Source: Pirellulales bacterium
GTDB lineage: Bacteria > Planctomycetota > Planctomycetia > Pirellulales > JACPPG01
Direction of reading: 5' to 3'
Assembly: GCA_036490175.1 (NCBI GenBank)
Contig: DASXEJ010000142.1
Location: forward strand, 1-64,000
Length of the DNA stretch: 64,000 bases
Below the pieces are notes generated by a model, which did no database searches, had not been told where the DNA came from, and worked only from the letters and a program-made list of their open reading frames with translations. The position numbers and the translations under genes are program-made. Positions within the stretch are counted from its first letter, which is position 1, and each line of letters begins with the position of its first letter. Positions 1-64,000 of this stretch are shown one piece after another.

Positions 1-320
1 AGCAACTCGTGCAGCAGCGTCGTGCCCGAACGCCAATGACCCAGAATGAATAACGGCGGGAAATCAATCCGCTTCTTGACCAGCCAGCCCACCACGATCC
101 ATTGCCAGCAGCGATAGGCCGAATGGAACAGACTGAAGGCAGTGACCATCGGCAGTGCATACCACTTCTGCCAAGGCAGGTGGCAGCGGTTCTTGGTTAT
201 CATCCGCATCCAACCCGGGAAATTCATGCCGTCCCAGAACATGGGCATCCATTCCCGTTCCTTGGACTGTTTCTGCGGCTTGGTAGCGGCAACCGGGTCC
301 ACCCGCGAATCCTTTTTCAT
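1..320 (-). CDS. Sulfotransferase family protein (N-terminal part; runs off left edge)
   Basis: Reading leftward from an ATG at 320, an open frame of 106 codons continues through position 1, so only the N-terminal part is present. Near the window edge it has GHWRSGTTLLHEL (about residues 93-105), which matches the 5'-PSB loop of PAPS-dependent sulfotransferases, where the Arg-Ser-Gly-Thr-Thr loop binds the phosphosulfate donor. An aromatic hydrophobic stretch precedes it, as in planctomycete and proteobacterial 'sulfotransferase family' proteins. An in-frame stop at 366-368 limits the start to this ATG; no good ribosome-binding site is seen. The substrate cannot be inferred. It is transcribed away from flhA. 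Confidence 0.75.
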   Translation of the reverse strand, partial: MKKDSRVDPVAATKPQKQSKEREWMPMFWDGMNFPGWMRMITKNRCHLPWQKWYALPMVTAFSLFHSAYRCWQWIVVGWLVKKRIDFPPLFILGHWRSGTTLLHEL

Positions 321-474
321 GAGTTGGGCAAGAGTCGTGGTATTTAGAATGCTGCCAGGCCGCCGTCAGGGAACGCTGGGAGAGTATCCAGATGCCTGCC
401 GACAAGCGCACAGCCGATTGTGGTCAACTAGGCGCCTATCGTACCTCTGCGGGGCGGCCGGCGACAAGCGACAT

Positions 475-491
475 TGGCACGTGGCTTGGTA
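475..491 (+). promoter_or_regulatory. Candidate sigma-54 (-24/-12) promoter upstream of flhA
   Basis: TTGGCACGTGGCTTGGT matches the sigma-54 consensus TTGGCACG-N4-TTGCW at every fixed position except the C of the -12 GC, which is G. The GG to G- spacing is the required 10 bases. It points toward flhA but lies about 185 nt before the start codon, so a long leader would be implied. The -12 mismatch falls in an important base, so this remains a candidate. Confidence 0.35.
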
Positions 492-589
492 GTTTAAGCA
501 ATTAGCTCATGGACACTTGCGAAAAATATTGGCTGAGCACCATGGAGAGTAGCTGGACGCTTTCGAATTGTTAAACCGCCCTAGACATT

Positions 590-618
590 GGGGGGGCATT
601 TGATTAATGTCGCCCCCC
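590..618. repeat. GC-rich inverted repeat in flhA leader
   Basis: A run of seven G (590-596) and a run of six C (613-618) flank CATTTGATTAATGTCG and can fold into a short, strong hairpin about 55 nt before the flhA start. There is no U-tract after it, so it is not an ordinary intrinsic terminator. It could affect flhA translation or stop readthrough, or have no role. Confidence 0.3.
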
Positions 619-673
619 TTCACTTCACCGTTTTCTGATTCATTTCCAAGCTCTGCGAACGCGGGAGCAATCC

Positions 674-2776
674 GTGTCATCTGGACCTGGTCCAGGCGCC
701 GGCACCGCCAGTGTGCTGATGCGCCTGTCCTCACTGATTTTGCCGGTTGGGCTCGTGGCGAGCCTGCTGGTCGTCTTGGTGCCAATGCCCCCGGCATTGA
801 TGGACCTGTTGTTGTCGGCCAACATCGCCGTGGCCGTCATCATGCTGCTTACCACGGTCTACGTGCGGACCCCGCTCGAATTCAGCATTTTTCCCTCGTT
901 GCTGCTGGCCACGACTTTGGGCCGGCTGGTGTTGAATATCGCTACGACACGTTTAATTCTTACGCGCGCGGCCACTCATGGTCTGGATGCGGCCGGCGGC
1001 GTCGTCCGCGCCTTCGGAGAGTTCGTCGCCGGAGATCGCGTCGTCGTGGGACTGGTGATCTTCCTGATCATCATCGTGATTCAGTTCGTCGTGATCACCA
1101 AGGGCGCCACCCGTATTAGCGAAGTAGCCGCCCGATTTATCCTCGATGGCATGCCCGGCCGGCAGATGGCCATTGACGCCGATTTATCAGCCGGCGTGAT
1201 CGACGAAAAGCAGGCCCAACGCCGCCGCAGCGACGTCACGCGCCAGGCGGATTTCTTTGGCGCTATGGACGGAGCCAGCAAGTTTGTCCGCGGTGATGCC
1301 ATAGCGGGTATTGTCATCATTCTCATCAATATCGTCGGCGGCTTGTTTATTGGGGTTGTCGAATCAGGCATGAGTGTGAGGACTGCCGCCGAAGTATTCA
1401 GCAAGCTCACGATCGGAGACGGTCTCGTCACCCAGGTGCCAGCATTTCTGATTTCCATTGCCGCGGCACTGCTTGTTACTCGCAGTACCGAAGAGACCGA
1501 TTTACCGGCTCAATTTATTCGCCAGTTGTTCACAGGCCCCGAAGCGCTGATTGTTACGGCCGTCTTTCTGGGATTCCTGACATTTACAAGATTACCGCTG
1601 TTGCCGCTCTTGCTGATTGGTGGCATTTGTGTTGCTGTGGCGGTCTCTTTGCAGCGTGGCCGCCGTCGCGCCCGAGATGTTGCTGCCCAGCAGTCGTCTA
1701 CCGAAACGAAGCAAGTCGAGCAGCGCGTCGAGCAATACCTGGCCATCGATCCCATGGAAATCGAAATCGGCATCGGCCTGATCCGGCTCGCCGATCCGAA
1801 ACGCGGCGGCGATCTGTTGGGTCGCGTGCAGCGCGTGCGCCAGGCGATTGCAGCCGAGATCGGCATCGTGATGCCCAAGGTGCGCATACGAGACAATACC
1901 CGGCTTGACCAGAACCAATATCAGATCAAAGTGGCCGACGTGCCCGTGGCCGATGGGCATATTCGGCCCGGAATGCTGTTAGCGATTCCCACTGCCGACG
2001 TCACGGAGTCAATCGCCGGCGCGGCAACTCACATTACGGCCTTCGAGAAGACAGGAGTTTGGGTCGAACAGGGACAGCGTCGCGATGTCGAGACACAAGG
2101 CTATACCGTGTGGGATCCGGCCACCATTGTTACCCACCATTTGACGGTAGTGGTTCGAAAACACGCGGCAGATTTGCTCACGCGCGATGCCACTCGCCAC
2201 CTAATTGACGAGCTGAAAACCACGGCGCCGGCAGCGGTCGACGAGTTGATTCCCGGTCTCATGAAGCTGGCGGAAGTGCAGCAGGTCTTGCATCTGTTGC
2301 TACGCGAAGGGGTATCGATACGCCACTTAGGGTTGATTCTCGAGACATTAGGCGATTGTGCCCCGCGGACCACGGACTCTCTGGCCCTGGCCGAGCTGGT
2401 CCGCCAGCGGCTGGCACGGAGCATTTGTGCGCGTTATCGAGACGGCGAGCATCGATTGCGCGTTCTGACGCTCGACCCCGAGCTAGAGGATCGGATTCGC
2501 GCCAGCTGTGAACAGACCGATAGCGGAATTACCGTGAGGATGCCGCCGCCGGCACGCGATGCCATTTGTCGGCTCATCCGCGAGGAGGCCGAAAACCTGG
2601 TTCGCGAAGATCATCCGGCGGTGGTCTTGGTGAGCCCGCAAATACGTGTTCCTCTCAAGCAAATTACGGCCGCTGGGTTGCCAAACCTGGTCGTACTGAG
2701 CTACGCCGAGATTACACAAGATACACATGTCGATTGCCTGGCGATGATCACCGACGCAGTCGGCGTGGCTGCCTGA
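674..2776 (+). CDS. flhA: Flagellar biosynthesis protein FlhA
   Basis: FlhA is the large inner-membrane subunit of the flagellar type III export gate; its cytoplasmic domain forms a nonameric ring that docks chaperone-substrate complexes. The 700 residues fit the family. The first ~330 residues are hydrophobic with several membrane helices, interrupted by the FHIPEP family signature (SEVAARFILDGMPGRQMAID, about residues 150-170), followed by a soluble C-terminal domain. The start is a GTG at 674; an in-frame ATG at 719 is an alternative, and neither has a clear ribosome-binding site. flhF follows 67 nt downstream in the same direction, then flhG and the flagellar sigma factor, a classic order. 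Confidence 0.95.
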   Translation: MSSGPGPGAGTASVLMRLSSLILPVGLVASLLVVLVPMPPALMDLLLSANIAVAVIMLLTTVYVRTPLEFSIFPSLLLATTLGRLVLNIATTRLILTRAATHGLDAAGGVVRAFGEFVAGDRVVVGLVIFLIIIVIQFVVITKGATRISEVAARFILDGMPGRQMAIDADLSAGVIDEKQAQRRRSDVTRQADFFGAMDGASKFVRGDAIAGIVIILINIVGGLFIGVVESGMSVRTAAEVFSKLTIGDGLVTQVPAFLISIAAALLVTRSTEETDLPAQFIRQLFTGPEALIVTAVFLGFLTFTRLPLLPLLLIGGICVAVAVSLQRGRRRARDVAAQQSSTETKQVEQRVEQYLAIDPMEIEIGIGLIRLADPKRGGDLLGRVQRVRQAIAAEIGIVMPKVRIRDNTRLDQNQYQIKVADVPVADGHIRPGMLLAIPTADVTESIAGAATHITAFEKTGVWVEQGQRRDVETQGYTVWDPATIVTHHLTVVVRKHAADLLTRDATRHLIDELKTTAPAAVDELIPGLMKLAEVQQVLHLLLREGVSIRHLGLILETLGDCAPRTTDSLALAELVRQRLARSICARYRDGEHRLRVLTLDPELEDRIRASCEQTDSGITVRMPPPARDAICRLIREEAENLVREDHPAVVLVSPQIRVPLKQITAAGLPNLVVLSYAEITQDTHVDCLAMITDAVGVAA

Positions 2777-2843
2777 AAATGTGGTGCCAGCAGACTTCTT
2801 TTTGTTGAATACGGGAGATTTCGTGGAAACCCACGGAGTGAAT

Positions 2844-3989
2844 ATGGAGATCAAAACCTATCGCGCCAGCACGATGCAAGAGGCATTGCGCCTGGTGCGC
2901 GCCGATCTCGGGCCAGGAGCAGCCGTACTCCACACGCGCGAGGCTCCGCTGAGCCGATTCTTGGGATGGGTCCCCGGCATGCGGCGGATCGAGGTGACCG
3001 CATCCAACGACGTCGTCGTGCCGGCTCGCTTTCCGCTGAGTGGTCATTCACGCGCGGCCCGAGGACGGTCGCTCGCCGACGACGAGACGGCGACGGCCTC
3101 CCCGACGGTGGACGTGGCCAGTCAGCTGGCCGAGCTACAGACCATGGTCGAGGATCTTTGTCGGCGCAGTCGCGGTACAAGCCAGCCGGAGCTGCCAGAA
3201 TCGCTTTTCGGCCTATATGCCGAGTTCATCGACGGAGAAATGCCCGAAGATCTGGCCCGCGACCTTGTCGAACGGGTCCGGCTTCAAACACCGCCACACG
3301 AGTTGGACGATGCCGCGGCCTTGCGCTTGCGTGCGGCAAAGATTGTCGAATCAGATATCACGGTAGCCCCGCCGATCAGCGTAACAAATGGACGTTGCCG
3401 CGTCGTGGCTTTAATCGGACCCACCGGTGTCGGCAAGACCACGACGATCGCCAAGTTGGCTGCCAATTTTCGTTTGCGCGACAAATGGAATGTGGGCCTG
3501 ATCACGGTCGACACTTACCGGATCGCGGCCGTCGAACAGTTGCGCACCTACGCCGATATCATCGATTTGCCGATGCAGGTCGTAAACACGCCGCGCGAAA
3601 TGCGCGAAGCGGTCGACCGCTTCGCGCAGATGGATCTAGTTCTGGTTGATACGGCCGGCCGTAGCCCACGCGACGAAATCAAGATTCGCGAACTGCGTGC
3701 GCTGTTATCCGAGGCGCGCGCCGACGAGGTACACCTGGTGTTATCAAGCGCTGCCAGTGCCGCCAGCTCGACGGTCACCGTCGAACGATTCGCCCCGGCC
3801 GGCGCCACGGCACTGATCCTTACCAAATTGGATGAGGCGAGTGGCCTCGGGCACCTGCTGCCGATGGCTCGCAACGCGCGATTGCCGTTAAGTTACCTGA
3901 CTAACGGGCAGAACGTGCCAGACGATATCGAGTCGGTCGACGCGAACCGCTTGGCGCAAACCGTGTTAGGCGGTGCGTTCCAGCATTGA
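2844..3989 (+). CDS. flhF: Flagellar biosynthesis GTPase FlhF
   Basis: FlhF is an SRP-type GTPase that sets the position (often polar) and start of flagellar assembly. The ATG at 2844 is preferred over the upstream in-frame start at 2781 because GGAG at 2834-2837 sits 6 nt before it and MEIKTYRA is the typical FlhF N-terminus. This gives 381 aa: a variable, charged N-terminal region, then the NG domain with GPTGVGKT (residues 192-199), an RIAAVEQL element, DTAGRSPRD and TKLDEA guanine-specificity motifs. It lies between flhA and flhG; FlhG normally stimulates FlhF GTP hydrolysis, so the two are expected to act as a pair. Confidence 0.93.
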   Translation: MEIKTYRASTMQEALRLVRADLGPGAAVLHTREAPLSRFLGWVPGMRRIEVTASNDVVVPARFPLSGHSRAARGRSLADDETATASPTVDVASQLAELQTMVEDLCRRSRGTSQPELPESLFGLYAEFIDGEMPEDLARDLVERVRLQTPPHELDDAAALRLRAAKIVESDITVAPPISVTNGRCRVVALIGPTGVGKTTTIAKLAANFRLRDKWNVGLITVDTYRIAAVEQLRTYADIIDLPMQVVNTPREMREAVDRFAQMDLVLVDTAGRSPRDEIKIRELRALLSEARADEVHLVLSSAASAASSTVTVERFAPAGATALILTKLDEASGLGHLLPMARNARLPLSYLTNGQNVPDDIESVDANRLAQTVLGGAFQH

Positions 3990-4081
3990 GCGGTCCTACA
4001 GAAGCGATTTCCGATGTCGATTTGCCTGTCTACGGACAAGCACAATGAGCCGTGTAGAGAGATGTCCAATGCGACCGTCCT

Positions 4082-4098
4082 AAGGCACGGTGTAGGCT
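4082..4098 (+). promoter_or_regulatory. Candidate sigma-54 promoter upstream of flhG
   Basis: AAGGCACGGTGTAGGCT has GG at 4084-4085 and GC at 4096-4097, separated by exactly 10 bases, and keeps the GGCACG core of the -24 element. The TT of the -12 element is AG here. It lies about 57 nt before the flhG start in a 165-nt gap after flhF, a sensible place for a promoter. Inference from consensus only. Confidence 0.35.
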
Positions 4099-4154
4099 AC
4101 GCAAACGAGCCCTGGTTTTTTGTAAACACAAGAATTTAAGAGGAATTGTTCGCA

Positions 4155-5018
4155 GTGGTGCCGGATCAGGCTTTTCGCCTTAGAACGCTTATGCACGCAG
4201 GCGGTCGTAGGGTTGATGCTGCGCCTGCTGGTGCGCCGCGGCTAGTGGCCGTTGCCGGTGGGAAGGGCGGAGTCGGTACGACGACGGTTGCCCTGAACCT
4301 GGCCGCCGCCATGGCACGCGACGGACGGCGCACAATGCTGGTCGACGCCGACCCGCAGCGCGCGGATGTCGCCGCGCTCGCCGGTGTGTGCGATGGACAT
4401 TGCCTGGCTGACGTACTCTCTGGCACTCGTTCGTTGCACGAGGCCATGCAGCTCGGCCCGGCCGGAATCCAGATCTTGCTGGGCCGCTGGGGAGCGCATG
4501 CTGCACTGGATTGGTCGGCACACGCCCAGGAACGATTCATTTACGATTTGCGCACCCTGGGCCCGCATGTAGACATGATTCTGCTCGACCTGGGGAGTGT
4601 CGTTGACGCCACGACACGGCACTTCTGGAAGGCCGTCGACGAAGTCGTGCTGGTCACGACGGCTGACAATGTCGCGGTGATGAACTCCTATGCGACAGTA
4701 AAGACGCATGCCGACGCATCCCAGCCGCTGCGCATTGCTTCACTGGTGAATCAGTCCACTGATCTATCGGCCGCCCAGGACGCGCACATGCGATTGCAGC
4801 GTGCCTGTCGGAGGTTCCTCGGTGTCGAGGTGCGCGCGCTCGGCTCGATACCGCAGGACTCTGCCGTGCTGGCGGCTGCTGCCAACGCACGACCATTTGT
4901 CGTCCAGGCCCCCGCCTGCGCCGCGGCGCAAGAGCTGGCGCGGTCGGTCGATAGGCTCGCCGTGGCAAAGACCCACAGACAGGAAAGAAAAGGATTTACT
5001 CAACCGCAACGCGGCTAG
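4155..5018 (+). CDS. flhG: MinD/ParA-family ATPase FlhG (flagellar number regulator)
   Basis: FlhG (also called FleN, YlxH or MinD2) is a membrane-associated ATPase that limits flagellar number and regulates FlhF. The GTG at 4155 is chosen: the AAGAGGA Shine-Dalgarno at 4138-4144 is 10 nt upstream, whereas the TTG at 4146 is too close. This gives 287 aa. DQAFRLRTLM near the N-terminus resembles the FlhF-activating helix of FlhG. The deviant Walker A is GGKGGVGTTT (residues 35-44), with the signature lysine kept but the usual P-loop lysine replaced by threonine. DADPQRADV is the following acidic box, and LLDLGS fits a Walker B-like strand. Position after flhF supports the name; a CpaE-like ATPase is the alternative by motif alone. 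Confidence 0.85.
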   Translation: MVPDQAFRLRTLMHAGGRRVDAAPAGAPRLVAVAGGKGGVGTTTVALNLAAAMARDGRRTMLVDADPQRADVAALAGVCDGHCLADVLSGTRSLHEAMQLGPAGIQILLGRWGAHAALDWSAHAQERFIYDLRTLGPHVDMILLDLGSVVDATTRHFWKAVDEVVLVTTADNVAVMNSYATVKTHADASQPLRIASLVNQSTDLSAAQDAHMRLQRACRRFLGVEVRALGSIPQDSAVLAAAANARPFVVQAPACAAAQELARSVDRLAVAKTHRQERKGFTQPQRG

Positions 5019-5311
5019 TGGCCGATAACTGTATCGCTTTGAGCAACTTTGACAAACTGTAGCGGTCACCTCGGATTTAGGGGCGCGAAGCACCGACCAG
5101 GTGCCAAGCGACCGATGATGAGTGGGCTCCGACCGAGCCTTTTACGACTCGTGCCGGGAACTAGTTCTGCACATCTAAACGGGTCTGCCGCTCAAGCAAA
5201 CGCGCTCCGTAGATAAATCGACCGTGTGAGTTGCCTTCGACCGGCGATGGATTGCCGCTCGTGGCATCACAATTTCCGAATACGTCGCTCGCCTGATTCA
5301 TGGAGGATGGC
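5019..5311. other. Intergenic region flhG-sigma factor
   Basis: Nearly 300 nt with no supported gene. The only signal seen is a weak sigma-54-like box at 5261-5277 close to the sigma-factor start, listed separately. Confidence 0.4.
5261..5277 (+). promoter_or_regulatory. Weak sigma-54-like box upstream of the flagellar sigma gene
   Basis: GTGGCATCACAATTTCC has GG at 5263-5264 and a TC pair at the -12 position with correct spacing; the -12 G is T. Transcription from it would start about 24 nt before the ATG at 5312. On its own this is weak; it is listed because two better matches lie in the same cluster. Confidence 0.25.
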
Positions 5312-6094
5312 ATGGTAACGACAGTGGCTGCTGAAGAAGTCACCCAGATCTGGGAGTCTTTCAAGGCAGACCCCAATAATCAGGACCTACGCAACCGACT
5401 CGTCGAAATGTACTTGCCACTGGTCAAGTACAACGGCGAGCGCATCTGGTCTCGCCTGCCCGAAGGGGTCGAGCTGGATGATTTGGTCTCGGCGGGCGTA
5501 TTTGGCCTGATGGACGCGATCGACGCCTTCGACCTGACGCGTGGCGTGAAATTCGAGACCTATTGCGTGCCGCGCATTCGCGGTGCCATGCTCGACGAGC
5601 TGCGCACGATGGATTGGGTGCCTCGACTGGTGCGCTCCAAGGCCAGCAAGCTGAACGAGGCCATCAAGACGCTCGAAACCAAGATCGGTCGGCAGCCAAC
5701 TGAATTGGAACTTGCGCAGCACATGACCATCAGCGTGGCCGAACTCGAGAAAATGATCCTCGACGCCAACGCTGTGAACCTGATCAGTCTTAACAAGAAG
5801 TGGTACGAGACGGACAGCTACAAGGACGTGCGCGAGATCGACATTCTGGAAGACAAGAAGGGCGAAGACCCGACCCGCCGCATCCAGAAGAACGACTTGA
5901 TGCGGCTCGTGACGAAAGGGCTCAACCGCAACGAGCGGCTCATCATCATCCTCTACTACTACGAGGAGCTGACGATGAAAGAGATCGGCGCCACTCTCGA
6001 TCTTTCCGAGAGCCGCGTGAGCCAGATGCACAGCTCGATCGTGCAAAGGCTGCAGAGCCAGCTGGAACGCCGCCGGCCGGAGTTCAGCACGTAA
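5312..6094 (+). CDS. fliA: RNA polymerase sigma factor, FliA/WhiG family
   Basis: This is a sigma-28-type alternative sigma factor that directs late flagellar genes in most motile bacteria. The ATG at 5312 is chosen because GGAGG at 5302-5306 lies 5 nt upstream; another in-frame ATG at 5300 sits at the edge of that same site. The protein is 260 aa. The region 2 core reads LVKYNGERIWSRLP then DDLVSAGVFGLMDAID, the region 3 helix follows, and the C-terminal region 4 helix-turn-helix is MKEIGATLDLSESRVSQMHS. Length and motif order match the FliA/WhiG family. Its position after flhA-flhF-flhG is the standard flagellar arrangement. No anti-sigma factor FlgM is visible nearby. Confidence 0.92.
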   Translation: MVTTVAAEEVTQIWESFKADPNNQDLRNRLVEMYLPLVKYNGERIWSRLPEGVELDDLVSAGVFGLMDAIDAFDLTRGVKFETYCVPRIRGAMLDELRTMDWVPRLVRSKASKLNEAIKTLETKIGRQPTELELAQHMTISVAELEKMILDANAVNLISLNKKWYETDSYKDVREIDILEDKKGEDPTRRIQKNDLMRLVTKGLNRNERLIIILYYYEELTMKEIGATLDLSESRVSQMHSSIVQRLQSQLERRRPEFST

Positions 6095-6190
6095 TAGAAC
6101 GACCAGTGCAAAATGGCGAATGATTAATGTCCGTGTCAGGTCGTGCCCCAGCGGTCGACGCTCGGCAAGGTTCATTTATCATTTGTCATT

Positions 6191-6862
6191 TCACTTAACG
6201 ATCGTGCCAAAGTAGACCAGGATCACCAGCACGGCGATCGTTAGTCCCATCATGGCCACGATCACCCGGTCATTCAGATATTCGACCACCGTCTTCGTCG
6301 CCAACTCTTTGCCCGAGCCGAAATCGTGGCCGCACCATTCGCAGCGACGGTAATACGTCGGCTCGAACGGTTCGTCGCAGGTGTGGCACAGTAGCAGGCG
6401 TCCGGCCCGTTCGCCGCTGGCGGCCGGAGGCTCGTCGGCCGTGCTGAAATCCGCACTGGCCGTTTCGCAGTAGGGGCAGACGGTCATCCGCCCGTGGCCA
6501 CACTGCGGGCACGAGGGCCGTACCTGATCCTCGCAGTCGTGATGGTTGATACTCATGCCCTGCCGTGAGTCGGCCACGATCGTGGGGCACTTGCCGATCT
6601 CGGCGTTGCTTGGTTCGCTGCTCGGCTCGTTCTCTTCGATCTTGAACTCAGCCACGATGTGGCGAGCGGCCTCGGCATCGTCCGCTGAGACAAATACCCG
6701 TGGCGGAATCACTGCGGGCAATAGCTCATTGGCCCCATAGCGGAGGGCTTCGTTGTCGATGTACGACTTGATGCCGGCCTCGGTCAGCCGATTGCGCACC
6801 ATATACGCCAAACCCGGCCGGGCGTCAGCAAAAACCGCCACCTGATCGTCGTTGATAGACAT
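6191..6862 (-). CDS. DUF2007-like / double zinc-ribbon protein with C-terminal membrane anchor
   Basis: The protein has 223 aa. Residues ~6-75 look like a DUF2007 'putative signal transducing' domain (a ferredoxin-like fold with the phrase NRLTEAGIKSYI). Two cysteine-knuckle units follow: CPQCGHGRMTVCPYC and a second C-x2-C / C-x2-C pair around CHTCDEP and CEWCG, both likely Zn-binding. The last ~25 residues form one hydrophobic helix (VIVAMMGLTIAVLVILVYF). This resembles tail-anchored proteins common in planctomycetes. Function is unknown. It is convergent with the sigma-factor gene and is probably its own transcription unit. Confidence 0.7.
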   Translation of the reverse strand: MSINDDQVAVFADARPGLAYMVRNRLTEAGIKSYIDNEALRYGANELLPAVIPPRVFVSADDAEAARHIVAEFKIEENEPSSEPSNAEIGKCPTIVADSRQGMSINHHDCEDQVRPSCPQCGHGRMTVCPYCETASADFSTADEPPAASGERAGRLLLCHTCDEPFEPTYYRRCEWCGHDFGSGKELATKTVVEYLNDRVIVAMMGLTIAVLVILVYFGTIVK

Positions 6863-7046
6863 GCAAGGATTCTACGACTCCCGCAGTTGGAAGAGTAGTG
6901 TCATATCTTTTCGAGTAATACTCGCTTGACCGCGTATCCGCTATTGATCAGTCGCCGCGGCTTGCGATGCGATAAGCTGCCCCCGTTACTCCTTGACCAT
7001 GCGCATCACCCACGCGGGCGGATGCTGAGGATGCTCAGGGCATTAT

Positions 7047-9509
7047 CTACGCCGCCGGCTTCAGCATCAGCGTATGCACCACCGCGCCCGGCATGAACGG
7101 CTCTGGCTTCCCTTCGGCCCAGTCTTCGTGCTCGTCGCGATAGTGGGGCGACAAGGGGTGGCCGCTTTGACCACACGGCATGTGCATGTACCCATCTTGC
7201 TCATGGCCGGGTGAGACGGCCATTCGTTGCGAGGCACCCATGGCCGGCGCCTGAATTCGCGGCATGTTTTCCGAATCTCCCGGCAACGCCTGGGCCGGCA
7301 TGTCGAGCCAGATTGCCAAGGACGGCACCGCCAGGCTCAGCGGGTGTTGGATGCGGGTCGTATTGTGGTTGCCCCATGTGTAATCGGCCAGCGTCGCGCC
7401 GGGCTGTGGGGTGGCGCGAGACTTGATCGTGTAACCGTCCAAGGCCGATTTGCCTCCCTGGGCCTCGGCGATCACCGCGTCGGCTGCGGCCAGTAGTAGG
7501 TCGTCCCAGCTTTTGAAACGCGGATCGATCAGATGTTCTGGTCGCTCGGAAACTAGTCGCCACACTGGGCCCTCGGTGCGGTCGAGGTGCGCGATCGCGA
7601 AGTTCTTGTCCGCCAATTTGCACGGCGTCACCAGCACGTCTGACAGTTGCGCCACCAGCCGGTGCCGGAATGTCCGTACGGCGCGAAACCCGACCGAATC
7701 CACTGCCGCATGCCCACCCCAGTTTTCAACCTGCTTGCGCAAGTCGCCGCGCTGAGGGTTATCGGCAATCACTTCCGGCGATAATAGGTCTAACAGCAAC
7801 GTGCGCCAGCGCTCGAGAAACACAGCCCGATCGTCCAATTGGATCCTCAACATGTCTGCCTCGGTTGCCGTATCGACAGCACGCAAGTCATCGCGAATCT
7901 GTTGGGCGCGGGCACCCAAGTCGTAACCGCCGTCCCCCACAGTGGCCAGCATGTCGCCGCTGACGACCCGTGCATTGGCAGTCCACAGGCGTCCGTCCTC
8001 GGGATCGATCACGCGTGGATATTCTTCCGGTGCCAGCCAACCGTCCCAGCGATGCTGGCCGTCGGCCCAGGACGACGGAAGCCGGCCGTCGAAACCAACA
8101 CGGCGCGGAATACGCCCCAGAATTGTCCAGGCAATCCGTCCCTGATCATCGGCCACGACAAGATTCTGCGCCGGCGAGCCGCTGAGGTTGGCCAGCCGCA
8201 GAGCTTCCTCCAGCGTTTTCGCCGATTCGATCTTCAGCAGTCCCATGTTCACCCCTGCTGGATCGTGCGCCACCCACCGTTGAGCCCGTGGGCGGCCTTC
8301 CTGGTCTTCGTCCATGAGCGGTCCCCAAATGGTCGTTACCACTTCGAGCGTTTCATCGGGGGAACCAGCCACGTGAATCACTTCCGTGTGATGCTCAAAC
8401 TTGCGCGGGCCGTCGGGCGTGAGGTAAGAGTCCTTGTCGTTCGGATCGGGTTCGACGATTACCACGTCGACCCAATCACCTTCGCTATTGGTGAATCCCC
8501 AGGCTACGTGGCCGTTGCTTCCCACAACGATGGCCGGAGTACCAGGCAGCGAAACGCCCGTCATATGTTGCTCGTCGCCCGTGCCGTCGTTGCCACGCCA
8601 AACCAACGAGGTGCGATACCACACGTGGGGAACGCGAATTCCCAGGTGCATGTCATCTGCCACCATTGCGCGTCCATCTGCAGTTCGTTTACCTGACACT
8701 GCCCAGTTGTTGCTCCCAAGATGCACGGGCGTCTCGGGCAAGGGGGCACCGAGCGGAAGCAATTGCGCGCGCGCCACGGCATCAAGCTTGCGGGTGTCGA
8801 ATACTTCTGGACCCGGAATGCCCGGCGTGGCAAACGCCTCACCATCTATCGGCGCATCCCATTCGGTGCCGCGCGGCGCGAGAAAATCGAACACCTCTTC
8901 GGGCAGTATGTCGTGCATCAGGCCCAGCGTGGCCTCATCGCGGTAATCCTCCCCCTGCAGGTCGAGGTACATCGAGAACATGACCAGCGCCGAGTCCTCG
9001 GGCTTCCACGGCGCCGGCTCGATGCCCAAAAGGAGATACTCAAATGGCTTCGCCTTCAACTTGGCCAGCCCGGCATTGACTCCGGCGGCGTAGGCATTGA
9101 GCAGCGCCAACTCGTCCGTTTCCGACGCAGAGAGCAGCCGCTGTGCCACATCGCGGAAGCGGTGAACCCGGACGCGCCGATCGGCCTCGAGCACTGCTGG
9201 CCCAACCAATTCTGCCAATTCACCCGCCGAGTTGCGCCGCAATAAATCCATCTGAAAAAATCGATCCTGGGCGTGTACAAAGCCCAAAGCAAATGCCACG
9301 TCCGTGCGCTTGTCGGCACGAATCGTGGCGATGCCGCGGCCATCGCGCTCGATCGTGGCGGGACCGGAGACGCCCGTTACCTGGACTTCGCCGTCGAGCA
9401 GCGGCAGGCTGGCTGCGACCTTTTGCTGGGCCCACCATCCGACTCCGACCATGACTACGATGAGCAGCACCACGATCGCGGCCACGACTTGCAATATGCG
9501 CTTGCGCAT
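7047..9509 (-). CDS. Penicillin acylase family protein (Ntn hydrolase)
   Basis: Enzymes of this family cleave amide bonds (penicillin G, acyl-homoserine lactones, cyclic lipopeptides) after autoproteolysis into alpha and beta chains, usually in the periplasm. The start is placed at the ATG at 9509 because an N-terminal membrane helix or signal anchor (residues 7-26) follows directly; an open frame extends 44 codons further upstream without protein-like features. The protein is 820 aa. The self-cleavage site is LGSNNW, with Ser266 expected as the beta-chain N-terminal nucleophile. It is divergent from the secreted esterase-like gene at 9744. The substrate cannot be predicted; AHL or another acyl amide is possible. 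Confidence 0.88.
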   Translation of the reverse strand: MRKRILQVVAAIVVLLIVVMVGVGWWAQQKVAASLPLLDGEVQVTGVSGPATIERDGRGIATIRADKRTDVAFALGFVHAQDRFFQMDLLRRNSAGELAELVGPAVLEADRRVRVHRFRDVAQRLLSASETDELALLNAYAAGVNAGLAKLKAKPFEYLLLGIEPAPWKPEDSALVMFSMYLDLQGEDYRDEATLGLMHDILPEEVFDFLAPRGTEWDAPIDGEAFATPGIPGPEVFDTRKLDAVARAQLLPLGAPLPETPVHLGSNNWAVSGKRTADGRAMVADDMHLGIRVPHVWYRTSLVWRGNDGTGDEQHMTGVSLPGTPAIVVGSNGHVAWGFTNSEGDWVDVVIVEPDPNDKDSYLTPDGPRKFEHHTEVIHVAGSPDETLEVVTTIWGPLMDEDQEGRPRAQRWVAHDPAGVNMGLLKIESAKTLEEALRLANLSGSPAQNLVVADDQGRIAWTILGRIPRRVGFDGRLPSSWADGQHRWDGWLAPEEYPRVIDPEDGRLWTANARVVSGDMLATVGDGGYDLGARAQQIRDDLRAVDTATEADMLRIQLDDRAVFLERWRTLLLDLLSPEVIADNPQRGDLRKQVENWGGHAAVDSVGFRAVRTFRHRLVAQLSDVLVTPCKLADKNFAIAHLDRTEGPVWRLVSERPEHLIDPRFKSWDDLLLAAADAVIAEAQGGKSALDGYTIKSRATPQPGATLADYTWGNHNTTRIQHPLSLAVPSLAIWLDMPAQALPGDSENMPRIQAPAMGASQRMAVSPGHEQDGYMHMPCGQSGHPLSPHYRDEHEDWAEGKPEPFMPGAVVHTLMLKPAA

Positions 9510-9743
9510 CGGCAATAACACCCTCTGACTCGAGTGATCCAAGATAGAGAAAGAGCTGGAAACGCGCGAGGAGCCCCCGGCGTCATTCTCAGTCAGTCTC
9601 TGGGCTGCTGCAAGGGTCGACCTCGACTTCTGAAACGCCAAGAGGCCCGGCCCGCTGGATTGAGCGCGCCGCTTGATTTACAGTGGGGCATGAGACGAGG
9701 CCCACCTGCGACTCTCCACCCCTGCCTGCCCCGGGAGTTGATC

Positions 9744-11975
9744 ATGCTCGCGACGATCCCTTCGTGCCGCGCTGTTATTCTGTCTGCGGCGTGTTGCTAC
9801 GCCCTAATAGTCTCACCAGTGCAAGTGTGGGCTGATCCGACTCCTGGCGCCCCGAGTGTGTTGCCCGTGGACAAGGTCCCCAACGACGCCCGGTTAGCCC
9901 CGCTCAAGGATCTTAATGGCGAGTTTCCCTTTCACGTTCCCGACAGCGAGGCCCATTGGCAGGAACGTGCCAAGGATGTCAGACGGCAAATTCTGGTTTC
10001 GCAGGGGCTCTGGCCCATGCCGGAACATACGCCTGCGAACGCCGTCATACACGGCAAGGTCGATCGCCCCGAGTACACGGTCGAGCGCGTTTATCTGGAA
10101 AGCTATCCTGGCCATTTTGTCACCGGCAGCTTGTACCGACCGAAGGGGCTGAGCGGCAAATTGCCCGGTGTCCTCTTTCCGCACGGTCATTGGCAAGACG
10201 GTCGTTTTCACGACGCCGGCGAGAAAGTCGTCCGCAAGCAACTCGTCGAAGGAGCGGAACGTTTTGAATTAGGCGCGCGCAGCCCTCTGCAGTCGCTATG
10301 CGTTCAGCTCGCCCGCATGGGCTGCGTGGTGTTTAGTTACGACATGGTGGGCTACGCGGACAGCAAGCAGATTTCGTTCGACGTCGCCCACCGCTACATG
10401 AAGCGACGTCCGCAAATGGAAACCGCCGAGAACTGGGGCTTCTTCAGCCCGCAAGCAGAGCTTCACTTGCAATCGATCATGGGACTGCAAACCTACAACT
10501 CGCAGCGGGCGCTGGACTGGTTTTGCACGTTGCCTGACGTTGATCTTGAACGGATCGGCGTCACCGGCGCGAGCGGTGGCGGCACCCAAACTTTCGTCCT
10601 GTGCGGTATCGACCCGCGCCCTGCCGTGGCATTTCCTGCTGTGATGGTTTCCACCGGCATGCAAGGGGGCTGCACGTGTGAAAACGCTCCGTTGTTGCGT
10701 GTGGATACCGGTAACGTTGAGTTTGCGGGATTGTTCGCTCCGAAACCTTTGGGCATGACCGGCGCCGACGACTGGACCAAAGAGATCAGCACCAAGGGGC
10801 TGCCCGAATTACAAAAGCTGTACGGCCTGTTCAAGAAGCAGAATCTCGTGATGGCCAAGTCGCTCAACCATTTTGGCCACAACTACAACTATGTCAGCCG
10901 GGCGGTGATGTATAGCTGGTTCAACGGGCACTTCAAGCTCGACCTTGACGAGCCTGTTGTCGAAGAAGATTACCAACCTCTCACGATCGCCGAAATGACG
11001 GTGTGGGATGATGCTCATCCGCAACCTCCCTCGGGCGATGACTATGAACGTACATTGCTACGTTACATGACCGACGAGGCCGACAAGCAATTGCTGGCTC
11101 TCACGCCCAAGGATGCAACGAGCCTTGCCGAATACCGCCGCGTCGTCGGTGGGGCCGTCGACGTGCTGATTGGGCATCGTTTGCCCGCGGCGGCCGAGAT
11201 CGAGTACGAAAACGTTGCCGAGAACAGTCGCGGAACTTACGTCGAGTATTTGGGGCTATTGCGCAACAAGGAACACGGCTCGGAGCTGCCCGTTCTGTTC
11301 TTCCTTCCCAATCAATGGAACAAGCAGGTCGTGATCTGGGCAGACGAAGCGGGCAAGGCCGGCCTGTTTGGCAGCGACGGCAGCCCCCAGCCTGCCGTGC
11401 GGGCCCTACTCGATGCCGGATGCGCGGTAGCCGGCGTCGATCTGCTGTATCAGGGGGAATTCAATGCCGATGGCGTCCCTCCGGCGAAAGCCCGCCGCGT
11501 AAAAAATGACCGCGCATGCTCGGCCTTTACCACGGGCTATAACCACACGGTGTTTGCCGAGCGCGTGCAGGATCTTCTTACACTCGTGGCCTTTGTGAAA
11601 AACCACGACCAGAAGCCCGAGCGCGTACACCTGGTGGGCCTCGACGGTGCAGGGGCTTGGGCCGCGGCTGCGCTGGCGCAGGCGGGCGATGCCGTCGACC
11701 GTGCCGCGATCGACACCGCCGGATTTCGATTTGCTAAGTTGACCGAGATCGACGACATCAATTTCTTGCCCGGCGCTGTCAAGTACGGCGATGTGCTAGC
11801 CTTCCTGGCACTTGGCGCACCTCATCCGCTGTGGTTGGCCGGCGAAAAAAACGAACTGCCGGAAATCGTCCGCGCCACCTACCAAGCGGCAGGGCAGGGG
11901 AGTGCTGTTACCGCGTATTCCGACGGTGAAGACAAAGAGGCGCCGGCCGCGGTCCAGTTCCTCTTAAAGAAATGA
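9744..11975 (+). CDS. Secreted alpha/beta hydrolase (acetyl-xylan-esterase/dienelactone-hydrolase-like)
   Basis: The ATG at 9744 has CGGGAG six nt upstream and opens a signal peptide ending near VQVWADP, so the 70 extra upstream codons of the open frame are rejected. The protein is 743 aa. The first half carries an alpha/beta-hydrolase fold: LPGVLFPHGHW (oxyanion strand), and the nucleophile elbow VTGASGGGTQTF with Ser as the probable nucleophile. The second half looks like another, degenerate hydrolase domain (VHLVGLDGAGAWAAAALA, with D in place of the nucleophile Ser). Such two-domain proteins are frequent in planctomycetes and likely act on acylated carbohydrates, but the substrate is not determinable. 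Confidence 0.8.
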   Translation: MLATIPSCRAVILSAACCYALIVSPVQVWADPTPGAPSVLPVDKVPNDARLAPLKDLNGEFPFHVPDSEAHWQERAKDVRRQILVSQGLWPMPEHTPANAVIHGKVDRPEYTVERVYLESYPGHFVTGSLYRPKGLSGKLPGVLFPHGHWQDGRFHDAGEKVVRKQLVEGAERFELGARSPLQSLCVQLARMGCVVFSYDMVGYADSKQISFDVAHRYMKRRPQMETAENWGFFSPQAELHLQSIMGLQTYNSQRALDWFCTLPDVDLERIGVTGASGGGTQTFVLCGIDPRPAVAFPAVMVSTGMQGGCTCENAPLLRVDTGNVEFAGLFAPKPLGMTGADDWTKEISTKGLPELQKLYGLFKKQNLVMAKSLNHFGHNYNYVSRAVMYSWFNGHFKLDLDEPVVEEDYQPLTIAEMTVWDDAHPQPPSGDDYERTLLRYMTDEADKQLLALTPKDATSLAEYRRVVGGAVDVLIGHRLPAAAEIEYENVAENSRGTYVEYLGLLRNKEHGSELPVLFFLPNQWNKQVVIWADEAGKAGLFGSDGSPQPAVRALLDAGCAVAGVDLLYQGEFNADGVPPAKARRVKNDRACSAFTTGYNHTVFAERVQDLLTLVAFVKNHDQKPERVHLVGLDGAGAWAAAALAQAGDAVDRAAIDTAGFRFAKLTEIDDINFLPGAVKYGDVLAFLALGAPHPLWLAGEKNELPEIVRATYQAAGQGSAVTAYSDGEDKEAPAAVQFLLKK

Positions 11976-12028
11976 GCCGGGCCGTGGCTCCGCGGATTAG
12001 ATTACGCGGCTGATTCTGACCGGCAAAC

Positions 12029-13933
12029 TCAATTCAGTTCCGACGCTTCTTCCCAGTGCGGATAGAGCGCTTCTAGTGCCGCGCGCTCCGCGACAATGTC
12101 TGTCTGTAGTTGCCGCACGCGTTGTCCGTCGCGCAAGGCTTCGGGCGTGGCCAGTTCCGCGTGCAGCTGCTCCAGACGCTGCTCGCGTTGGAATATCTCG
12201 GTCTCGATGTCCGCTACTTTTCGATACGGAAACTTGCGCTTCGGCTTTGCCGCCTTATCGGCGCGTGCCGCTCGCTTGGGCGTCGATGTCTTCTTGTCCG
12301 ACGTTTCGCTAGTGATCGTCGCGTCACCGGCGAGACCTTGCTCGACCAGGTGAAGATACGCGTCGTAGTTCCCGTCGATCACGCGGAAACGGCCCGGCTC
12401 GACCACCAGCAGATGATCGACAACGCGATTGAGAAAATAACGGTCATGACTGACCAGCAGCGCCGTGCCCTCGAACGCCGCCAATGACCGCTCCAGCGCA
12501 TCGCAGGCCCACAGGTCGAGATGGTTCGTCGGTTCATCAAGAACCAGCACGTTGGCATTATCGGCAGCGAGCTGCGCGAGCGCCGCGCGGCTGCGCTCGC
12601 CCCCGCTGAGGCTGTCGACCCGTTGAAACACCGCGTCTCCTGTTAGTCCAAAGCGCGCGAGCAGCCCGCGACGCTGCGGCTCGTTGAATTGCTTGCCTGC
12701 CGGCCGAATGGCATCCACGACCGGCTGGTCGGCGTCCAGGCTGCGCAGCATTTGGTCGTGATAACCGACGCGCACGCGCGCTCCGGTGATGACTTGCCCC
12801 TTGTCCGGCTTTTCCTCACCAACCAGGCAGCGCAGCAGTGTCGTCTTGCCAGAGCCGTTGGGGCCGAGAATGCCCCACCGCTCGCCGCGCAAAATATCAA
12901 AGGACAGATCGTCAAATAGCAGCCGGTCGTAGGACTTGGTCACATGCTCGGCGCGCAGCACAATGTCGCCCGTACGGTCGGCCTGTGTAAAGCCCATCGG
13001 TGGGGCAGCAATCGTGCGTGGCGGGGCGACACGTTCAAGCCGTGCCAGCTTTTTACGCCGATCCTCTGCTTGCGCATGATTTTGCCCGTAGTGATTGCGC
13101 CGGATAAAGTCTTCGGTCTTGGCGATAAACTCCTGCTGCTTTTCGTAGGTACGTGCCTGCACTTCCAGGCGCTGCGCCTTTTGCCGCCAATAGGCCGAGA
13201 AGTTGCCCGTGTAGTCATCAACCGTCCCGCTAAACAGCTCGAGCGTACGGTTCGTCACTTTGTCGAGAAAGTAACGGTCGTGGCTTACCACGATCATGGC
13301 CTGTTCGCTAGCGGCCAGTAAACGTTCGAGCCACTGCGTCGCTTCCACATCTAGATGGTTTGAGGGTTCGTCGAGCAGCATGATGTCCGGCTCGCTCAAT
13401 AACAGCCGGGCCAGCAGCAGTCGGTTATGTTGGCCGCCGCTGAGTTGCTCGACGGGCTGCCGAAAGTTTTCACGTGAAAAGCCCAAGCCTTCCAGCACCC
13501 GCTCGATTCGATGATCGATGTTATAGGCGTCCTGATGGTTTAACTCATGCTGCAGGCGGTCGTAGCGGGCGGCCAGCCGTCTGTGTTCCGTTGGATCGAC
13601 GGCAACGCTCAATTGCTGCGCCGTCTGTTCGGCATCGCGCGCGAGCGCCGTAAGGCTCTCTAGCGCCGAGGCTGCCTCGTCCCATAGCGTCCTGCCCGGC
13701 ACAATCGTGGGCTGCTGTTCCAGGTACTCCAATCGCGCCGAGGAGTGCAGCTCGACGCTGCCCGCATCGGCACTCTGACGGCCGGCGAGAATCGATAACA
13801 GCGTGGTCTTACCGGCGCCGTTCGGTCCGACCAGCCCGATTTTGTCGTTAGGCCGCACCTCGAACGCGACACCATCCAGAACTGGGTCTGGACCAAAGTG
13901 CTTGATGATGTTGACGACGTTGAGCAGGATCAT
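12029..13933 (-). CDS. ABC-F family ATPase (Uup/EttA-like)
   Basis: A soluble ATPase of 634 aa with two tandem ABC domains and no membrane segments, typical of ABC-F translation factors that act on the ribosomal E site. Domain 1 has GLVGPNGAGKTTLL and LSGGQHNRLLLARLLL followed by DEPSNHLD; domain 2 has GILGPNGSGKTTLL, LSGGERSRAALAQL and DEPTNHLD. The interdomain linker (about residues 240-310) is charged, and the C-terminus (about 545-634) is a lysine-rich linker plus coiled coil as in Uup. The role could be relief of stalled ribosomes, R-loop handling or antibiotic protection. It is convergent with the hydrolase gene. Confidence 0.92.
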   Translation of the reverse strand: MILLNVVNIIKHFGPDPVLDGVAFEVRPNDKIGLVGPNGAGKTTLLSILAGRQSADAGSVELHSSARLEYLEQQPTIVPGRTLWDEAASALESLTALARDAEQTAQQLSVAVDPTEHRRLAARYDRLQHELNHQDAYNIDHRIERVLEGLGFSRENFRQPVEQLSGGQHNRLLLARLLLSEPDIMLLDEPSNHLDVEATQWLERLLAASEQAMIVVSHDRYFLDKVTNRTLELFSGTVDDYTGNFSAYWRQKAQRLEVQARTYEKQQEFIAKTEDFIRRNHYGQNHAQAEDRRKKLARLERVAPPRTIAAPPMGFTQADRTGDIVLRAEHVTKSYDRLLFDDLSFDILRGERWGILGPNGSGKTTLLRCLVGEEKPDKGQVITGARVRVGYHDQMLRSLDADQPVVDAIRPAGKQFNEPQRRGLLARFGLTGDAVFQRVDSLSGGERSRAALAQLAADNANVLVLDEPTNHLDLWACDALERSLAAFEGTALLVSHDRYFLNRVVDHLLVVEPGRFRVIDGNYDAYLHLVEQGLAGDATITSETSDKKTSTPKRAARADKAAKPKRKFPYRKVADIETEIFQREQRLEQLHAELATPEALRDGQRVRQLQTDIVAERAALEALYPHWEEASELN

Positions 13934-14219
13934 GGGCGCGGAATCGAACGGCTGGCAAGACGTGACGAATTCGCAAGTCGGAACTATACGTCGTCACACC
14001 GCGTTCCGGGAAGGGCGGTGGTTGATCGGCAGTCGACCGATCGCATGGCGGTAACTATAGCAAATCTGGCACGTTGAATGTGTCAGGAAGTACCTTGTTT
14101 ACCCCTCGCATCGCGCCCTGACCATTATGAGACCGTTATGGGCCGCCCTTTGTGCCAAGCGGCACCCAGGACTAAACTGCAAGTGTGGGCAATAGTGTAG
14201 GTCGTTGTGCGAGCCGGAT

Positions 14220-16427
14220 ATGAAGAAACGAACCTCGGGCGGTGGCTGGCAGGCCATTCGCTATACCTTCTACAAAGCCCGCCAGGCCGGCGGCCTCTGG
14301 AAGCTGTGGAAGGCCATGCGCTCGCGCAATGCTTGCAAGACCTGCGCTTTGGGAATGGGGGGGCAGGCTGGCGGCATGGTCAATGAAGCGGGACGCTTTC
14401 CCGAGGTCTGCAAAAAGTCGTTGCAGGCCATGGTCTCGGACATGCAGGGAGGTATCGGCCCCGATTTCTTTTCAACTTACTCGATGGCGCAGCTGCAAAG
14501 ATTCTCGCCACGCGAACTCGAGAATTGTGGTCGGCTCACCCAGCCGGTGCGCCACGCTCGCGGCGAGAACTATTATCAAACGATCTCCTGGGACGAATCG
14601 CTGGCGAGGATCGCCGAAAAATTACGGGCAATCCGTCCGGACGAATCCTTCTGGTACACGAGCGGCCGCAGTTCGAATGAAGCCGGTTTCCTGGTGCAGC
14701 TCTTTGCCCGACTTTACGGCACCAATAACGTCAACAATTGCAGTTTCTATTGTCACCAGGCAAGCGGCGTCGGGCTGAACAATACCCTTGGCACCGGTAC
14801 GGCGACGTTGGCGCTCGAGGACCTTGACCATGCCGACCTGGTATTCGTCATTGGGGGTAATCCGCCCAGTAACCATCCGCGATTGATGACCTCGCTGATG
14901 CACTTGCGCCGTCGCGGGGGTGAGGTGATCGTGATCAATCCGGTGCGCGAGATCGGGCTGGTGAACTTTCGCGTGCCCAGCAGCCCGCGCAGCATGCTGT
15001 TCGGCACCCCCATCGCCACCTTGTATGTGCAGCCCGACATTGGCGGCGACCTGGCGTTATTGACGGGCATTGCTAAACGAATTGTCGAGTTGGGAGCGGC
15101 CGACGAGACTTTCCTGCGCGATCATTGTCAGGGAGCGCCCGAATTACTTGCCCACTTGCGTCAACTCGACTGGTCCGAGATCGTAAATCGTAGCGGCGTC
15201 GCCAAGTCAGACATCGATGCGATCGCCGATCGCTATGCGCAGGCCAAGAATGCAGTCTTTGCCTGGACGATGGGCATCACGCACCATTTGCACGGCGTGC
15301 AAAATGTCGAGGCCATTACAAATCTGGCCCTGCTTCGCGGCATGGTCGGTCGGCCCCACGCCGGCTTATTACCCATTCGCGGCCATTCGAACGTACAGGG
15401 GATCGGTTCGGTTGGCGTCTCGCCAAAGCTAAAGGACGCGGTCTTCGAGCGGCTGCAATCCCATTTTGGCGTCACTCTGCCGACCACCGCAGGGCTCGAC
15501 ACTTTGGCCTGCATGGAAGCGGCCGAGGCCCGACGCCTGCGATTCGGCTTCTGTCTGGGTGGTAACTTGTTCGGCTCGAATCCCGATGCCACGTTCGCCG
15601 CCGGCGCGATCGACAAGCTGGGAATGATCGTGTACCTGAATACGACGCTCAATACCGGTCACGCGCATGGGTTGGCCGAGGAAACCATCATCCTGCCGGT
15701 ACTCGCACGGGATGAAGAGCCGCAGCCGACGACGCAAGAATCGATGTTCAACTTTGTGCGTCTCAGTGATGGTGGGCCGGCGCGGCACGAAGGACCGCGC
15801 AGCGAAGTCGAAACGATCGCCGACCTGGCCGGTCGCGTGCTGGGGCCTGACCATCCTATCGATTGGCGCGGTATGCAAAACACTCACAGGGTTCGCGAGG
15901 CCATCGCGCAAATCGTGCCAGGATTCGAACAGATAGCCACGATCGATCAAACAAAGAAAGAGTTTCAGATCCCGGGGCGTACGTTTCACGTGCCGCGTTT
16001 TGCCACGCCCGACGGCAAGGCCCGGCTCAAGCTGCACGATCTGCCCGACCTTGCCGGCGGCAATGGCCACTTACGGTTGATGACAGTCCGCAGCGAAGGA
16101 CAATTCAATACCGTGGTGTACGAAGATTTCGATCTTTATCGTGGGCAGGATCGACGCGACGTGATCTTGATGAATCCGGCCGACATCGAGCGGCTTGGCC
16201 TACGCGCCGAACAGCGCGTTACGATCTCCAGCGAAGTCGGGCGATTGCCGAACATCCTGGTCCGTTCCTTCGAGGAGATCAAGTCGGGCAATGTGCTGAT
16301 GTACTATCCGGAAGCCAACGTGCTGGTGCCACGTCATGCGGACCCGGCTTCCAGGACCCCCGCGTTCAAATCGATTCTGGTGCGCGTCGAAGTTCCGGCG
16401 CGCGTGCTGACTGCGGTCTCGGTGTAA
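14220..16427 (+). CDS. FdhF/YdeP-family molybdopterin oxidoreductase (formate-dehydrogenase-like alpha subunit)
   Basis: The ATG at 14220 is preferred to a TTG five codons upstream. The protein is 735 aa. Cys39, Cys42, Cys64 and Cys103 are candidate ligands of the N-terminal Fe-S cluster. The active-site segment NVNNCSFYCHQAS places Cys178 where E. coli FdhH has selenocysteine, followed by the conserved His179, then LVFVIGGNPPSNHP of the cofactor-binding domain; a MopB C-terminal barrel ends the protein. From family knowledge, this group includes formate dehydrogenases of methylotrophs and E. coli YdeP. Formate oxidation is inferred and would fit the C1 genes 4-13 kb away. No beta subunit is adjacent. 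Confidence 0.8.
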   Translation: MKKRTSGGGWQAIRYTFYKARQAGGLWKLWKAMRSRNACKTCALGMGGQAGGMVNEAGRFPEVCKKSLQAMVSDMQGGIGPDFFSTYSMAQLQRFSPRELENCGRLTQPVRHARGENYYQTISWDESLARIAEKLRAIRPDESFWYTSGRSSNEAGFLVQLFARLYGTNNVNNCSFYCHQASGVGLNNTLGTGTATLALEDLDHADLVFVIGGNPPSNHPRLMTSLMHLRRRGGEVIVINPVREIGLVNFRVPSSPRSMLFGTPIATLYVQPDIGGDLALLTGIAKRIVELGAADETFLRDHCQGAPELLAHLRQLDWSEIVNRSGVAKSDIDAIADRYAQAKNAVFAWTMGITHHLHGVQNVEAITNLALLRGMVGRPHAGLLPIRGHSNVQGIGSVGVSPKLKDAVFERLQSHFGVTLPTTAGLDTLACMEAAEARRLRFGFCLGGNLFGSNPDATFAAGAIDKLGMIVYLNTTLNTGHAHGLAEETIILPVLARDEEPQPTTQESMFNFVRLSDGGPARHEGPRSEVETIADLAGRVLGPDHPIDWRGMQNTHRVREAIAQIVPGFEQIATIDQTKKEFQIPGRTFHVPRFATPDGKARLKLHDLPDLAGGNGHLRLMTVRSEGQFNTVVYEDFDLYRGQDRRDVILMNPADIERLGLRAEQRVTISSEVGRLPNILVRSFEEIKSGNVLMYYPEANVLVPRHADPASRTPAFKSILVRVEVPARVLTAVSV

Positions 16428-16541
16428 GACATTTCGGAATCGCCGCGGAGCCCGGAGCTGTGGTCGGACGGGCCAAGTACTTCTAGTTGAAGTGAATTGC
16501 GGCGCGGGGACGATTGGTTTCTCGACACGTTTAGAGGATTC

Positions 16542-17663
16542 ATGGACAGAGAGTCGCAGTTCTTGTTTGTTACCTGCCAGGTGGGCGCCGAAGCGGCAGT
16601 GAAGGGCGAATTCGCCCGCCGCTGGCCCGACTTTCGCTTTGCCTACTCGCGTCCCGGCTTTCTGACGTTCAAACTGCCCGGGCAGCCTGCGTTGGCGGAT
16701 GATTTTGATCCGCAATCGGTGTTCGCCCGCGCAACGGGATTCACGCTTGGCAAAGTCAAGGGCACGAATCAGGAGGAACTGGCCCGCGCGGCATGGCAGC
16801 TTGCCGAGGGGCGATCCTTCGCGCGTTTGCACGTCTGGCAGCGCGATCTGCGCGCCGCCGGAGATCATGGCTACGAGCCCGCCGCGAGCGATGCCGCTGC
16901 CTCAGCTCGTGCAGCCTTACTAAGCACCGTCCCCGCCCGGGCAGTGGTAATGAGTCGCGCCGACGCGATCGCAAAGCCGGGCGATTTGGTTTTGAATTGC
17001 GTACTGGCCAGTTCCGACGAGTGGTGGCTAGGCTTTCATCGGGCACGCCTTGGACCCTCTTGCCGTGCCGGCGGCCTCGATGATCTGGTGTTGCCCGAGA
17101 ATGCCATTTCGCGTGCCTACTTGAAAATGGCCGAGGCCCTTGATTGGTCGCGGCTGCCGATTGCCGCTGGCCAGCAATTCGTCGAATTGGGCTGTGCCCC
17201 GGGAGGCAGTTGCCAGTTGTTGTTGGAGCGCGGCCTTCTTGTCACCGGGATCGATCCGGCCGCCATGCACGCGGACGTGCTCGCTCAGAAAAACTTCACC
17301 CATCTGCGCAAGCGGGCTTCGGACGTGCGGCGGCGCGAATTTCGCAAAACCCGCTGGCTCGCCGCCGACATGAACGTGGCGCCGGACTACACGCTCGATG
17401 CGGTCGAGGCAATCGTCACACATCCCGAGGTCCACGTCGAGGGCCTGCTGCTCACGCTCAAGCTGCTCGATTGGGAGCTGGCTGCCGGGGTGCCGGATTA
17501 CCTGGCGCGTATCGAGTCGTGGGGATATCCGCGCGTCGCAGCGCGCCAGTTGCAGCACGGACGACAGGAAATCTGCGTGGCTGCGGTGCGACCGGCGCGA
17601 CGCCATGGCCGTGGCGGATGGCAAGTCGCCCAGGCCAAACGCCGCGATTCGAACGATTGGTAA
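16542..17663 (+). CDS. RlmM-like SAM-dependent rRNA methyltransferase (FtsJ domain)
   Basis: The ATG at 16542 follows GAGG closely and begins the typical MDRESQFLFVTCQVGAE sequence; the frame extends 15 codons further without support. The protein is 373 aa. An N-terminal THUMP-like region is followed by a Rossmann methyltransferase: FVELGCAPGGSCQLLLERG (SAM motif I), TGIDPA, then LAADMNVAP (the acidic catalytic step) and LLLTLKLLDW (the Lys strand). The architecture matches RlmM, which 2'-O-methylates C2498 of 23S rRNA in E. coli. Assignment to that exact position is inferred. It follows the molybdoenzyme gene by 114 nt and converges on birA. Confidence 0.75.
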   Translation: MDRESQFLFVTCQVGAEAAVKGEFARRWPDFRFAYSRPGFLTFKLPGQPALADDFDPQSVFARATGFTLGKVKGTNQEELARAAWQLAEGRSFARLHVWQRDLRAAGDHGYEPAASDAAASARAALLSTVPARAVVMSRADAIAKPGDLVLNCVLASSDEWWLGFHRARLGPSCRAGGLDDLVLPENAISRAYLKMAEALDWSRLPIAAGQQFVELGCAPGGSCQLLLERGLLVTGIDPAAMHADVLAQKNFTHLRKRASDVRRREFRKTRWLAADMNVAPDYTLDAVEAIVTHPEVHVEGLLLTLKLLDWELAAGVPDYLARIESWGYPRVAARQLQHGRQEICVAAVRPARRHGRGGWQVAQAKRRDSNDW

Positions 17664-17673
17664 CGCCAAAGCC

Positions 17674-18447
17674 TCAGGCGTGAATCAACACACCCGAGTA
17701 GAACTTCTCGGCGCCGCGATCGGTGCGCAACAGCAAGGCCCCGTCGTCCGCGATCCCGACGCAGACGCCTTCGATGCGACGGTCCCCTGTTTGCAGTGTC
17801 AGCGTGCGATCGTGCTGCAAGCAGGCGCGATCGGCCCACCGTGCGATCTGCGTGGGATCAACGGCTAGCGTAGCCAAGTTGGGCCACAGTCGCGCCAGAA
17901 TGCCCAGCAGCACGTCGGTGCGAGCGTGCGTGCTCCCCGTTAACGCTCCCAGCGAGACGGCTCTGTCGCGGAGTTCTTCCGGCGCATCCGCCGGCCGGTT
18001 ATTGACATTCAGGCCAATACCTACGATGTGCTTTCCGTCGGGCAGCACTTCGACCAGGATTCCGGCCAGCTTGCGGTCGGCGGCAAACACGTCGTTGGGC
18101 CAGTGCAATCCTATCGGCCCGGGTGGCACGATGGCACCCACAGCGTCGACGATCGCCACGGCTGTTGCCAACGAAATCAGCGGAAAGTGTTGCCTTAGGA
18201 TTCCGCGGGCAGCGGGATCGAAGAGCAGGGTGCAAGCTATACTCCCCGATCCGGTCCACCAGCGATTCGAACCGCGGCCGCGCCCGGCGGTCTGTACGTC
18301 GGCGATCACAAGTGCGGTTTCACCGACGGCCAGGTCCTGCGCGATCGCGCGGGCACGATCATTCGTCGAACCGAGACTGGCGTGGTGTTCGACATGCGCC
18401 AGACCGCCGTCGCGCAATAAACGTTCGACGTCAAAGTCCGTGGCCAT
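17674..18447 (-). CDS. birA: Biotin--[acetyl-CoA carboxylase] ligase
   Basis: This enzyme activates biotin to biotinyl-5'-AMP and attaches it to carboxylase carrier proteins. The ATG at 18447 gives 257 aa and a sensible N-terminus (MATDFDVERLL); an upstream in-frame start at 18561 would overlap ftr. Motifs: STNDRA, QTAGRGRGSNRWW (biotinyl-AMP loop), HWPNDVF and KLAGILVE, followed by a small C-terminal SH3-like domain. There is no N-terminal winged helix, so it is a group I, non-repressor ligase. It lies 110 nt after ftr on the same strand and may be co-transcribed with it. Confidence 0.92.
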   Translation of the reverse strand: MATDFDVERLLRDGGLAHVEHHASLGSTNDRARAIAQDLAVGETALVIADVQTAGRGRGSNRWWTGSGSIACTLLFDPAARGILRQHFPLISLATAVAIVDAVGAIVPPGPIGLHWPNDVFAADRKLAGILVEVLPDGKHIVGIGLNVNNRPADAPEELRDRAVSLGALTGSTHARTDVLLGILARLWPNLATLAVDPTQIARWADRACLQHDRTLTLQTGDRRIEGVCVGIADDGALLLRTDRGAEKFYSGVLIHA

Positions 18448-18557
18448 GGGAGTAGTGAGCGATAGACAGCCGGTGGTTGGTAATTGCGTCCAATGCAACG
18501 ACGGATGCAATGAAGCTCGATCGACAGAACAGCGAATCCGGGCGAACTGCCATCGCC

Positions 18558-19484
18558 TCACCCCGGCTGCTTATCCGGATGCAAATAGACGAAGCTTTTT
18601 CCAAGACGGCCGCCGTAATTACCGGCAGAGATTTTGACCAGTCCCGGAGTATCGACCGACGCCTCGATAGCGGCATGCGTCGCGCGAACGATCGCGGACA
18701 GGTCGCTGCCGTTAATGATAATTTCCATGATCGATTGAACGCCGGCCGGTACCTGCGACTTGTCCGACAACCGATCACGAAGCGTTGGGCAGAATTCGGC
18801 GTAGGTGCTGGCGATCGAGAACGAGTATTTGCTGCCGGCCTTGGATCCGCTGGCCGCCACGCCACCGGGAAAGGGCATGATCACGCCAGGCATAGCTGCT
18901 ACGGCGCGGCTTGCACGCTCGGCTGCGGCGAGAGCTGAGTCGACGCTATTTCCCATAAACCACAGGTTGCCTCCCATCAGACCGTCGCGGTAGCCGAATC
19001 GACGATCCAGCGCAAATTCGCCTCCCAAGATGGGGATGACCCATATGCGACGTCCCCACCGAGTGTCGCGAAACTGATGCCCGTCGCCGAAGAAGGCGAT
19101 CTTTCGTCCTAGTTTGAAATACGGGTCGCTATCGATCAGGTTGAAGCAGGCCGTTGTCGCGCACGTCAGCACGTTTTGGCTGATGCGCACCAACAAAGAG
19201 CGCTCGAGCGCCTCGACGCGATCCTTGCGAAACCGTGGGACGTGGAACTGGACTACGGCGCCGGGCCGTCCGTCGGGAGTCGGCTGACTGTTGTCGCCGC
19301 CAGGGCCGACGTAGCGGTCCAATCCTGCTTCACAATCGCACAAGATGGTACTGGATGCGTTGCCTGTCGCAGCGGCGACAGCATGATCGAGCCAGGTGCG
19401 ATCGCGGGCTGTGATGAGCACTTCTGCATAGATGCTGCGAAATGCCTCGGCGTAGGTGTCTTCAACTTCGGCTCGGTGACTCAC
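18558..19484 (-). CDS. ftr: Formylmethanofuran--tetrahydromethanopterin N-formyltransferase
   Basis: Ftr moves the formyl group between H4MPT and methanofuran; in bacteria it forms part of the Fhc complex in H4MPT-linked formaldehyde oxidation. The start is the GTG at 19484, whose last two bases are in the TGA stop of the upstream gene (GTGA overlap). This gives 308 aa beginning near AEVEDTYAEAF, the normal Ftr N-terminus, and matches the usual ~300 aa. Other family stretches are RFGYRDGLMGGNLWFMG and MPFPGGVAASGSKAGSKY. An open frame runs 34 codons further upstream but overlaps the neighbour heavily. It is translationally coupled to the cyclo-ligase gene. Confidence 0.93.
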   Translation of the reverse strand: MSHRAEVEDTYAEAFRSIYAEVLITARDRTWLDHAVAAATGNASSTILCDCEAGLDRYVGPGGDNSQPTPDGRPGAVVQFHVPRFRKDRVEALERSLLVRISQNVLTCATTACFNLIDSDPYFKLGRKIAFFGDGHQFRDTRWGRRIWVIPILGGEFALDRRFGYRDGLMGGNLWFMGNSVDSALAAAERASRAVAAMPGVIMPFPGGVAASGSKAGSKYSFSIASTYAEFCPTLRDRLSDKSQVPAGVQSIMEIIINGSDLSAIVRATHAAIEASVDTPGLVKISAGNYGGRLGKSFVYLHPDKQPG

Positions 19485-20095
19485 GCCGATCCCCGCCCTC
19501 TGCCGGTGTGGATGGTGGTTTCGGTTACGATCTTGTCCATGAACACATCGTGCGCCTGCGTGGGGATCTCGGGAAACAGCTGGCATTCAAAGGCCAGGGC
19601 CACTAGCGGCGCGTCCGGGCGCGCGTGCTCTAGCAGCTTGTCGTAGTAGCCCTTGCCGTGTCCCATCCGGGCGCCGCGACGATCGAAGGCGACGCCTGGC
19701 ACCATCACCAGGTCTAGCTCGTCGACCGGTACGCGTTTGCCGGGCTGGTCGCGCAATTCGGTCTTGGGCTCCAATATCTTGTACATCCCCAGGGCCAATT
19801 CATCCATATTCTCCAGATGAAACAGCTCGAGCTCTCCCTCGACGCAGTAGGGCACGATGATGCGCTTGCCGTGCAGGAGCGCCTCGGGCAGAGATTGCCT
19901 TGTCCGGACCTCGGTACGCACATCGACATAGAACATTACGGTACGGGCGGCCGTGTACTCGGGCAGTTCGATGAACGTGCGGCAAATCCGCTCGCTAAGG
20001 ATCTCTTTGTCCACCTGCGCGCGGCGATTGGCATGTGCCTGCTCGCGAATTTGCGTCTTCTGGTTGCGCAGCTGCTCGGCTTGATCGACGTCCAC
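19481..20095 (-). CDS. 5-formyltetrahydrofolate cyclo-ligase
   Basis: This enzyme uses ATP to convert 5-formyl-THF to 5,10-methenyl-THF, recovering the stored folate. The protein is 204 aa, a normal length. The hallmark is VPGVAFDRRGARMGHGKGYY (the ATP/folate binding loop) near residues 145-165; YVDVRTEV and VPYC are also typical of the family. Its stop codon overlaps the ftr start by four bases, so expression of the two is probably coupled. The pairing links folate and H4MPT one-carbon pools. Confidence 0.92.
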   Translation of the reverse strand: MDVDQAEQLRNQKTQIREQAHANRRAQVDKEILSERICRTFIELPEYTAARTVMFYVDVRTEVRTRQSLPEALLHGKRIIVPYCVEGELELFHLENMDELALGMYKILEPKTELRDQPGKRVPVDELDLVMVPGVAFDRRGARMGHGKGYYDKLLEHARPDAPLVALAFECQLFPEIPTQAHDVFMDKIVTETTIHTGRGRGSA

Positions 20096-20341
20096 GGCAG
20101 TTCTCGGATTTCTGGGAAGGGTGTGGATGCTGGCCCGCTCCTCGCTGGCGAAGCAACGCTATCGTACCGAGGTTCGCCGGGAAGGCAAACGCCTGAGATG
20201 CGGCTCAGGATGGTCCGCAAAGCGACCTACTGCCCGGTCGCCCTTGACCGCCGGTGCGGTCCCTGGTATTGAACGCGGCACTCATCTGCTCATCATGTCA
20301 GTGCGTCGCAAATCGCACGCGAGGATTTCCCTCTGAGATAC

Positions 20342-21424
20342 GTGTTTACCTTGCGCGGCCTGTCGGCCGCCCTGATAATGTTTGCTGCCACCGTGGCCTC
20401 GGGCCAGCGGGTGCAGTTTCCCTCCACAGTCCCTGAGGGAAGCCCGTACACCCCTCCGCCTGCGACGCCACCTCCGGCGTATGCGCCCCCCGCGCCCGCA
20501 CCTGGGGCGGCGGCGCCCGCTTGGGATCCCTACGCCTCGGGTCCGCCCCCCGCGGCCGTGGATCCGGCCGCCGGGGCAGCCGCGCCGGGGCAGCCGACCA
20601 CATTTATCGGCAATGCCACACGATTTTTTCAGCAAGTCGACTTCGACAATACCTACATCGCCGGTAACAACACGGGGAACAACCTGGGTATTACCGATAC
20701 GGAAGTCAGCGCCACCTTTGCCATTCCGATTTTTCGCAATCCATTCCTGGTGACGCCAGGCTTTGCTGCGCACTTCTGGAATGGCCCTAATTCGAACGGT
20801 TTCAACACGGCTCCCGCCCTCGGGCCTGAGATGCCGCCCGAGACTTACGACGCTTATCTCGACACAGCATGGAAGCCTCAGATCACACCGCGGTTCAGCG
20901 CCGATCTGGCGGTACGCGTCGGTATGTACACGGACTTCGTTTACGTAACTTCGCGCAGCCTGCGCACTCCGGGACGTGCCCTGGGGCTGTACGCGCTCAA
21001 TCCTCAATGGACGCTGGTGGCAGGAGCGGTGTATCTCGATCGTCTTTCGGTCAGACTATTGCCGGCAGGCGGTGCCATCTGGACTCCTGACCCCGACAGT
21101 CGCTTTGAACTATTTTTTCCTCGCCCCAAGTTGATGCACCGCATAGCCACTGTGCGCAACTCCAACCTGTGGGGATTCATTGAAGGTGAATATGGCGGCA
21201 ATACCTGGACCATTCACCGTTCGCAATTGGGCGGATTCGGCGACGTCGTCGACTACAACGATTTGCGGTTGAGCATCGGCACCGAATGGATCGGCTTCAA
21301 CCAGCGGCGGGCTAATATCGAAGTCGGCTATGTATTCAATCGTCGTTTGGAGTATCGCAGCGGCTTCACTCCCACCACGTATCCCCATGGCACGGTGATG
21401 GTACGCGGAGGTTTAACGTTCTAG
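20342..21424 (+). CDS. Putative outer-membrane beta-barrel protein, paralogue A
   Basis: GTG start; 360 aa. An N-terminal signal peptide (GLSAALIMFAATVASG) is followed by a proline/alanine-rich low-complexity linker (residues ~28-85), then alternating aromatic/polar strands and a C-terminal aromatic residue (...RGGLTF), as expected for an outer-membrane beta-barrel. It is clearly paralogous to the next gene: both share AIWTPDPDSR / MIWTPTPDWR, then FFPRPKL / IFPKPKL, and IEVGYVFNRR / FEIGYVFDRL. The family resembles planctomycete 'outer membrane' proteins of unknown function. Function is not recognised. Confidence 0.65.
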   Translation: MFTLRGLSAALIMFAATVASGQRVQFPSTVPEGSPYTPPPATPPPAYAPPAPAPGAAAPAWDPYASGPPPAAVDPAAGAAAPGQPTTFIGNATRFFQQVDFDNTYIAGNNTGNNLGITDTEVSATFAIPIFRNPFLVTPGFAAHFWNGPNSNGFNTAPALGPEMPPETYDAYLDTAWKPQITPRFSADLAVRVGMYTDFVYVTSRSLRTPGRALGLYALNPQWTLVAGAVYLDRLSVRLLPAGGAIWTPDPDSRFELFFPRPKLMHRIATVRNSNLWGFIEGEYGGNTWTIHRSQLGGFGDVVDYNDLRLSIGTEWIGFNQRRANIEVGYVFNRRLEYRSGFTPTTYPHGTVMVRGGLTF

Positions 21425-21630
21425 GCGCGCCGCCCCGCAGCCGCCGGCAGCATCCGTCGACGCGACACGCGACGGGTGCCGATGGCGCGGCGACGACGGG
21501 GCTAGGCTTGGCAGGCGGTTGAGAAAATGCCGGACAACTTACGTAAGCCTTGGGATGCTGACGATACTCTGGGCGGCCACGCGGTGGCTCGCTGCTCGAC
21601 TTACGGATTGCAATCGCGGAACCACCTACC

Positions 21631-22782
21631 ATGTCCGGCCTATCGCGATCTGCAGACCGGTCTTGGTGCAGGGGGAGGCGTTGCGCGGCCCTGCTGCTCT
21701 GTCTGATGCTGCCGGAATTGGCTGGCGGGCAAAGTGTTCTGCCGCCAATCGGTTCGAGCGATGACGTGCTGGAGCGCATTTCACGTCTTCCTCCGGTCGA
21801 GGCAGACTTGCCTGTGCGCCGGTTGCCACAGGTCATACCACCCGAGACTCCGCCTAGCGAGCAGCAGCCCGTGAGCGTGGCGTTGCTGCCCCCCGCGTCC
21901 GATGGGACCACCTTTTTTGGCAACCCTCGCGATCCTGGCGTGCCCTACAGTGCGCCTGATGAAGAACTAGCCAAACCGCCGGATCCGGTGCTGCCGCCGG
22001 GTTTCAAAAACGGCTTCTGGCAGTTCACGACATTTCGCAAGACATTCTTGTTCGAAGGGGACCGCAATACGGGCCTCGGCATGCAAGATTTTCTGCTGCA
22101 GACGACCTTCGCGCTGCCTTTCTTCACACGCGATAAGCCGATCTTCATTACTCCGTATTTTCAGGCGCACATCTTGCAAGGACCGGTGGCTGTAGACCTG
22201 CCGCCGCAGTTGTACGATGTATCGCTCGAGTTTCGCATTCTGCGGCAGCTCAATCCTGACTGGGGCATGGACCTGGCCTTCGCACCTTCGATCCTCAGCG
22301 ACTTTCAGAATATGTCGCGGCAGGCATACCGTTGGACAGGGCGACTGGCATTTTTGTACACGTGGACGCCCACGTTTCAGGTTGCCGGCGGAGTCTCTGT
22401 GACAGGCCGGCACGATGTGCCGTTTTTGCCCGTCGGTGGTATGATCTGGACACCCACACCCGACTGGCGCCACGAAATCATTTTCCCCAAGCCGAAGTTG
22501 GCCCGACGTTTCGTCGATGGCGACGTGGCCGATTGGTGGGGTTACACGGCGGGCGAATTTGGCGGCAACAGCTACGCAATCGAGCGCGCCTCGGGTGTCA
22601 ACGATTTGGCCACCTACTTCGATCTGCGCTTGATTCTCGGCCTTGAGCGTAAGGCAAACTCCGGAATGTATCACCGCTTCGAGATCGGGTACGTGTTCGA
22701 TCGCCTGGTCTCGTACGAAAGTGGCACCCCCTCGTATGCCCCGACTCCGACGTTCATGCTCCGTGGCGAAGCAGTATTTTAG
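21631..22782 (+). CDS. Putative outer-membrane beta-barrel protein, paralogue B
   Basis: A 383-aa protein with a signal peptide (CAALLLCLMLPELAGG) preceded by a basic N-terminus, then a ~95-residue linker richer in Pro and acidic residues, and a beta-rich C-terminal half. It aligns along its length with the gene 200 nt upstream (shared TFALPFF / TFAIPIF, GEFGGNSYAIE / GEYGGNTWTIH, and GYVFDR). It ends in an aromatic residue. The tandem duplicates have diverged strongly, suggesting an old duplication. Role unknown; porin-like or structural. Confidence 0.65.
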   Translation: MSGLSRSADRSWCRGRRCAALLLCLMLPELAGGQSVLPPIGSSDDVLERISRLPPVEADLPVRRLPQVIPPETPPSEQQPVSVALLPPASDGTTFFGNPRDPGVPYSAPDEELAKPPDPVLPPGFKNGFWQFTTFRKTFLFEGDRNTGLGMQDFLLQTTFALPFFTRDKPIFITPYFQAHILQGPVAVDLPPQLYDVSLEFRILRQLNPDWGMDLAFAPSILSDFQNMSRQAYRWTGRLAFLYTWTPTFQVAGGVSVTGRHDVPFLPVGGMIWTPTPDWRHEIIFPKPKLARRFVDGDVADWWGYTAGEFGGNSYAIERASGVNDLATYFDLRLILGLERKANSGMYHRFEIGYVFDRLVSYESGTPSYAPTPTFMLRGEAVF

Positions 22783-22956
22783 CGATTGCAGCACGTCGAC
22801 CTCGCGCCGCGCGCATGCTTTCCTCAGGCCGCGAGAGCGAGTAGGCTTTCCTTTAGTTAGTCCATGGCGGCGGCTGCTTCGGGCCGCCGCCTGCTTTCTT
22901 TAGAGGCAGGTCGATCTATTTCGTTTCCTGGGCCGATCGAGGTTCTCAAACCGACG

Positions 22957-24849
22957 ATGTTCATTGGCCCCGTCGTTTCATTGGAAATGATCACCAGCGC
23001 TCGCCGCGCCCGTTATTTTATCGTACGCGTTCTGTATGCGCTGTTGCTGTTTGTCGTGTTGTGGATCAATTATAGAACTTTGATGTCGCAAAGGATAACT
23101 GCGTCCGATGGGACGATGAGTACCCAGGTGCTGGCTGAATTCTCGCACGCGTTTTTCCTGGCGTTCACCGTCGTGCAATTGGGCGCCGTACTGATGCTGA
23201 CGCCGGCGATGATCGCAGGCGCGATTGCCCAGGAGCGCGAACGTCGCACGATCGAGTACTTGTTCGCGAGCATGCTCAGCGGCAGCGAGATCGTTCTTTC
23301 GAAATACCTGGCCAGGACGCTCCACGTTGCTTCGCTGCTCGTGGTGGGCTTGCCTATCCTGGCGATTGCCATGATGCTCGGCGGAATCGATCCCGACCGG
23401 CTGATCATTGTTTTCACAATGACTCTGGCGACCCTAGTAGCCACCGCTTCGCTGTCGATTGCCACTAGCGTGTGGGCCAAGCGTAGCCGCGACGCGGTGT
23501 TGCGTACTTACGTGCTGCTGTTGGCCTTTTTGATACTGCCGCCGCTGACGTGGATGCTCGCAGCTAGCGTAGGCCCATCAAGCTGGCTGGACTGGCTGAC
23601 GGAACTCGCGCGCCTGGGCACACTGGCAAATCCCTTTTCCATTTTTTGGTCATTGTTTGGCGCACGGTTGCCAGGAAGGACCTCTCCTTGGCAGACTGTG
23701 TGGCCGATACTGGCGGCGTACGCTGCATTCTCTCTGGTGGCGCTGGCGTGGTCGATTGTTTCCGTGCGGCGGGTGTATCGCAAGTCTATGGGCGCCGCGG
23801 ACAGCGGTCCAAGGAGGCGCAAGGCGCGTTTCCGGTGGCGCCCGGCGCTCCGCAATCGTCCCATGCTGTGGAAGGAGCTCTTTGCGACCTCGGCCGCTTT
23901 TCAATTGGGCTGGTTAGGACGAATCGCCACCATACTGTTGATGGCCGGCGCGATCGTACCTGCGTTGCTGCTGTTCTACAGAGTTGTACTTAGCCCTCAC
24001 ACCGTTAATGATCCGTCCCGCGAGGTTGTCGGAGCAGCTACGGGCATGGTCGCGACGATCGGCTGCGGGGCTCTTTTGGTCGTGACGATTCGCGCTGCCA
24101 GTTCAATCACGGCGGAAAGGGAAGGGGACAGTTGGCTGACGCTGGTCAGCACGCCGCTCACGCCCGGTGACATTGTGTGGGGGAAGATTGCGGGCAGCAT
24201 TTTCGCAGCCCGCTGGTTTGCCGTGCCTGTCGGCATATGGTGGGCTGTCGCGACGATCATCGTACCCAACTTTGTACTGGTGTTGCCGATCTTTGTGGCG
24301 ACGTTTGGCTGCGTGGCCTTGGCAATGGGTGCAATAGGCGTGTGGTTTTCCTCGTGGTGCCGTACTTCAATTCGTGCCATGGCTAGCGCCGTGGCCGTTG
24401 GCATTTTCATGGGGGGAGGGTATTTGCTGTGTTGTATCCCACTCTTTTTTCAGGGGGGCGAAAAAAATCTTATTCTGGGATTAACGCCGTGTATTCCCTT
24501 TCTACTCGGTGCTCCTGGATGGCTGTGGGGATTATTCGTACACCCGTCAAACGGGGGACTTGATGCTGCCAACGTCATGATGGCATACATCTTTGGTACA
24601 GGCTTCTACCTGGTCTTGGGCATGGTGGTCACGGTGTTGACCATCGGCAGCTTCGACCGGACCGTGGGCCGACCGAGCAGGTCTGTCATTCCCGGGGTCG
24701 GCGGAGCATTAGCGACATTGCCGCCAGCCTGGGAAGCGTCACCGGGTGCGTGCTCGTCCGACCCCGCAGCGGACACAAAGGCGGCAGACTTGGCGCGTGG
24801 GATCGGGCGTGCGAACGATCCCCATGGCGACCGCAGCGGCAAAGGTTAG
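22957..24849 (+). CDS. ABC-2-type transporter permease-like membrane protein
   Basis: The ATG at 22957 is chosen because MFIGPVVSLEMITSARRARY is a typical cytoplasmic lead-in to the first helix; an in-frame start exists at 22864. The protein is 630 aa with two hydrophobic bundles separated by a basic loop (about 280-310). The phrases AQERERRTIEYLFASMLSGS and AEREGDSWLTLVSTPLTPGD are the cytoplasmic coupling-helix segments of ABC-2 permeases such as GldF/NatB-type, one per half, so this is a fused double permease. No ABC ATPase gene is adjacent in the window, so its partner must be elsewhere. It has a Pro/Asp-rich C-terminal tail. Confidence 0.75.
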   Translation: MFIGPVVSLEMITSARRARYFIVRVLYALLLFVVLWINYRTLMSQRITASDGTMSTQVLAEFSHAFFLAFTVVQLGAVLMLTPAMIAGAIAQERERRTIEYLFASMLSGSEIVLSKYLARTLHVASLLVVGLPILAIAMMLGGIDPDRLIIVFTMTLATLVATASLSIATSVWAKRSRDAVLRTYVLLLAFLILPPLTWMLAASVGPSSWLDWLTELARLGTLANPFSIFWSLFGARLPGRTSPWQTVWPILAAYAAFSLVALAWSIVSVRRVYRKSMGAADSGPRRRKARFRWRPALRNRPMLWKELFATSAAFQLGWLGRIATILLMAGAIVPALLLFYRVVLSPHTVNDPSREVVGAATGMVATIGCGALLVVTIRAASSITAEREGDSWLTLVSTPLTPGDIVWGKIAGSIFAARWFAVPVGIWWAVATIIVPNFVLVLPIFVATFGCVALAMGAIGVWFSSWCRTSIRAMASAVAVGIFMGGGYLLCCIPLFFQGGEKNLILGLTPCIPFLLGAPGWLWGLFVHPSNGGLDAANVMMAYIFGTGFYLVLGMVVTVLTIGSFDRTVGRPSRSVIPGVGGALATLPPAWEASPGACSSDPAADTKAADLARGIGRANDPHGDRSGKG

Positions 24850-25441
24850 CTATTCTACCGATCGCGCATGGTCCCTTAGAGCGAGGGACGGCGGAGCATC
24901 AAGCAACCGACTGCGGCCGGGCATACGGCTGCCGGCGGCTGCGAGATCGGCACGATCAGCCTTGATCAGCGGGCCTGGCGATTCGCAATCGCCGCGCGAC
25001 GATTCCCCGCAGATCTTGTTCAAGCTGGTCAAAGTCCGCATCGTCGAGTGAATGCCCGTTCGCGACGGGTGCCAACGCGCAAAGCTCGACGACCGCCGTG
25101 CGTCCAGCCCAGCGGGCCGGCGGAAAGAGCGTTAATACGGCGGGATCGACCAGTAGCATAGTTCGCAACGATTTGGACGGCGCGGGAACTGTTTCTCTAG
25201 ATTTTCCTTCGGCAGTTTTAGTGAGTCACAGTGAATCCCAGTGGCCAAGAAATCATGTGATCGACGTATTTGCTCGCCAATATGCCGTTGAAACCGCAGT
25301 CTATGGCCAGTCCGCCGCTGTGCGTTCGACCTGATCAATTGCAACCTATACTTGGCGCGCGAACGTAGATGGCCGTGATTCGTCAGTAACTGATGTCGTA
25401 TTATGTCCGCCGGTCAATCCTGAACGCATAAGGAGTCCGCC
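24850..25441. other. Intergenic region before amidase gene
   Basis: About 590 nt. The only candidate gene is the minus-strand small open frame at 24956-25168, described separately. The 3' end carries the ribosome-binding site of the following gene (AAGGAG just before 25442). Otherwise nothing recognised. Confidence 0.4.
24956..25168 (-). CDS. Possible small protein of unknown function
   Basis: A 70-residue open frame: a hydrophobic N-terminal part (LLVDPAVLTLFPPARW) followed by an acidic then basic helix-like tail (DDADFDQLEQDLRGIVARRL). The residue mix looks protein-like rather than random, but there is no recognised family and no ribosome-binding site. Overlapping frames exist on both strands. 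Treat as unconfirmed. Confidence 0.25.
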   Translation of the reverse strand: MRTMLLVDPAVLTLFPPARWAGRTAVVELCALAPVANGHSLDDADFDQLEQDLRGIVARRLRIARPADQG

Positions 25442-26527
25442 ATGCGAACATCTCGAATCTCGGCGGTTCTCCTAGCCGTCCTTGTAATCCATCCCGTGAG
25501 CGTCACCGCGTGTACGGGCATCCGAATGCATGCCGAAGATGGCGCGGTGGTTTGCGCGAGGACGCTCGAGTTCGGGATGGATCTCTGTTCCAACGTGATA
25601 ATTGTGCCGCGCGGCAAGAGCTACGTTGGGACGACCAACGTCGATCGGCCTGGAATGCCCTGGACGGCCAATTACGGTTCCACGGGCGCGAACGCCTTCG
25701 ATTTGCCGGTGATCGTGGACGGCGTCAACGAGAAGGGATTGGCCGTCGGTATTTTTTACTTCCCAGGTTACGCAAAATACCAGAAAACCACACCGGCCGA
25801 TGCGGCAACGACGTTAGCCCCGTGGGAGCTGCCTACTTACCTGCTGGGTTCCTGTACGGACGTTGCCGAGGCTTTGGCGGCAGTGAAGAGCGTGCGTGTC
25901 GGCGAAGTCGTACAACGCGACTTCGGCTTCGTACCGCCGTGTCATTATGTGGTCCACGACGCCGCCGGAGAATCGGCGGTGCTCGAATATATCGAGGGCG
26001 AATTGCGCACGTATGCTAATCCGTTGGGCGTGTTCAGCAACGCCCCCACCTTCGACTGGCACATGACGAACCTTCGCAACTACGTCAATCTCAGCGTGAC
26101 CAATGTGCCGCCGGTCGAAATGCAAGGGATCAAGATCAGCGGTTTCGGCCAAGGTAACGGTCTGCTCGGATTGCCCGGGGACTTTACGCCTCCTTCCCGA
26201 TTGGTGCGGGCGGTAGCATTCTCGCAGTCGGCCATTCCGGTGAAAACGGCGCGCGAGGCCGTGCTGCAGGCGTTCCACATTCTTAACCAATTCGACATTC
26301 CCCGAGGCGCAGTCCGCGACGTCGAGCATGGTCAGGTCCATGACGAGTACACGTTATGGACCAGCGCCGCGGATATGGCGAATCACCGCTACTATTTTCA
26401 CACGTTTGCTAATCGACGCATCCGCATGATTGATCTGGCCGAAGTCGACCTCGACGCCGCCGAAATCAAGACGGTCTCGATGGCCGGCGACGAAGTGTTC
26501 GAAGATCTGTCAAAAGCCGGGCGTTAG
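25442..26527 (+). CDS. Secreted linear-amide C-N hydrolase (choloylglycine hydrolase / penicillin V acylase family)
   Basis: The ATG at 25442 follows AAGGAG at good spacing. The protein is 361 aa. A signal peptide (residues 1-23) ends right before Cys24 in VTACTGIRMHAEDG, and Cys24 is the expected Ntn nucleophile exposed by signal-peptide removal. Downstream, ARTLEFGMDL, AFDLPVIVDGVNEKGLAVG and the Asn/Arg-containing core are family hallmarks. Enzymes of this family hydrolyse bile-salt, penicillin V or acyl-homoserine lactone amides. The substrate is not inferable; a periplasmic location is likely. It is convergent with fhcC. Confidence 0.88.
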   Translation: MRTSRISAVLLAVLVIHPVSVTACTGIRMHAEDGAVVCARTLEFGMDLCSNVIIVPRGKSYVGTTNVDRPGMPWTANYGSTGANAFDLPVIVDGVNEKGLAVGIFYFPGYAKYQKTTPADAATTLAPWELPTYLLGSCTDVAEALAAVKSVRVGEVVQRDFGFVPPCHYVVHDAAGESAVLEYIEGELRTYANPLGVFSNAPTFDWHMTNLRNYVNLSVTNVPPVEMQGIKISGFGQGNGLLGLPGDFTPPSRLVRAVAFSQSAIPVKTAREAVLQAFHILNQFDIPRGAVRDVEHGQVHDEYTLWTSAADMANHRYYFHTFANRRIRMIDLAEVDLDAAEIKTVSMAGDEVFEDLSKAGR

Positions 26528-26607
26528 AAGCAGAGCGGCCGAAATTGGACAGTCTCTACCGGTAGTACGCAGATGGAATTAAACGATGCGAATATGACGC
26601 GGGGTGC

Positions 26608-27420
26608 CTAGACGCGTACCAAAACCTCGCCGCGCCCAACCGTGACCAGGTCGCCGTGAAATAGCTCGTAACTTGCATCGACAAAATCCTTGGCAACGTC
26701 TAGCCCCAACTCTGCGAGCTTTCGCAGGTAGACCCGCGAAAACGTCGGTTGGCAAGGCCCCGCCGAGCGGAACGTCGGTAATAGCGTGGGACGAGGGCCT
26801 AACATCACCAGAGTTCCTCGCTGCATGCCGGCGGCCGGACGAATGCCGCAGGCACCGAACACAAAAAGGCTGCCGGCGATCATGTTGACGGCAGGGAAAT
26901 CGCCGACGGCTCCACCGATGGCCACTAGCCCGCGCCGCATCGTGTGCGCGACTTCGTCGCCTGCGTCTCCGTGAATAATAATCGCCCCGCCGGTCATACC
27001 GCGTGGGCTGCCGCGATACGCCGCCGCGACCTGATGGCCCGATCGACCGCTGACGCGAATCAGGCCGCCGTGCATTTCTGCGCCAAGCCAATCTCCCGCG
27101 TCGCCATCGATGGCCAGCTCGCCGTCAGTCATTTCACTGCCCGCATGCCGCCCTGCATTCCCAGCCACACGGATCACCCCGCCTTGGAGGCCGGAGCCGA
27201 TCGAGTGTACGCCCGCCATGTCGCCCAAAAAAACGATCTGGTTATCGGTCGCGATGCCGGCGACATGAAACAACTCGGCCAGCGGGATCTGCTGATTGCC
27301 GTGGAATATCTTCCAACGTTCGATCTCGCCGCGAGACTTTTCGCGCAGGAGATGCGGGAGAATACCCTCTACCTCGATGGGCACGGTCGAGGCCGCTCTT
27401 AGTGATAGCTCAAGTGCCAT
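26608..27420 (-). CDS. fhcC: Formylmethanofuran dehydrogenase subunit C homologue (Fhc complex subunit FhcC)
   Basis: FhcC is the beta-helical subunit of the formyltransferase/hydrolase complex, which releases formate from formyl-methanofuran in H4MPT-using bacteria. The 270-aa protein is built of repeated glycine-rich turns: GGVIRVAGNAGRHAGSEM, GELAIDGDAGDWLGAEM, GLIRVSGRSGHQVAA and GAIIIHGDAGDEVAHTM, the right-handed beta-helix pattern of FwdC/FmdC and of the glutamate synthase C-terminal domain. Length matches FwdC. Subunits A, B and D are not in the window. It lies 62 nt downstream of the HAD gene on the same strand, so it may belong to that operon. Confidence 0.88.
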   Translation of the reverse strand: MALELSLRAASTVPIEVEGILPHLLREKSRGEIERWKIFHGNQQIPLAELFHVAGIATDNQIVFLGDMAGVHSIGSGLQGGVIRVAGNAGRHAGSEMTDGELAIDGDAGDWLGAEMHGGLIRVSGRSGHQVAAAYRGSPRGMTGGAIIIHGDAGDEVAHTMRRGLVAIGGAVGDFPAVNMIAGSLFVFGACGIRPAAGMQRGTLVMLGPRPTLLPTFRSAGPCQPTFSRVYLRKLAELGLDVAKDFVDASYELFHGDLVTVGRGEVLVRV

Positions 27421-27482
27421 AGTTGTTCATGACCACAGCACGTTCGGCGGAGCGTCGTGAGGGCGAATCGGCCAGGAGCCAC

Positions 27483-28103
27483 TCAAAAGTTAAACCGTAT
27501 GCCGCGCTGGCGCATGTCGCGCACCAGCGTCGGCGTATCGGTATAAACGACGGCATCGAAGCCAAAATCCCGGGCGGCTGCCACGTGCCCCGGCGTATCG
27601 TCCATGAAGAAAATCTCTTCCGGCTGTACGCCGGCCGCTGCGGCGGCCGCGGCATAAATCTTGGCGTCAGGCTTCATGGCGCCAACGCGGAAGCTGAGCG
27701 TGTAGAGCTCGAACATCTCCTGAATCATCGAGTACCGGCCGCTGGCGAAATAGTCCCAGTGCATCTCGCAGGTATTCGACAACAATCCCATCCGGTTGCC
27801 GGCTCCGCACAATTGCGCCACCACGGGAGTGATCGAATGATTGACTCTGAAAATCGCTCCGGCCGCATAGGCCAATGCGTCGTAATCCGGTCGAGAATTA
27901 GTGCGCTGACAAAATTCTTCGTAAAACTGGCGGCTGCTAAGTTGGCCCGCTTCGTACTGCCACTGCACGCCGCTATCAAAGATCGCGGAACGAACCTGTG
28001 CTTCTGCCAAACCCGCGACGTCTGCCATCTGACGGCAGGATTGCGCATGGTCAAAGAACAGCAGCACGTTGCCCAGGTCGAAGTAAATGAACTTGGGAGG
28101 CAT
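27483..28103 (-). CDS. HAD-superfamily hydrolase, subfamily IA
   Basis: The 206-aa protein has the HAD motifs: IYFDLGNVLLFFD (the nucleophile Asp in FDLGNV, as in YihX-like phosphatases), LLSNT (motif II), MKPDAKIY (motif III Lys) and IFFMDDTPGHV (motif IV). It is likely a small-molecule phosphatase; the substrate is unknown. The start codon follows the stop codon of the PIG-L gene with no gap (28104/28103), indicating co-transcription and probable coupling. Confidence 0.88.
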   Translation of the reverse strand: MPPKFIYFDLGNVLLFFDHAQSCRQMADVAGLAEAQVRSAIFDSGVQWQYEAGQLSSRQFYEEFCQRTNSRPDYDALAYAAGAIFRVNHSITPVVAQLCGAGNRMGLLSNTCEMHWDYFASGRYSMIQEMFELYTLSFRVGAMKPDAKIYAAAAAAAGVQPEEIFFMDDTPGHVAAARDFGFDAVVYTDTPTLVRDMRQRGIRFNF

Positions 28104-28871
28104 CTAGCGCACGTCCGGCTTCCGCGGCTCGTCTCCCGGCTTTATACCAAACAGGAAATGCATGAGATCGCGCGTACCGAGCGTTCGCGGACTGGCCAGC
28201 AACTCGCCGGCGTTGTACCCCGCGGCTTGCCCCTGTTGCAATGCGAAGGCGCGCACCCGATCCATGACGTGGGCCTTGGCCGGCGGAAATTGCGTCTCGT
28301 AGCAACGGATGGCTTCGATCTTGATGTCGAGTGTGTCGGTGATGTCGACGACTAAGTGCCCTCCCGCCGGCGGCAGGCCCAAGGCCCCGAAGGCAAGCGT
28401 GTAATACAAGTGCGACGAAATCGTGTGGACGGGCAGGCCTTCGAAGTATTGGTCCCATTTTGTCAGACGGGAGTAGAATACGGCGGCATCCGTGATCTGC
28501 ATCGCCTGCCAATGGTCGGGCGATGCCAGGGGAGTCTTTTCGCCGAAGCCAAGGATCAGTTTCGGCCGGTAACGGCGGAATTCCAATCCCAGCGCCACCC
28601 GCGCCTCGAACGAATCGAACAGCCGCCGGTTGGGCATATTCAATTGAATCCGCTTGGCGACTCCCAGAACCTTGGCCGCTCGTTCGGCCTCGGCCAGACG
28701 CACCTCGGGGCCAGGAGACAGCGGAGTAGGCTCGCCGTCGGTGAGATCGACGATGCCCACTCGATAGCCCTGCTTCGCCAACAAAGCCAGCGTGCCGCCG
28801 CAAGCAATTTCAACGTCGTCCGGATGTGCGCCGACGGCAATGACGTCAAGTTGTGTAACAGCTTCGGCCAT
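28104..28871 (-). CDS. PIG-L family deacetylase (BshB1-like)
   Basis: The protein is 255 aa from the ATG at 28871; a TTG at 28889 that overlaps the upstream stop (TTGA) is an alternative and would add six residues. The zinc-binding motif [13 protein letters not shown] near the N-terminus identifies the LmbE/PIG-L family, and [20 protein letters not shown] and MRHFLFG-like C-terminal stretches match the bacillithiol N-acetylglucosaminyl-malate deacetylase BshB1. Bacillithiol synthesis is inferred; BshA and BshC are not in the window. The gene sits between cobL and the HAD gene in a tight operon. Confidence 0.82.
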
Positions 28872-28885
28872 CGTTTTTTGTGAAA

Positions 28886-30142
28886 TCAAGAATGATGCGG
28901 CGGTTTGACTACAGATAGCAAGAATGTCGGGTGCAGCGCGTCAAAACGCACGCGCTCTAACTGGTACGTTCCGCGCGCGATGTTGACCATCCACACGCGT
29001 ACTTCGCCGGCGCGGCGGTGAAGCGTGGCGTGCACGTCGGCCAGGTTTTCAATACTGCCGGTATTGGCCACCAGCCGGCCGCCTGGGCGCAATCGATCGT
29101 AGGCTAGGTCCACTATTCTACTGATCTCTCGCCCGCTGCCGCCGACAAAAATTGCGTCGGGGTCTGGCAGATTAGCCCAGGCCTCGGGCGCGCGGCCCAG
29201 TATCGGCACGAGGTTTCGCACGCCGAAGCGCGCTGCATTGTCCAAAATGAGCGTATGGTCTTCCTGGTCCATCTCGATGGCAAATGTCTTGCCGCCCGCG
29301 GCGATTTGCGCTGCTTCAATTGCCACGGAACCGCTGCCGGCGCCAATATCCCAGACCGTGCTCATGGCACGCAGATCGAGCTGTGCGAGCGCGATTGTCC
29401 GGACTTCGCTGGTCGTGAGCAATCCCTGCTTCGGTTTGGACTGTAGAAATGCCTCGTCGGGGTTGCCGAACAATCGTCGGCCGATTTCCTCGGAAGGCCG
29501 ATCCGGCGCGTCTGGTTTGCGCACTAGAATCATCACGTTCAGCGGCGCGAACTCTTGCGACGCCAATTCTTTCAAACTGCCGCGCGTGACGCGTTCGTCG
29601 GGCGAGCCTAGATTCTCGCAAACATATCCCCAGAAGTAGTCGATCTTCCGTTCCAGCAGACCGTGGGCAACTCGAGATGGCGGACATTCTTCGGTGGTGA
29701 AAAGCCCGACTTTCTCGGCAATGCGAATTTGCTCGAGCACTTGATCGAGCGATCTGTTGGCAAGATTTGTCAGGTACGCCTCTTCCCAGCTTTCCTTGAC
29801 GCGGGCAAATGCCAATTGCATGCTGCTGACATGTGGCACGACCTCGAAACGATCCTTGCCAAGCTTTTCGCACAGATATCGTGCCAGGCCGTAGAAGAGC
29901 GGATCTCCCGACACCAGCACTACCACCCGCCGGCCGGCCGAAGCAATGATGCGCTCGACAATCACGTCTAGGTTGCCCCCCGCGATTAGCCGCTCGGCAT
30001 GATCGCCCGGCACCAAACGCAACGTGTAGTCGGCACCCACCAGCAAATCGGCCTGCTCGATCAACGCGCGGGCCGTGCTCGTAACACCGTCGAGACCGTC
30101 GTCGCCAATGCCGACGATGTGAACTTTGTCCTGAATGGGCAT
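28886..30142 (-). CDS. cobL: Precorrin-6Y C5,15-methyltransferase-like fusion (CbiE + CbiT domains)
   Basis: The ATG at 30142 begins [13 protein letters not shown]; a TTG eight codons upstream is an alternative. The protein is 418 aa. The N-terminal half is a tetrapyrrole methylase ([24 protein letters not shown]); the C-terminal half (from about residue 240) is a CbiT-type SAM methyltransferase with [17 protein letters not shown]. This is the CobL organisation that dimethylates and decarboxylates precorrin-6Y in cobalamin synthesis. No other cobalamin gene is visible here, and its neighbours are a deacetylase, a phosphatase and fhcC, so a different corrinoid-like role cannot be excluded. Confidence 0.85.
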
Positions 30143-30428
30143 GTAAGGCGGCGTCTGCAAAGCCAATGTTCACCGACGGGGCTCAGCCCGGCGGACGTTC
30201 TGTAACGAGTTCGGTATCGTTCGAGATTCTATGCGGCGTGCCGGATTTTGTACAACCGGCCCGACGTTCGCAGCCGTCCCAAGTCGCCTGGTCCAGCGAG
30301 GCCGTCGCGTCGCTGCCTGCTAAAAATTGCCTCGTTGGACGGGCGGGCTGCCAACGATTACAAGTAAATAGTGCGGACTTCGTCGAAGTGCTTCGGGAAG
30401 GCATTTAACTCGAATCGAACCCGGTGCG

Positions 30429-31637
30429 ATGGCTACAAAGCAAAAACGACGCCCCGAGCGTACCGACCGCCGCGCCGCTGCCAATGCGGCAACTGCGGCC
30501 GCGCGCCCTCGCGGGATCGCCAAGGTATTCGCAGGAGTGTTGCTGGTTGCCGTGGCTGGCGCAATCGTTTACGCACTTGTGACGCACGGTAAGCCTTCTC
30601 TCGAACGCGCAACGGTCGCGATTGATGAACCTCCGGCGAAGAGTTCCGTTGCAGTGCCGCACATCAACGATACACCGCCTCCCGCAGACGCTCCGCCGGG
30701 CATGGTGTGGATTCCAGGCGGCGTGTTTTGGATGGGCACGACCGACCCTACCACCATCGTCTGCGGCGGGCCCGATCCTATGAACGACGCGCGGCCCGTG
30801 CACTTGGTCGCGGTCGACGGCTATTGGATGGACGCCACCGAAGTAACGAACGAACAATTCGCAGACTTCGTCAAAGCCACCGGGTACATTACGATCGCCG
30901 AGAAAACGCCGCGTGCCGAAGACTATCCGACTGCGCCGATGGATCGACTTGTTGCTGGTTCGATTGTCTTTACACCTCCGGCACACGAGATCCCACTGGA
31001 CCAACATCTGCGCTGGTGGAGTTACATTCCCGGTGCCAACTGGCGGCATCCGGAAGGTTCGTCGAGCAATTTACAAGGCCGTGAGAAACATCCGGTGGTC
31101 CATGTCGCTTGGGACGATGCCGTGGCTTACGCACGCTGGGCCGGCAAACGCTTGCCAACCGAGGCCGAATGGGAATTCGCCGCCCGGGGAGGATTGGATC
31201 GCAAGCCGTACACTTGGGGCGATGAGCTCAAACCCGATGGCCGCTTCGTTGCCAACATTTGGGAGGGGCACTTTCCGAATGAGAACACGGCCGAAGACGG
31301 CTTCACAGCTGCGGCTCCTGTCGGCTCGTTTCCGGCAAATCACTTTGGACTTTTCGACATGGCTGGCAATGTTTGGGAATGGTGCGCCGACTGGTACAAA
31401 CCTAACTACTATGCCGCTGTCGCACCGGCCAGCGACGGTGCCGTGCATAATCCACTCGGCCCGGTCGACAGCTACGATCCTCTGGAGCCGGGCATTCCTA
31501 AACGCGTGCAGCGCGGCGGCTCGTTTTTATGTAGTGATCAGTACTGCACGCGCTATCTGATGGGATCGCGTGGCAAAGGCGCCGTTGATAGTGGAGAGAA
31601 CCACTTGGGCTTCCGTTGCGTCAGGTCAGGCAACTAA
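30429..31637 (+). CDS. Formylglycine-generating enzyme, membrane-anchored
   Basis: FGE oxidises a Cys (or Ser) in sulfatases to the catalytic formylglycine. The 402-aa protein has one N-terminal helix (FAGVLLVAVAGAIVYALV) that anchors it, then the FGE-sulfatase domain (MVWIPGGVFWMG, NVWEWCADW). Unlike many SUMF1-like relatives it keeps the two catalytic cysteines in GGSFLCSDQYCTRY (Cys368 and Cys373), followed by NHLGFRC. This makes it a probable true FGE. Sulfatases are abundant in planctomycetes but none is in the window. Confidence 0.88.
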   Translation: MATKQKRRPERTDRRAAANAATAAARPRGIAKVFAGVLLVAVAGAIVYALVTHGKPSLERATVAIDEPPAKSSVAVPHINDTPPPADAPPGMVWIPGGVFWMGTTDPTTIVCGGPDPMNDARPVHLVAVDGYWMDATEVTNEQFADFVKATGYITIAEKTPRAEDYPTAPMDRLVAGSIVFTPPAHEIPLDQHLRWWSYIPGANWRHPEGSSSNLQGREKHPVVHVAWDDAVAYARWAGKRLPTEAEWEFAARGGLDRKPYTWGDELKPDGRFVANIWEGHFPNENTAEDGFTAAAPVGSFPANHFGLFDMAGNVWEWCADWYKPNYYAAVAPASDGAVHNPLGPVDSYDPLEPGIPKRVQRGGSFLCSDQYCTRYLMGSRGKGAVDSGENHLGFRCVRSGN

Positions 31638-32023
31638 AAGCTCGACCGTGTGCGTTCCCTCGTGCGCGGTGCGCCGACAGGCAATCGAGATTGCTTCATG
31701 GCGCAATCCGAGAAACGGCGCCCCGCGGCCGTAGCCGGTGGATTTTCTGTAGCACGCGATGTGCTTACTCAATAGTGGCTTACGGCGCCGGCAAGCTCGG
31801 GTTTGCGGGCTTGCCGATTGCTATTACAATCCGGCCCCCCCAGTGAAGGCGGCGATAGCATCGACGCTGATGAGCGGTCGATCGACGTGAGAGCATTAGA
31901 CAACGTCAGGCCTGAACGGATTTGTCGATCGCTGGACGAGCCATGCGTCATTAAAAGCCAGCAGCACGGCCGTGCCCCACGTTCTGGGATAGGATGGCTC
32001 CTGTAGTTGATCGCTAGCGACTA
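31638..32023. other. Intergenic region before MscS-type channel gene
   Basis: No supported gene. It has several short inverted repeats, including GGCAAGC/GCTTGCC (31791-31816), without U-tracts. A promoter for the channel gene is expected but not identified. Confidence 0.35.
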
Positions 32024-35000
32024 ATGTCGACGAGGTTCCTCTTGTTCTACGCAAGCGCGCCACAACAGGGCAGTCGGCGAACACGATTTTTGTTTTTGTA
32101 CTGCACTATCCGGCAGTGGTTTTGCGCGCTCGCGGTAATGGCGATCGTCGTATCTCACCAGCTGCCCGTTGCCGCGCAGGATATTGGCGTTGATGATCCT
32201 GCCGCAAGCCTGGCAACGGAAACCGATTCAGTCGAAGCGCGGCTGAAGCGCATCGACGATTCTGCCGAGCTCGACAAGGATCTTAAGCCGAAGCTGGTAG
32301 ACCTTTACAAAGGAGCCCTTGAGCAGCTGCAGGCCGCCGCGGATTGGAAAAAGACTGTTAAGGATTGGAAGGGGCGACGTGACGAGGCCCCCAACGAACT
32401 GCAGAAGCTGAAGGAAGATCTGCAAAAGCCGCGTGTCGAGCCGCAGACACCGGAAAATGCCACGCTGGCTCAACTCGACCAGCGGCTTGCGGACGCCGAG
32501 ACCGCTCTGAAAACCGCGCAGCAGAAAGTAACCGACCGCGAGGCAGAGCCCAAACGCCGCCGCAGTGAGTTGCCAGGCCTCGTCGCCCAGGCTCAAAAGC
32601 GGCTCAAGGATGTCGAACAAGAGCTGTCGACCATCTCGCAACCGGGCGATGCCTTGGATCCGTCCGAAGCGCGCCGCGTGATGCTCTCTGCGATGAAACG
32701 GGCCGTACAGGCCGAACTCGCCGCCTATGACAGCGAGCGCGTCTGGTATGAGACAAATACCGAGCTATTGGCGACGCGCCAAGACGCAGCTGCCCACGAG
32801 GCTGCGCAGGCTGAGGAGAATGCCAAGTTTTATCGCGAATTGGTCAATAATCGGCGTAAAGAAGAAGCCATGAAGCAGGCCGAGGAGGCGCGTCGCGCCG
32901 CCGTCGCCGCCATGCCCGAGCTTAAAACCTTGGCCGATCGGAATGCCGAGCTTACCCAGGAGCAGAACGGCCCCGATGGGTTTCCCGCCAAGATCGCCGT
33001 TATGTCGCAAGATGTCGACGATCTTAAGCAATTGCTTGCCGCGCTACGGATGAAGTTCGATCGTGTCCGCGAACGGATCGACGCGGCCGGGGTGACCGAT
33101 GCCGTGGGATTGTTATTGCAAAAGCAGCAGGCAGACCTGCCCGACCTGCGCGCCCATCGACAGCGATTGTGGGATTGCCAGTCCGAGGCGTCGCACGTTC
33201 GCGCGAAGCTGCTCGAGCTGGAAGATCAGCGCGCCGAACTTTCTGACGTCGAAGTGCAGGTGCGCAGGGTGATGGGCACGATCGACCCCAATCTGCTCCC
33301 CTATCGGAGAGACGAAATCGAGACGGCCCTGCGTGAATTGCTAAAAGCGCGGCAGGGGTACCTGCAGTCGCAAATTGACGACGGCTACAGGTATCTCGAT
33401 GGCCTCGGAATCAACCTGATTATCACCGAAAAGAACCTGGTCGAGGAGATCGAGAAGTACAAGGAATTCATCAGCGAACGTATTTTGTGGGTCCGCAGTA
33501 CACCGGCCCTGGGAGAGATCGATTTCCGCCGGGGATGGGATGGGTTACTGAAAATTTCCGACCGGGGCCAGTTTTGGACGGTATTACGCGACCTGGCCGG
33601 CGATGCGCGTCAGAATCCCATGGTCTACACCGGCGCCCTGGCACTCTTGATTCCGCTCGTTGGAGCGCAACGGCACTTGCGGCGGCGAATCCATGTTGTC
33701 GATCAGCAGACAACGCAAAGCTACGCGGCCGATATTCGTCCCACTTTGCACGTCGTCGCATTGACGCTTTTGATCGCCGCTCTCTGGCCCGTGCTGATTG
33801 CCTTTGTCGGTTGGCGGATGACGGCGCCGGCCGCGACGTCCCTGCACGCGCAGAATATCGCGTATGGACTGCGGGTCACCGCGATCCTTTTTCTATCGCT
33901 CGAAGTGTTGCGGCAGATTTGTCGCAAGAAAGGCCTTGCCGAAGCGCATTTCGGTTGGCCGGCCGTAGCAGTCGCCCGGGTGGCGCACCATTTGCGATGG
34001 TCGATGGTGCTGGGCTTGCCGTTGGCTTTCACCGTGTCGGTCGTCGAATCACCGGAGTTCGATGTTCATCGCTCGCCACTGGGCAGATTGGCGTTCATCC
34101 TGGGCTCGCTCGTAATGGCCGCCTTTTCGCATTGTGTGCTGCATCCCAAGCGGGGATTGCTGCCAACCGTGGCCGAACGTCCCGACGTGAGCTGGTTCTG
34201 GAAAAAACCGCTTCTCTGGTATTCTTTGGCCGTGACGGGGCCTTTGGCTCTGGCCGTTATCGCCGCGGTGGGCTATTTCTACACGGCGCTCGAGCTCGCC
34301 TGGCGGCTACACGCCATGATGTGGCTACTCTTGGGGCTGCTGATCGTTCAGGCATTTGCCCAGCGCTGCCTGTTGGTGGCGCGGCGTAAACTGGCGATCA
34401 AGCAAGCGCGCGATCGCCGCGTAGCCGCCCTGGCACATGCGCAGAGCATAGCCCATCCGGGCACAATCGAGCCAGCAAACGCCGCGGCAGAGCAACCTGT
34501 GGACCTGATGTCGATCGATCTTCAGACACGTCGACTGTTGCGTAGCTTCGTCAACATCGCCCTGTTTGTGGGGTGTTGGCTCATCTGGATCGATGTGCTG
34601 CCCGCGCTGGGAATTCTCGACCGCTTTCAGTTGTGGCCCTACACCACGACAAAGCATCAGGAGATCGGCGGCGGATATAGAATTGAGACCGTTGGTAGCT
34701 GGATTACCCTCGGCGATGTTTTGTTTAGTGGCGTGATCGTGCTACTGACGATCGTCGCCAGTCGAAACCTGCCTGGGTTGCTGCAGATCGCCTTTCTGCA
34801 GCGTCTGCCGATGGACCCCGGCGGGCGGTACGCCATCACCACCGTCTCGCGGTACGTGATCACACTGGTGGGGCTGGCGGTGGCGTTCTGGATGATCGGA
34901 ATCGGCTGGTCGAACATTCAATGGCTGGTGGCAGCCATGACCGTCGGTCTCGGCTTCGGCTTGCAGGAGATCTTCGCCAACTTTGTCTCTGGTTTGATCA

Positions 35001-35533
35001 TTCTCTTCGAGCGCCCCATGCGCGTTGGCGATGTCGTTACCATCGGTGGTATCAGCGGCAGCGTAGCCCGAATCCGCATCCGTGCCACCACGATTACGGA
35101 TGCGGACCGGAAGGAACTGATCGTCCCCAACAAGGAATTCATCACCGGCCAATTGATCAACTGGACCTTGTCCGACACCGTACTGCGGATGGTGATCAAA
35201 GTGGGGATCGCCTATGGATCAGACATTGCGGTGGCGCGGCAACTCTTGCTGAAGGCCGCTCAAGAGGACCATCGGGTGCTGCGCGACCCACCGGTGGCGG
35301 CGGTTCTCGATCAGTTCGGCGACAGCACGTTGAATTTCGAGCTGCGGCTTTTCGTCGGCGGCCTGGACGTCTTCCCAGACCTGCGCCATGATCTATGTGC
35401 CCGCATCGACCAATTGTTCCGCGATGCGGGTATCGAGATGGCGTTCCCGCAACGCGATATACACGTGCGATCGATCGATGCGGCCCTGGGCATGTTGCCG
35501 CGAGTCGCCGAACCGCTCAAGCGTGCAGGCTGA
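32024..35533 (+). CDS. Large MscS-family mechanosensitive channel with periplasmic coiled coil
   Basis: 1169 aa, in the size class of MscK/KefA. A signal-like helix (FCALAVMAIVVSHQLPVAAQ, about residues 37-52) is followed by ~430 residues of Glu/Lys/Gln-rich coiled coil (about 65-330) predicted to lie in the periplasm. Several membrane helices follow, then a second hydrophilic segment, and finally the MscS core: VGLGFGLQEIFANFVSGLII (TM3 pore helix), FERPMRVGDVVTIGG and the beta domain VPNKEFITGQLINW, followed by the alpha/beta C-terminal domain. It gates under osmotic downshock. corA begins 5 nt after its stop. Confidence 0.9.
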   Translation: MSTRFLLFYASAPQQGSRRTRFLFLYCTIRQWFCALAVMAIVVSHQLPVAAQDIGVDDPAASLATETDSVEARLKRIDDSAELDKDLKPKLVDLYKGALEQLQAAADWKKTVKDWKGRRDEAPNELQKLKEDLQKPRVEPQTPENATLAQLDQRLADAETALKTAQQKVTDREAEPKRRRSELPGLVAQAQKRLKDVEQELSTISQPGDALDPSEARRVMLSAMKRAVQAELAAYDSERVWYETNTELLATRQDAAAHEAAQAEENAKFYRELVNNRRKEEAMKQAEEARRAAVAAMPELKTLADRNAELTQEQNGPDGFPAKIAVMSQDVDDLKQLLAALRMKFDRVRERIDAAGVTDAVGLLLQKQQADLPDLRAHRQRLWDCQSEASHVRAKLLELEDQRAELSDVEVQVRRVMGTIDPNLLPYRRDEIETALRELLKARQGYLQSQIDDGYRYLDGLGINLIITEKNLVEEIEKYKEFISERILWVRSTPALGEIDFRRGWDGLLKISDRGQFWTVLRDLAGDARQNPMVYTGALALLIPLVGAQRHLRRRIHVVDQQTTQSYAADIRPTLHVVALTLLIAALWPVLIAFVGWRMTAPAATSLHAQNIAYGLRVTAILFLSLEVLRQICRKKGLAEAHFGWPAVAVARVAHHLRWSMVLGLPLAFTVSVVESPEFDVHRSPLGRLAFILGSLVMAAFSHCVLHPKRGLLPTVAERPDVSWFWKKPLLWYSLAVTGPLALAVIAAVGYFYTALELAWRLHAMMWLLLGLLIVQAFAQRCLLVARRKLAIKQARDRRVAALAHAQSIAHPGTIEPANAAAEQPVDLMSIDLQTRRLLRSFVNIALFVGCWLIWIDVLPALGILDRFQLWPYTTTKHQEIGGGYRIETVGSWITLGDVLFSGVIVLLTIVASRNLPGLLQIAFLQRLPMDPGGRYAITTVSRYVITLVGLAVAFWMIGIGWSNIQWLVAAMTVGLGFGLQEIFANFVSGLIILFERPMRVGDVVTIGGISGSVARIRIRATTITDADRKELIVPNKEFITGQLINWTLSDTVLRMVIKVGIAYGSDIAVARQLLLKAAQEDHRVLRDPPVAAVLDQFGDSTLNFELRLFVGGLDVFPDLRHDLCARIDQLFRDAGIEMAFPQRDIHVRSIDAALGMLPRVAEPLKRAG

Positions 35534-35538
35534 GACCG

Positions 35539-36747
35539 ATGGCCAAGTCCCGACAAAGTCGACGCCGCAAAACGCGCTTCTCGCGCCGCTCGAAGCCTGG
35601 CGATTTGCCCGGACTAGTCCAGCCTGATCCGGAAGCACCTCCACCGATAGTGCACGTGATCGCTTACGGCCCGGATCAGTTTGTCGAACAGCGTGTCACC
35701 GATTGCACGCAGGTTCAAAAGCTGATCAACAAAGCACCCGTCACTTGGGTCAATGTCGAAGGACTGGGAAACGCCCATACGATTCGTTCGATCGGCGAGC
35801 TGTTTCATTTGCACCCGCTAGCGCTGGAAGATGTGGCGAACACGCACCAGCGGCCCAAAGCTGAGCCGTATCAAAACTGCTTGTTCATCGTCGCCCGCAT
35901 GACCCAGCTCAATGAGCGGCTGGAAACGGAACAGATCAGTTTGTTTCTTGGTCCCAACTTCGTGATCACGTTTTTGGAAGATCCGGGCGACGCTTTCGAT
36001 CCAGTGCGTCTACATTTGCGCAATTCACAGGGCCGTCTGCGTTGCTCCGGCGCCGGCTACCTGGCGTATGCCCTTTTAGACGCCGTGGTGGATGGATACT
36101 TTCCCGTGGTCGAGGAATACGGCGAGCGGCTGGACGCCCTGGAGGATGAAGTCGTCTCGGACCCGAGCCGGTCGACGATCGCCTGGGCGCATCAGGTCAA
36201 ACGCGACCTGCGCACGTTGCGCCGCGCGATCTGGCCGCTGCGCGAAACCCTGAATGCCCTGGCCCGCGACCAGCACGAATTGATCGACAATGAGACTCGT
36301 GTCTATCTTCGCGACTGTTACGACCACACGGTGCAGATCATCGACATTGTCGAGACCTATCGCGAGTTAGATGCCGACCTGACGGACCTTTACCTGTCGA
36401 GCCTGAGCAACAGGCTGAACGAGGTAATGAAGGTCCTGACGATCATCGCGACAATCTTCATGCCGTTGTCGTTCATCGCCAGCGTCTATGGGATGAACTT
36501 CAACACGGCCTCGCCCTACAACATGCCCGAACTGAATTGGCGGTTCGGTTATGTATACGTGTGGCTCCTGATGATCCTTTCGGCGGTGGGCATGTATGTT
36601 TTCTTCCGCTGGATGCGATGGGTCGGCCCGGGCAGCCTGGAACGTCAGCAGCGCGAAGCACGACGCTCTTCTCGACTAGAAGACGAGGTGGAAGCCGTGC
36701 GAGTGTCGAGCGACAAGGTTGCGCTGCCACCGGCCGCGTCCGAATAA
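35539..36747 (+). CDS. corA: CorA-family magnesium/cobalt transporter
   Basis: ATG at 35539, five nt after the stop of the mechanosensitive-channel gene, so the two are co-transcribed; a longer open frame starting at 35395 overlaps the channel and is rejected. The protein is 402 aa. A basic N-terminus and an alpha/beta cytoplasmic domain are followed by a long helix, then two C-terminal membrane helices with the YGMNF signature in the connecting loop (FIASVYGMNFNT), the ion selectivity element. Role: Mg2+ (or Co2+) uptake. Confidence 0.92.
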   Translation: MAKSRQSRRRKTRFSRRSKPGDLPGLVQPDPEAPPPIVHVIAYGPDQFVEQRVTDCTQVQKLINKAPVTWVNVEGLGNAHTIRSIGELFHLHPLALEDVANTHQRPKAEPYQNCLFIVARMTQLNERLETEQISLFLGPNFVITFLEDPGDAFDPVRLHLRNSQGRLRCSGAGYLAYALLDAVVDGYFPVVEEYGERLDALEDEVVSDPSRSTIAWAHQVKRDLRTLRRAIWPLRETLNALARDQHELIDNETRVYLRDCYDHTVQIIDIVETYRELDADLTDLYLSSLSNRLNEVMKVLTIIATIFMPLSFIASVYGMNFNTASPYNMPELNWRFGYVYVWLLMILSAVGMYVFFRWMRWVGPGSLERQQREARRSSRLEDEVEAVRVSSDKVALPPAASE

Positions 36748-36790
36748 AAAGGGGCTATTAACATGTCGTGGCGACGCAGATCGTGATCCT

Positions 36791-36910
36791 GTGACAAGCC
36801 AACAAATTGACTACACCGGCTGTGACTTGGGGGAGATTGAGTTTTGGCGTAGCCGAACGCCGCGTGGTGGTAAACCAGCGATGGTGATCTGCCTAACCAG
36901 TGAATACTGA
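36791..36910 (+). CDS. Possible 39-aa small protein ahead of a terminator
   Basis: From a GTG at 36791 a 39-residue frame runs to TGA at 36910, 18 nt before a strong terminator. Its sequence (IDYTGCDLGEIEFWRSR and MVICLTSEY) looks protein-like. It could be a small gene in the corA transcription unit or the remnant of a larger gene. No family is recognised and no ribosome-binding site is seen. Confidence 0.3.
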   Translation: MTSQQIDYTGCDLGEIEFWRSRTPRGGKPAMVICLTSEY

Positions 36911-36928
36911 TTCTTTCAGAAGGCTTTG

Positions 36929-36965
36929 AAAGGCCCCGCAGCGCATCGTTGCGGGGCCTTTTCAT
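36929..36965 (+). terminator. Strong rho-independent terminator
   Basis: A perfect 12-bp stem: AAAGGCCCCGCA (36929-36940), a 9-nt loop and TGCGGGGCCTTT (36950-36961), followed by a T-rich stretch (TCATTGCTT). It ends the mscS-corA (and small ORF) transcription unit. The A-run before and T-run after make it partly bidirectional. Confidence 0.9.
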
Positions 36966-37066
36966 TGCTTGGCAATTCAAGGCATCGACAGTCGTCAGCC
37001 GGCCGGTGCCTCGTCGAAGGTCGAACCGGCCTTCAGCCCACGCGGACTGAGGTCTCTGAGACCTCG

Positions 37067-37080
37067 CCGCTACGACTTCC
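37067..37080. repeat. Short direct repeat, left copy
   Basis: CCGCTACGACTTCC occurs here and again at 37833-37846, on either side of the YkgJ-like gene. In both copies GTTTCAG and TGCCGT follow at similar distances, so the similarity extends to roughly 38 nt with mismatches. Confidence 0.5.
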
Positions 37081-37271
37081 GCCCCCACGTTTCAGGCTGC
37101 CGTCACGAGCTTTGCTAGCTGCAAAGTTCCCGAGAAAAAGGCACTAGCACCGAAACGTTTTGGGTTGTTCCCAACGGCGAGGTCAGCGGATGCCGAACAA
37201 TGAAATGAGGCCTTCGAATTGTTATGCCGACGAGGACGGCGGCAGGATGTCAGAGGCGAGAGGATAAGGGG

Positions 37272-37784
37272 ATGAAGAATACCGAGAACGAACAGAACGA
37301 TGCCGCGTACACAGAAAGCTCGCCGCTACATGCGGAGCAAAGCGAGCCTAGCCATAGCGGTGAAAAACAGCGGCGCAACGAGTGCGGCATTTGCACGCTT
37401 TGTTGCAAGCTGGTCGCAGTTGAGGAGATTGAAAAGCCGGTGGGCAGTTGGTGTCCGCACTGCCTGCTGGGCAAGGGCTGTAAGATCTACGACGCCAGGC
37501 CTACTGAATGCCAGACGTGGAACTGCCTTTGGCTCCAAGGGGCATTTGGCGACCAACCAGGCCTCAGGCCGGACAAGTGCAAAGTTGTCGTCGGCTACCA
37601 AGCGGGGTTCATCATGGCGATGCAGGATACGGCGCCACGAGAGACGGGACTTCGGCTAATTGAAACACTCAAAGCCTCAGGCAAGCCCATGATGATTAAG
37701 AGATTTGGCCAGCCCGGAGTAGAGGTGCTAAATGCCACGATTAAGGAAGCACTTCAGGCTGGTGTAATCGGGCCATCGAGGTAG
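37272..37784 (+). CDS. YkgJ-like (UPF0153) cysteine-cluster protein
   Basis: The ATG at 37272 has a purine-rich ribosome-binding site (GAGAGGATAAGGGG) and is preferred over the frame opening at 37224. The protein is 170 aa. After a hydrophilic N-terminus comes the cysteine pattern CGICTLCCKL, then CPHCLLGKGCKIYDARPTEC and CLWL, the zinc/iron-chelating UPF0153 arrangement (C-x2-C-C ... C-x-IY-x2-RP-x2-C). The biochemical role of this family is unclear. It is flanked by two copies of a short direct repeat and looks less GC-rich than the flanking genes. Confidence 0.75.
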   Translation: MKNTENEQNDAAYTESSPLHAEQSEPSHSGEKQRRNECGICTLCCKLVAVEEIEKPVGSWCPHCLLGKGCKIYDARPTECQTWNCLWLQGAFGDQPGLRPDKCKVVVGYQAGFIMAMQDTAPRETGLRLIETLKASGKPMMIKRFGQPGVEVLNATIKEALQAGVIGPSR

Positions 37785-37832
37785 TCGCATCGACTGTTTT
37801 ACCGCGGCAGCTCAACCCTGGATGCCCCGCCA

Positions 37833-37846
37833 CCGCTACGACTTCC
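37833..37846. repeat. Short direct repeat, right copy
   Basis: Second copy of CCGCTACGACTTCC, followed by GTTTCAG and TGCCGT as in the left copy at 37067-37080. Confidence 0.5.
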
Positions 37847-37994
37847 AGGCCGTGGTTTCAGTGCCGTTTTGAAGAATGACGGACATTACGGGGTCTTGGG
37901 TTTAATTCTGTTGGACCGGACCAGCGTCGGTGGTATGGCGGCGCGTTGACCAGAACACGGTCGCTCCAATGCACCCTCGAACAGAAATCGCAGC

Positions 37995-38969
37995 TTATTT
38001 CGCCGACCTTTCAGAAGGGCTTGCGACTACGGGAACCTTGACTTGATTGGTCCTAAGCTCAAATGGAAAATCTCCGCCATCAATGGAAACCGTTACGGTC
38101 GCTTCTCCGACAACTACGCCGGTCGGCATTTTGAAGTTCGGCTCGTAAAACTCCCAATAGCAGCACCGATCCTTCAATGGATACGATATCTGTAGGGGAG
38201 AATCGCTGCCTGCGACCGGCCATTCGATTCGCAGGTTCGGAATTAAAGCCTTTGGCAGGGCATCGATACTCAGTCGGGCAGTTGCACCCTCTCCGCCATC
38301 CCGATTGATGAATGCGACGCTCAAACGGTCAAGGCCCGCGCCAATGACGAACTCCTTGCGGCGGAGCATCCGCGGCTCGAGCGCGCCGCCGAAATGAATT
38401 ATTGGTACGACTGCTGGGGACTCTGCCCAGAACGTCCCAAACCAGCCGGCGTACATCGGCATTAAGCCGTCTACATTCATTGAGAGGCCGTAGCTGTCCT
38501 CTTTGCCGCCATAGTTCCAACGACGCAGACAAAAGTCCGTGTGTCTCGAACCGTTAGACGGCGTGATCTCTTCGAGTAGATAGTCGAAGTCCCACCTGCT
38601 GGCTGCCGACTCGAATGCTCCCAAATCCCTGACATGCGTTGGCTCAACGGGCGGCCCGTCGTCCGTTAGGTCGCCGTTGGCGTTCTTGTCGATGTACAAA
38701 GACTTGCCGTCCTCAACTATCCACACTTTCGAATTGGCATTCGCACCGAGCGCGATGAGCGCGTATTTCGGCAATGCGGACTTGTACTTAGGTTCCTTGG
38801 CAATGCGTCGCTCGATGCGATCCACCAAAGCATCGGCCGCGGACTTGGTTTGGTCAGGCTCGACTGCCACGGAGGGTGTCACCGGCGTTGCCGCAAGTAG
38901 CAGCCCCAAGATACCGACCATTGCCGTGAACTTACTGCGTTCGCAATCGGAACGGGCTACAGTAGTCAT
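37995..38969 (-). CDS. Exported protein of unknown function
   Basis: The protein is 324 aa. An N-terminal signal peptide (MVGILGLLLAATPVTPSVAV, with a second in-frame Met at 38921 as an alternative start) indicates export. A loop of the type DKNANGDLTDDGP (about residues 92-104) resembles a calcium-binding Asp/Asn loop found in many planctomycete exported proteins. The rest is beta-rich and unfamiliar (for example RRWNYGGKEDSYGLSM). Function unknown; it is probably an orphan in the accessory stretch. Confidence 0.65.
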   Translation of the reverse strand: MTTVARSDCERSKFTAMVGILGLLLAATPVTPSVAVEPDQTKSAADALVDRIERRIAKEPKYKSALPKYALIALGANANSKVWIVEDGKSLYIDKNANGDLTDDGPPVEPTHVRDLGAFESAASRWDFDYLLEEITPSNGSRHTDFCLRRWNYGGKEDSYGLSMNVDGLMPMYAGWFGTFWAESPAVVPIIHFGGALEPRMLRRKEFVIGAGLDRLSVAFINRDGGEGATARLSIDALPKALIPNLRIEWPVAGSDSPLQISYPLKDRCCYWEFYEPNFKMPTGVVVGEATVTVSIDGGDFPFELRTNQVKVPVVASPSERSAK

Positions 38970-39193
38970 CGATTCGGCCCCCGGATGTTGGCAGGATCAA
39001 TTGAGCCGACGCTGATTCTACGGCTACGCTTGGCGAACCGTCAATTACCAGAGAATCCAAGAGGCTTAAACGCCAGAGGTTTGAATGAAATGGCACGGAA
39101 CAGCGGCGGCGTGTGGCGATCCGCAGCAGATGACCGCTCATCTCAAGGCGACGCGAAAGGGGACGACTTCGGTCTGTGGGTTGGCAGTCGTTT

Positions 39194-39403
39194 TAATCCC
39201 GACAAGGGCACCGCAGGCTGTTGTTGAACTGGTTCAACGCCCATGGGAAGATTTCCACCGGGATCGCTGAACGATTTAACAACAAGGCAAAACTCACCAT
39301 GAGAAAGTCGTACGGCTTTCGCGAATACGAAACCATCGAACTCGCGCTGTACCACCAACTTGGCAACCTACCTCAGCCAGAACTCACCCACGAATTCTGC
39401 TGA
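39194..39403 (+). pseudogene. Remnant of an ISL3-family transposase (C-terminus only)
   Basis: After an in-frame stop at 39191, 69 codons read as HRRLLLNWFNAHGKISTG, then FNNKAKLTMRKSYGFREYE and YHQLGNLPQPELTHEFC before TGA. This is the C-terminal end of ISL3-family DDE transposases, which typically finish in a similar Gly-Asn-Leu-Pro-Glu-Pro...Phe-Cys phrase. Nothing recognisable of the remaining ~85% lies upstream, and no terminal inverted repeats were seen. It is a decayed insertion-sequence fragment. Confidence 0.8.
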
Positions 39404-39435
39404 CGAGGCGAAAAGTAGGGCCAATCCTGCCGGCC

Positions 39436-40068
39436 CTATTTAAGGTCCACCGACCAGTAGGCATTGTCGAGAAAGCTCTTCCAGCTTTGGTATTTCGGGT
39501 TGCCGAGCTTGAGGCTCAGCATAGGGCTACGTTTTGGTTTGCTGGGTTGCCGTATGAGGTGCATGTGCGCTTCCTGTGGCGTGCGACCTCCTTTTCTCAC
39601 GTTGCACTTCACGCAGCTGCACACGATGTTCTCCCAACTGGCTTCGCCGCCGCGGCTGCGCGGTGTAACGTGATCCAGGCTCAATTCGCTAGTCGGGAAC
39701 TTACGGCCGCAATACTGACAGCGGTTTCCATCCCGTGCGAAAATGTTGCGGCGATTGAAGCGAATTGCTTGTTTGGGCAGCCTGTCGTAGGACAGCAGTC
39801 GAATCACGCGCGGGACTTGGATTTCAAAATTTACGGAGCGGATCCAGTCATCGTGCGGTGCCTTGTAACTGGCCCGCAACTCGCTGATTTCCCGCCAGCT
39901 CTCGAAATCGTAGTTGGCGTACTGGCCCTCCTCGACGTGTATCACCTCGGCCAGATCGCGAAACAACAAGCCGAATGCCCGTCGCACGCTAACTACATGC
40001 ACAGCCATGTACAGCCGATTCAAGACAAGAACGCTAGCGCTCAACGGATTCACCGCGGCATTCGACAT
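39436..40068 (-). CDS. HNH endonuclease
   Basis: The ATG at 40068 gives 210 aa starting MSNAAVNPLSASVLVLNRLY, the usual N-terminus of this widespread planctomycete/cyanobacterial family; the frame extends 17 codons further. The HNH motif is at about residues 110-160: RDGNRCQYCGRKF, LSLDHVTPRSRGG, ENIVCSCVKCNVRKGG, with two C-x2-C zinc knuckles framing the catalytic Asp-His. Cellular role unknown; not obviously linked to a methylase. The 3' end faces the transposase remnant. Confidence 0.88.
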   Translation of the reverse strand: MSNAAVNPLSASVLVLNRLYMAVHVVSVRRAFGLLFRDLAEVIHVEEGQYANYDFESWREISELRASYKAPHDDWIRSVNFEIQVPRVIRLLSYDRLPKQAIRFNRRNIFARDGNRCQYCGRKFPTSELSLDHVTPRSRGGEASWENIVCSCVKCNVRKGGRTPQEAHMHLIRQPSKPKRSPMLSLKLGNPKYQSWKSFLDNAYWSVDLK

Positions 40069-40681
40069 TACCAGCCTCGCAGATGTGGGGTCAGCGGATC
40101 GTTCGATACCGGGCCACATTTCCCCGGCCGCAAACTGCTCTCCCCTTCGACGGCTGAATTTGAGTTCTGGAAAACTGGAACAGCCCGATGGGGGGTGCAG
40201 CTAGTATTTTATTCGCCCCCCGGCCGACCGGCTAGTCAAGTTGCCCGTCAGAAGCCTGCCGTTCGGCACCCTTTTAGATGCAAAGGACGCATGATTCGGG
40301 CCCCGAACGCTCTTCTAGCGCCGATGTTTTGGCACTCGCTCGGCACGCTGCGCATGCGATCAGGTGCCAATTGCGTAACGTGCGCGGACAGGCGATGCGA
40401 TGGCCGAGGATGAGGCGCCATCAAGGTCGGGACATAGTCTGCCCCTGACCTCCTGCGCGATTCACGTAGCGCGTTCCACTCCAGTGGTGCGCCAGAACGG
40501 CACATTTCCCCATTCATGTCAAGCCGACCTGAGCCTGAACTCGCGATTAAAAACATCCTCAAAAAAGGCTCCAAAACGACTTGCCTCGCAGAGCGAATTG
40601 TCATTAGGATGAACTTAGTTCTTACGCAAACAGTTCAGTGTTTCTCTACGGGCGTCATCGCCCAGGCACGGGGAAATAGCG
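40069..40681. other. Intergenic region upstream of HNH gene
   Basis: About 610 nt between divergent genes. Short open frames on both strands overlap and none has protein-like character. No repeat or RNA recognised. Confidence 0.4.
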
Positions 40682-40990
40682 ATGATTCATCACTCGTGCG
40701 ACCTCTGCAAACGACCATTGGATCCGTCGGACGATCTGCGTTACGTGGTCAAGATGGAGGTCTACGCCGCGTTCGACCCAATCGAACTGGACGAGCCTGA
40801 GGCCGACTGCGACCATCTGCAAGATCTTGACGACATCATCGAGCAGTTGGACGATTTGTCGAGCGACGCGATCGGCGACGAGATCTGTCAGCACCTGCGG
40901 TTCGACCTTTGTCCGGAATGCCGCAAGAGATTTCTCGCCAATCCACTCGGTCGCAAGGCGACCAAGAAATTCAACTTCAGCCAGAACTGA
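40682..40990 (+). CDS. Small cysteine-containing conserved hypothetical protein
   Basis: A 102-aa protein. An N-terminal C-x2-C (CDLCKRPLDPSDDL) and a C-terminal C-x2-C (FDLCPECRKRFLANPLG) probably bind one zinc ion, with an acidic middle (DLDDIIEQLDDLSSD). Small proteins of this kind recur in planctomycete genomes. Function unknown. A GGGGAAA sequence about 10 nt upstream may be the ribosome-binding site. Confidence 0.7.
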   Translation: MIHHSCDLCKRPLDPSDDLRYVVKMEVYAAFDPIELDEPEADCDHLQDLDDIIEQLDDLSSDAIGDEICQHLRFDLCPECRKRFLANPLGRKATKKFNFSQN

Positions 40991-41199
40991 AGTCCGTTGC
41001 GGGGCCTCGTGCTGCAAATGGCGCGATGTAACGTCGAGCAGCAAAATTTAGACTGGTCGCGGACAGTGGCCCCGTTTGCGGCGCTTGGCGCGGGTGTAAC
41101 GTCTTGGTGCGTCGTGGCCACGCGATGCTGCCAAGTTTGGCGAGATTCGCTTCTGGCATCCCCATTCGCACGACGCGCCCTGGGCGCGGCAGGCCTGCG

Positions 41200-41733
41200 A
41201 TGACCCGCCGCTCGCTTCATCGTGCGATTCTCCTGGCCGTGTGTACGCTCGTCGCAGCATTGCAATCCTGGCGGGGTTGCAGCTACGAGCGGTTTCCAGA
41301 ATCATTCGACGAAGGCAACTATCAAGTCCGTCGCGTCGTCGACGGCGACACCCTGCTAATGCGCGACCGCCGGCGGATTCGCCTCATGGGGGTCGACACG
41401 CCCGAGACCGTCAAGGAAAACACGCCGGTCCAACCCTGGGGGCCAGAGGCGACCGCCTTTACCCGCGAGTTCGTCGCCAACAGGGACGTTCGTTTGCAAT
41501 TCGACCGCGAACGAATCGACCGCTTTGGCCGCTACCTGGCCTTCGTCTGGGTCGGCGATCTGATGCTGAACGAAGAGTTGCTGCGCGCCGGCCTCGCGCG
41601 CTGGGAGCCGGGCTACCATTACTCGCAGTCTATGAAGACCCGTTTCCGGAAAGCGCAGCGCGAGGCCCAGCAGGCGCATCGCGGGATTTGGAGCGGGGGC
41701 CAGCCGCATCACCAAAACGAGTCCTATCGATGA
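41200..41733 (+). CDS. Thermonuclease-family (SNase-like) secreted nuclease
   Basis: The ATG at 41200 is chosen because a membrane/signal helix (AILLAVCTLVAALQSW) follows directly; the open frame begins 32 codons earlier. The protein is 177 aa. The staphylococcal-nuclease fold is marked by VRRVVDGDTLLM, RLMGVDTPET (Arg, Asp and Glu of the active site) and DRFGRYLAFVWVG (the second active-site Arg). Such enzymes degrade DNA or RNA outside the cytoplasm with Ca2+. It is probably monocistronic. Confidence 0.85.
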   Translation: MTRRSLHRAILLAVCTLVAALQSWRGCSYERFPESFDEGNYQVRRVVDGDTLLMRDRRRIRLMGVDTPETVKENTPVQPWGPEATAFTREFVANRDVRLQFDRERIDRFGRYLAFVWVGDLMLNEELLRAGLARWEPGYHYSQSMKTRFRKAQREAQQAHRGIWSGGQPHHQNESYR

Positions 41734-41924
41734 TCGATCGGCAATGGGCCAGAGCGCGCGCCCGACTATGCACGGGAGGGCGCCCAAAGGGACGGCGCGT
41801 GGGGCCGTTGTTTGCCGGGTCTGCCGCTGCATTGCCCAAACTTGTTCACCCCCCGCGTGGCTGTTAGAATCGGCGATTCTTTACTATTCGCCCATTCACG
41901 ACAGAGAAACTGGGGATCGTTGCC

Positions 41925-42998
41925 TTGGTCAACAATAAGAATCTGAAGATCGCCGTCATTGGCGGCGATGGTACTGGTCCCGAGGTTGCCGCCGAGGGTT
42001 TGAAGGTCCTGGCTGCGGTCTCGAAGCTTGAGAACTTCAGGTACGAGCTCGAACACTACGACTTCGGCGGTGACCGCTACCTGCGCACCGGCGAAATCCT
42101 GCCCAAGGGAGCCGTCGACGAGTTGCGCAAGTTCGACGCCATCTACCTGGGCGCAGTAGGCCATCCGGATGTCGCACCCGGCATCCTGGAGAAGGGCTTG
42201 CTGCTCGAACTCCGGTTTCAATTGGATCAGTACATCAACCTGCGGCCGGTGCAATTGTTCCCGGGCGTGGATACGCCGCTCAAGGATAAGGGGCCGGCGG
42301 ACGTCGATTTCGTCGTCGTGCGCGAGAACACCGAAGATATGTACTGTGGCGTTGGCGGCTTCTTGAAAAAGAATACGCCCGACGAGGTCGCCACGCAGAC
42401 CGCGATTTATACCCGCAAAGGGTGCGAGCGCTGCATCCGCTGGGCCTTCGATTTCACGCGCCGACGTAACAATCCCAAGAAGATGCTGACGCTGGTGGCC
42501 AAGACGAACGTGTTGACCTACGGGCATGACCTGTGGTGGCGCACATTTCGGGATGTCGCTAAGGAATACCCGGACATCAAAGCCGACTACAACCATGTCG
42601 ACGCCTGTTGTATGTGGATGGTGAAGAATCCCGAGTACTACGACGTGATCGTCACCACCAACATGTTTGGCGATATCATCACCGACCTGGGCGGAATCCT
42701 GCAGGGAGGTATGGGCGTGGCCGCCGGTGGCAACATCAATCCTGATCCGGGTGGCACTAGCATGTACGAGCCGATGGGAGGCAGCGCGCCCAAGTACACT
42801 GGCCTGCACGTCATCAATCCAATCGCGGCGATCAACGCCCTGGGCATGTTATTGGAACACACCGGTCAACCGGCCGCTGCCGCCCGCGTGCAAAAGGCCA
42901 TCCGCGCCGTGACCGGCAGCAAGATGAAGAGTCAGGCCGCCGGCAAGATGGGGCACAGCACACAACAGGTGGGCGATCTAGTGGTCGCGGCTCTGTAA
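41925..42998 (+). CDS. Isocitrate/isopropylmalate dehydrogenase family enzyme (LeuB-like)
   Basis: TTG start with a GGGGA box about 10 nt upstream; 357 aa. The family pattern is clear: IAVIGGDGTGPEV at the N-terminus, LRPVQLFPG, VRENTEDMYCG, and the metal/substrate loop NMFGDIITDLGG-x-LQGGMG followed by EPMGGSAPKYTG, where the adenine-binding segment begins. This family includes 3-isopropylmalate dehydrogenase (leucine synthesis), homoisocitrate and tartrate dehydrogenases. LeuB is the likely role but the substrate is not proven, and no leuA, leuC or leuD is adjacent. Confidence 0.85.
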   Translation: MVNNKNLKIAVIGGDGTGPEVAAEGLKVLAAVSKLENFRYELEHYDFGGDRYLRTGEILPKGAVDELRKFDAIYLGAVGHPDVAPGILEKGLLLELRFQLDQYINLRPVQLFPGVDTPLKDKGPADVDFVVVRENTEDMYCGVGGFLKKNTPDEVATQTAIYTRKGCERCIRWAFDFTRRRNNPKKMLTLVAKTNVLTYGHDLWWRTFRDVAKEYPDIKADYNHVDACCMWMVKNPEYYDVIVTTNMFGDIITDLGGILQGGMGVAAGGNINPDPGGTSMYEPMGGSAPKYTGLHVINPIAAINALGMLLEHTGQPAAAARVQKAIRAVTGSKMKSQAAGKMGHSTQQVGDLVVAAL

Positions 42999-43272
42999 GC
43001 GTCTAGCAGTCAAATCTCACCGCGAAATTTCATTCACAATTTCGAGCATCATGACCAACAACGGTGCGTTGGTCGGTTGTTGTCAAGGCACGCGTAACGG
43101 CGGCGCCGGCGCTATTGCTGCCGATTACTTGTTGCCGTTGTAGGGGCACGCTACGCTCGATTTTGACGCTAATTGAGCCCGCCTTCGCCGCTTGCGGGCT
43201 ATCCGGTTCGGGCAGAATGCATGGGGACCGGACATTCTTGGAGTCGTCCACTCAATCACGGGATTAACATTA

Positions 43273-43974
43273 ATGCGTTTGAACATGTTGCGCGCGCTAT
43301 TAACAGCTTGGGTCTTCGGTTTATTGTCGCAAGCTGTTGTCGCGGTGCCTCTCGAAGTCGATTGGATTACCCAATATGGCAACGAGACACTTCAAACGGC
43401 CACACTTTCGCCCGCTCCGCGGATGTTGCGCAATATTTCGAACTCGCTGATGACCGCCGCGCCTAACTATTTGGACGGCTCGATCTATTTGCAACGCCGG
43501 ACTGACTATGTTGACAACTACCGAGAATTAGCCGGTATAGGCGAGACAGCCCAAGATTGGCTCCGCCCCAATCGGGTGACAATTTCCGAGTCGGCGGTGG
43601 TCCTAGTGGCGGTTCGCGATGCGGACTATCCGGGCGCGGGAAGTCTGCTGACCAGCTTGGGCTGGACCTCATTAGGGGACACGATCACGATGGGCTATTA
43701 TTCCGGCGCTGTACAACTATCGCTTTATGCCGGATTAGTAGATGCAGGGCCCGTGCAAATCTCGGGTGCGGGCGTGAATGACTTGCGTTTCGCCGGCCTC
43801 GATACGGAATCGCCGGCAAACTATTTTTTCTTCCAATCCTACAATGCCTTTTCGGCGGAGACGTTGGCCGATCTGCGCAATGTTAGCGTGCCCGAACCTG
43901 CGACGCTTAGCCTAGCGAGCCTCGCATTCTTGCTGTTGGTTTGTGAAGCTCGGCGACAACGGCGATCCGTCTAG
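43273..43974 (+). CDS. PEP-CTERM sorting-domain protein
   Basis: The ATG at 43273 gives 233 aa; the frame starts 27 codons earlier without support. A signal peptide (LRALLTAWVFGLLSQAVVA) is followed by a secreted domain of ~180 residues (GSIYLQRRTDYVDNY) that is not recognised. The C-terminus has VPEPATLSLASLAFLLLV plus a basic tail EARRQRR, the complete PEP-CTERM tripartite signal for exosortase processing. The protein is therefore probably exported and transferred to an extracellular surface or matrix. Confidence 0.85.
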   Translation: MRLNMLRALLTAWVFGLLSQAVVAVPLEVDWITQYGNETLQTATLSPAPRMLRNISNSLMTAAPNYLDGSIYLQRRTDYVDNYRELAGIGETAQDWLRPNRVTISESAVVLVAVRDADYPGAGSLLTSLGWTSLGDTITMGYYSGAVQLSLYAGLVDAGPVQISGAGVNDLRFAGLDTESPANYFFFQSYNAFSAETLADLRNVSVPEPATLSLASLAFLLLVCEARRQRRSV

Positions 43975-44110
43975 CTGTTGCCAAGCGTGGTAGGCGCTTG
44001 AACCTTACCGTTTGGTTCCTGCCTGCTCTTCACCTGCTATGCTATTAGCGACGGTTCAACCGCTTTTGGCACGAACGAAATCGCAGGCAAGCGCAGATTC
44101 CGAGGATTGC

Positions 44111-44881
44111 ATGAAGAACACACTTTTTGACCTCACGGGCCGGGCAGCGCTGGTCACCGGCGGCAGCAAGGGGCTAGGCAAGTCGATGGCCCGCGGCTTT
44201 GCCGAAGCTGGCGCCGACGTGGTGATCAGCAGCCGGCACGAGAATGAGCTGCGTGCTGCGCTCGATGAGATCGGCCAGGGGACCTCAGGCCGGCACGAAT
44301 ACATCGTGGCCGACATGACTGACCGTGCCGACGTCAAGCGGCTGGCTGCGGAGGCCACCAAGCGGTTGGGCCGCGTCGACATCGTGGTGAACAATGCCGG
44401 CAGCAACAACCCGCAACCGATCGACAAGATCACCGATGCCGACTGGGATCGCATCATCGAGCTGAACTTATCGAGTTGCATGGCCCTAACCAGGGCGCTC
44501 GCGTCGCAGATGATCCAGCGCCGCTGGGGTCGGGTCATTCACATCTCGTCGATCATGGCCCTGGCTTCCAAGGAGGGGCGCAATGTCTACTCGGCGACCA
44601 AGGCGGCCCTGATCGGCATGGCCCGCGCGAGCGCACTCGATCTTGGTAGCCATAACATCACGGTCAATTGCATCGCCCCGGGACCATTTCTGACCGACTT
44701 GCCTGGCACGCTACTGTCGGATGCCGAGAAAAAGGGCTTTGCCGAGCGCACGGCCCTGGGTCGTTGGGGAGATCCACGTGAGCTAGCTGGCCCGGCGTTG
44801 TTGTTGGCCAGTGAAGCGGGCAGTTATATCACCGGCGCGGTGCTGGTCGTCGACGGCGGCACACTGTGCAAGACTTTTTAG
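44111..44881 (+). CDS. SDR-family oxidoreductase
   Basis: The ATG at 44111 follows GAGG closely; the frame begins 33 codons earlier. The 256-aa protein is a classical short-chain dehydrogenase: nucleotide-binding ALVTGGSKGLGKS, NNAGSNNP, catalytic Ser in HISSIMAL, Tyr/Lys in VYSATKAAL, and a TGAVLVVDGG C-terminus. It is similar to gluconate 5-dehydrogenase and 3-ketoacyl-ACP reductase-type SDRs. Substrate unknown. Confidence 0.9.
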   Translation: MKNTLFDLTGRAALVTGGSKGLGKSMARGFAEAGADVVISSRHENELRAALDEIGQGTSGRHEYIVADMTDRADVKRLAAEATKRLGRVDIVVNNAGSNNPQPIDKITDADWDRIIELNLSSCMALTRALASQMIQRRWGRVIHISSIMALASKEGRNVYSATKAALIGMARASALDLGSHNITVNCIAPGPFLTDLPGTLLSDAEKKGFAERTALGRWGDPRELAGPALLLASEAGSYITGAVLVVDGGTLCKTF

Positions 44882-45037
44882 TGCTCGGTCCTGGCACTTC
44901 AAAAAGCGCGCGCCGACCGACCGACGTGAATAGTAGACGCGAGGGGCATTTCTTCGGCTGCGCAGCGACTATTAAACGGAAGCCATGCTGGCGTGGTATG
45001 CGTCGGCTACGCTGATGATCGCAAAAACGGCTCTTCC

Positions 45038-45718
45038 ATGATTCTTGAACGGCGCGCGAACATGGCCACGCTCGTAATAATCACTATCCTGCCCCTTGGG
45101 GTAATCACGTGCCAGCTGGCCTTTGGTGCAGCGGGGCCCGTCGGTTATTCGATCTACAAGGTGGCCTTCCTCGTTCTACCGCTTTTGTATTGCCGTTGGC
45201 ACGGAATCAGCGTTTTTCGAGATATTTTGCAATTTGGCAATTGGCGCAGCGGGTTGAAGCTCTCAATCGGCCTGAGCATTGCGGCGGCCGCGATTTTTGC
45301 CGGAGCCTACGCCGCCTGGAGCGATTTTCTAATCGACGAGGCCACGATCGTCGACAACATCGATCAACAGTTTGGCGTGGATCGAACAACAGTGCTATTG
45401 GTCGCGCCATTTACGATTTTGTTGAACTCGCTGCTTGAAGAGTCATTCTATCGCGGTTTTTCCTTTGGCCTGCTGGTGCGTAAAAACTTGGCAGTCGGCT
45501 ACCTTTTACCGGCCGTGGCATTCACGGTGCAGCACGTGCTCTTTATCTATCATTGGGTCAGCGTATTGCCACTGGTACTAGCGATTGTTGGTCTGTTCGT
45601 ACTGGCACTATTGCTCGAAGCAATGTATGGGCGGTTCGACACGATCGTCGCACCCTGGATCGTGCATGCCGGCGGCGATGTCGCCATGATGGGTATCGCC
45701 CTGACGATGTTCTATTGA
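45038..45718 (+). CDS. CPBP-family intramembrane metalloprotease (CAAX-type)
   Basis: ATG at 45038; a GTG at 44993 extends the frame 15 codons. The protein is 226 aa with about six hydrophobic segments. The motif LLEESFYRGFSFG (E-E-x3-R) and the His-containing helices FTVQHVLF and WIVHAGGDVAMM match the zinc-protease CPBP/Abi group. In bacteria these proteins process membrane-bound substrates; the target here is unknown. Confidence 0.82.
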   Translation: MILERRANMATLVIITILPLGVITCQLAFGAAGPVGYSIYKVAFLVLPLLYCRWHGISVFRDILQFGNWRSGLKLSIGLSIAAAAIFAGAYAAWSDFLIDEATIVDNIDQQFGVDRTTVLLVAPFTILLNSLLEESFYRGFSFGLLVRKNLAVGYLLPAVAFTVQHVLFIYHWVSVLPLVLAIVGLFVLALLLEAMYGRFDTIVAPWIVHAGGDVAMMGIALTMFY

Positions 45719-45817
45719 ACAGTCGACCGAGCGGTAAGTCAGCCATGCCCGACGGGGCCACTACGGGGACGTCGCATGCAGTGGGTTGCGCAATGCATTT
45801 ACCTAAGCAAACATCAC

Positions 45818-46393
45818 TCAACTATGCATCCGTGCCAGCGGATCGCCGCGATCAATGATCTCGGCCTCTGCGGTTGCCAACTCATCGAGCCGGGCTTGAA
45901 TCGCGTCGGGTGTTGCGAAAAGCGTAGCCAGGCGGACGTAAGTCGCGTGGTGCCGTGCTTCGGACTCGAACAGGCCGGCATAGAATTCGGCTAGTTGCTC
46001 GTCGCGCAGGCGATCCTTCAACAGCGCGAATCGTTCACAAGAGCGGGCTTCGATCAATCCCGCTACCAAAAACCGGTCCACCGCTCGGCCCGGCTCGAGC
46101 TTGCGCACGAGGTCGTTTAGCTGTCGTCCATAGCTCGACGGCGTGAGGCGGCGAAACCGCATTCCACGCGCTTCAAGTAGATCGAGCACTTGGCGAAAAT
46201 GGTCAAGCTCCTCGTCGACAATGGTCGTTAGCTCGCGCACCAGATCGATTTTGTCGACATAGGCGAAAATCAGGTTCATTGCCGTTCCGGCAGCCTTCTT
46301 TTCGCAATGCGCATGGTCGAGCAGTACTTCTTCCAGATTGTCCTCGACTGTGTCGAGCCACCAGGGGGCAGTGCTGCTCTTAAGGTTCAGCAT
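45818..46393 (-). CDS. miaE: tRNA-(ms2io6A37) hydroxylase
   Basis: MiaE hydroxylates the isopentenyl side chain of 2-methylthio-N6-isopentenyladenosine at tRNA position 37 with a diiron centre. The ATG at 46393 gives 191 aa (MLNLKSSTAPWWL); an in-frame start at 46465 overlaps the next gene. Metal-ligand pattern: AHCEKKAAG, DEELDHFRQVL (E-x2-H), EARSCERF and ESEARHHATY (E-x2-H). Length is normal. It lies 11 nt from the SDR gene on the same strand, so it is probably co-transcribed. Confidence 0.9.
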   Translation of the reverse strand: MLNLKSSTAPWWLDTVEDNLEEVLLDHAHCEKKAAGTAMNLIFAYVDKIDLVRELTTIVDEELDHFRQVLDLLEARGMRFRRLTPSSYGRQLNDLVRKLEPGRAVDRFLVAGLIEARSCERFALLKDRLRDEQLAEFYAGLFESEARHHATYVRLATLFATPDAIQARLDELATAEAEIIDRGDPLARMHS

Positions 46394-46404
46394 GGCAGAA
46401 TCGC

Positions 46405-47229
46405 CTACCTTCCCACACGGCCGGCGGCCAGCTGTTTGGCCCAGTCCTTCGCCAGCAAGTTGCACACGTAGTTGGGAAAGAATCGCTTCAGGCGCCAGAA
46501 CGTGCGCCCTTTGCTCGGCAGAATGACATAAAGACGCTTATCCTGCATGGCCCGTACCGCCTCGTTGGCGACATCTTCCGCTGTGAAGCCTGCGGTCTTC
46601 ATCATTTTCGAGGCCATGTCGCGGTCGATTTTCTCCAGGCGGCCGCCGCTCAAAAGATTCGTCTGGAAAAACGAGGGACAGACGACCGTGACTCCTACAT
46701 TGTGTGATTTCAGCTCGCCATACAGAGTTTCGGAGAGCGACAGCATACCCGCTTTGGTTACGTTGTAGCCGGCCATGCCAGGACGGTTGACCACGGCGGC
46801 CAACGAGGAGGTATTGATGATGTGCGCACCGCGCGGGTTCTTCTTCAGCCACGGAATAAAAAAGTGGCAGCCGTAGATTCCGGCATTGAGATTAATCCCC
46901 ATGATCCATTGCCAGTCTTCGAGCCGGTACTTGCTTACCTCGCCGGAGCCGGCAACACCCGCGTTGTTGACCAGCAAGTCGAGCTGTGGCCACTGCGAGG
47001 TTAGCGTTTCGCTTAGCTGCTGCCAGGCTTGCGGATCAGCGACGTCCATATGATGAGTAAAACCTTCGCCGCCGGCGGCTCGCACTTGCCGTAGTGTCTC
47101 GTCATTCTCTGCGTCGTTGACGTCGACGAGCGCCATTCGCCAGCCATTGCGGGCCAGCCGCAGGGCAATCGCCCGGCCTAAGCCACTTGCCGCGCCAGTT
47201 ACTAGCGCATTGCGCTTATCATCTGCCAT
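46405..47229 (-). CDS. SDR-family oxidoreductase
   Basis: The ATG at 47229 gives 274 aa; seven codons of open frame precede it. It has ALVTGAASGLGRAIAL (nucleotide-binding), NNAGVAGSG, the active-site Ser in NTSSLAA and Tyr/Lys in GYNVTKAGM. The longer C-terminus, with a PNYVCNLLAKD-type tail, resembles YqjQ/'SDR family NAD(P)-dependent' proteins that act on lipids or sterols. It is unrelated in detail to the SDR at 44.1 kb. Confidence 0.88.
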   Translation of the reverse strand: MADDKRNALVTGAASGLGRAIALRLARNGWRMALVDVNDAENDETLRQVRAAGGEGFTHHMDVADPQAWQQLSETLTSQWPQLDLLVNNAGVAGSGEVSKYRLEDWQWIMGINLNAGIYGCHFFIPWLKKNPRGAHIINTSSLAAVVNRPGMAGYNVTKAGMLSLSETLYGELKSHNVGVTVVCPSFFQTNLLSGGRLEKIDRDMASKMMKTAGFTAEDVANEAVRAMQDKRLYVILPSKGRTFWRLKRFFPNYVCNLLAKDWAKQLAAGRVGR

Positions 47230-47405
47230 CGCGGAAATGGTCCCCTGCAAAAAGACTTCAGAATCCTCACGACTTCCGACGAGCCAGCCCGATTACGGAA
47301 TCGGCCAAAGAAGTGCCGTGCGGGCAAGATAGACGCGCCCCTTGCCAGGGTCAAGCGGCGGAGATGCCGAGCGAAACGTTGGCCGAGCACAGACGTGCCG
47401 CTAGA

Positions 47406-48398
47406 TCAATCGACGATTTGCAACTCGGCCCAAAAGAGCGGATGGTCCGAGGCTCCGCTGGCGTCGCAGCCAGCGGTTACGCTCTGCAGACCACGAGCCA
47501 GGATCCAATCGATGCGATGCGCTGGCACTTCAGGGGCACTTGCCGCAATGGCGTCAATCACGCCCGGCGCAGCCAGCAATGTTGCCAATTGCAGATCGTC
47601 CGGCGGAGTGTTCAGGTCACCCATCAAAATGGCTGGCTCGCGCAACGCCAAAAACAGATCGCCCACCGTGCGCAGCTGCTCCTGGCGGCGAACACTGTCG
47701 CGGCTGTCCAAATGGGTCAGGAGGATTTGGACGGTTTGGCCGCTGACTTCGACAGTAGAGAGAACAATGTTTCGATAGGTATGGGCGCCTCCGCGCGGCA
47801 GAGGTATGCGCTGCCAAGATCGTACGGGCAACGTGCTCAGCAGGCCGTTGCCGAATGAGCCGTCCCACCAGCGAGACTCTGTGGGCGCATAGAGCCAGGA
47901 TAGTTTCAGGAGTTCTCCGAGTTGCTGTGCCTGGTCGGTCTGCCACCACAGCTTTGGACCCAAGACTTCATTCAAACCGATGATATCCAACTTGCGCAAG
48001 CAATGCGCCGTACGCGCCAGATCGCGATTGTTATCACGACCGCGACCGCCATGAATATTGAAGATCCCCACGCGGAAGATTGGCCATGCGACCTGCCCCT
48101 CACGAGCCGCTGTGCTAGCGCTTGCGGTGTTCGCCTCCTCGACCGATCGGTTGAACACTGTACCAGCCGCGGCCCCGGCTGGAATGCGTAGCGAACTGAG
48201 CGCTACCGTCGCAACCAGGATCAGCAACAGACCAAGCAGCCACCCGTGTCGTGCGGTGAAAGCAGTCCGTTTTTGCCGATGCAGATGGATCTTAGCCTGT
48301 TGGTCGCTGCGGTCAGCCGTTACGACCGGCGCAACGATCGTTGGACCTCGGACCATGTACGACACTCCGTAGGGAAGCAACTCAACACGCCAGGGCAT
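47406..48398 (-). CDS. Endonuclease/exonuclease/phosphatase-family protein with membrane anchor
   Basis: The protein is 330 aa from the ATG at 48398, or 316 aa from an in-frame ATG at 48356. A basic N-terminus leads into one membrane helix (WLLGLLLILVATVALSSL), followed by the EEP fold: FNIHGGRGRD, IIGLNEV (the metal-binding Glu), LTHLDSRDS, MGDLNTPPDD and ASDHPLFWAEL (the catalytic Asp-His). Such proteins cleave nucleic acid or phospholipid phosphodiesters; the anchor places the domain outside the cytoplasm. Substrate unknown. Confidence 0.82.
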   Translation of the reverse strand: MPWRVELLPYGVSYMVRGPTIVAPVVTADRSDQQAKIHLHRQKRTAFTARHGWLLGLLLILVATVALSSLRIPAGAAAGTVFNRSVEEANTASASTAAREGQVAWPIFRVGIFNIHGGRGRDNNRDLARTAHCLRKLDIIGLNEVLGPKLWWQTDQAQQLGELLKLSWLYAPTESRWWDGSFGNGLLSTLPVRSWQRIPLPRGGAHTYRNIVLSTVEVSGQTVQILLTHLDSRDSVRRQEQLRTVGDLFLALREPAILMGDLNTPPDDLQLATLLAAPGVIDAIAASAPEVPAHRIDWILARGLQSVTAGCDASGASDHPLFWAELQIVD

Positions 48399-48802
48399 AT
48401 CCGCTGGCAGCAGACGACGTCAAGATCAGCAGGTTGCTTTTATATCATTGCCGTTAGTTGCGAAGCTCCAGATCGCACGTACTGGCTAATGCTAGCTTGC
48501 TTCATGGCTCAGACGTGGTTTCGCCGTTCGATGATCGCCGTCTTGCACGTTATGCGGGGCAAGCCAATCGTGCGCAAATGTCGCAACGTCCGGAGGGCAC
48601 CGTTCGATAGCAAGCCACATTGACACTGTCGCGCCGTTTCGAGTACAAGCCCTGGACTTTTCACGTCTCGTTTTGCCTGATGCGACGGCGGCAGTCGCTC
48701 ACCTGCGGCGGCGCGCCGCCTTGCTCGAAACTCGCTTCTTTTTTCCTTGCGCGCCTGGCTGCGTCGCGTGTTGGCTTGTTAGGTCCGCCACGAGATCCGA
48801 CT
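48399..48802. other. Intergenic region before the kinase-like gene
   Basis: About 400 nt between divergent genes. No gene or RNA recognised; a promoter for the flagellar cluster would be expected but no confident -24/-12 or -35/-10 match was found. Confidence 0.35.
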
Positions 48803-49666
48803 ATGAACAGCAAATCCCCGAAGTTGCGACTGGCTGATCCGGCGGAAGTAGCAGTCGACTCCGATCTGCAGACCGTACTGAATGCCTGGCACGATGCCAC
48901 GATTCGTTGGGAACAGACGCACGAGACGCTGCAGGCCGAAGTAAGACGGCTCTCGACACAATTGGCGGCCAAGCAACCCATGCTGATCCGCGGCGATGAT
49001 CCGACTCATGCCGGACGAATCGCCGCGCAGCTGGCGATCGGCATCCGTGACAAGTTGGTTCCTGCCAGCTTGCACCTTAACCTGCTGCGCCGACGCGTCC
49101 TGGACGATGCTGTGGCACTGGATCTTTTGCAAAAGGCCGATCAAAGCTTTGTCGATGCCGATAGCCTGGTTGAAAACCTGATGCAATTCGTCGTCGAGCG
49201 TCATCCTCACTTGCAGCCGATTAACTTGCGCGCACTGGTATGCGAAGTCCATGCCGAATTGCTGCCCACGCTCTGTGTTCAAGGCGTGGCGACGACAATT
49301 GACGTGCCCGAGCATGTATCGGTCGAGGCCGATTCCGCCATGCTACGTCGCGCCCTAACGAACCTGACACGCAATGCCCTAGATGCCATGCCTGGCGGTG
49401 GCGAGCTGGTGGTCACGTCGTATGTCGGGCACCATTGCGTCGAGCTAGAGATTGCTGATAGCGGTGTCGGGCTGGCCGACGAAGCGAAGGAACGGGCCTT
49501 TGAGCCCCTGTATACAACCAAAAGTAATCGGGCCGGCCTGGGACTAGCGATCGTGCAGAGTATTGCCGAGGCGCATGGAGGCGATGTCTTCGCCGCCAAC
49601 TGCCCCGACGGCGGCGCCGCATTTACCATCAGGCTGCCGCGTCGAGCGCTGGCCGCCGCCGCATGA
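48803..49666 (+). CDS. Histidine-kinase-like ATPase protein with degenerate H-box
   Basis: The ATG at 48803 is chosen; the frame opens at 48620 with a sequence unlike a coding start. The protein is 287 aa, soluble. An N-terminal coiled region (about 22-60) is followed by a dimerisation-like helix and a good HATPase domain: NLTRNALDAMPGG (N-box), ADSGVGL (G1), AFEPLYTTKS and GLGLAIVQSIAEAHGG (G2). The H-box position reads LAIGIRDKLVPASLHLNLL, with Ile79 where the phosphoacceptor His of NtrB/FlrB-type kinases sits. It is 103 nt upstream of fliF in the same direction, so a flagellar regulatory role (FlrB-like) is inferred. Confidence 0.75.
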   Translation: MNSKSPKLRLADPAEVAVDSDLQTVLNAWHDATIRWEQTHETLQAEVRRLSTQLAAKQPMLIRGDDPTHAGRIAAQLAIGIRDKLVPASLHLNLLRRRVLDDAVALDLLQKADQSFVDADSLVENLMQFVVERHPHLQPINLRALVCEVHAELLPTLCVQGVATTIDVPEHVSVEADSAMLRRALTNLTRNALDAMPGGGELVVTSYVGHHCVELEIADSGVGLADEAKERAFEPLYTTKSNRAGLGLAIVQSIAEAHGGDVFAANCPDGGAAFTIRLPRRALAAAA

Positions 49667-49769
49667 TTCAACGAGAACCGACAGCGGCCTAATCTCCGCG
49701 CCAGAATATCAGAGTCAATTAAGCGCACAACCAGGAAGGTTGTGACAGAGCATTTCAGGAGCGCGCGGG

Positions 49770-51419
49770 ATGGACCTCGTCAATCGCCTGTATAGCCAAC
49801 TGACGGACCTCGTCCGTACGATGACGCCTCGGGCTCGCCTCACGGCGGCCTTGCTGATGGCAGTCGTCTTGGCCAGCCTGGGCTTCCTCGGCAGATATGA
49901 GTTGGCTGGCGAGACAACCTACCTGCTTGGCGGCCAAGTCTTCTCCGGCGACGAAATCACGGCTATGCAGGGAGCGCTCGGCAAAGCGCAACTGAATGAT
50001 TTCACGGTCGAGGGGAATCGTCTCCGCATTCCCCGAGAGAAACAGGCTGTCTATCTCGCAGCGCTCGCCGATGGCAATGCCCTGCCGCAAACCCTCACCA
50101 ACATTTTCTCTGAGGCAACCGACAAGGCGACCTGGTTCGCGTCGCAGAAGCAGTTAGCAGAAAATACGCGGATCGCCAAGAAAAAAGGAGTGGCCCTAAT
50201 TCTGCGTAGCATGAGTGGGGTGGAAAGTGCCGAGGTCGATTTCGACAAAGAAGAGCCGCGAGGACTTCGGCAAGAATGCATCTCGACGGCTCTCGTGGCT
50301 CTCAAGCTACATGCCGGCCAATCGCTCAGCGAAGACCGAGCCGCTTTTTTCCAGCGCACCGTAGCGGCCGCGTTGATGATGTCACCACAAGATGTGACCG
50401 TCGTCGACAAGATCAACCATCTGGTCTATGGCGGCCGCGGGTCAGGTGTTGCCGGCGGGGGTGTCGAAGATTATCGCAGCCTAAAACTCAAGTATCAGGC
50501 AGACTACGAAGAGTCCGTCCATAAGGCGCTGACTTACGTCTCCGGAATCACGGTCAGTGCGCATGTGGAACTAGAGCGAGAACTGCGACACGAGGAAACG
50601 CGCATCGAGTCCGATGCCAATCGCGCCGCCTCGGTCGATCGCTTCGAGCCGCAGCGATCGACCGTCAACGAACCGGGTGGTCTGGCCGGCAGCCCATTGG
50701 TCTCGTCGAAAGAGAGCTCGAACTTGCCGGTACTGATCGATTCCGTCTTGCCCTTGGGGCCAAAAGCCTCTCCGGCGCATGGCGGCCCCGCGAATGATCG
50801 TCCGGCGCAGAATCAAACGACCACCGAGTTGGCCGGTCTGACTCCCAGACGCGTGACGATCTCGGTAGGCGTGCCGACAAGTTATTTTGTTCGTGTCTGG
50901 CGCGAACGACATGCCGCGCAGGCTTACGACGGGCTGACGCCGCCGGTGGCCGAACTCGCGCAGATTCAAACGGAAGAAATTGCCCGCATTCGCGAACACG
51001 TAACACCGCTGTTACCTGGCGCCGGCCTGTCGTCCTCGCTGGGCGATTTCGTTACGGTCACTCCCTTTTCGCACGTGATTGAGCCCGACCAGCCCGAGCC
51101 CTCGTCGAGCACGATTGCGGTCGATTGGGTGCTGAGCAATTGGAGCACCTGGATTGTAATCGCCGCCATGACTATTGGTCTGATGACACTACGATCGACA
51201 TTACGTGCGGCGAGGCGTTCGCCACGAGGTAAAGCCACGGACGTCCCTGCCGATGGGCAACCGCGACGAGGCGTTGTTCCGCCATCAAAGCGCCCTTCCG
51301 AAACCGCCCGGCCAGTTACCGCGGGCAGGTCGCTGCGCGACGAACTCGCTGACGCAGTGCGCAAAGATCCCTCCGCCGCGGCGAATATTCTGCGATCTTG
51401 GATCGGAAACTCGAATTAA
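49770..51419 (+). CDS. fliF: Flagellar MS-ring protein FliF
   Basis: FliF forms the membrane ring that founds the flagellar basal body. The 549-aa protein starts at an ATG with CAGGAG upstream. Membrane helices lie near residues 25-45 (LLMAVVLASLGFLG) and 450-475 (WSTWIVIAAMTIGLMTL), with the periplasmic ring-building domains between. SEATDKATWFASQKQLAENT fits the second ring-building motif. The cytoplasmic C-terminus (ELADAVRKDPSAAANILRSW) is the FliG-binding tail. fliG starts 2 nt after its stop. Confidence 0.93.
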   Translation: MDLVNRLYSQLTDLVRTMTPRARLTAALLMAVVLASLGFLGRYELAGETTYLLGGQVFSGDEITAMQGALGKAQLNDFTVEGNRLRIPREKQAVYLAALADGNALPQTLTNIFSEATDKATWFASQKQLAENTRIAKKKGVALILRSMSGVESAEVDFDKEEPRGLRQECISTALVALKLHAGQSLSEDRAAFFQRTVAAALMMSPQDVTVVDKINHLVYGGRGSGVAGGGVEDYRSLKLKYQADYEESVHKALTYVSGITVSAHVELERELRHEETRIESDANRAASVDRFEPQRSTVNEPGGLAGSPLVSSKESSNLPVLIDSVLPLGPKASPAHGGPANDRPAQNQTTTELAGLTPRRVTISVGVPTSYFVRVWRERHAAQAYDGLTPPVAELAQIQTEEIARIREHVTPLLPGAGLSSSLGDFVTVTPFSHVIEPDQPEPSSSTIAVDWVLSNWSTWIVIAAMTIGLMTLRSTLRAARRSPRGKATDVPADGQPRRGVVPPSKRPSETARPVTAGRSLRDELADAVRKDPSAAANILRSWIGNSN

Positions 51420-51421
51420 CA

Positions 51422-52447
51422 ATGACGCTCGCACACGACTCGCTGCGCCGCGTGGCCATCCTGGTTGCCGCCTTGGACACCCACAGTGCTGACGGCATCC
51501 TCGAGGGACTTTCCGCAGAGCACTCTGCCCAGGTGCGGCAGATGATCATTTCTCTCGGCGACATTGCCGATGTAGACGAGCAGGCGGTCATCGACGATTT
51601 TCTCAGCCGAGGATTCGCAAGCATCGACAGCACGATAGCTCGGCAACCAGAAGACGGAGTCGAGCTCTACATCTCGGCGGAATCCTCGGCCATTGACGCG
51701 AATCTGGTACCGGCGCTTTCAACGGCATTCGAACGACCGCTTGCAAACGCGGCACCAGTCTTTGAATTATTGGAACATGCCGAGCCTGCCGCTCTGGTCA
51801 AAGTGCTCGTGGGAGAGCGCCCTCTAACCATTGCCGTAGTGCTCTCGCGGTTATCGGAATCGCACGCGTCGATCATATTGGGTGAACTTCCCGATTCTCT
51901 GCAGGGTGAGGTACTCCGTTGTTGGATGGCACTAGGCGATGCCGATGCCGCGGTGTTGCATGAAATCGAGCAAGGCCTGCTGACACGGCTCGCGCCGCCG
52001 GCCCGCACGCGCGGACGACATGCCACGGATAGGAACCAGCTGACAAGGGTCGTACAGGCCGCGGCGCCTCGCGTGCAGCAACAGATTCTCGACAGGCTGG
52101 CCCTATACGATGCGTCCTATGATCAAGAGATGGTCACCGCGCCCCGGCTCGCTTTCGACGACTTGGAATACCTCAATGACGCGGGCTTGGCATCCATGCT
52201 GCGCAATGCTGATCCGCAAATGATAGTGCTGGCGTTGGCTGGCGCCGCTGAAAGTTTCGTCGAGCGGGTCGCACGACAACTACCAGGAGAAGAGGCCAAG
52301 CATTTACGTCGCGCGATAGAGTCTCTGGGACCAATACGCTTGGCCGACGTCGAGTCGGCGCAACAAGAGCTGGCCAGGCTGACCGAGACTCTTGTGCATC
52401 AGAGTAGCGTAACACTGGCCTCGTTGCCGCAAAGTGTTGCCGACTAA
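51422..52447 (+). CDS. fliG: Flagellar motor switch protein FliG
   Basis: FliG is the C-ring component that contacts the stator. The ATG at 51422 directly follows the fliF stop; a TTG at 51398 would overlap. The protein is 341 aa, near the family norm. The FliF-binding N-terminal domain starts RRVAILVAALDTHSAD, the middle domain follows, and the C-terminal motor domain is recognisable at FDDLEYLNDAGLASMLRN and AIESLGPIRLADVESAQQE, the latter matching the conserved Gly-Pro-x-Arg-x-x-Asp-Val element. The N-terminal sequence is quite diverged. Confidence 0.9.
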   Translation: MTLAHDSLRRVAILVAALDTHSADGILEGLSAEHSAQVRQMIISLGDIADVDEQAVIDDFLSRGFASIDSTIARQPEDGVELYISAESSAIDANLVPALSTAFERPLANAAPVFELLEHAEPAALVKVLVGERPLTIAVVLSRLSESHASIILGELPDSLQGEVLRCWMALGDADAAVLHEIEQGLLTRLAPPARTRGRHATDRNQLTRVVQAAAPRVQQQILDRLALYDASYDQEMVTAPRLAFDDLEYLNDAGLASMLRNADPQMIVLALAGAAESFVERVARQLPGEEAKHLRRAIESLGPIRLADVESAQQELARLTETLVHQSSVTLASLPQSVAD

Positions 52448-52538
52448 TCGGCAGCGGCGGATTCGGTGAATCCAAATGACCCAGACACTCCTCCCCGATT
52501 TTGATTGACCAAAATCGGCAGCGACACGAGAGCGCCCT

Positions 52539-53183
52539 ATGCCTAAAGTGATTCGAGCCGATCAGCGTGGCCCGGCAGCGCATTTCAATTTCGACGACAT
52601 AGCGGCGCAGGCTGCAGAGGGGGTAGCCCGTGCGCGACGCGAGGCCGAAGCGATCATCGCCGAGGCCGTGAATGCTGCCACTGCCATTCGCGAGCGGGCA
52701 GAAATCGAGGGCCGCCAGGCGGCCGAAAAAGTCGTCGATCGCGTTCTCGAAGAGAAAGTGGCTGCGCAGTTCGCAACCCTGCGACCCGCACTCGACAAAG
52801 GATGCCGGGAATTCGCGCTTGTCCGGCAGCAGTGGCTGACCGAGTGGGAAGCACGGGTTATCCGCTTGGCGACCTCGATTGCGCGTCGGCTGATACGTCG
52901 CGAACTTGCTGCCGTGCCGGATATCCCCATCGCACTGGTGCGCGAGGCCCTGCAACTGGCCGCGGGCTCGACGCGGTTGCGGCTGCACATGAATCCCAGC
53001 GACCTCGACACGCTGGCACCTCAGGTTCAGCGCCTCTTAGACCAGCATGCCTCGGCGGCGACCATCGAGTTGTTTGTCGACACCTCGATCAGCCCTGGCG
53101 GCTGCCGCGTAGATACGGAACACGGATCGGTAGATCAGCAGTTCGAGTCGCAACTGGCGCGGGTCGCGGAAGAGTTGACCTAA
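52539..53183 (+). CDS. fliH: Flagellar assembly protein FliH
   Basis: FliH anchors and regulates the export ATPase FliI. The 214-aa protein has an Ala/Glu-rich, coiled-coil N-terminal half (QAAEGVARARREAEAIIAEA) and a C-terminal domain with IRLATSIARRLIRREL and VDTSISPGGCRVDTEHG, as in FliH/YscL/V-ATPase E-subunit relatives. It sits directly between fliG and fliI as expected. Confidence 0.9.
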   Translation: MPKVIRADQRGPAAHFNFDDIAAQAAEGVARARREAEAIIAEAVNAATAIRERAEIEGRQAAEKVVDRVLEEKVAAQFATLRPALDKGCREFALVRQQWLTEWEARVIRLATSIARRLIRRELAAVPDIPIALVREALQLAAGSTRLRLHMNPSDLDTLAPQVQRLLDQHASAATIELFVDTSISPGGCRVDTEHGSVDQQFESQLARVAEELT

Positions 53184-53205
53184 TCTTTGACGAGTAGTGG
53201 CGACG

Positions 53206-54546
53206 ATGTTCGACATGATCGATCAACTGGATGGAATCATGCCGTCGGCAATGACGGGCCGTTTGGTGCGCACCGTCGGCACGACGGCCGCGGTGGCTGG
53301 GTTTCGCGCGCCGTTAGGCGCCACTGTAGGAATCGAACGCCAGATCGGTTCGGAAGTGTTGGCGGAGGTGATCGGCTTTCACGACGACCTCACTCTACTA
53401 GCGCCGTGGGGTGATATGCACGGCGTACGTCACGGCAGTCGCGTACGGCTGGTACGAAGCCGAAATTGGTTACGCGTGGGCCAGGGATTACTCGGCCGCG
53501 TCGTCAACGCGCATGGCGCTCCGCTCGACGGTCGTCCCCAGCCCGCGCTATTAGAGCGGGTGCCAATCGACGGTTGTGCCTCGAATCCCGTTTCACGTCC
53601 TCGGATTTCAATCCCGCTATCGACCGGCGTCAGGGCGGTTGATGGCATGCTGACTTGTGGCAAGGGACAACGGATGGGAATCTTCGCCGGCGCCGGGGTC
53701 GGCAAGAGCGTGCTATTGGGCATGATGGCGCGCAACTCGCGCGCAGACGTCAATGTCATAGCGCTAATCGGCGAGCGCGGCCGTGAAGTCAATGAGTTCC
53801 TCGAGCGTGATCTGCAACAATTCGGTCTAGGACGCAGCGTGGTAGTTGTCGCCACCAGTGACGAACCGGCCTTGATGCGCACACGCGCTGCATTAACCGC
53901 CACCGCGATTGCCGAATACTTTCGCGAGCAAGGCCAGGATGTGCTGTTGCTAGTTGACTCGCTGACTCGCTATGCGCTGGCGCAGCGCGAGATCGGCCTG
54001 GCTGCCGGCGAGCCGCCAACGACACGCGGCTATCCGCCGTCGGTCTTTGCCACGTTGCCGAAACTAGTCGAGCGCGCCGGCTTGACTTCGCGCGGCAGCA
54101 TTACGGCGTTTTACTCCGTGCTCGTTGAAGCCGACGATCCTAACGAGCCGATCAGCGACACATTGCGATCGCTATTGGACGGGCACACTTGGCTCTCTCG
54201 AAAACTTGCCAGCCGAGGTCATTTTCCGGCGATAGATGTGCTGGATAGCCTCAGCCGGTTAATGACCGAGGTGACCACGCCCGCACATCGCGAGGCGGCG
54301 ACTCTGGTGCGCGAGTTGCTGGCCGCCTATCGCGATCATGAGGACCTGATCTCGATCGGTGCCTATCGCACCGGCGGCAACCGCATGGTCGACGTGGCCC
54401 TGCAGATGCTGGAACCGATGCAGCATTTTCTTAGGCAGAGCATCGACGAGGCTGTCACTATTGACGAGGCCCGCGAGGCGCTCTTAAATCTTGCGCGCTT
54501 GGCGCAACAGCGAGTGCAATCATCCGCTACCACTGCTGTTAGGTAA
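53206..54546 (+). CDS. fliI: Flagellum-specific ATP synthase FliI
   Basis: FliI is the hexameric ATPase that energises export-substrate loading. The protein is 446 aa from the ATG at 53206 (a GTG at 53197 is possible). The P-loop is GAGVGKS (residues 162-168), the catalytic Glu is in ALIGERGREVNEF, and LLLVDSLTRYALAQREI is Walker B. GEPPTTRGYPPSVFATLPKL is the conserved family stretch, close to F1 ATPase beta. Good length; fliJ follows. Confidence 0.95.
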   Translation: MFDMIDQLDGIMPSAMTGRLVRTVGTTAAVAGFRAPLGATVGIERQIGSEVLAEVIGFHDDLTLLAPWGDMHGVRHGSRVRLVRSRNWLRVGQGLLGRVVNAHGAPLDGRPQPALLERVPIDGCASNPVSRPRISIPLSTGVRAVDGMLTCGKGQRMGIFAGAGVGKSVLLGMMARNSRADVNVIALIGERGREVNEFLERDLQQFGLGRSVVVVATSDEPALMRTRAALTATAIAEYFREQGQDVLLLVDSLTRYALAQREIGLAAGEPPTTRGYPPSVFATLPKLVERAGLTSRGSITAFYSVLVEADDPNEPISDTLRSLLDGHTWLSRKLASRGHFPAIDVLDSLSRLMTEVTTPAHREAATLVRELLAAYRDHEDLISIGAYRTGGNRMVDVALQMLEPMQHFLRQSIDEAVTIDEAREALLNLARLAQQRVQSSATTAVR

Positions 54547-54593
54547 TCCGAGTCTTGTCGTGCAGCGGAACCCATGTACCACGGCGCAGGACG

Positions 54594-55040
54594 ATGGGCA
54601 AATTCAAATTCCGACTCGAGACACTGATCAACCTCCATCAGACAGAGCGGGATCGATTGCGACGGGATCTCGCCGAGGCCTTGAGCCTGTTGGAGAATAC
54701 GCGAGCCCGCCAGAACCGAGTCACCGCCGAGTTGCAGGTGGCAACACGCGCTCACGCAGCGCGAGCGGGTATCGTCGATATCGCCCGGTTGCAAGCAGCG
54801 GGGGTCTACATTGCCGGGTTACGGCAAGACGAGGCACGCTGCACCCAGGAAATGGCCGTGCTAAACGACGAGATTGTGCGGCGGCGCGAGGCGCTGTTGG
54901 CCGGCGATCGCGAAGTGCGCACGCTGGAGAAGCTACGCGAGAACCAACACGTGCGATTCCGTGCCGACCAGCAACGGCGCGATCAACGGCAGTTTGACGA
55001 ACTGGCCAGCCGTGCCAGCGGCCATCAGGCGGACTTCTAA
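54594..55040 (+). CDS. fliJ: Flagellar export protein FliJ
   Basis: FliJ is a small coiled-coil protein that couples FliI to FlhA. The ATG at 54594 (MGKFKFRLETLINL) is the canonical beginning, so the frame's upstream start at 54555 is rejected. The protein is 148 aa, nearly all alpha-helical and charged, a typical length. It follows fliI and precedes fliN. Confidence 0.88.
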   Translation: MGKFKFRLETLINLHQTERDRLRRDLAEALSLLENTRARQNRVTAELQVATRAHAARAGIVDIARLQAAGVYIAGLRQDEARCTQEMAVLNDEIVRRREALLAGDREVRTLEKLRENQHVRFRADQQRRDQRQFDELASRASGHQADF

Positions 55041-55268
55041 TCGCTACGATGCTAGCACGTCGTCCGCGCGTCTCGACAGCTGGAACCCAGCCGCCGGATC
55101 GCCGGCAAGGGCAGGGGGTTGATCTTGATCCGGCATCGAAATTCAGCGACAAATACCGCCCCGAATCGCGCCTTCACGATGCTTGCGGCACCCGACGCGC
55201 CAGTCGTCGTGGGCCACGCAAGAGTTTTTGCAAAACTGCGATGGCAGGCAGCCGGTCAAAAGGCTGCT

Positions 55269-55751
55269 ATGCCTGACCTGAGGATTGGCTCCCACATGGC
55301 AGCGGGCGATCCCAACGCCGACGATCATCCTTCGCACGGGCGCACAGGCGACGCCGCGCGGCTTTCCGAGGGAGTTGAACGGATGTTTGATGCGACCGAG
55401 GCCGCGTTAGCCGCGCTGGCCCCCCCGACGCATGCGGCAACGCCACGCTCATTCGAGTTCCGCGATTTTGTGGGGTCGCTGGCGGGGATGCCCAGCGCGT
55501 TGTCCGTTGACGAGGGTCCTGTAGAGGCCAGTCTGAGGATCGAGATGGGGCGCGCGGAGGTGAGCCGGGACGAAATGCTTGGTTTGCGCTCTGGGGCGGT
55601 CGTTCCGCTCGACAAGCTGGCGAATGATCCTGCGGATGTTTATGTCAACGGTCGATTGGTCGCGCGCGGTAACGTAATGGTGCTCGACGAGAAATTCTGC
55701 ATTCGCATCACCGACCTGGTGGCGACCGCGGCGAACGTGGCGTGCGATTAG
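55269..55751 (+). CDS. fliN: Flagellar motor switch protein FliN
   Basis: FliN is a C-ring subunit. The ATG at 55269 has an AAAAGG box about 7 nt upstream; the open frame extends to a TTG at 55119 (and an ATG at 55179), so the exact N-terminus is uncertain. From 55269 the protein is 160 aa: ~90 residues of poorly conserved lead-in, then a SpoA (surface presentation of antigens) domain: EASLRIEMGRAEVSRDEML, VVPLDKLANDPADVYVNGRL, ARGNVMVLDEKFCIRITDLV. fliM, which normally precedes it, is absent here. Confidence 0.85.
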   Translation: MPDLRIGSHMAAGDPNADDHPSHGRTGDAARLSEGVERMFDATEAALAALAPPTHAATPRSFEFRDFVGSLAGMPSALSVDEGPVEASLRIEMGRAEVSRDEMLGLRSGAVVPLDKLANDPADVYVNGRLVARGNVMVLDEKFCIRITDLVATAANVACD

Positions 55752-55806
55752 GCGCTCCGCTCGTGGCTGCACGCATGTCTGGCACGATGGCAGTTTTCAG
55801 CAAACA

Positions 55807-56604
55807 ATGTTCGATCAGAACAAATCGCAAGCACGCATGATCGATCATCGCCCACATCACCGATCGCTTGTGTACGCCACTGCTTGCGTGGCGGCATTCG
55901 TTGGCCAACAACTCTTGGCGCCGCGGCCATTGCAGGCTGCGCCTCCTACCGACAACGGCATCGCGGCGGGGCGCGCCGCCTCCGGTTCCATTCGCCAAAC
56001 GACTCATACTGCGTCCTCAAATGCGCCGCCGTACATCGACCGCGGAGCGACAGCTTCCCCTCGCAATGGCATGGCGCCGGGCGCGGCGCCGCGCGATGTT
56101 GAGCCCGGCGAAGAGAAAATCCGGCTCGGGGCCGCCGAATCACCAGTAAGTAATCAAAGCACGCCGTCGGCGCGCGGCGCCTCACATGGCCTGAAGGCAC
56201 TGACGAGTCTCGCCGTGGTACTGGGACTGTTTTTGGCCGTCGTCTGGGTTATGCGGCGTAGCACGCCGCAAGCGTCACGACGACTGCCGGCCGAGGTAGT
56301 CGAGGTGCTCGGGCATACCACGCTCGGCCATCGCCAGCAGGCCCAACTCGTGCGCTTGGGCAAAAGCCTGTTGTTGATCGGCGTGTCACCGGCTGGCGCC
56401 GAAACACTGGCCGAGGTGACAGATGTCGCCGAGGCCGACCGCCTGGCCACACTTTGCCGTGGCTCGAATGTCGGCGGTGCGAATCCTTCGTTTCGCGACG
56501 TCCTCCAACATTTCAAAGAGCGATCGTCGACAGCTCGTGCGACGAAGGCTCAGATGGGGCTAGGGCTGCACGCCAGTGTTCGGCCGGAGGAGCACGATGT
56601 CTAG
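55807..56604 (+). CDS. fliO: Flagellar biosynthetic protein FliO
   Basis: FliO is a small helper of export-gate assembly. The 265-aa protein has a signal-like region (SLVYATACVAAFVGQQLL), a ~90-residue low-complexity periplasmic part and a membrane helix (GLKALTSLAVVLGLFLAVVW) near residues 127-146, then a cytoplasmic FliO domain including GHRQQAQLVRLGKSLLLIGV. The long N-terminal extension is unusual, as most FliO proteins are near 100-130 aa. Its last 8 nt overlap the fliP start. Confidence 0.85.
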   Translation: MFDQNKSQARMIDHRPHHRSLVYATACVAAFVGQQLLAPRPLQAAPPTDNGIAAGRAASGSIRQTTHTASSNAPPYIDRGATASPRNGMAPGAAPRDVEPGEEKIRLGAAESPVSNQSTPSARGASHGLKALTSLAVVLGLFLAVVWVMRRSTPQASRRLPAEVVEVLGHTTLGHRQQAQLVRLGKSLLLIGVSPAGAETLAEVTDVAEADRLATLCRGSNVGGANPSFRDVLQHFKERSSTARATKAQMGLGLHASVRPEEHDV

Positions 56605-57421
56605 CCCTCGTTACAGGTGGTGTTTGCCAGTCCTTGTCGTCGGGGTCGCGCTGGTGCTTGCCTGGGGGCAATCGGTCGCCGCCCAGGAGGGGCTCAACGC
56701 GCCCGCAAGTCTCGAATTGCCGGAAGGTCTGCTTGCCGGCCCTGCGGGTTGGACAAGCCCTGAGGGATTAAGCTCGTCGATCCAAGTGATGCTGTTGCTG
56801 GCGGTCATGAGCCTGGCACCCGCCGTGCTTTTGATGACAACCTGCTTCGTGCGAATCGTCGTAGTGCTGAGCTTGTTGCGGCAAGCTATAGGTGCGCAGC
56901 AGTTGCCGCCGAATCAGGTGATGACATCGATCGCGCTGTTCTTGACCCTATTGGTTATGGCGCCGGTTTGGAAAGACGTCTACGACAACGCCGTCGTTCC
57001 CTACAGCAATCGTCAGATCGACTTGGATCAAGCATGGACCGCCGGCTGCAAGCCCGTCAGACGCTTCATGAGTATGCAGATTGAGAAGACGGGGAATAGC
57101 GAGGACGTGCGACTGTTTCTCGATTACTTGCCCAACGCCGCCACACAGGAATATCAATACTACGAGGACGTGCCGCTTGCGGCGTTGATTCCCGCATTCA
57201 TGCTCAGCGAACTTAAGACATCATTTCTCATCGGTTTTCAAATCTATTTGCCGTTTCTGATTCTCGACATGGTGATCGCCAGTGTGCTGGTTTCGATGGG
57301 CATGCTGATGCTTCCCCCGGTGCTGATCTCGTTGCCGTTCAAACTGATGTTATTTGTTTTGGTCGATGGCTGGCATTTGATCGTGGGTATGCTCTTGGCA
57401 AGTTTCCAAGCCTACTCATGA
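56597..57421 (+). CDS. fliP: Flagellar biosynthetic protein FliP
   Basis: FliP forms the core pore of the export gate with FliQ and FliR. The ATG at 56597 has the strong site GGAGGAG (56586-56592) and overlaps the fliO stop (ATGTCTAG). The protein is 274 aa. A signal peptide is followed by hydrophobic helices; TSFLIGFQIYLPFLILDMV and MGMLMLPPVLISLPFKLM are the family signatures (ILDMV-x-A-S-x-L-V). Length and order are normal. Confidence 0.95.
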   Translation: MSSPRYRWCLPVLVVGVALVLAWGQSVAAQEGLNAPASLELPEGLLAGPAGWTSPEGLSSSIQVMLLLAVMSLAPAVLLMTTCFVRIVVVLSLLRQAIGAQQLPPNQVMTSIALFLTLLVMAPVWKDVYDNAVVPYSNRQIDLDQAWTAGCKPVRRFMSMQIEKTGNSEDVRLFLDYLPNAATQEYQYYEDVPLAALIPAFMLSELKTSFLIGFQIYLPFLILDMVIASVLVSMGMLMLPPVLISLPFKLMLFVLVDGWHLIVGMLLASFQAYS

Positions 57422-57495
57422 TCGTGGTCGCAGGTTGCGGCGTAGTTCCGAGGTGCTTTACGCACGTCAACCCACATCGATAGCCAGAAGGGTTT

Positions 57496-57762
57496 ATGGA
57501 ACCGCACGTCGCAATCGACCTGGCACGCGAGGCCGTGATGACGATGTTGATCGTCAGCGCGCCGGTTCTGATTGTCGGTATGGTTGTGGGCTTGATCGTG
57601 GGTTTGGTCCAGGCCGTGACGCAGATACAGGAACAGACGATCGCCTTCGTTCCCAAGTTGGTTGCCACGTTGATCGTGCTCTCGCTGAGCATGCCATGGT
57701 TGCTCACGCGCATGACGGAATACTTTCGCGATCTGATCGAGAACATTCCGGCGTCACTTTGA
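57496..57762 (+). CDS. fliQ: Flagellar biosynthetic protein FliQ
   Basis: FliQ is a small two-helix gate subunit. The 88-aa protein has helices at about 16-38 and 50-74. GLVQAVTQIQEQTIAFVPKL is the conserved connecting segment. It lies between fliP and fliR as usual, each with a gap of some 75-90 nt. Confidence 0.95.
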   Translation: MEPHVAIDLAREAVMTMLIVSAPVLIVGMVVGLIVGLVQAVTQIQEQTIAFVPKLVATLIVLSLSMPWLLTRMTEYFRDLIENIPASL

Positions 57763-57852
57763 TAGCGTCGAGCGGCGCCCCCAGCCAATGCTGTTCGCCC
57801 AAAGCGCGCCGGGCGTGGCAACTTTTTACACGCGACCCCATCGAGTGCGACC

Positions 57853-58656
57853 ATGCCGTGGATAGTGGAACTGTTACCGACGCACTTGCTGGTCTTTACG
57901 CTCGTGCTGGGGCGCGTGGGGGGAATGGTGTTCGTCGCGCCGCTATTCTCTGCGATGGCCGTGCCGGCCCATATTCGCGCCTTTGTCGCGATCGCTTTGG
58001 CAATTCTGCTTTTACCTGCGCAGGCCACGAGCGACATTGTCGCGCCGGCATCTTTGATCGAGTGGTTACTGACCGTCGGCGTAGAACTGCTCATTGGCTT
58101 GGCCCTCGGTGTCGGAGCGACGATCCTTATTGCCGGCATGCAGCTGGCGGGCCAGTTGATGGCCCAGGCGAGTGGACTTTCGCTTGCCGAGGTTTTCGAT
58201 CCCGGCCTGGACGCGAATGTGCCCGTGGTGTCGCAATTTTTGGGTTCGTTCACATTGGCCGTGTATCTATTGATTGGCGGGCATCGCTGGCTCTTGGCCG
58301 GTTTGATGAATACGTTTTCGACGCTTCCTCTGGGAAGCGGCCGGTTACCGGGGTCGGTGGCCGACGCTCTGGTGGCATTGCTGACCGAAAGCTTTTCGCT
58401 GGGGATCAAAGCAGCGGCGCCACTGGTGATCTCGTTGTTGCTGGCCACACTCGTCCTCGGCTTGATCGGACGAACATTGCCACAGTTGAATATCTTGTCG
58501 GTCGGATTCGGTCCCAATGCGATCATTGCCTTTGGGATGTTGGCGATGCTTCTGGGCACCATCGCCTGGCTATTCGAGGATCGATTGCAGCCGGCGATCG
58601 TGCTCGTTCTAGATGCGCTGGCGTCGACCGGGCCCAACACTCTGGAACTGCGTTAG
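57853..58656 (+). CDS. fliR: Flagellar biosynthetic protein FliR
   Basis: FliR is the single-copy gate subunit. The 267-aa protein is nearly all hydrophobic, with six or so helices. The early LVLGRVGGMVFVAPLFSAM and FVAIALAILLLP, and the middle GLSLAEVFDPGLDANVPVVS, are typical of FliR/SctT. flhB follows 64 nt downstream. Confidence 0.93.
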   Translation: MPWIVELLPTHLLVFTLVLGRVGGMVFVAPLFSAMAVPAHIRAFVAIALAILLLPAQATSDIVAPASLIEWLLTVGVELLIGLALGVGATILIAGMQLAGQLMAQASGLSLAEVFDPGLDANVPVVSQFLGSFTLAVYLLIGGHRWLLAGLMNTFSTLPLGSGRLPGSVADALVALLTESFSLGIKAAAPLVISLLLATLVLGLIGRTLPQLNILSVGFGPNAIIAFGMLAMLLGTIAWLFEDRLQPAIVLVLDALASTGPNTLELR

Positions 58657-58720
58657 GAATCGTTGCGTAGATCGGTACTTCGCAGTGGCATAGTTTAGAA
58701 GGCGGACGAGATACTTTCCC

Positions 58721-59812
58721 ATGGCCGAATTGACCGGCGACAAAACACAGGAGCCGACGTCGCATCGTCGCCAGCAGGCGCGTGAGCAGGGCCAGGTTGC
58801 CCGCAGCCGCGATGCATCTTCCGCCCTGTTGCTTTGCGGTGCGGTCATAACGTTGCTGTGGCTGGGGGGGCCGATTGTCGATTTCCTAGGCAATCTCACG
58901 ATTCGTCAACTCGGGGGCGATCCGTGGCTGTCGGCAGATATCTCGTTTGTGACAAGCGAGTGGAGCGGTCTGTTGACATCGCTGGCCGTCGTGTTGTTGC
59001 CCATCCTCGGGCTGATGATGCTATTGGCGATTTCCGGCAATGTTCTGCAGGTCGGATTGATTTTCCTACCCGGTAAGATATTGCCGGACTTCTCGCGCAT
59101 CGATCCCCTGGAGGGATTCAGTCGCCTGGTTTCGTTGGCAAACTTTGGACGATTGGCTTTTGGCTTTATCAAACTCGTCGTCGTAACCAGCGTAGCGTGG
59201 TATTGCCTGGACTCAGAACTCGAACGTGTTCTCAATAGCGGTCATTTACCTGTGGCCGAGTTGGCGGCCTTTATGGCACAAATAATCGTCTGGACAACTC
59301 TCAAGATCGGCGTGGCACTGCTGACGATAGCCGGCATGGACTATGCCTACGAGCGTTGGCGTCACGAGCGCGATTTGCGGATGACCTCGCAAGAGATCCG
59401 CGAGGAGTTGCGCAGTATGCACGGCGACCCGCAGGTTATGTCACGGCGTCGCGCGTGGCATCGCCAGTCACGGGCGGCGGCGCAAGTGGCGAGCACGTTG
59501 AAGGCCGATTTACTGATCGTTGACGGGAAAGGACTGGCTGTTGCCGTGCGCTACGATGCGTCGTCGATGTCCTCTCCCTTGGTGGTTGCGAAAGGAGCCG
59601 GCCCGGCCGCCTCGAAAATGCGCGAGTCGGCGGAGGCTCAGCGCGTGCCCTGCGCCACAGAGGCGGCACTCACCCGGTCGTTGTATGAGGGCGTGTCGCT
59701 AAATCGGCCTGTGCCCCAAGAGTTTTATGGTGGCGTGGCCGAGCTTTTGGGGAAAAAATGTTCGGTCGCCATGGTCGAGGGTAGTCGACCCGCTCCGGCA
59801 GGCGCGACGTAG
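58721..59812 (+). CDS. flhB: Flagellar biosynthetic protein FlhB (without the NPTH autocleavage motif)
   Basis: FlhB is the gate subunit that switches export from rod/hook to filament substrates. The 363-aa protein has a charged start (HRRQQAREQGQVARS), four membrane helices to about residue 210, then the linker DYAYERWRHERDLRMTSQEI and the cytoplasmic domain. Where Salmonella FlhB has the self-cleaving Asn-Pro-Thr-His at 269-272, this protein reads IVDGKGLAVAVRYD (DGKG, residues 268-271) in an otherwise well aligned domain (VVAKGAG, VPQEFYGGVAELL). Autocleavage by the known asparagine chemistry is therefore not expected. Confidence 0.92.
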   Translation: MAELTGDKTQEPTSHRRQQAREQGQVARSRDASSALLLCGAVITLLWLGGPIVDFLGNLTIRQLGGDPWLSADISFVTSEWSGLLTSLAVVLLPILGLMMLLAISGNVLQVGLIFLPGKILPDFSRIDPLEGFSRLVSLANFGRLAFGFIKLVVVTSVAWYCLDSELERVLNSGHLPVAELAAFMAQIIVWTTLKIGVALLTIAGMDYAYERWRHERDLRMTSQEIREELRSMHGDPQVMSRRRAWHRQSRAAAQVASTLKADLLIVDGKGLAVAVRYDASSMSSPLVVAKGAGPAASKMRESAEAQRVPCATEAALTRSLYEGVSLNRPVPQEFYGGVAELLGKKCSVAMVEGSRPAPAGAT

Positions 59813-60830
59813 CTGGGTGGTCGCACCACCAGGGCCTGTCGCGCAAGACGAACTCGTCATCCTGGTTTCCCGACGTCTGCATTCCTGTGGACGGTTTTGC
59901 AGACATGGGGTGCCTTTGATCCGCGCATGCCGTGCTTTAGGCACATGCATTGCAATCTGGAAAAGTACCTTCGGTGCTCCGAGGAGTCCTCATTTTGTGA
60001 GACGCAACTCATTCTGAAAGGAATGGTTACACGATCCTGATCAGGAAACGAAAGCGTTTGGCATGTGGAATGCGTTGCGGAAGCCCGCGAGCTAGTTGCG
60101 GCTCGCATTGAATTGCGGTGCTGCTGACCACAACCAAACCGATGCGATCATGGTTTCCCGACGGCTCATTTTGGCGCTAGTGGCCTCTGCTGTCCCATTG
60201 GGCGTACTGCACTTGGTTGTGCTTCGAGATGTCTCGTTCCCCTCTTCCCCGCAACTCGTCGAGCAGGGGCAGGGCAGCGCTCGTTCTCCTGTCGCATCGA
60301 GCATCACGTCCGCCTCGCGGTGGTATTCTTTTGTCCCTGGACATGGCAAATGGAAGTGGCGCGGTTCGATTTGCGCCACCATGATTCCTCTGCAAACTAT
60401 TGCGGCAATTTCGACGGGTGATCCGACAAGGCTCTCTTTGTCGTTCCCGAGCCTGCATGCCCTGCGTGTCAAGCTGCAGCTGTGACGCCTTTTTCGGACG
60501 GCACAATTCGCCATCCGCTGCTCGCAGCAAGCTCGGCCGTCGCTTCCGCTGTCAGTCCCAGGGATGGGGCGTACCCTTTTTGTCCATTAACCCTATTGCC
60601 TGACGAACGCGTTGGCACTCGCACCATGAGCAAGGGAGCATTGCCATGCGCGAGCGAGAAGCCATTCATGGTCGGGTGCGTTAGAGGCCGTGAACGCGCT
60701 ATTTGCCGTTCCAAAGCTCGGTTGCGTAAGTTTCGATGATTCTCGGAAATCTTGCAGGGGTGCAACCTGGACCCACTGTCAATGTGATTCCGTCTTGCCA
60801 GGTAGTCCTTCTAGACGAGCGAGTCCAGAC
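59813..60830. other. Long intergenic region between flhB and amtB
   Basis: About 1 kb without a convincing gene. A GGTGGT-CGC-ACCACC hairpin directly follows the flhB stop (59816-59830). A 12-bp perfect palindrome TCCTGATCAGGA lies at 60035-60046. A plus-strand open frame (ATG 60150 to 60485) starts with a signal-peptide-like segment (RLILALVASAVPLGVLHLVV) but its remainder does not look like a folded protein; I do not accept it as a gene. The promoter of amtB should lie here but is not identified. Confidence 0.4.
60035..60046. repeat. 12-bp perfect palindrome
   Basis: TCCTGATCAGGA is a perfect inverted repeat in a non-coding stretch. It could be a regulator binding site; it is short enough to arise by chance. 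Confidence 0.25.
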
Positions 60831-62285
60831 ATGAAGAAATTGCTGTGGTTGTTCTGTCCGGCGGTGTTGTTTTTGACGATTCTCATTCCTCTTCAGCACG
60901 AGGCGTCGGCGCAGGAGGCCGCCGAAGCCGCCATCGAAGCGGCCGCGGGGCCGGCCGGCACCTCGGCCGAGGCGCCCGCGCCACCTCACGTGCTAGATCG
61001 TGGCGACAATGCCTGGATGCTGATGTCCTCGGCCTTGGTGTTGGCCATGACTACGCCTGGATTGGCAATGTTCTATGGCGGCTTGGTGCGCAAAAAGAAC
61101 GTCGTTAGCGTGCTGATGCAATGCATGTTCTTGATGGGATTAATGACCGTGCTGTGGGGCACCGTCGGGTATTCCCTTTGTTTTGGCGGTATTGCTGCGC
61201 CCGATGCCTGGATCGGCAATGCGGATCACTTTTTTATGAATGGATTGCAGGCCACTTGGACCGAGGGCAAGGGATCAGACATTCCGCTTTTCCCCACACT
61301 TAACATCCCCTGGTTCACGCACATGCTGTTTCAAGGAATGTTCTTTATCATCACGCCGGCACTGATCTGTGGTGCCTTTGCCGAACGCATGAAGTTCAGC
61401 ACGATGGTGGTCTTCATGATCCTGTGGGGATTGCTGGTCTACTGTCCGTTATGCCATTGGGTATGGGGGGGTGGCATCTTTGCCTATGGCTCGGAACATG
61501 CGAAGACCTATTGCGCCGGCGGTGCACTCGATTTTGCTGGTGGCACGGTCGTGCATATCAGCTCGGGCGTCTCGGCTCTGGTGTGTGCCTTGGTTCTCGG
61601 TAAGCGCACAGGATACGGTACCGAACCGATGCCGCCGCATAATTTGACCTACACCGCCTTGGGTGCCGGCTTATTGTGGGTCGGCTGGTTCGGTTTCAAT
61701 GCTGGGAGTGCCCTCGCGGCCGACGGCATCGCCGCCAGCGCCTTCACCGCGACGCATTTTTCGGCGGGAGCCGGCTGCCTGGCCTGGTCCCTGATGGATT
61801 GGATTCGTGGTGGCAAGCCGACGCTGCTGGGTGCCTCGTCAGGCGCCGTCGCAGGGCTCGTGTGCATCACGCCCGCGGCCGGATTCGTTCAGCCCATGCC
61901 TGCGATCGCGATGGGGCTGATGGCCGGTTGCATGTGCAGCCTGACTTGCTCTGTGATGAAGCACAAGTTGGGCTACGACGATTCACTCGATGCTTTCGGC
62001 GTACACGGCCTCGGAGGCACACTCGGCGCGTTACTGACAGGCATCTTCGCCACGCGCGCCGTTTGGGACATTGGCAAGGGCGCAACCCTTGGTTCTCTTG
62101 AAGGAGGTCCGGTGCTCAAAGCCCAGATCATCGCCACGGTGGCGACCTGGGTCTTTGCAGGCGCCGTCTCGTATGTGCTGCTCAAGGTGTTGGATCTGAC
62201 GATGGGCTTGCGCGTTTCGCGCGACGAAGAGTTGCAAGGCCTCGACATCACGCAGCACAACGAAGAGGGGTACATTTTCGTCTGA
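60831..62285 (+). CDS. amtB: Ammonium transporter (Amt/AmtB family)
   Basis: The ATG at 60831 is chosen because a signal peptide follows (KLLWLFCPAVLFLTILIPL); the frame opens 47 codons upstream. The protein is 484 aa. It has the Amt features: DRGDNAWMLMSSALVLAMTT (start of helix 1), AMFYGGLVRKKN, the gate Phe in FQGMFFIITPALICGAFAER, WGLLVYCPLCHWVWGGG with the first pore His, and VHGLGGTLGALLTG with the second. It transports NH3/NH4+. A long Ala-rich tract (residues 29-50) precedes helix 1. No glnK gene lies in the following 1.7 kb, although the two are often adjacent. Confidence 0.93.
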   Translation: MKKLLWLFCPAVLFLTILIPLQHEASAQEAAEAAIEAAAGPAGTSAEAPAPPHVLDRGDNAWMLMSSALVLAMTTPGLAMFYGGLVRKKNVVSVLMQCMFLMGLMTVLWGTVGYSLCFGGIAAPDAWIGNADHFFMNGLQATWTEGKGSDIPLFPTLNIPWFTHMLFQGMFFIITPALICGAFAERMKFSTMVVFMILWGLLVYCPLCHWVWGGGIFAYGSEHAKTYCAGGALDFAGGTVVHISSGVSALVCALVLGKRTGYGTEPMPPHNLTYTALGAGLLWVGWFGFNAGSALAADGIAASAFTATHFSAGAGCLAWSLMDWIRGGKPTLLGASSGAVAGLVCITPAAGFVQPMPAIAMGLMAGCMCSLTCSVMKHKLGYDDSLDAFGVHGLGGTLGALLTGIFATRAVWDIGKGATLGSLEGGPVLKAQIIATVATWVFAGAVSYVLLKVLDLTMGLRVSRDEELQGLDITQHNEEGYIFV

Positions 62286-62303
62286 CCCCGTCTGGCAATG
62301 TCT

Positions 62304-62326
62304 CTCTCCCCATTAAATGGGGAGAG
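62304..62326. repeat. 10-bp stem-loop just after amtB
   Basis: CTCTCCCCAT - TAA - ATGGGGAGAG is a perfect 10-bp stem 18 nt after the amtB stop. There is no U-tract after it. It resembles short interspersed palindromes; it may also stabilise the amtB mRNA end. Confidence 0.5.
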
Positions 62327-62513
62327 GGACCACCGCAAGGCGTGTAGGTATGTACCAATCAACGCCTTTCAGTTCCACCAAAGGCAGCGTCGGGAAAATG
62401 AATCTAGTTCTAACGTTGTGTGAGCAGGCAGTTGAGTCGTTCGTGATTCCGTGCGAACGCGACAGTTGATTGCGGCTACGCGAACGCTAGGACTCTAACG
62501 TACTCGTGGGGAT

Positions 62514-62534
62514 TCTGGCTGTCGCCAAGCCAGA
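62514..62534 (+). repeat. 7-bp stem-loop adjacent to terminator
   Basis: TCTGGCT - GTCGCCA - AGCCAGA, 7 nt before the terminator hairpin. The two hairpins in tandem could be the 3' end of a small RNA or an mRNA leader. Confidence 0.45.
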
Positions 62535-62541
62535 AGGACGG

Positions 62542-62582
62542 CCTTGGCTCGGGTGACCATGTCGCCCGGGCCAAGGTTTTTT
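62542..62582 (+). terminator. Rho-independent terminator
   Basis: CCTTGGCTCGGG (62542-62553), an 11-nt loop and CCCGGGCCAAGG (62565-62576) pair over 12 positions with one T-G wobble, followed by TTTTTT (62577-62582). It lies about 260 nt after the amtB stop, rather far for its terminator, so it may end a separate short transcript or the amtB 3' UTR. Confidence 0.85.
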
Positions 62583-62780
62583 GTTGCGCATGGACAGCAA
62601 AACGAATCAGCGCAGTAGCCCAGCCCGCATTGCTGCTATATTCGTCGCGACGACGGACACCCTGGATCTTTCGATCTGTTGTACCTTTTCAGGTCGCCGC
62701 AGCCCCCGCTGGTGTGTCAGGTGTCCTACGAAAAGGGGGACACGCTCAGCCGATGCTTTGCTAGACGGAGTCAACGTTCG

Positions 62781-64000
62781 ATGGACGACGCCCAAGAGTT
62801 TCTCCAAACGTTGACCGCGGTTTTGTGCGTGGCGGCGGTGACAACCGTGCTGTTCCAGCGGCTCCGGCAGCCCGTCGTGCTCGGCTACTTGCTGGCGGGC
62901 ATGGTCGTCGGTCCCCATATTCCCATTCCACTTGTGGCGGATAGCCACATTGTGGGGAAGTTAGCAGAATTGGGCGTCATTCTGCTGATGTTTTCGCTGG
63001 GCATCGAATTCAGCCTTACCAAGCTGGCCCGCGTCGGACCTACGGCCGGATTCGTTGGCATCGTCCAGTGCAGCCTGATGTTGTGGCTGGGCTATCTCAT
63101 TGGCCAGGCCTTTGGCTGGTCGCGATTAGCTAGTCTGTATGCTGGCGCCGTTATCGCGATTTCCAGCACCACAATCATCGTGAAGGCCTTTCAAGAGCAA
63201 CGGATCCGCGGCGATTTCACGCACGTTGTCTTCGGCGTGCTGATTGTCGAAGACCTGATCGCGATCGTGCTAATCGCCATCCTGACGGCGCTTTCGGCCG
63301 GCGAAAGTCTCGGGCCGATGGAACTCGCGCTGACGGGCGGACGCTTGGCATTATTCCTAGTTGTACTGACCGTCGTCGGTCTGCTCACGGTGCCGCGCGC
63401 TATGCGCGCCGTCCATAGCTTGGGTCGCAACGAGACCACGGTCGTGGCCACGGTCGGGCTAGCATTTGGTTTCGCATCTCTGGCGGCGCTGTTTGGTTAC
63501 TCGGTCGCCTTGGGGGCGTTTATCGCCGGTGGACTGGTGGCGGAATCGGGAGTCGAACGAACCATCGAGCGCCTGGCACAGCCCGTCACAGATGTGTTCG
63601 CGGCGGTCTTCTTTGTCTCGGTCGGCATGTTGATTGATCCAGTCGATATTGCCGCCCACTGGGTAGCTGTATTGGTGTTTCTAGCGGCGGTCGTGGTAGG
63701 CAAAGTTTTGTCCGTGACGTTCAGCGCATTCTTAACCGGCCAGAGCATCCAATCCTCGGTGAAGTCCGGAATGAGTCTGGCGCAGATCGGCGAATTCTCG
63801 TTCATTATCGCCGGCATCGGCGTGACAACGAACGCGACTGAGGGCGTGCCGCTCTATTCCATCGCGGTGGCGGTCTCGGGACTGACAACCTTGTTGACGC
63901 CTTGGTTGATTCGCGCCGCCGAGCCCACGGCCGCGTTCGTCGATCGCAAATTGCCACGACGTATGCAAACTTTTGCGGCCTTGTATGGTTCCTGGTTCGA
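62781..64000 (+). CDS. CPA2-family cation:proton antiporter (KefB-like; runs off right edge)
   Basis: An open frame from the ATG at 62781 continues beyond the window, with 406 full codons visible. It has about a dozen hydrophobic helices. LVLGYLLAGM-type start (PVVLGYLLAGMVVGPHIP), MFSLGIEFSLTKL, the ion-exchange region AISSTTIIVKAF, the conserved acidic pair in VLIVEDLIAIVLIA, and ALGAFIAGGLVAES match K+(Na+)/H+ antiporters of the CPA2 group. Any C-terminal TrkA-N regulatory domain would be beyond the edge. Confidence 0.88.
   Translation, partial: MDDAQEFLQTLTAVLCVAAVTTVLFQRLRQPVVLGYLLAGMVVGPHIPIPLVADSHIVGKLAELGVILLMFSLGIEFSLTKLARVGPTAGFVGIVQCSLMLWLGYLIGQAFGWSRLASLYAGAVIAISSTTIIVKAFQEQRIRGDFTHVVFGVLIVEDLIAIVLIAILTALSAGESLGPMELALTGGRLALFLVVLTVVGLLTVPRAMRAVHSLGRNETTVVATVGLAFGFASLAALFGYSVALGAFIAGGLVAESGVERTIERLAQPVTDVFAAVFFVSVGMLIDPVDIAAHWVAVLVFLAAVVVGKVLSVTFSAFLTGQSIQSSVKSGMSLAQIGEFSFIIAGIGVTTNATEGVPLYSIAVAVSGLTTLLTPWLIRAAEPTAAFVDRKLPRRMQTFAALYGSWF

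Follow-up and report, generated by a model that had tools for sequence, protein, structure and literature searches.

Loss of the FlhB autocleavage motif in a flagellar-type export apparatus lacking detectable rod, hook and filament genes in Pirellulales

The autocleavage of FlhB switches export by the flagellar apparatus from rod and hook substrates to filament substrates. In Salmonella, the FlhB mutant N269A is locked in the rod/hook mode (PMC3708937), removal of the FlhB C-domain blocks early export, and the same removal combined with the loss of the inhibitor Fluke makes late secretion constitutive even though hook and FliK are absent (PMC13344023). Early substrates dock in a pocket of Salmonella FlhB made of A286, P287, A341 and L344 (PMC9307174, PMC13344023). 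The FlhA residues D456, F459 and T490 form the late-chaperone site, and the substitutions D456V, F459A and T490M raise hook-type secretion, an effect measured in a sensitised strain devoid of FliH and FliI (PMC8166844). Type III secretion system (T3SS) cores without axial parts are already known from the Myxococcales, in which the so-called Myxo non-flagellar T3SS (NF-T3SS), formerly called a relic, is conserved over long times (PMC3459982). For Planctomycetota, the openly licensed literature searched describes neither a repeated hookless state nor FlhBs that have naturally lost their cleavage motif or domain.

The window analysed here, i.e., the whole stretch of 64,000 nucleotides taken from a Pirellulales bacterium (assembly GCA_036490175.1, contig DASXEJ010000142.1), encodes an FlhB from which the autocleavage motif Asn-Pro-x-His/Glu is missing. 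The codons GAC GGG AAA GGA specify D268-G269-K270-G271 in its place, and a phmmer alignment with the solved full-length flagellar FlhB 36hu, which is of the NPTH type, pairs KADLLIVDGKGLAVAVRYDA of the window protein with KADVIVTNPTHYSVALQYDE at the cleavage site without any gap, so that D268 stands at the position of Salmonella Asn269. The profile PF01312 covers the whole length of the protein (301 bits, positions 2-332 of 335) without frameshift. The original prediction, which placed DGKG at residues 268-271 and regarded it as a replacement of all four residues rather than a gap or frameshift, agrees with these data; it named the right site, but the NPTH it took as reference is the minority form among relatives of the order. 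The turn that harbours DGKG is modelled by AlphaFold with a pLDDT of about 84-87 nearby, and Foldseek matches the predicted C-domain to those of FlhB, EscU and YscU, e.g., with an rmsd of 1.3 Å over about 91 columns and a TM-score of 0.90 by target for EscU N262D (PDB code 3bzs). According to its full-length profile match and its C-domain fold, the protein is a member of the FlhB/SctU family by descent; since the motif is missing, it is considered an FlhB homologue, yet not classed as an autocleaving switch protein. It should remain uncleaved, as do the engineered Asn-to-Asp and Asn-to-Ala mutants.

A second FlhB, which had been proposed as a possible main gate subunit with an intact motif, was sought in the window's own genome (95.8% complete) and none was found; the four congeners also possess one FlhB each. 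These five genomes read DGKG, NSSG, SPAG, DAEG and GPSG, the motif being lost differently in each, whereas about 30 other relatives in the order read NPTE and one reads NPTH. Among 56 hook-bearing genomes with a full-length FlhB, the motif is NPTE in 40, NPTH in 14, NPTQ in one and NSTH in one, i.e., the Asn residue is always kept. That DGKG could be an error, with the genes missing from the cluster lying on unassembled contigs, is hardly credible: although the genome is in 393 contigs, the five congeneric genomes concur, the motif differs by multiple codons per species, and the gaps in the cluster lie inside an unbroken contig. The idea that close relatives would keep NPTH, which would have pointed to a sequencing error, fails for the same reason, since all four congeners lack the motif and hook-bearing relatives carry NPTE or NPTH.

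The organization of the genes surrounding flhB (Table 1) can be compared with that of the flagellated relative G021, in which a histidine kinase (HK), a response regulator (RR), FlgB, FlgC, FliE, FliF, FliG, FliH, FliI, FliJ and a MotE-like protein (our own label for a gene without Pfam match) are followed by FliK, FlgD, FlgE, MotA, MotB, FliL, FliN, FliO and on to FlhB. In the window and in congeners G001 and G003, the order is HK, FliF, FliG, FliH, FliI, FliJ, FliN, FliO, FliP, FliQ, FliR and FlhB, and traces of the two missing blocks, sought by HMM in the window, were not found. In congener G004, FlhB is located apart from the remaining cluster.

Table 1. Features of the export gene clusters in the window (positions in the window; HMM, hidden Markov model)
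Feature	Position	Strand	Description	Evidence
flhA	674-2776	+	late-chaperone dimple residues eroded	PF00771, 794 bits
flhF-like SRP-type GTPase	2781-3989	+	congener orthologues 74-76% identical	PF00448
flhG/MinD-like ATPase	4146-5018	+		
fliA-like sigma factor	5300-6094	+	92-96% identical in congeners	
histidine kinase heading fli cluster	48620-49666	+	same position in flagellated relatives (L083)	PF02518
junction	49667-49769		without the response regulator, flgB, flgC and fliE carried here by flagellated relatives	comparison with G021 map; no HMM matches
fliF (MS ring)	49770-51419	+		PF01514
fliG	51398-52447	+		PF14842, PF14841, PF01706
fliH	52539-53183	+		PF02108
fliI ATPase	53197-54546	+	P-loop AGAGVGKS and LLLVDSLTR present	PF00006, PF18269
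fliJ	54555-55040	+		PF02050
junction	55041-55118		without the motE-like gene, fliK, flgD, flgE, motA, motB and fliL of flagellated relatives	
fliN	55119-55751	+		PF01052
fliO	55807-56604	+		PF04347
fliP	56576-57421	+		PF00813
fliQ	57496-57762	+		PF01313
fliR	57853-58656	+		PF01311
flhB, 363 aa	58721-59812	+	cleavage motif lost from an otherwise intact protein (transmembrane part, linker, C-domain)	PF01312, AlphaFold C-domain fold
autocleavage site, DGKG instead of NPT(H/E)	59522-59533	+	beta-turn between strands 264-267 and 272-277	

Some neighbouring genes deserve mention in their own right. FliE is kept in the hookless genomes G004 (L296) and G033 (L297), yet was not found in the window's own genome; it is the one rod-hook gene retained in the Salmonella selection strain (PMC13344023). 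The fliA-like sigma factor is far more conserved among the congeners than the export genes, despite the absence of a flagellin gene. A neighbouring sulfotransferase-family gene (3-320, minus strand; 25 related loci) was rejected as a partner of the system, because flagellated G021 has one too and its presence is thus unspecific; such a gene adjoins flhA or flhB in many Pirellulales, with or without a flagellum. A novel substrate gene common to the hookless clusters was sought and none was found.

Profile searches of the window's own genome and its four congeners (G000-G004) for rod/hook proteins (PF06429), flagellin/FlgL (PF00669) and FliK (PF02120) returned no match, and the predicted absence of a fliK gene next to flhB accordingly holds genome-wide at the profile level. 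A concatenated FlgB/FlgC/FliE/FlgD/MotA/MotB/FlgI/FlgH query, which matched throughout three flagellated controls, retrieved from the own genome only a generic OmpA-type domain (E 2e-4). Rod/hook proteins, flagellin/FlgL, the stator MotA/MotB and the P/L ring, which characterize a bacterial flagellum, are thus undetected in this genome, while the MS ring, C-ring, gate and ATPase parts are present (FliF, FliG, FliN, FliH, FliI, FliJ, FliOPQR, FlhA and FlhB). With neither rod/hook, flagellin, FliK nor stators detectable, no transition from hook to filament is left to be controlled, and the working flagellum in need of a switch, which the original prediction had presumed, finds no place. Of the three ways out it had offered, namely switching without cleavage, a second FlhB, or no such control of hook length, the last comes nearest, as the hook itself is absent; the substitution and the single FlhB stand, the functioning flagellum does not. 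In the panel of relatives, genomes that lost the FlhB motif or C-domain match none of the PF06429, flagellin and FliK profiles, those bearing NPT match all three with few gaps, and FlhA is retained nearly everywhere. The retained C-ring genes fliG and fliN, together with flhF, flhG and the fliA-like sigma factor, would suit a functioning flagellum that switches without FlhB cleavage and whose axial parts are too divergent to be detected. Such a flagellum is nevertheless very improbable, considering that almost every relative of the order bearing NPT yields axial parts with the same profiles, that stators and P/L ring are also missing, that the usual cluster positions are empty, and that the chaperone-docking residues of FlhA are eroded.

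It is instead likely that the FlhB of the window serves as gate subunit in an export apparatus derived from a flagellum but devoid of axial parts, in which the cleavage switch has become obsolete. This apparatus would have lost the rod, P/L rings, hook, filament, FliK and stators, and kept the MS ring, FliG/FliN, the ATPase complex, FliOPQR, FlhA and FlhB. Without hook and filament, FlhB autocleavage would have no task left and the Asn-Pro-Thr-His/Glu motif would decay; in many relatives the whole C-domain is deleted. The retained gate would export in a single mode, of the early type.

The distribution of FlhB was surveyed in 397 Pirellulales genomes of at least 85% completeness, of which 383 possess FlhB and 240 possess rod/hook proteins, FlhB occurring without rod/hook in about 148. 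When FlhBs are assigned by hand to two score classes, with a cut near 1e-90, genomes with rod/hook display 231 full-score and four low-score FlhBs, and those without display 18 and 130, respectively (Fisher p 4e-76, a value that ignores the kinship of genomes and hence overstates their independence). The low-score FlhBs mostly comprise about 244-292 amino acids and end after the linker, which means that the cleavage domain is gone, others being full-length but eroded. The four exceptions with hook genes and a low-score FlhB are fragmented MAGs of 660-1060 contigs: G064 and G350 give partial matches, G350 and one G377 copy reach the contig end, and a second system accounts for the short FlhBs of G376 and of the other G377 copy. 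In four genomes of family f8 (G028, G121, G140, G164), the short FlhB lies within open frames of 438-828 amino acids, which may represent fusions or just frames left open by a high GC content.

Among full-length FlhBs, the motif is intact in 55 of the 56 hooked genomes and in 4 of the 32 hookless ones, where DPTE, NLTE, NPSE, SPTE, STIE, GRSG and SSVG are found among others. The four hookless genomes retaining NPTE are G163, G379, G330 and G364; remnants of flagellar genes persist in G163 and G379, whose hookless state therefore looks recent. Parsimony places 12 changes on the FlhB tree, where hookless genomes are scattered, and well-supported branches force at least 8, both counts being those of a quick tree; on it hookless G022 (NQAE) stands beside hooked G038 (NPTE), and G271/G287 beside hooked G388. 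The loss of the hook has thus been repeated many times in Pirellulales.

Depending on the genome, the retained gene set differs considerably. G163 (L287, G163:C7) keeps NPTE, an intact FliE and scraps of FlgC and FliL, its rod/hook, FliK and stator genes being gone, and appears to be an early stage, a snapshot of recent flagellum loss. The genus of the window has the full inner machine with the motif lost, G237 and G217 are devoid of FliHIJ, and G062, G251 and G265 are reduced to HK-FliF-FliO-FliP-FliQ-FliR-short FlhB, a series that may reflect the order of events. The complete single-contig genomes G114, G255, G329 and G338 (L179-L182; also L183-L185) combine rod/hook genes and an NPTH FlhB of full length with a second, short FlhB of about 250 amino acids, accompanied by FliPQR in those inspected. 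In the quick tree, hookless relatives are the neighbours of these second copies, and a distinct group of NPTH type is made up of the flagellar ones; this placement suggests that the flagellum was lost and then re-acquired, the small gate being retained meanwhile.

The same series could be read as that of a dying relic without present function, in which the rest of the apparatus drifts away after the loss of the hook genes, the FlhB cleavage domain among the first. The gradation from the scraps of G163 and the full set of the window genus to the lack of FliHIJ in G237, then to FliF-FliOPQR-short FlhB only in G062 and G251, and to FliPQR with short FlhB near the match in G114 and G329, speaks for it, and the additional loss of FliG, FliHIJ or more in some hookless genomes fits slow decay as well as the preferred reading. 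However, the export proteins of the congeners, mostly 45-77% identical, are encoded by intact ORFs in a conserved gene order. The dN/dS ratio of the FlhB transmembrane part, to be read with caution since genus-level synonymous sites are near saturation, amounts to about 0.08-0.24 for hookless and 0.04-0.26 for hooked pairs, and to 0.08-0.22 for the short FlhBs, well below 1 throughout. The FlhB C-domain diverges more rapidly than the N-part where the hook is missing and more slowly where it is present, the median C/N divergence ratio being 1.12 vs 0.69 (p 1e-9, kinship ignored). In hookless genomes the C-domain is thus relaxed and the gate is still under purifying selection. The intact ORFs, the low dN/dS and the conserved P-loop of FliI make a pure relic less likely; the retention of FlhB by so many genomes without rod/hook, and of a second, short-FlhB module by complete rod/hook-bearing ones, weighs in the same direction, and the relic is considered unlikely.

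As to the mode of export of a flagellum-derived gate without axial parts, the residues corresponding to A286, P287, A341 and L344 are S, P, A and L in the window FlhB, and P287, A341 and L344 are kept in 32, 27 and 28, respectively, of the 32 hookless full-length FlhBs. In the window FlhA, D456 and T490 of Salmonella are replaced by I454 and H488, with F459 kept; in congener G001, the residue at D456 is V. Hooked relatives exhibit D/E, F/Y and T at the three positions, T490 being found in 28 of 28. With most of the early pocket kept, the late-chaperone site of FlhA eroded and Asn269 gone, the window system seems fixed in one mode of the early type, its gate probably being a single-mode exporter. 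Relatives with a short FlhB should resemble the Salmonella C-domain deletion instead.

It is an evenly balanced proposition that these genomes hold a widespread class of filament-less secretion devices, made repeatedly in Pirellulales from the flagellar export apparatus, ending in a minimal FliPQR plus FlhB without C-domain (with or without FliF/FlhA), and kept for a function of its own even beside a complete, possibly later acquired flagellum. In this respect, two classic Salmonella mutants, the uncleavable FlhB and the FlhB without C-domain, have many natural equivalents in the order, and these are tied to the loss of hook and filament, as expected from the switch model. A flagellar export gate persists under selection without a known axial substrate in more than one third of the sampled species, which makes accessible to experiment the least export gate, its cargo, and the way non-flagellar secretion systems start from flagella.

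With respect to known systems, the window FlhB resembles the flagellar FlhBs (PF01312) of Pirellulales and Salmonella by its full-length homology, linker, C-domain fold, synteny after fliPQR and residues P287/A341/L344, but has DGKG for NPTE/NPTH and no rod, hook or filament genes to serve. It shares an Asp at the catalytic Asn with the engineered uncleavable mutants (FlhB N269A, EscU N262D/A, YscU N263D/A), yet is natural, has Pro, Thr and His/Glu replaced too, and belongs to a hookless system. The Salmonella FlhB with a stop at codon 258 (PMC13344023) resembles the short forms of hookless relatives ending after the linker; the latter are natural, however, some without FliHIJ and FliG near the cluster, and the window FlhB is full-length. 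Injectisomes (non-flagellar T3SS) are characterized by a secretin, the needle protein SctF and SctD/SctJ rings; the ring gene of the window is FliF-like (PF01514). Like the Myxo NF-T3SS (PMC3459982), it comprises a T3SS core from which rod, hook and stator genes, and any known needle, are missing. The Myxo type lacks FlgBCDEK, FliE, FliG, FlgH and MotAB, and the window departs from it by the presence of FliG, the other absences being in agreement. In contrast to the Myxo type, the window FlhB groups with Pirellulales flagellar FlhB, and FliF, FliG, FliN, FlhF, FlhG and the FliA-like sigma factor are kept; the Pirellulales system would represent an independent and repeated origin relative to the Myxo NF-T3SS.
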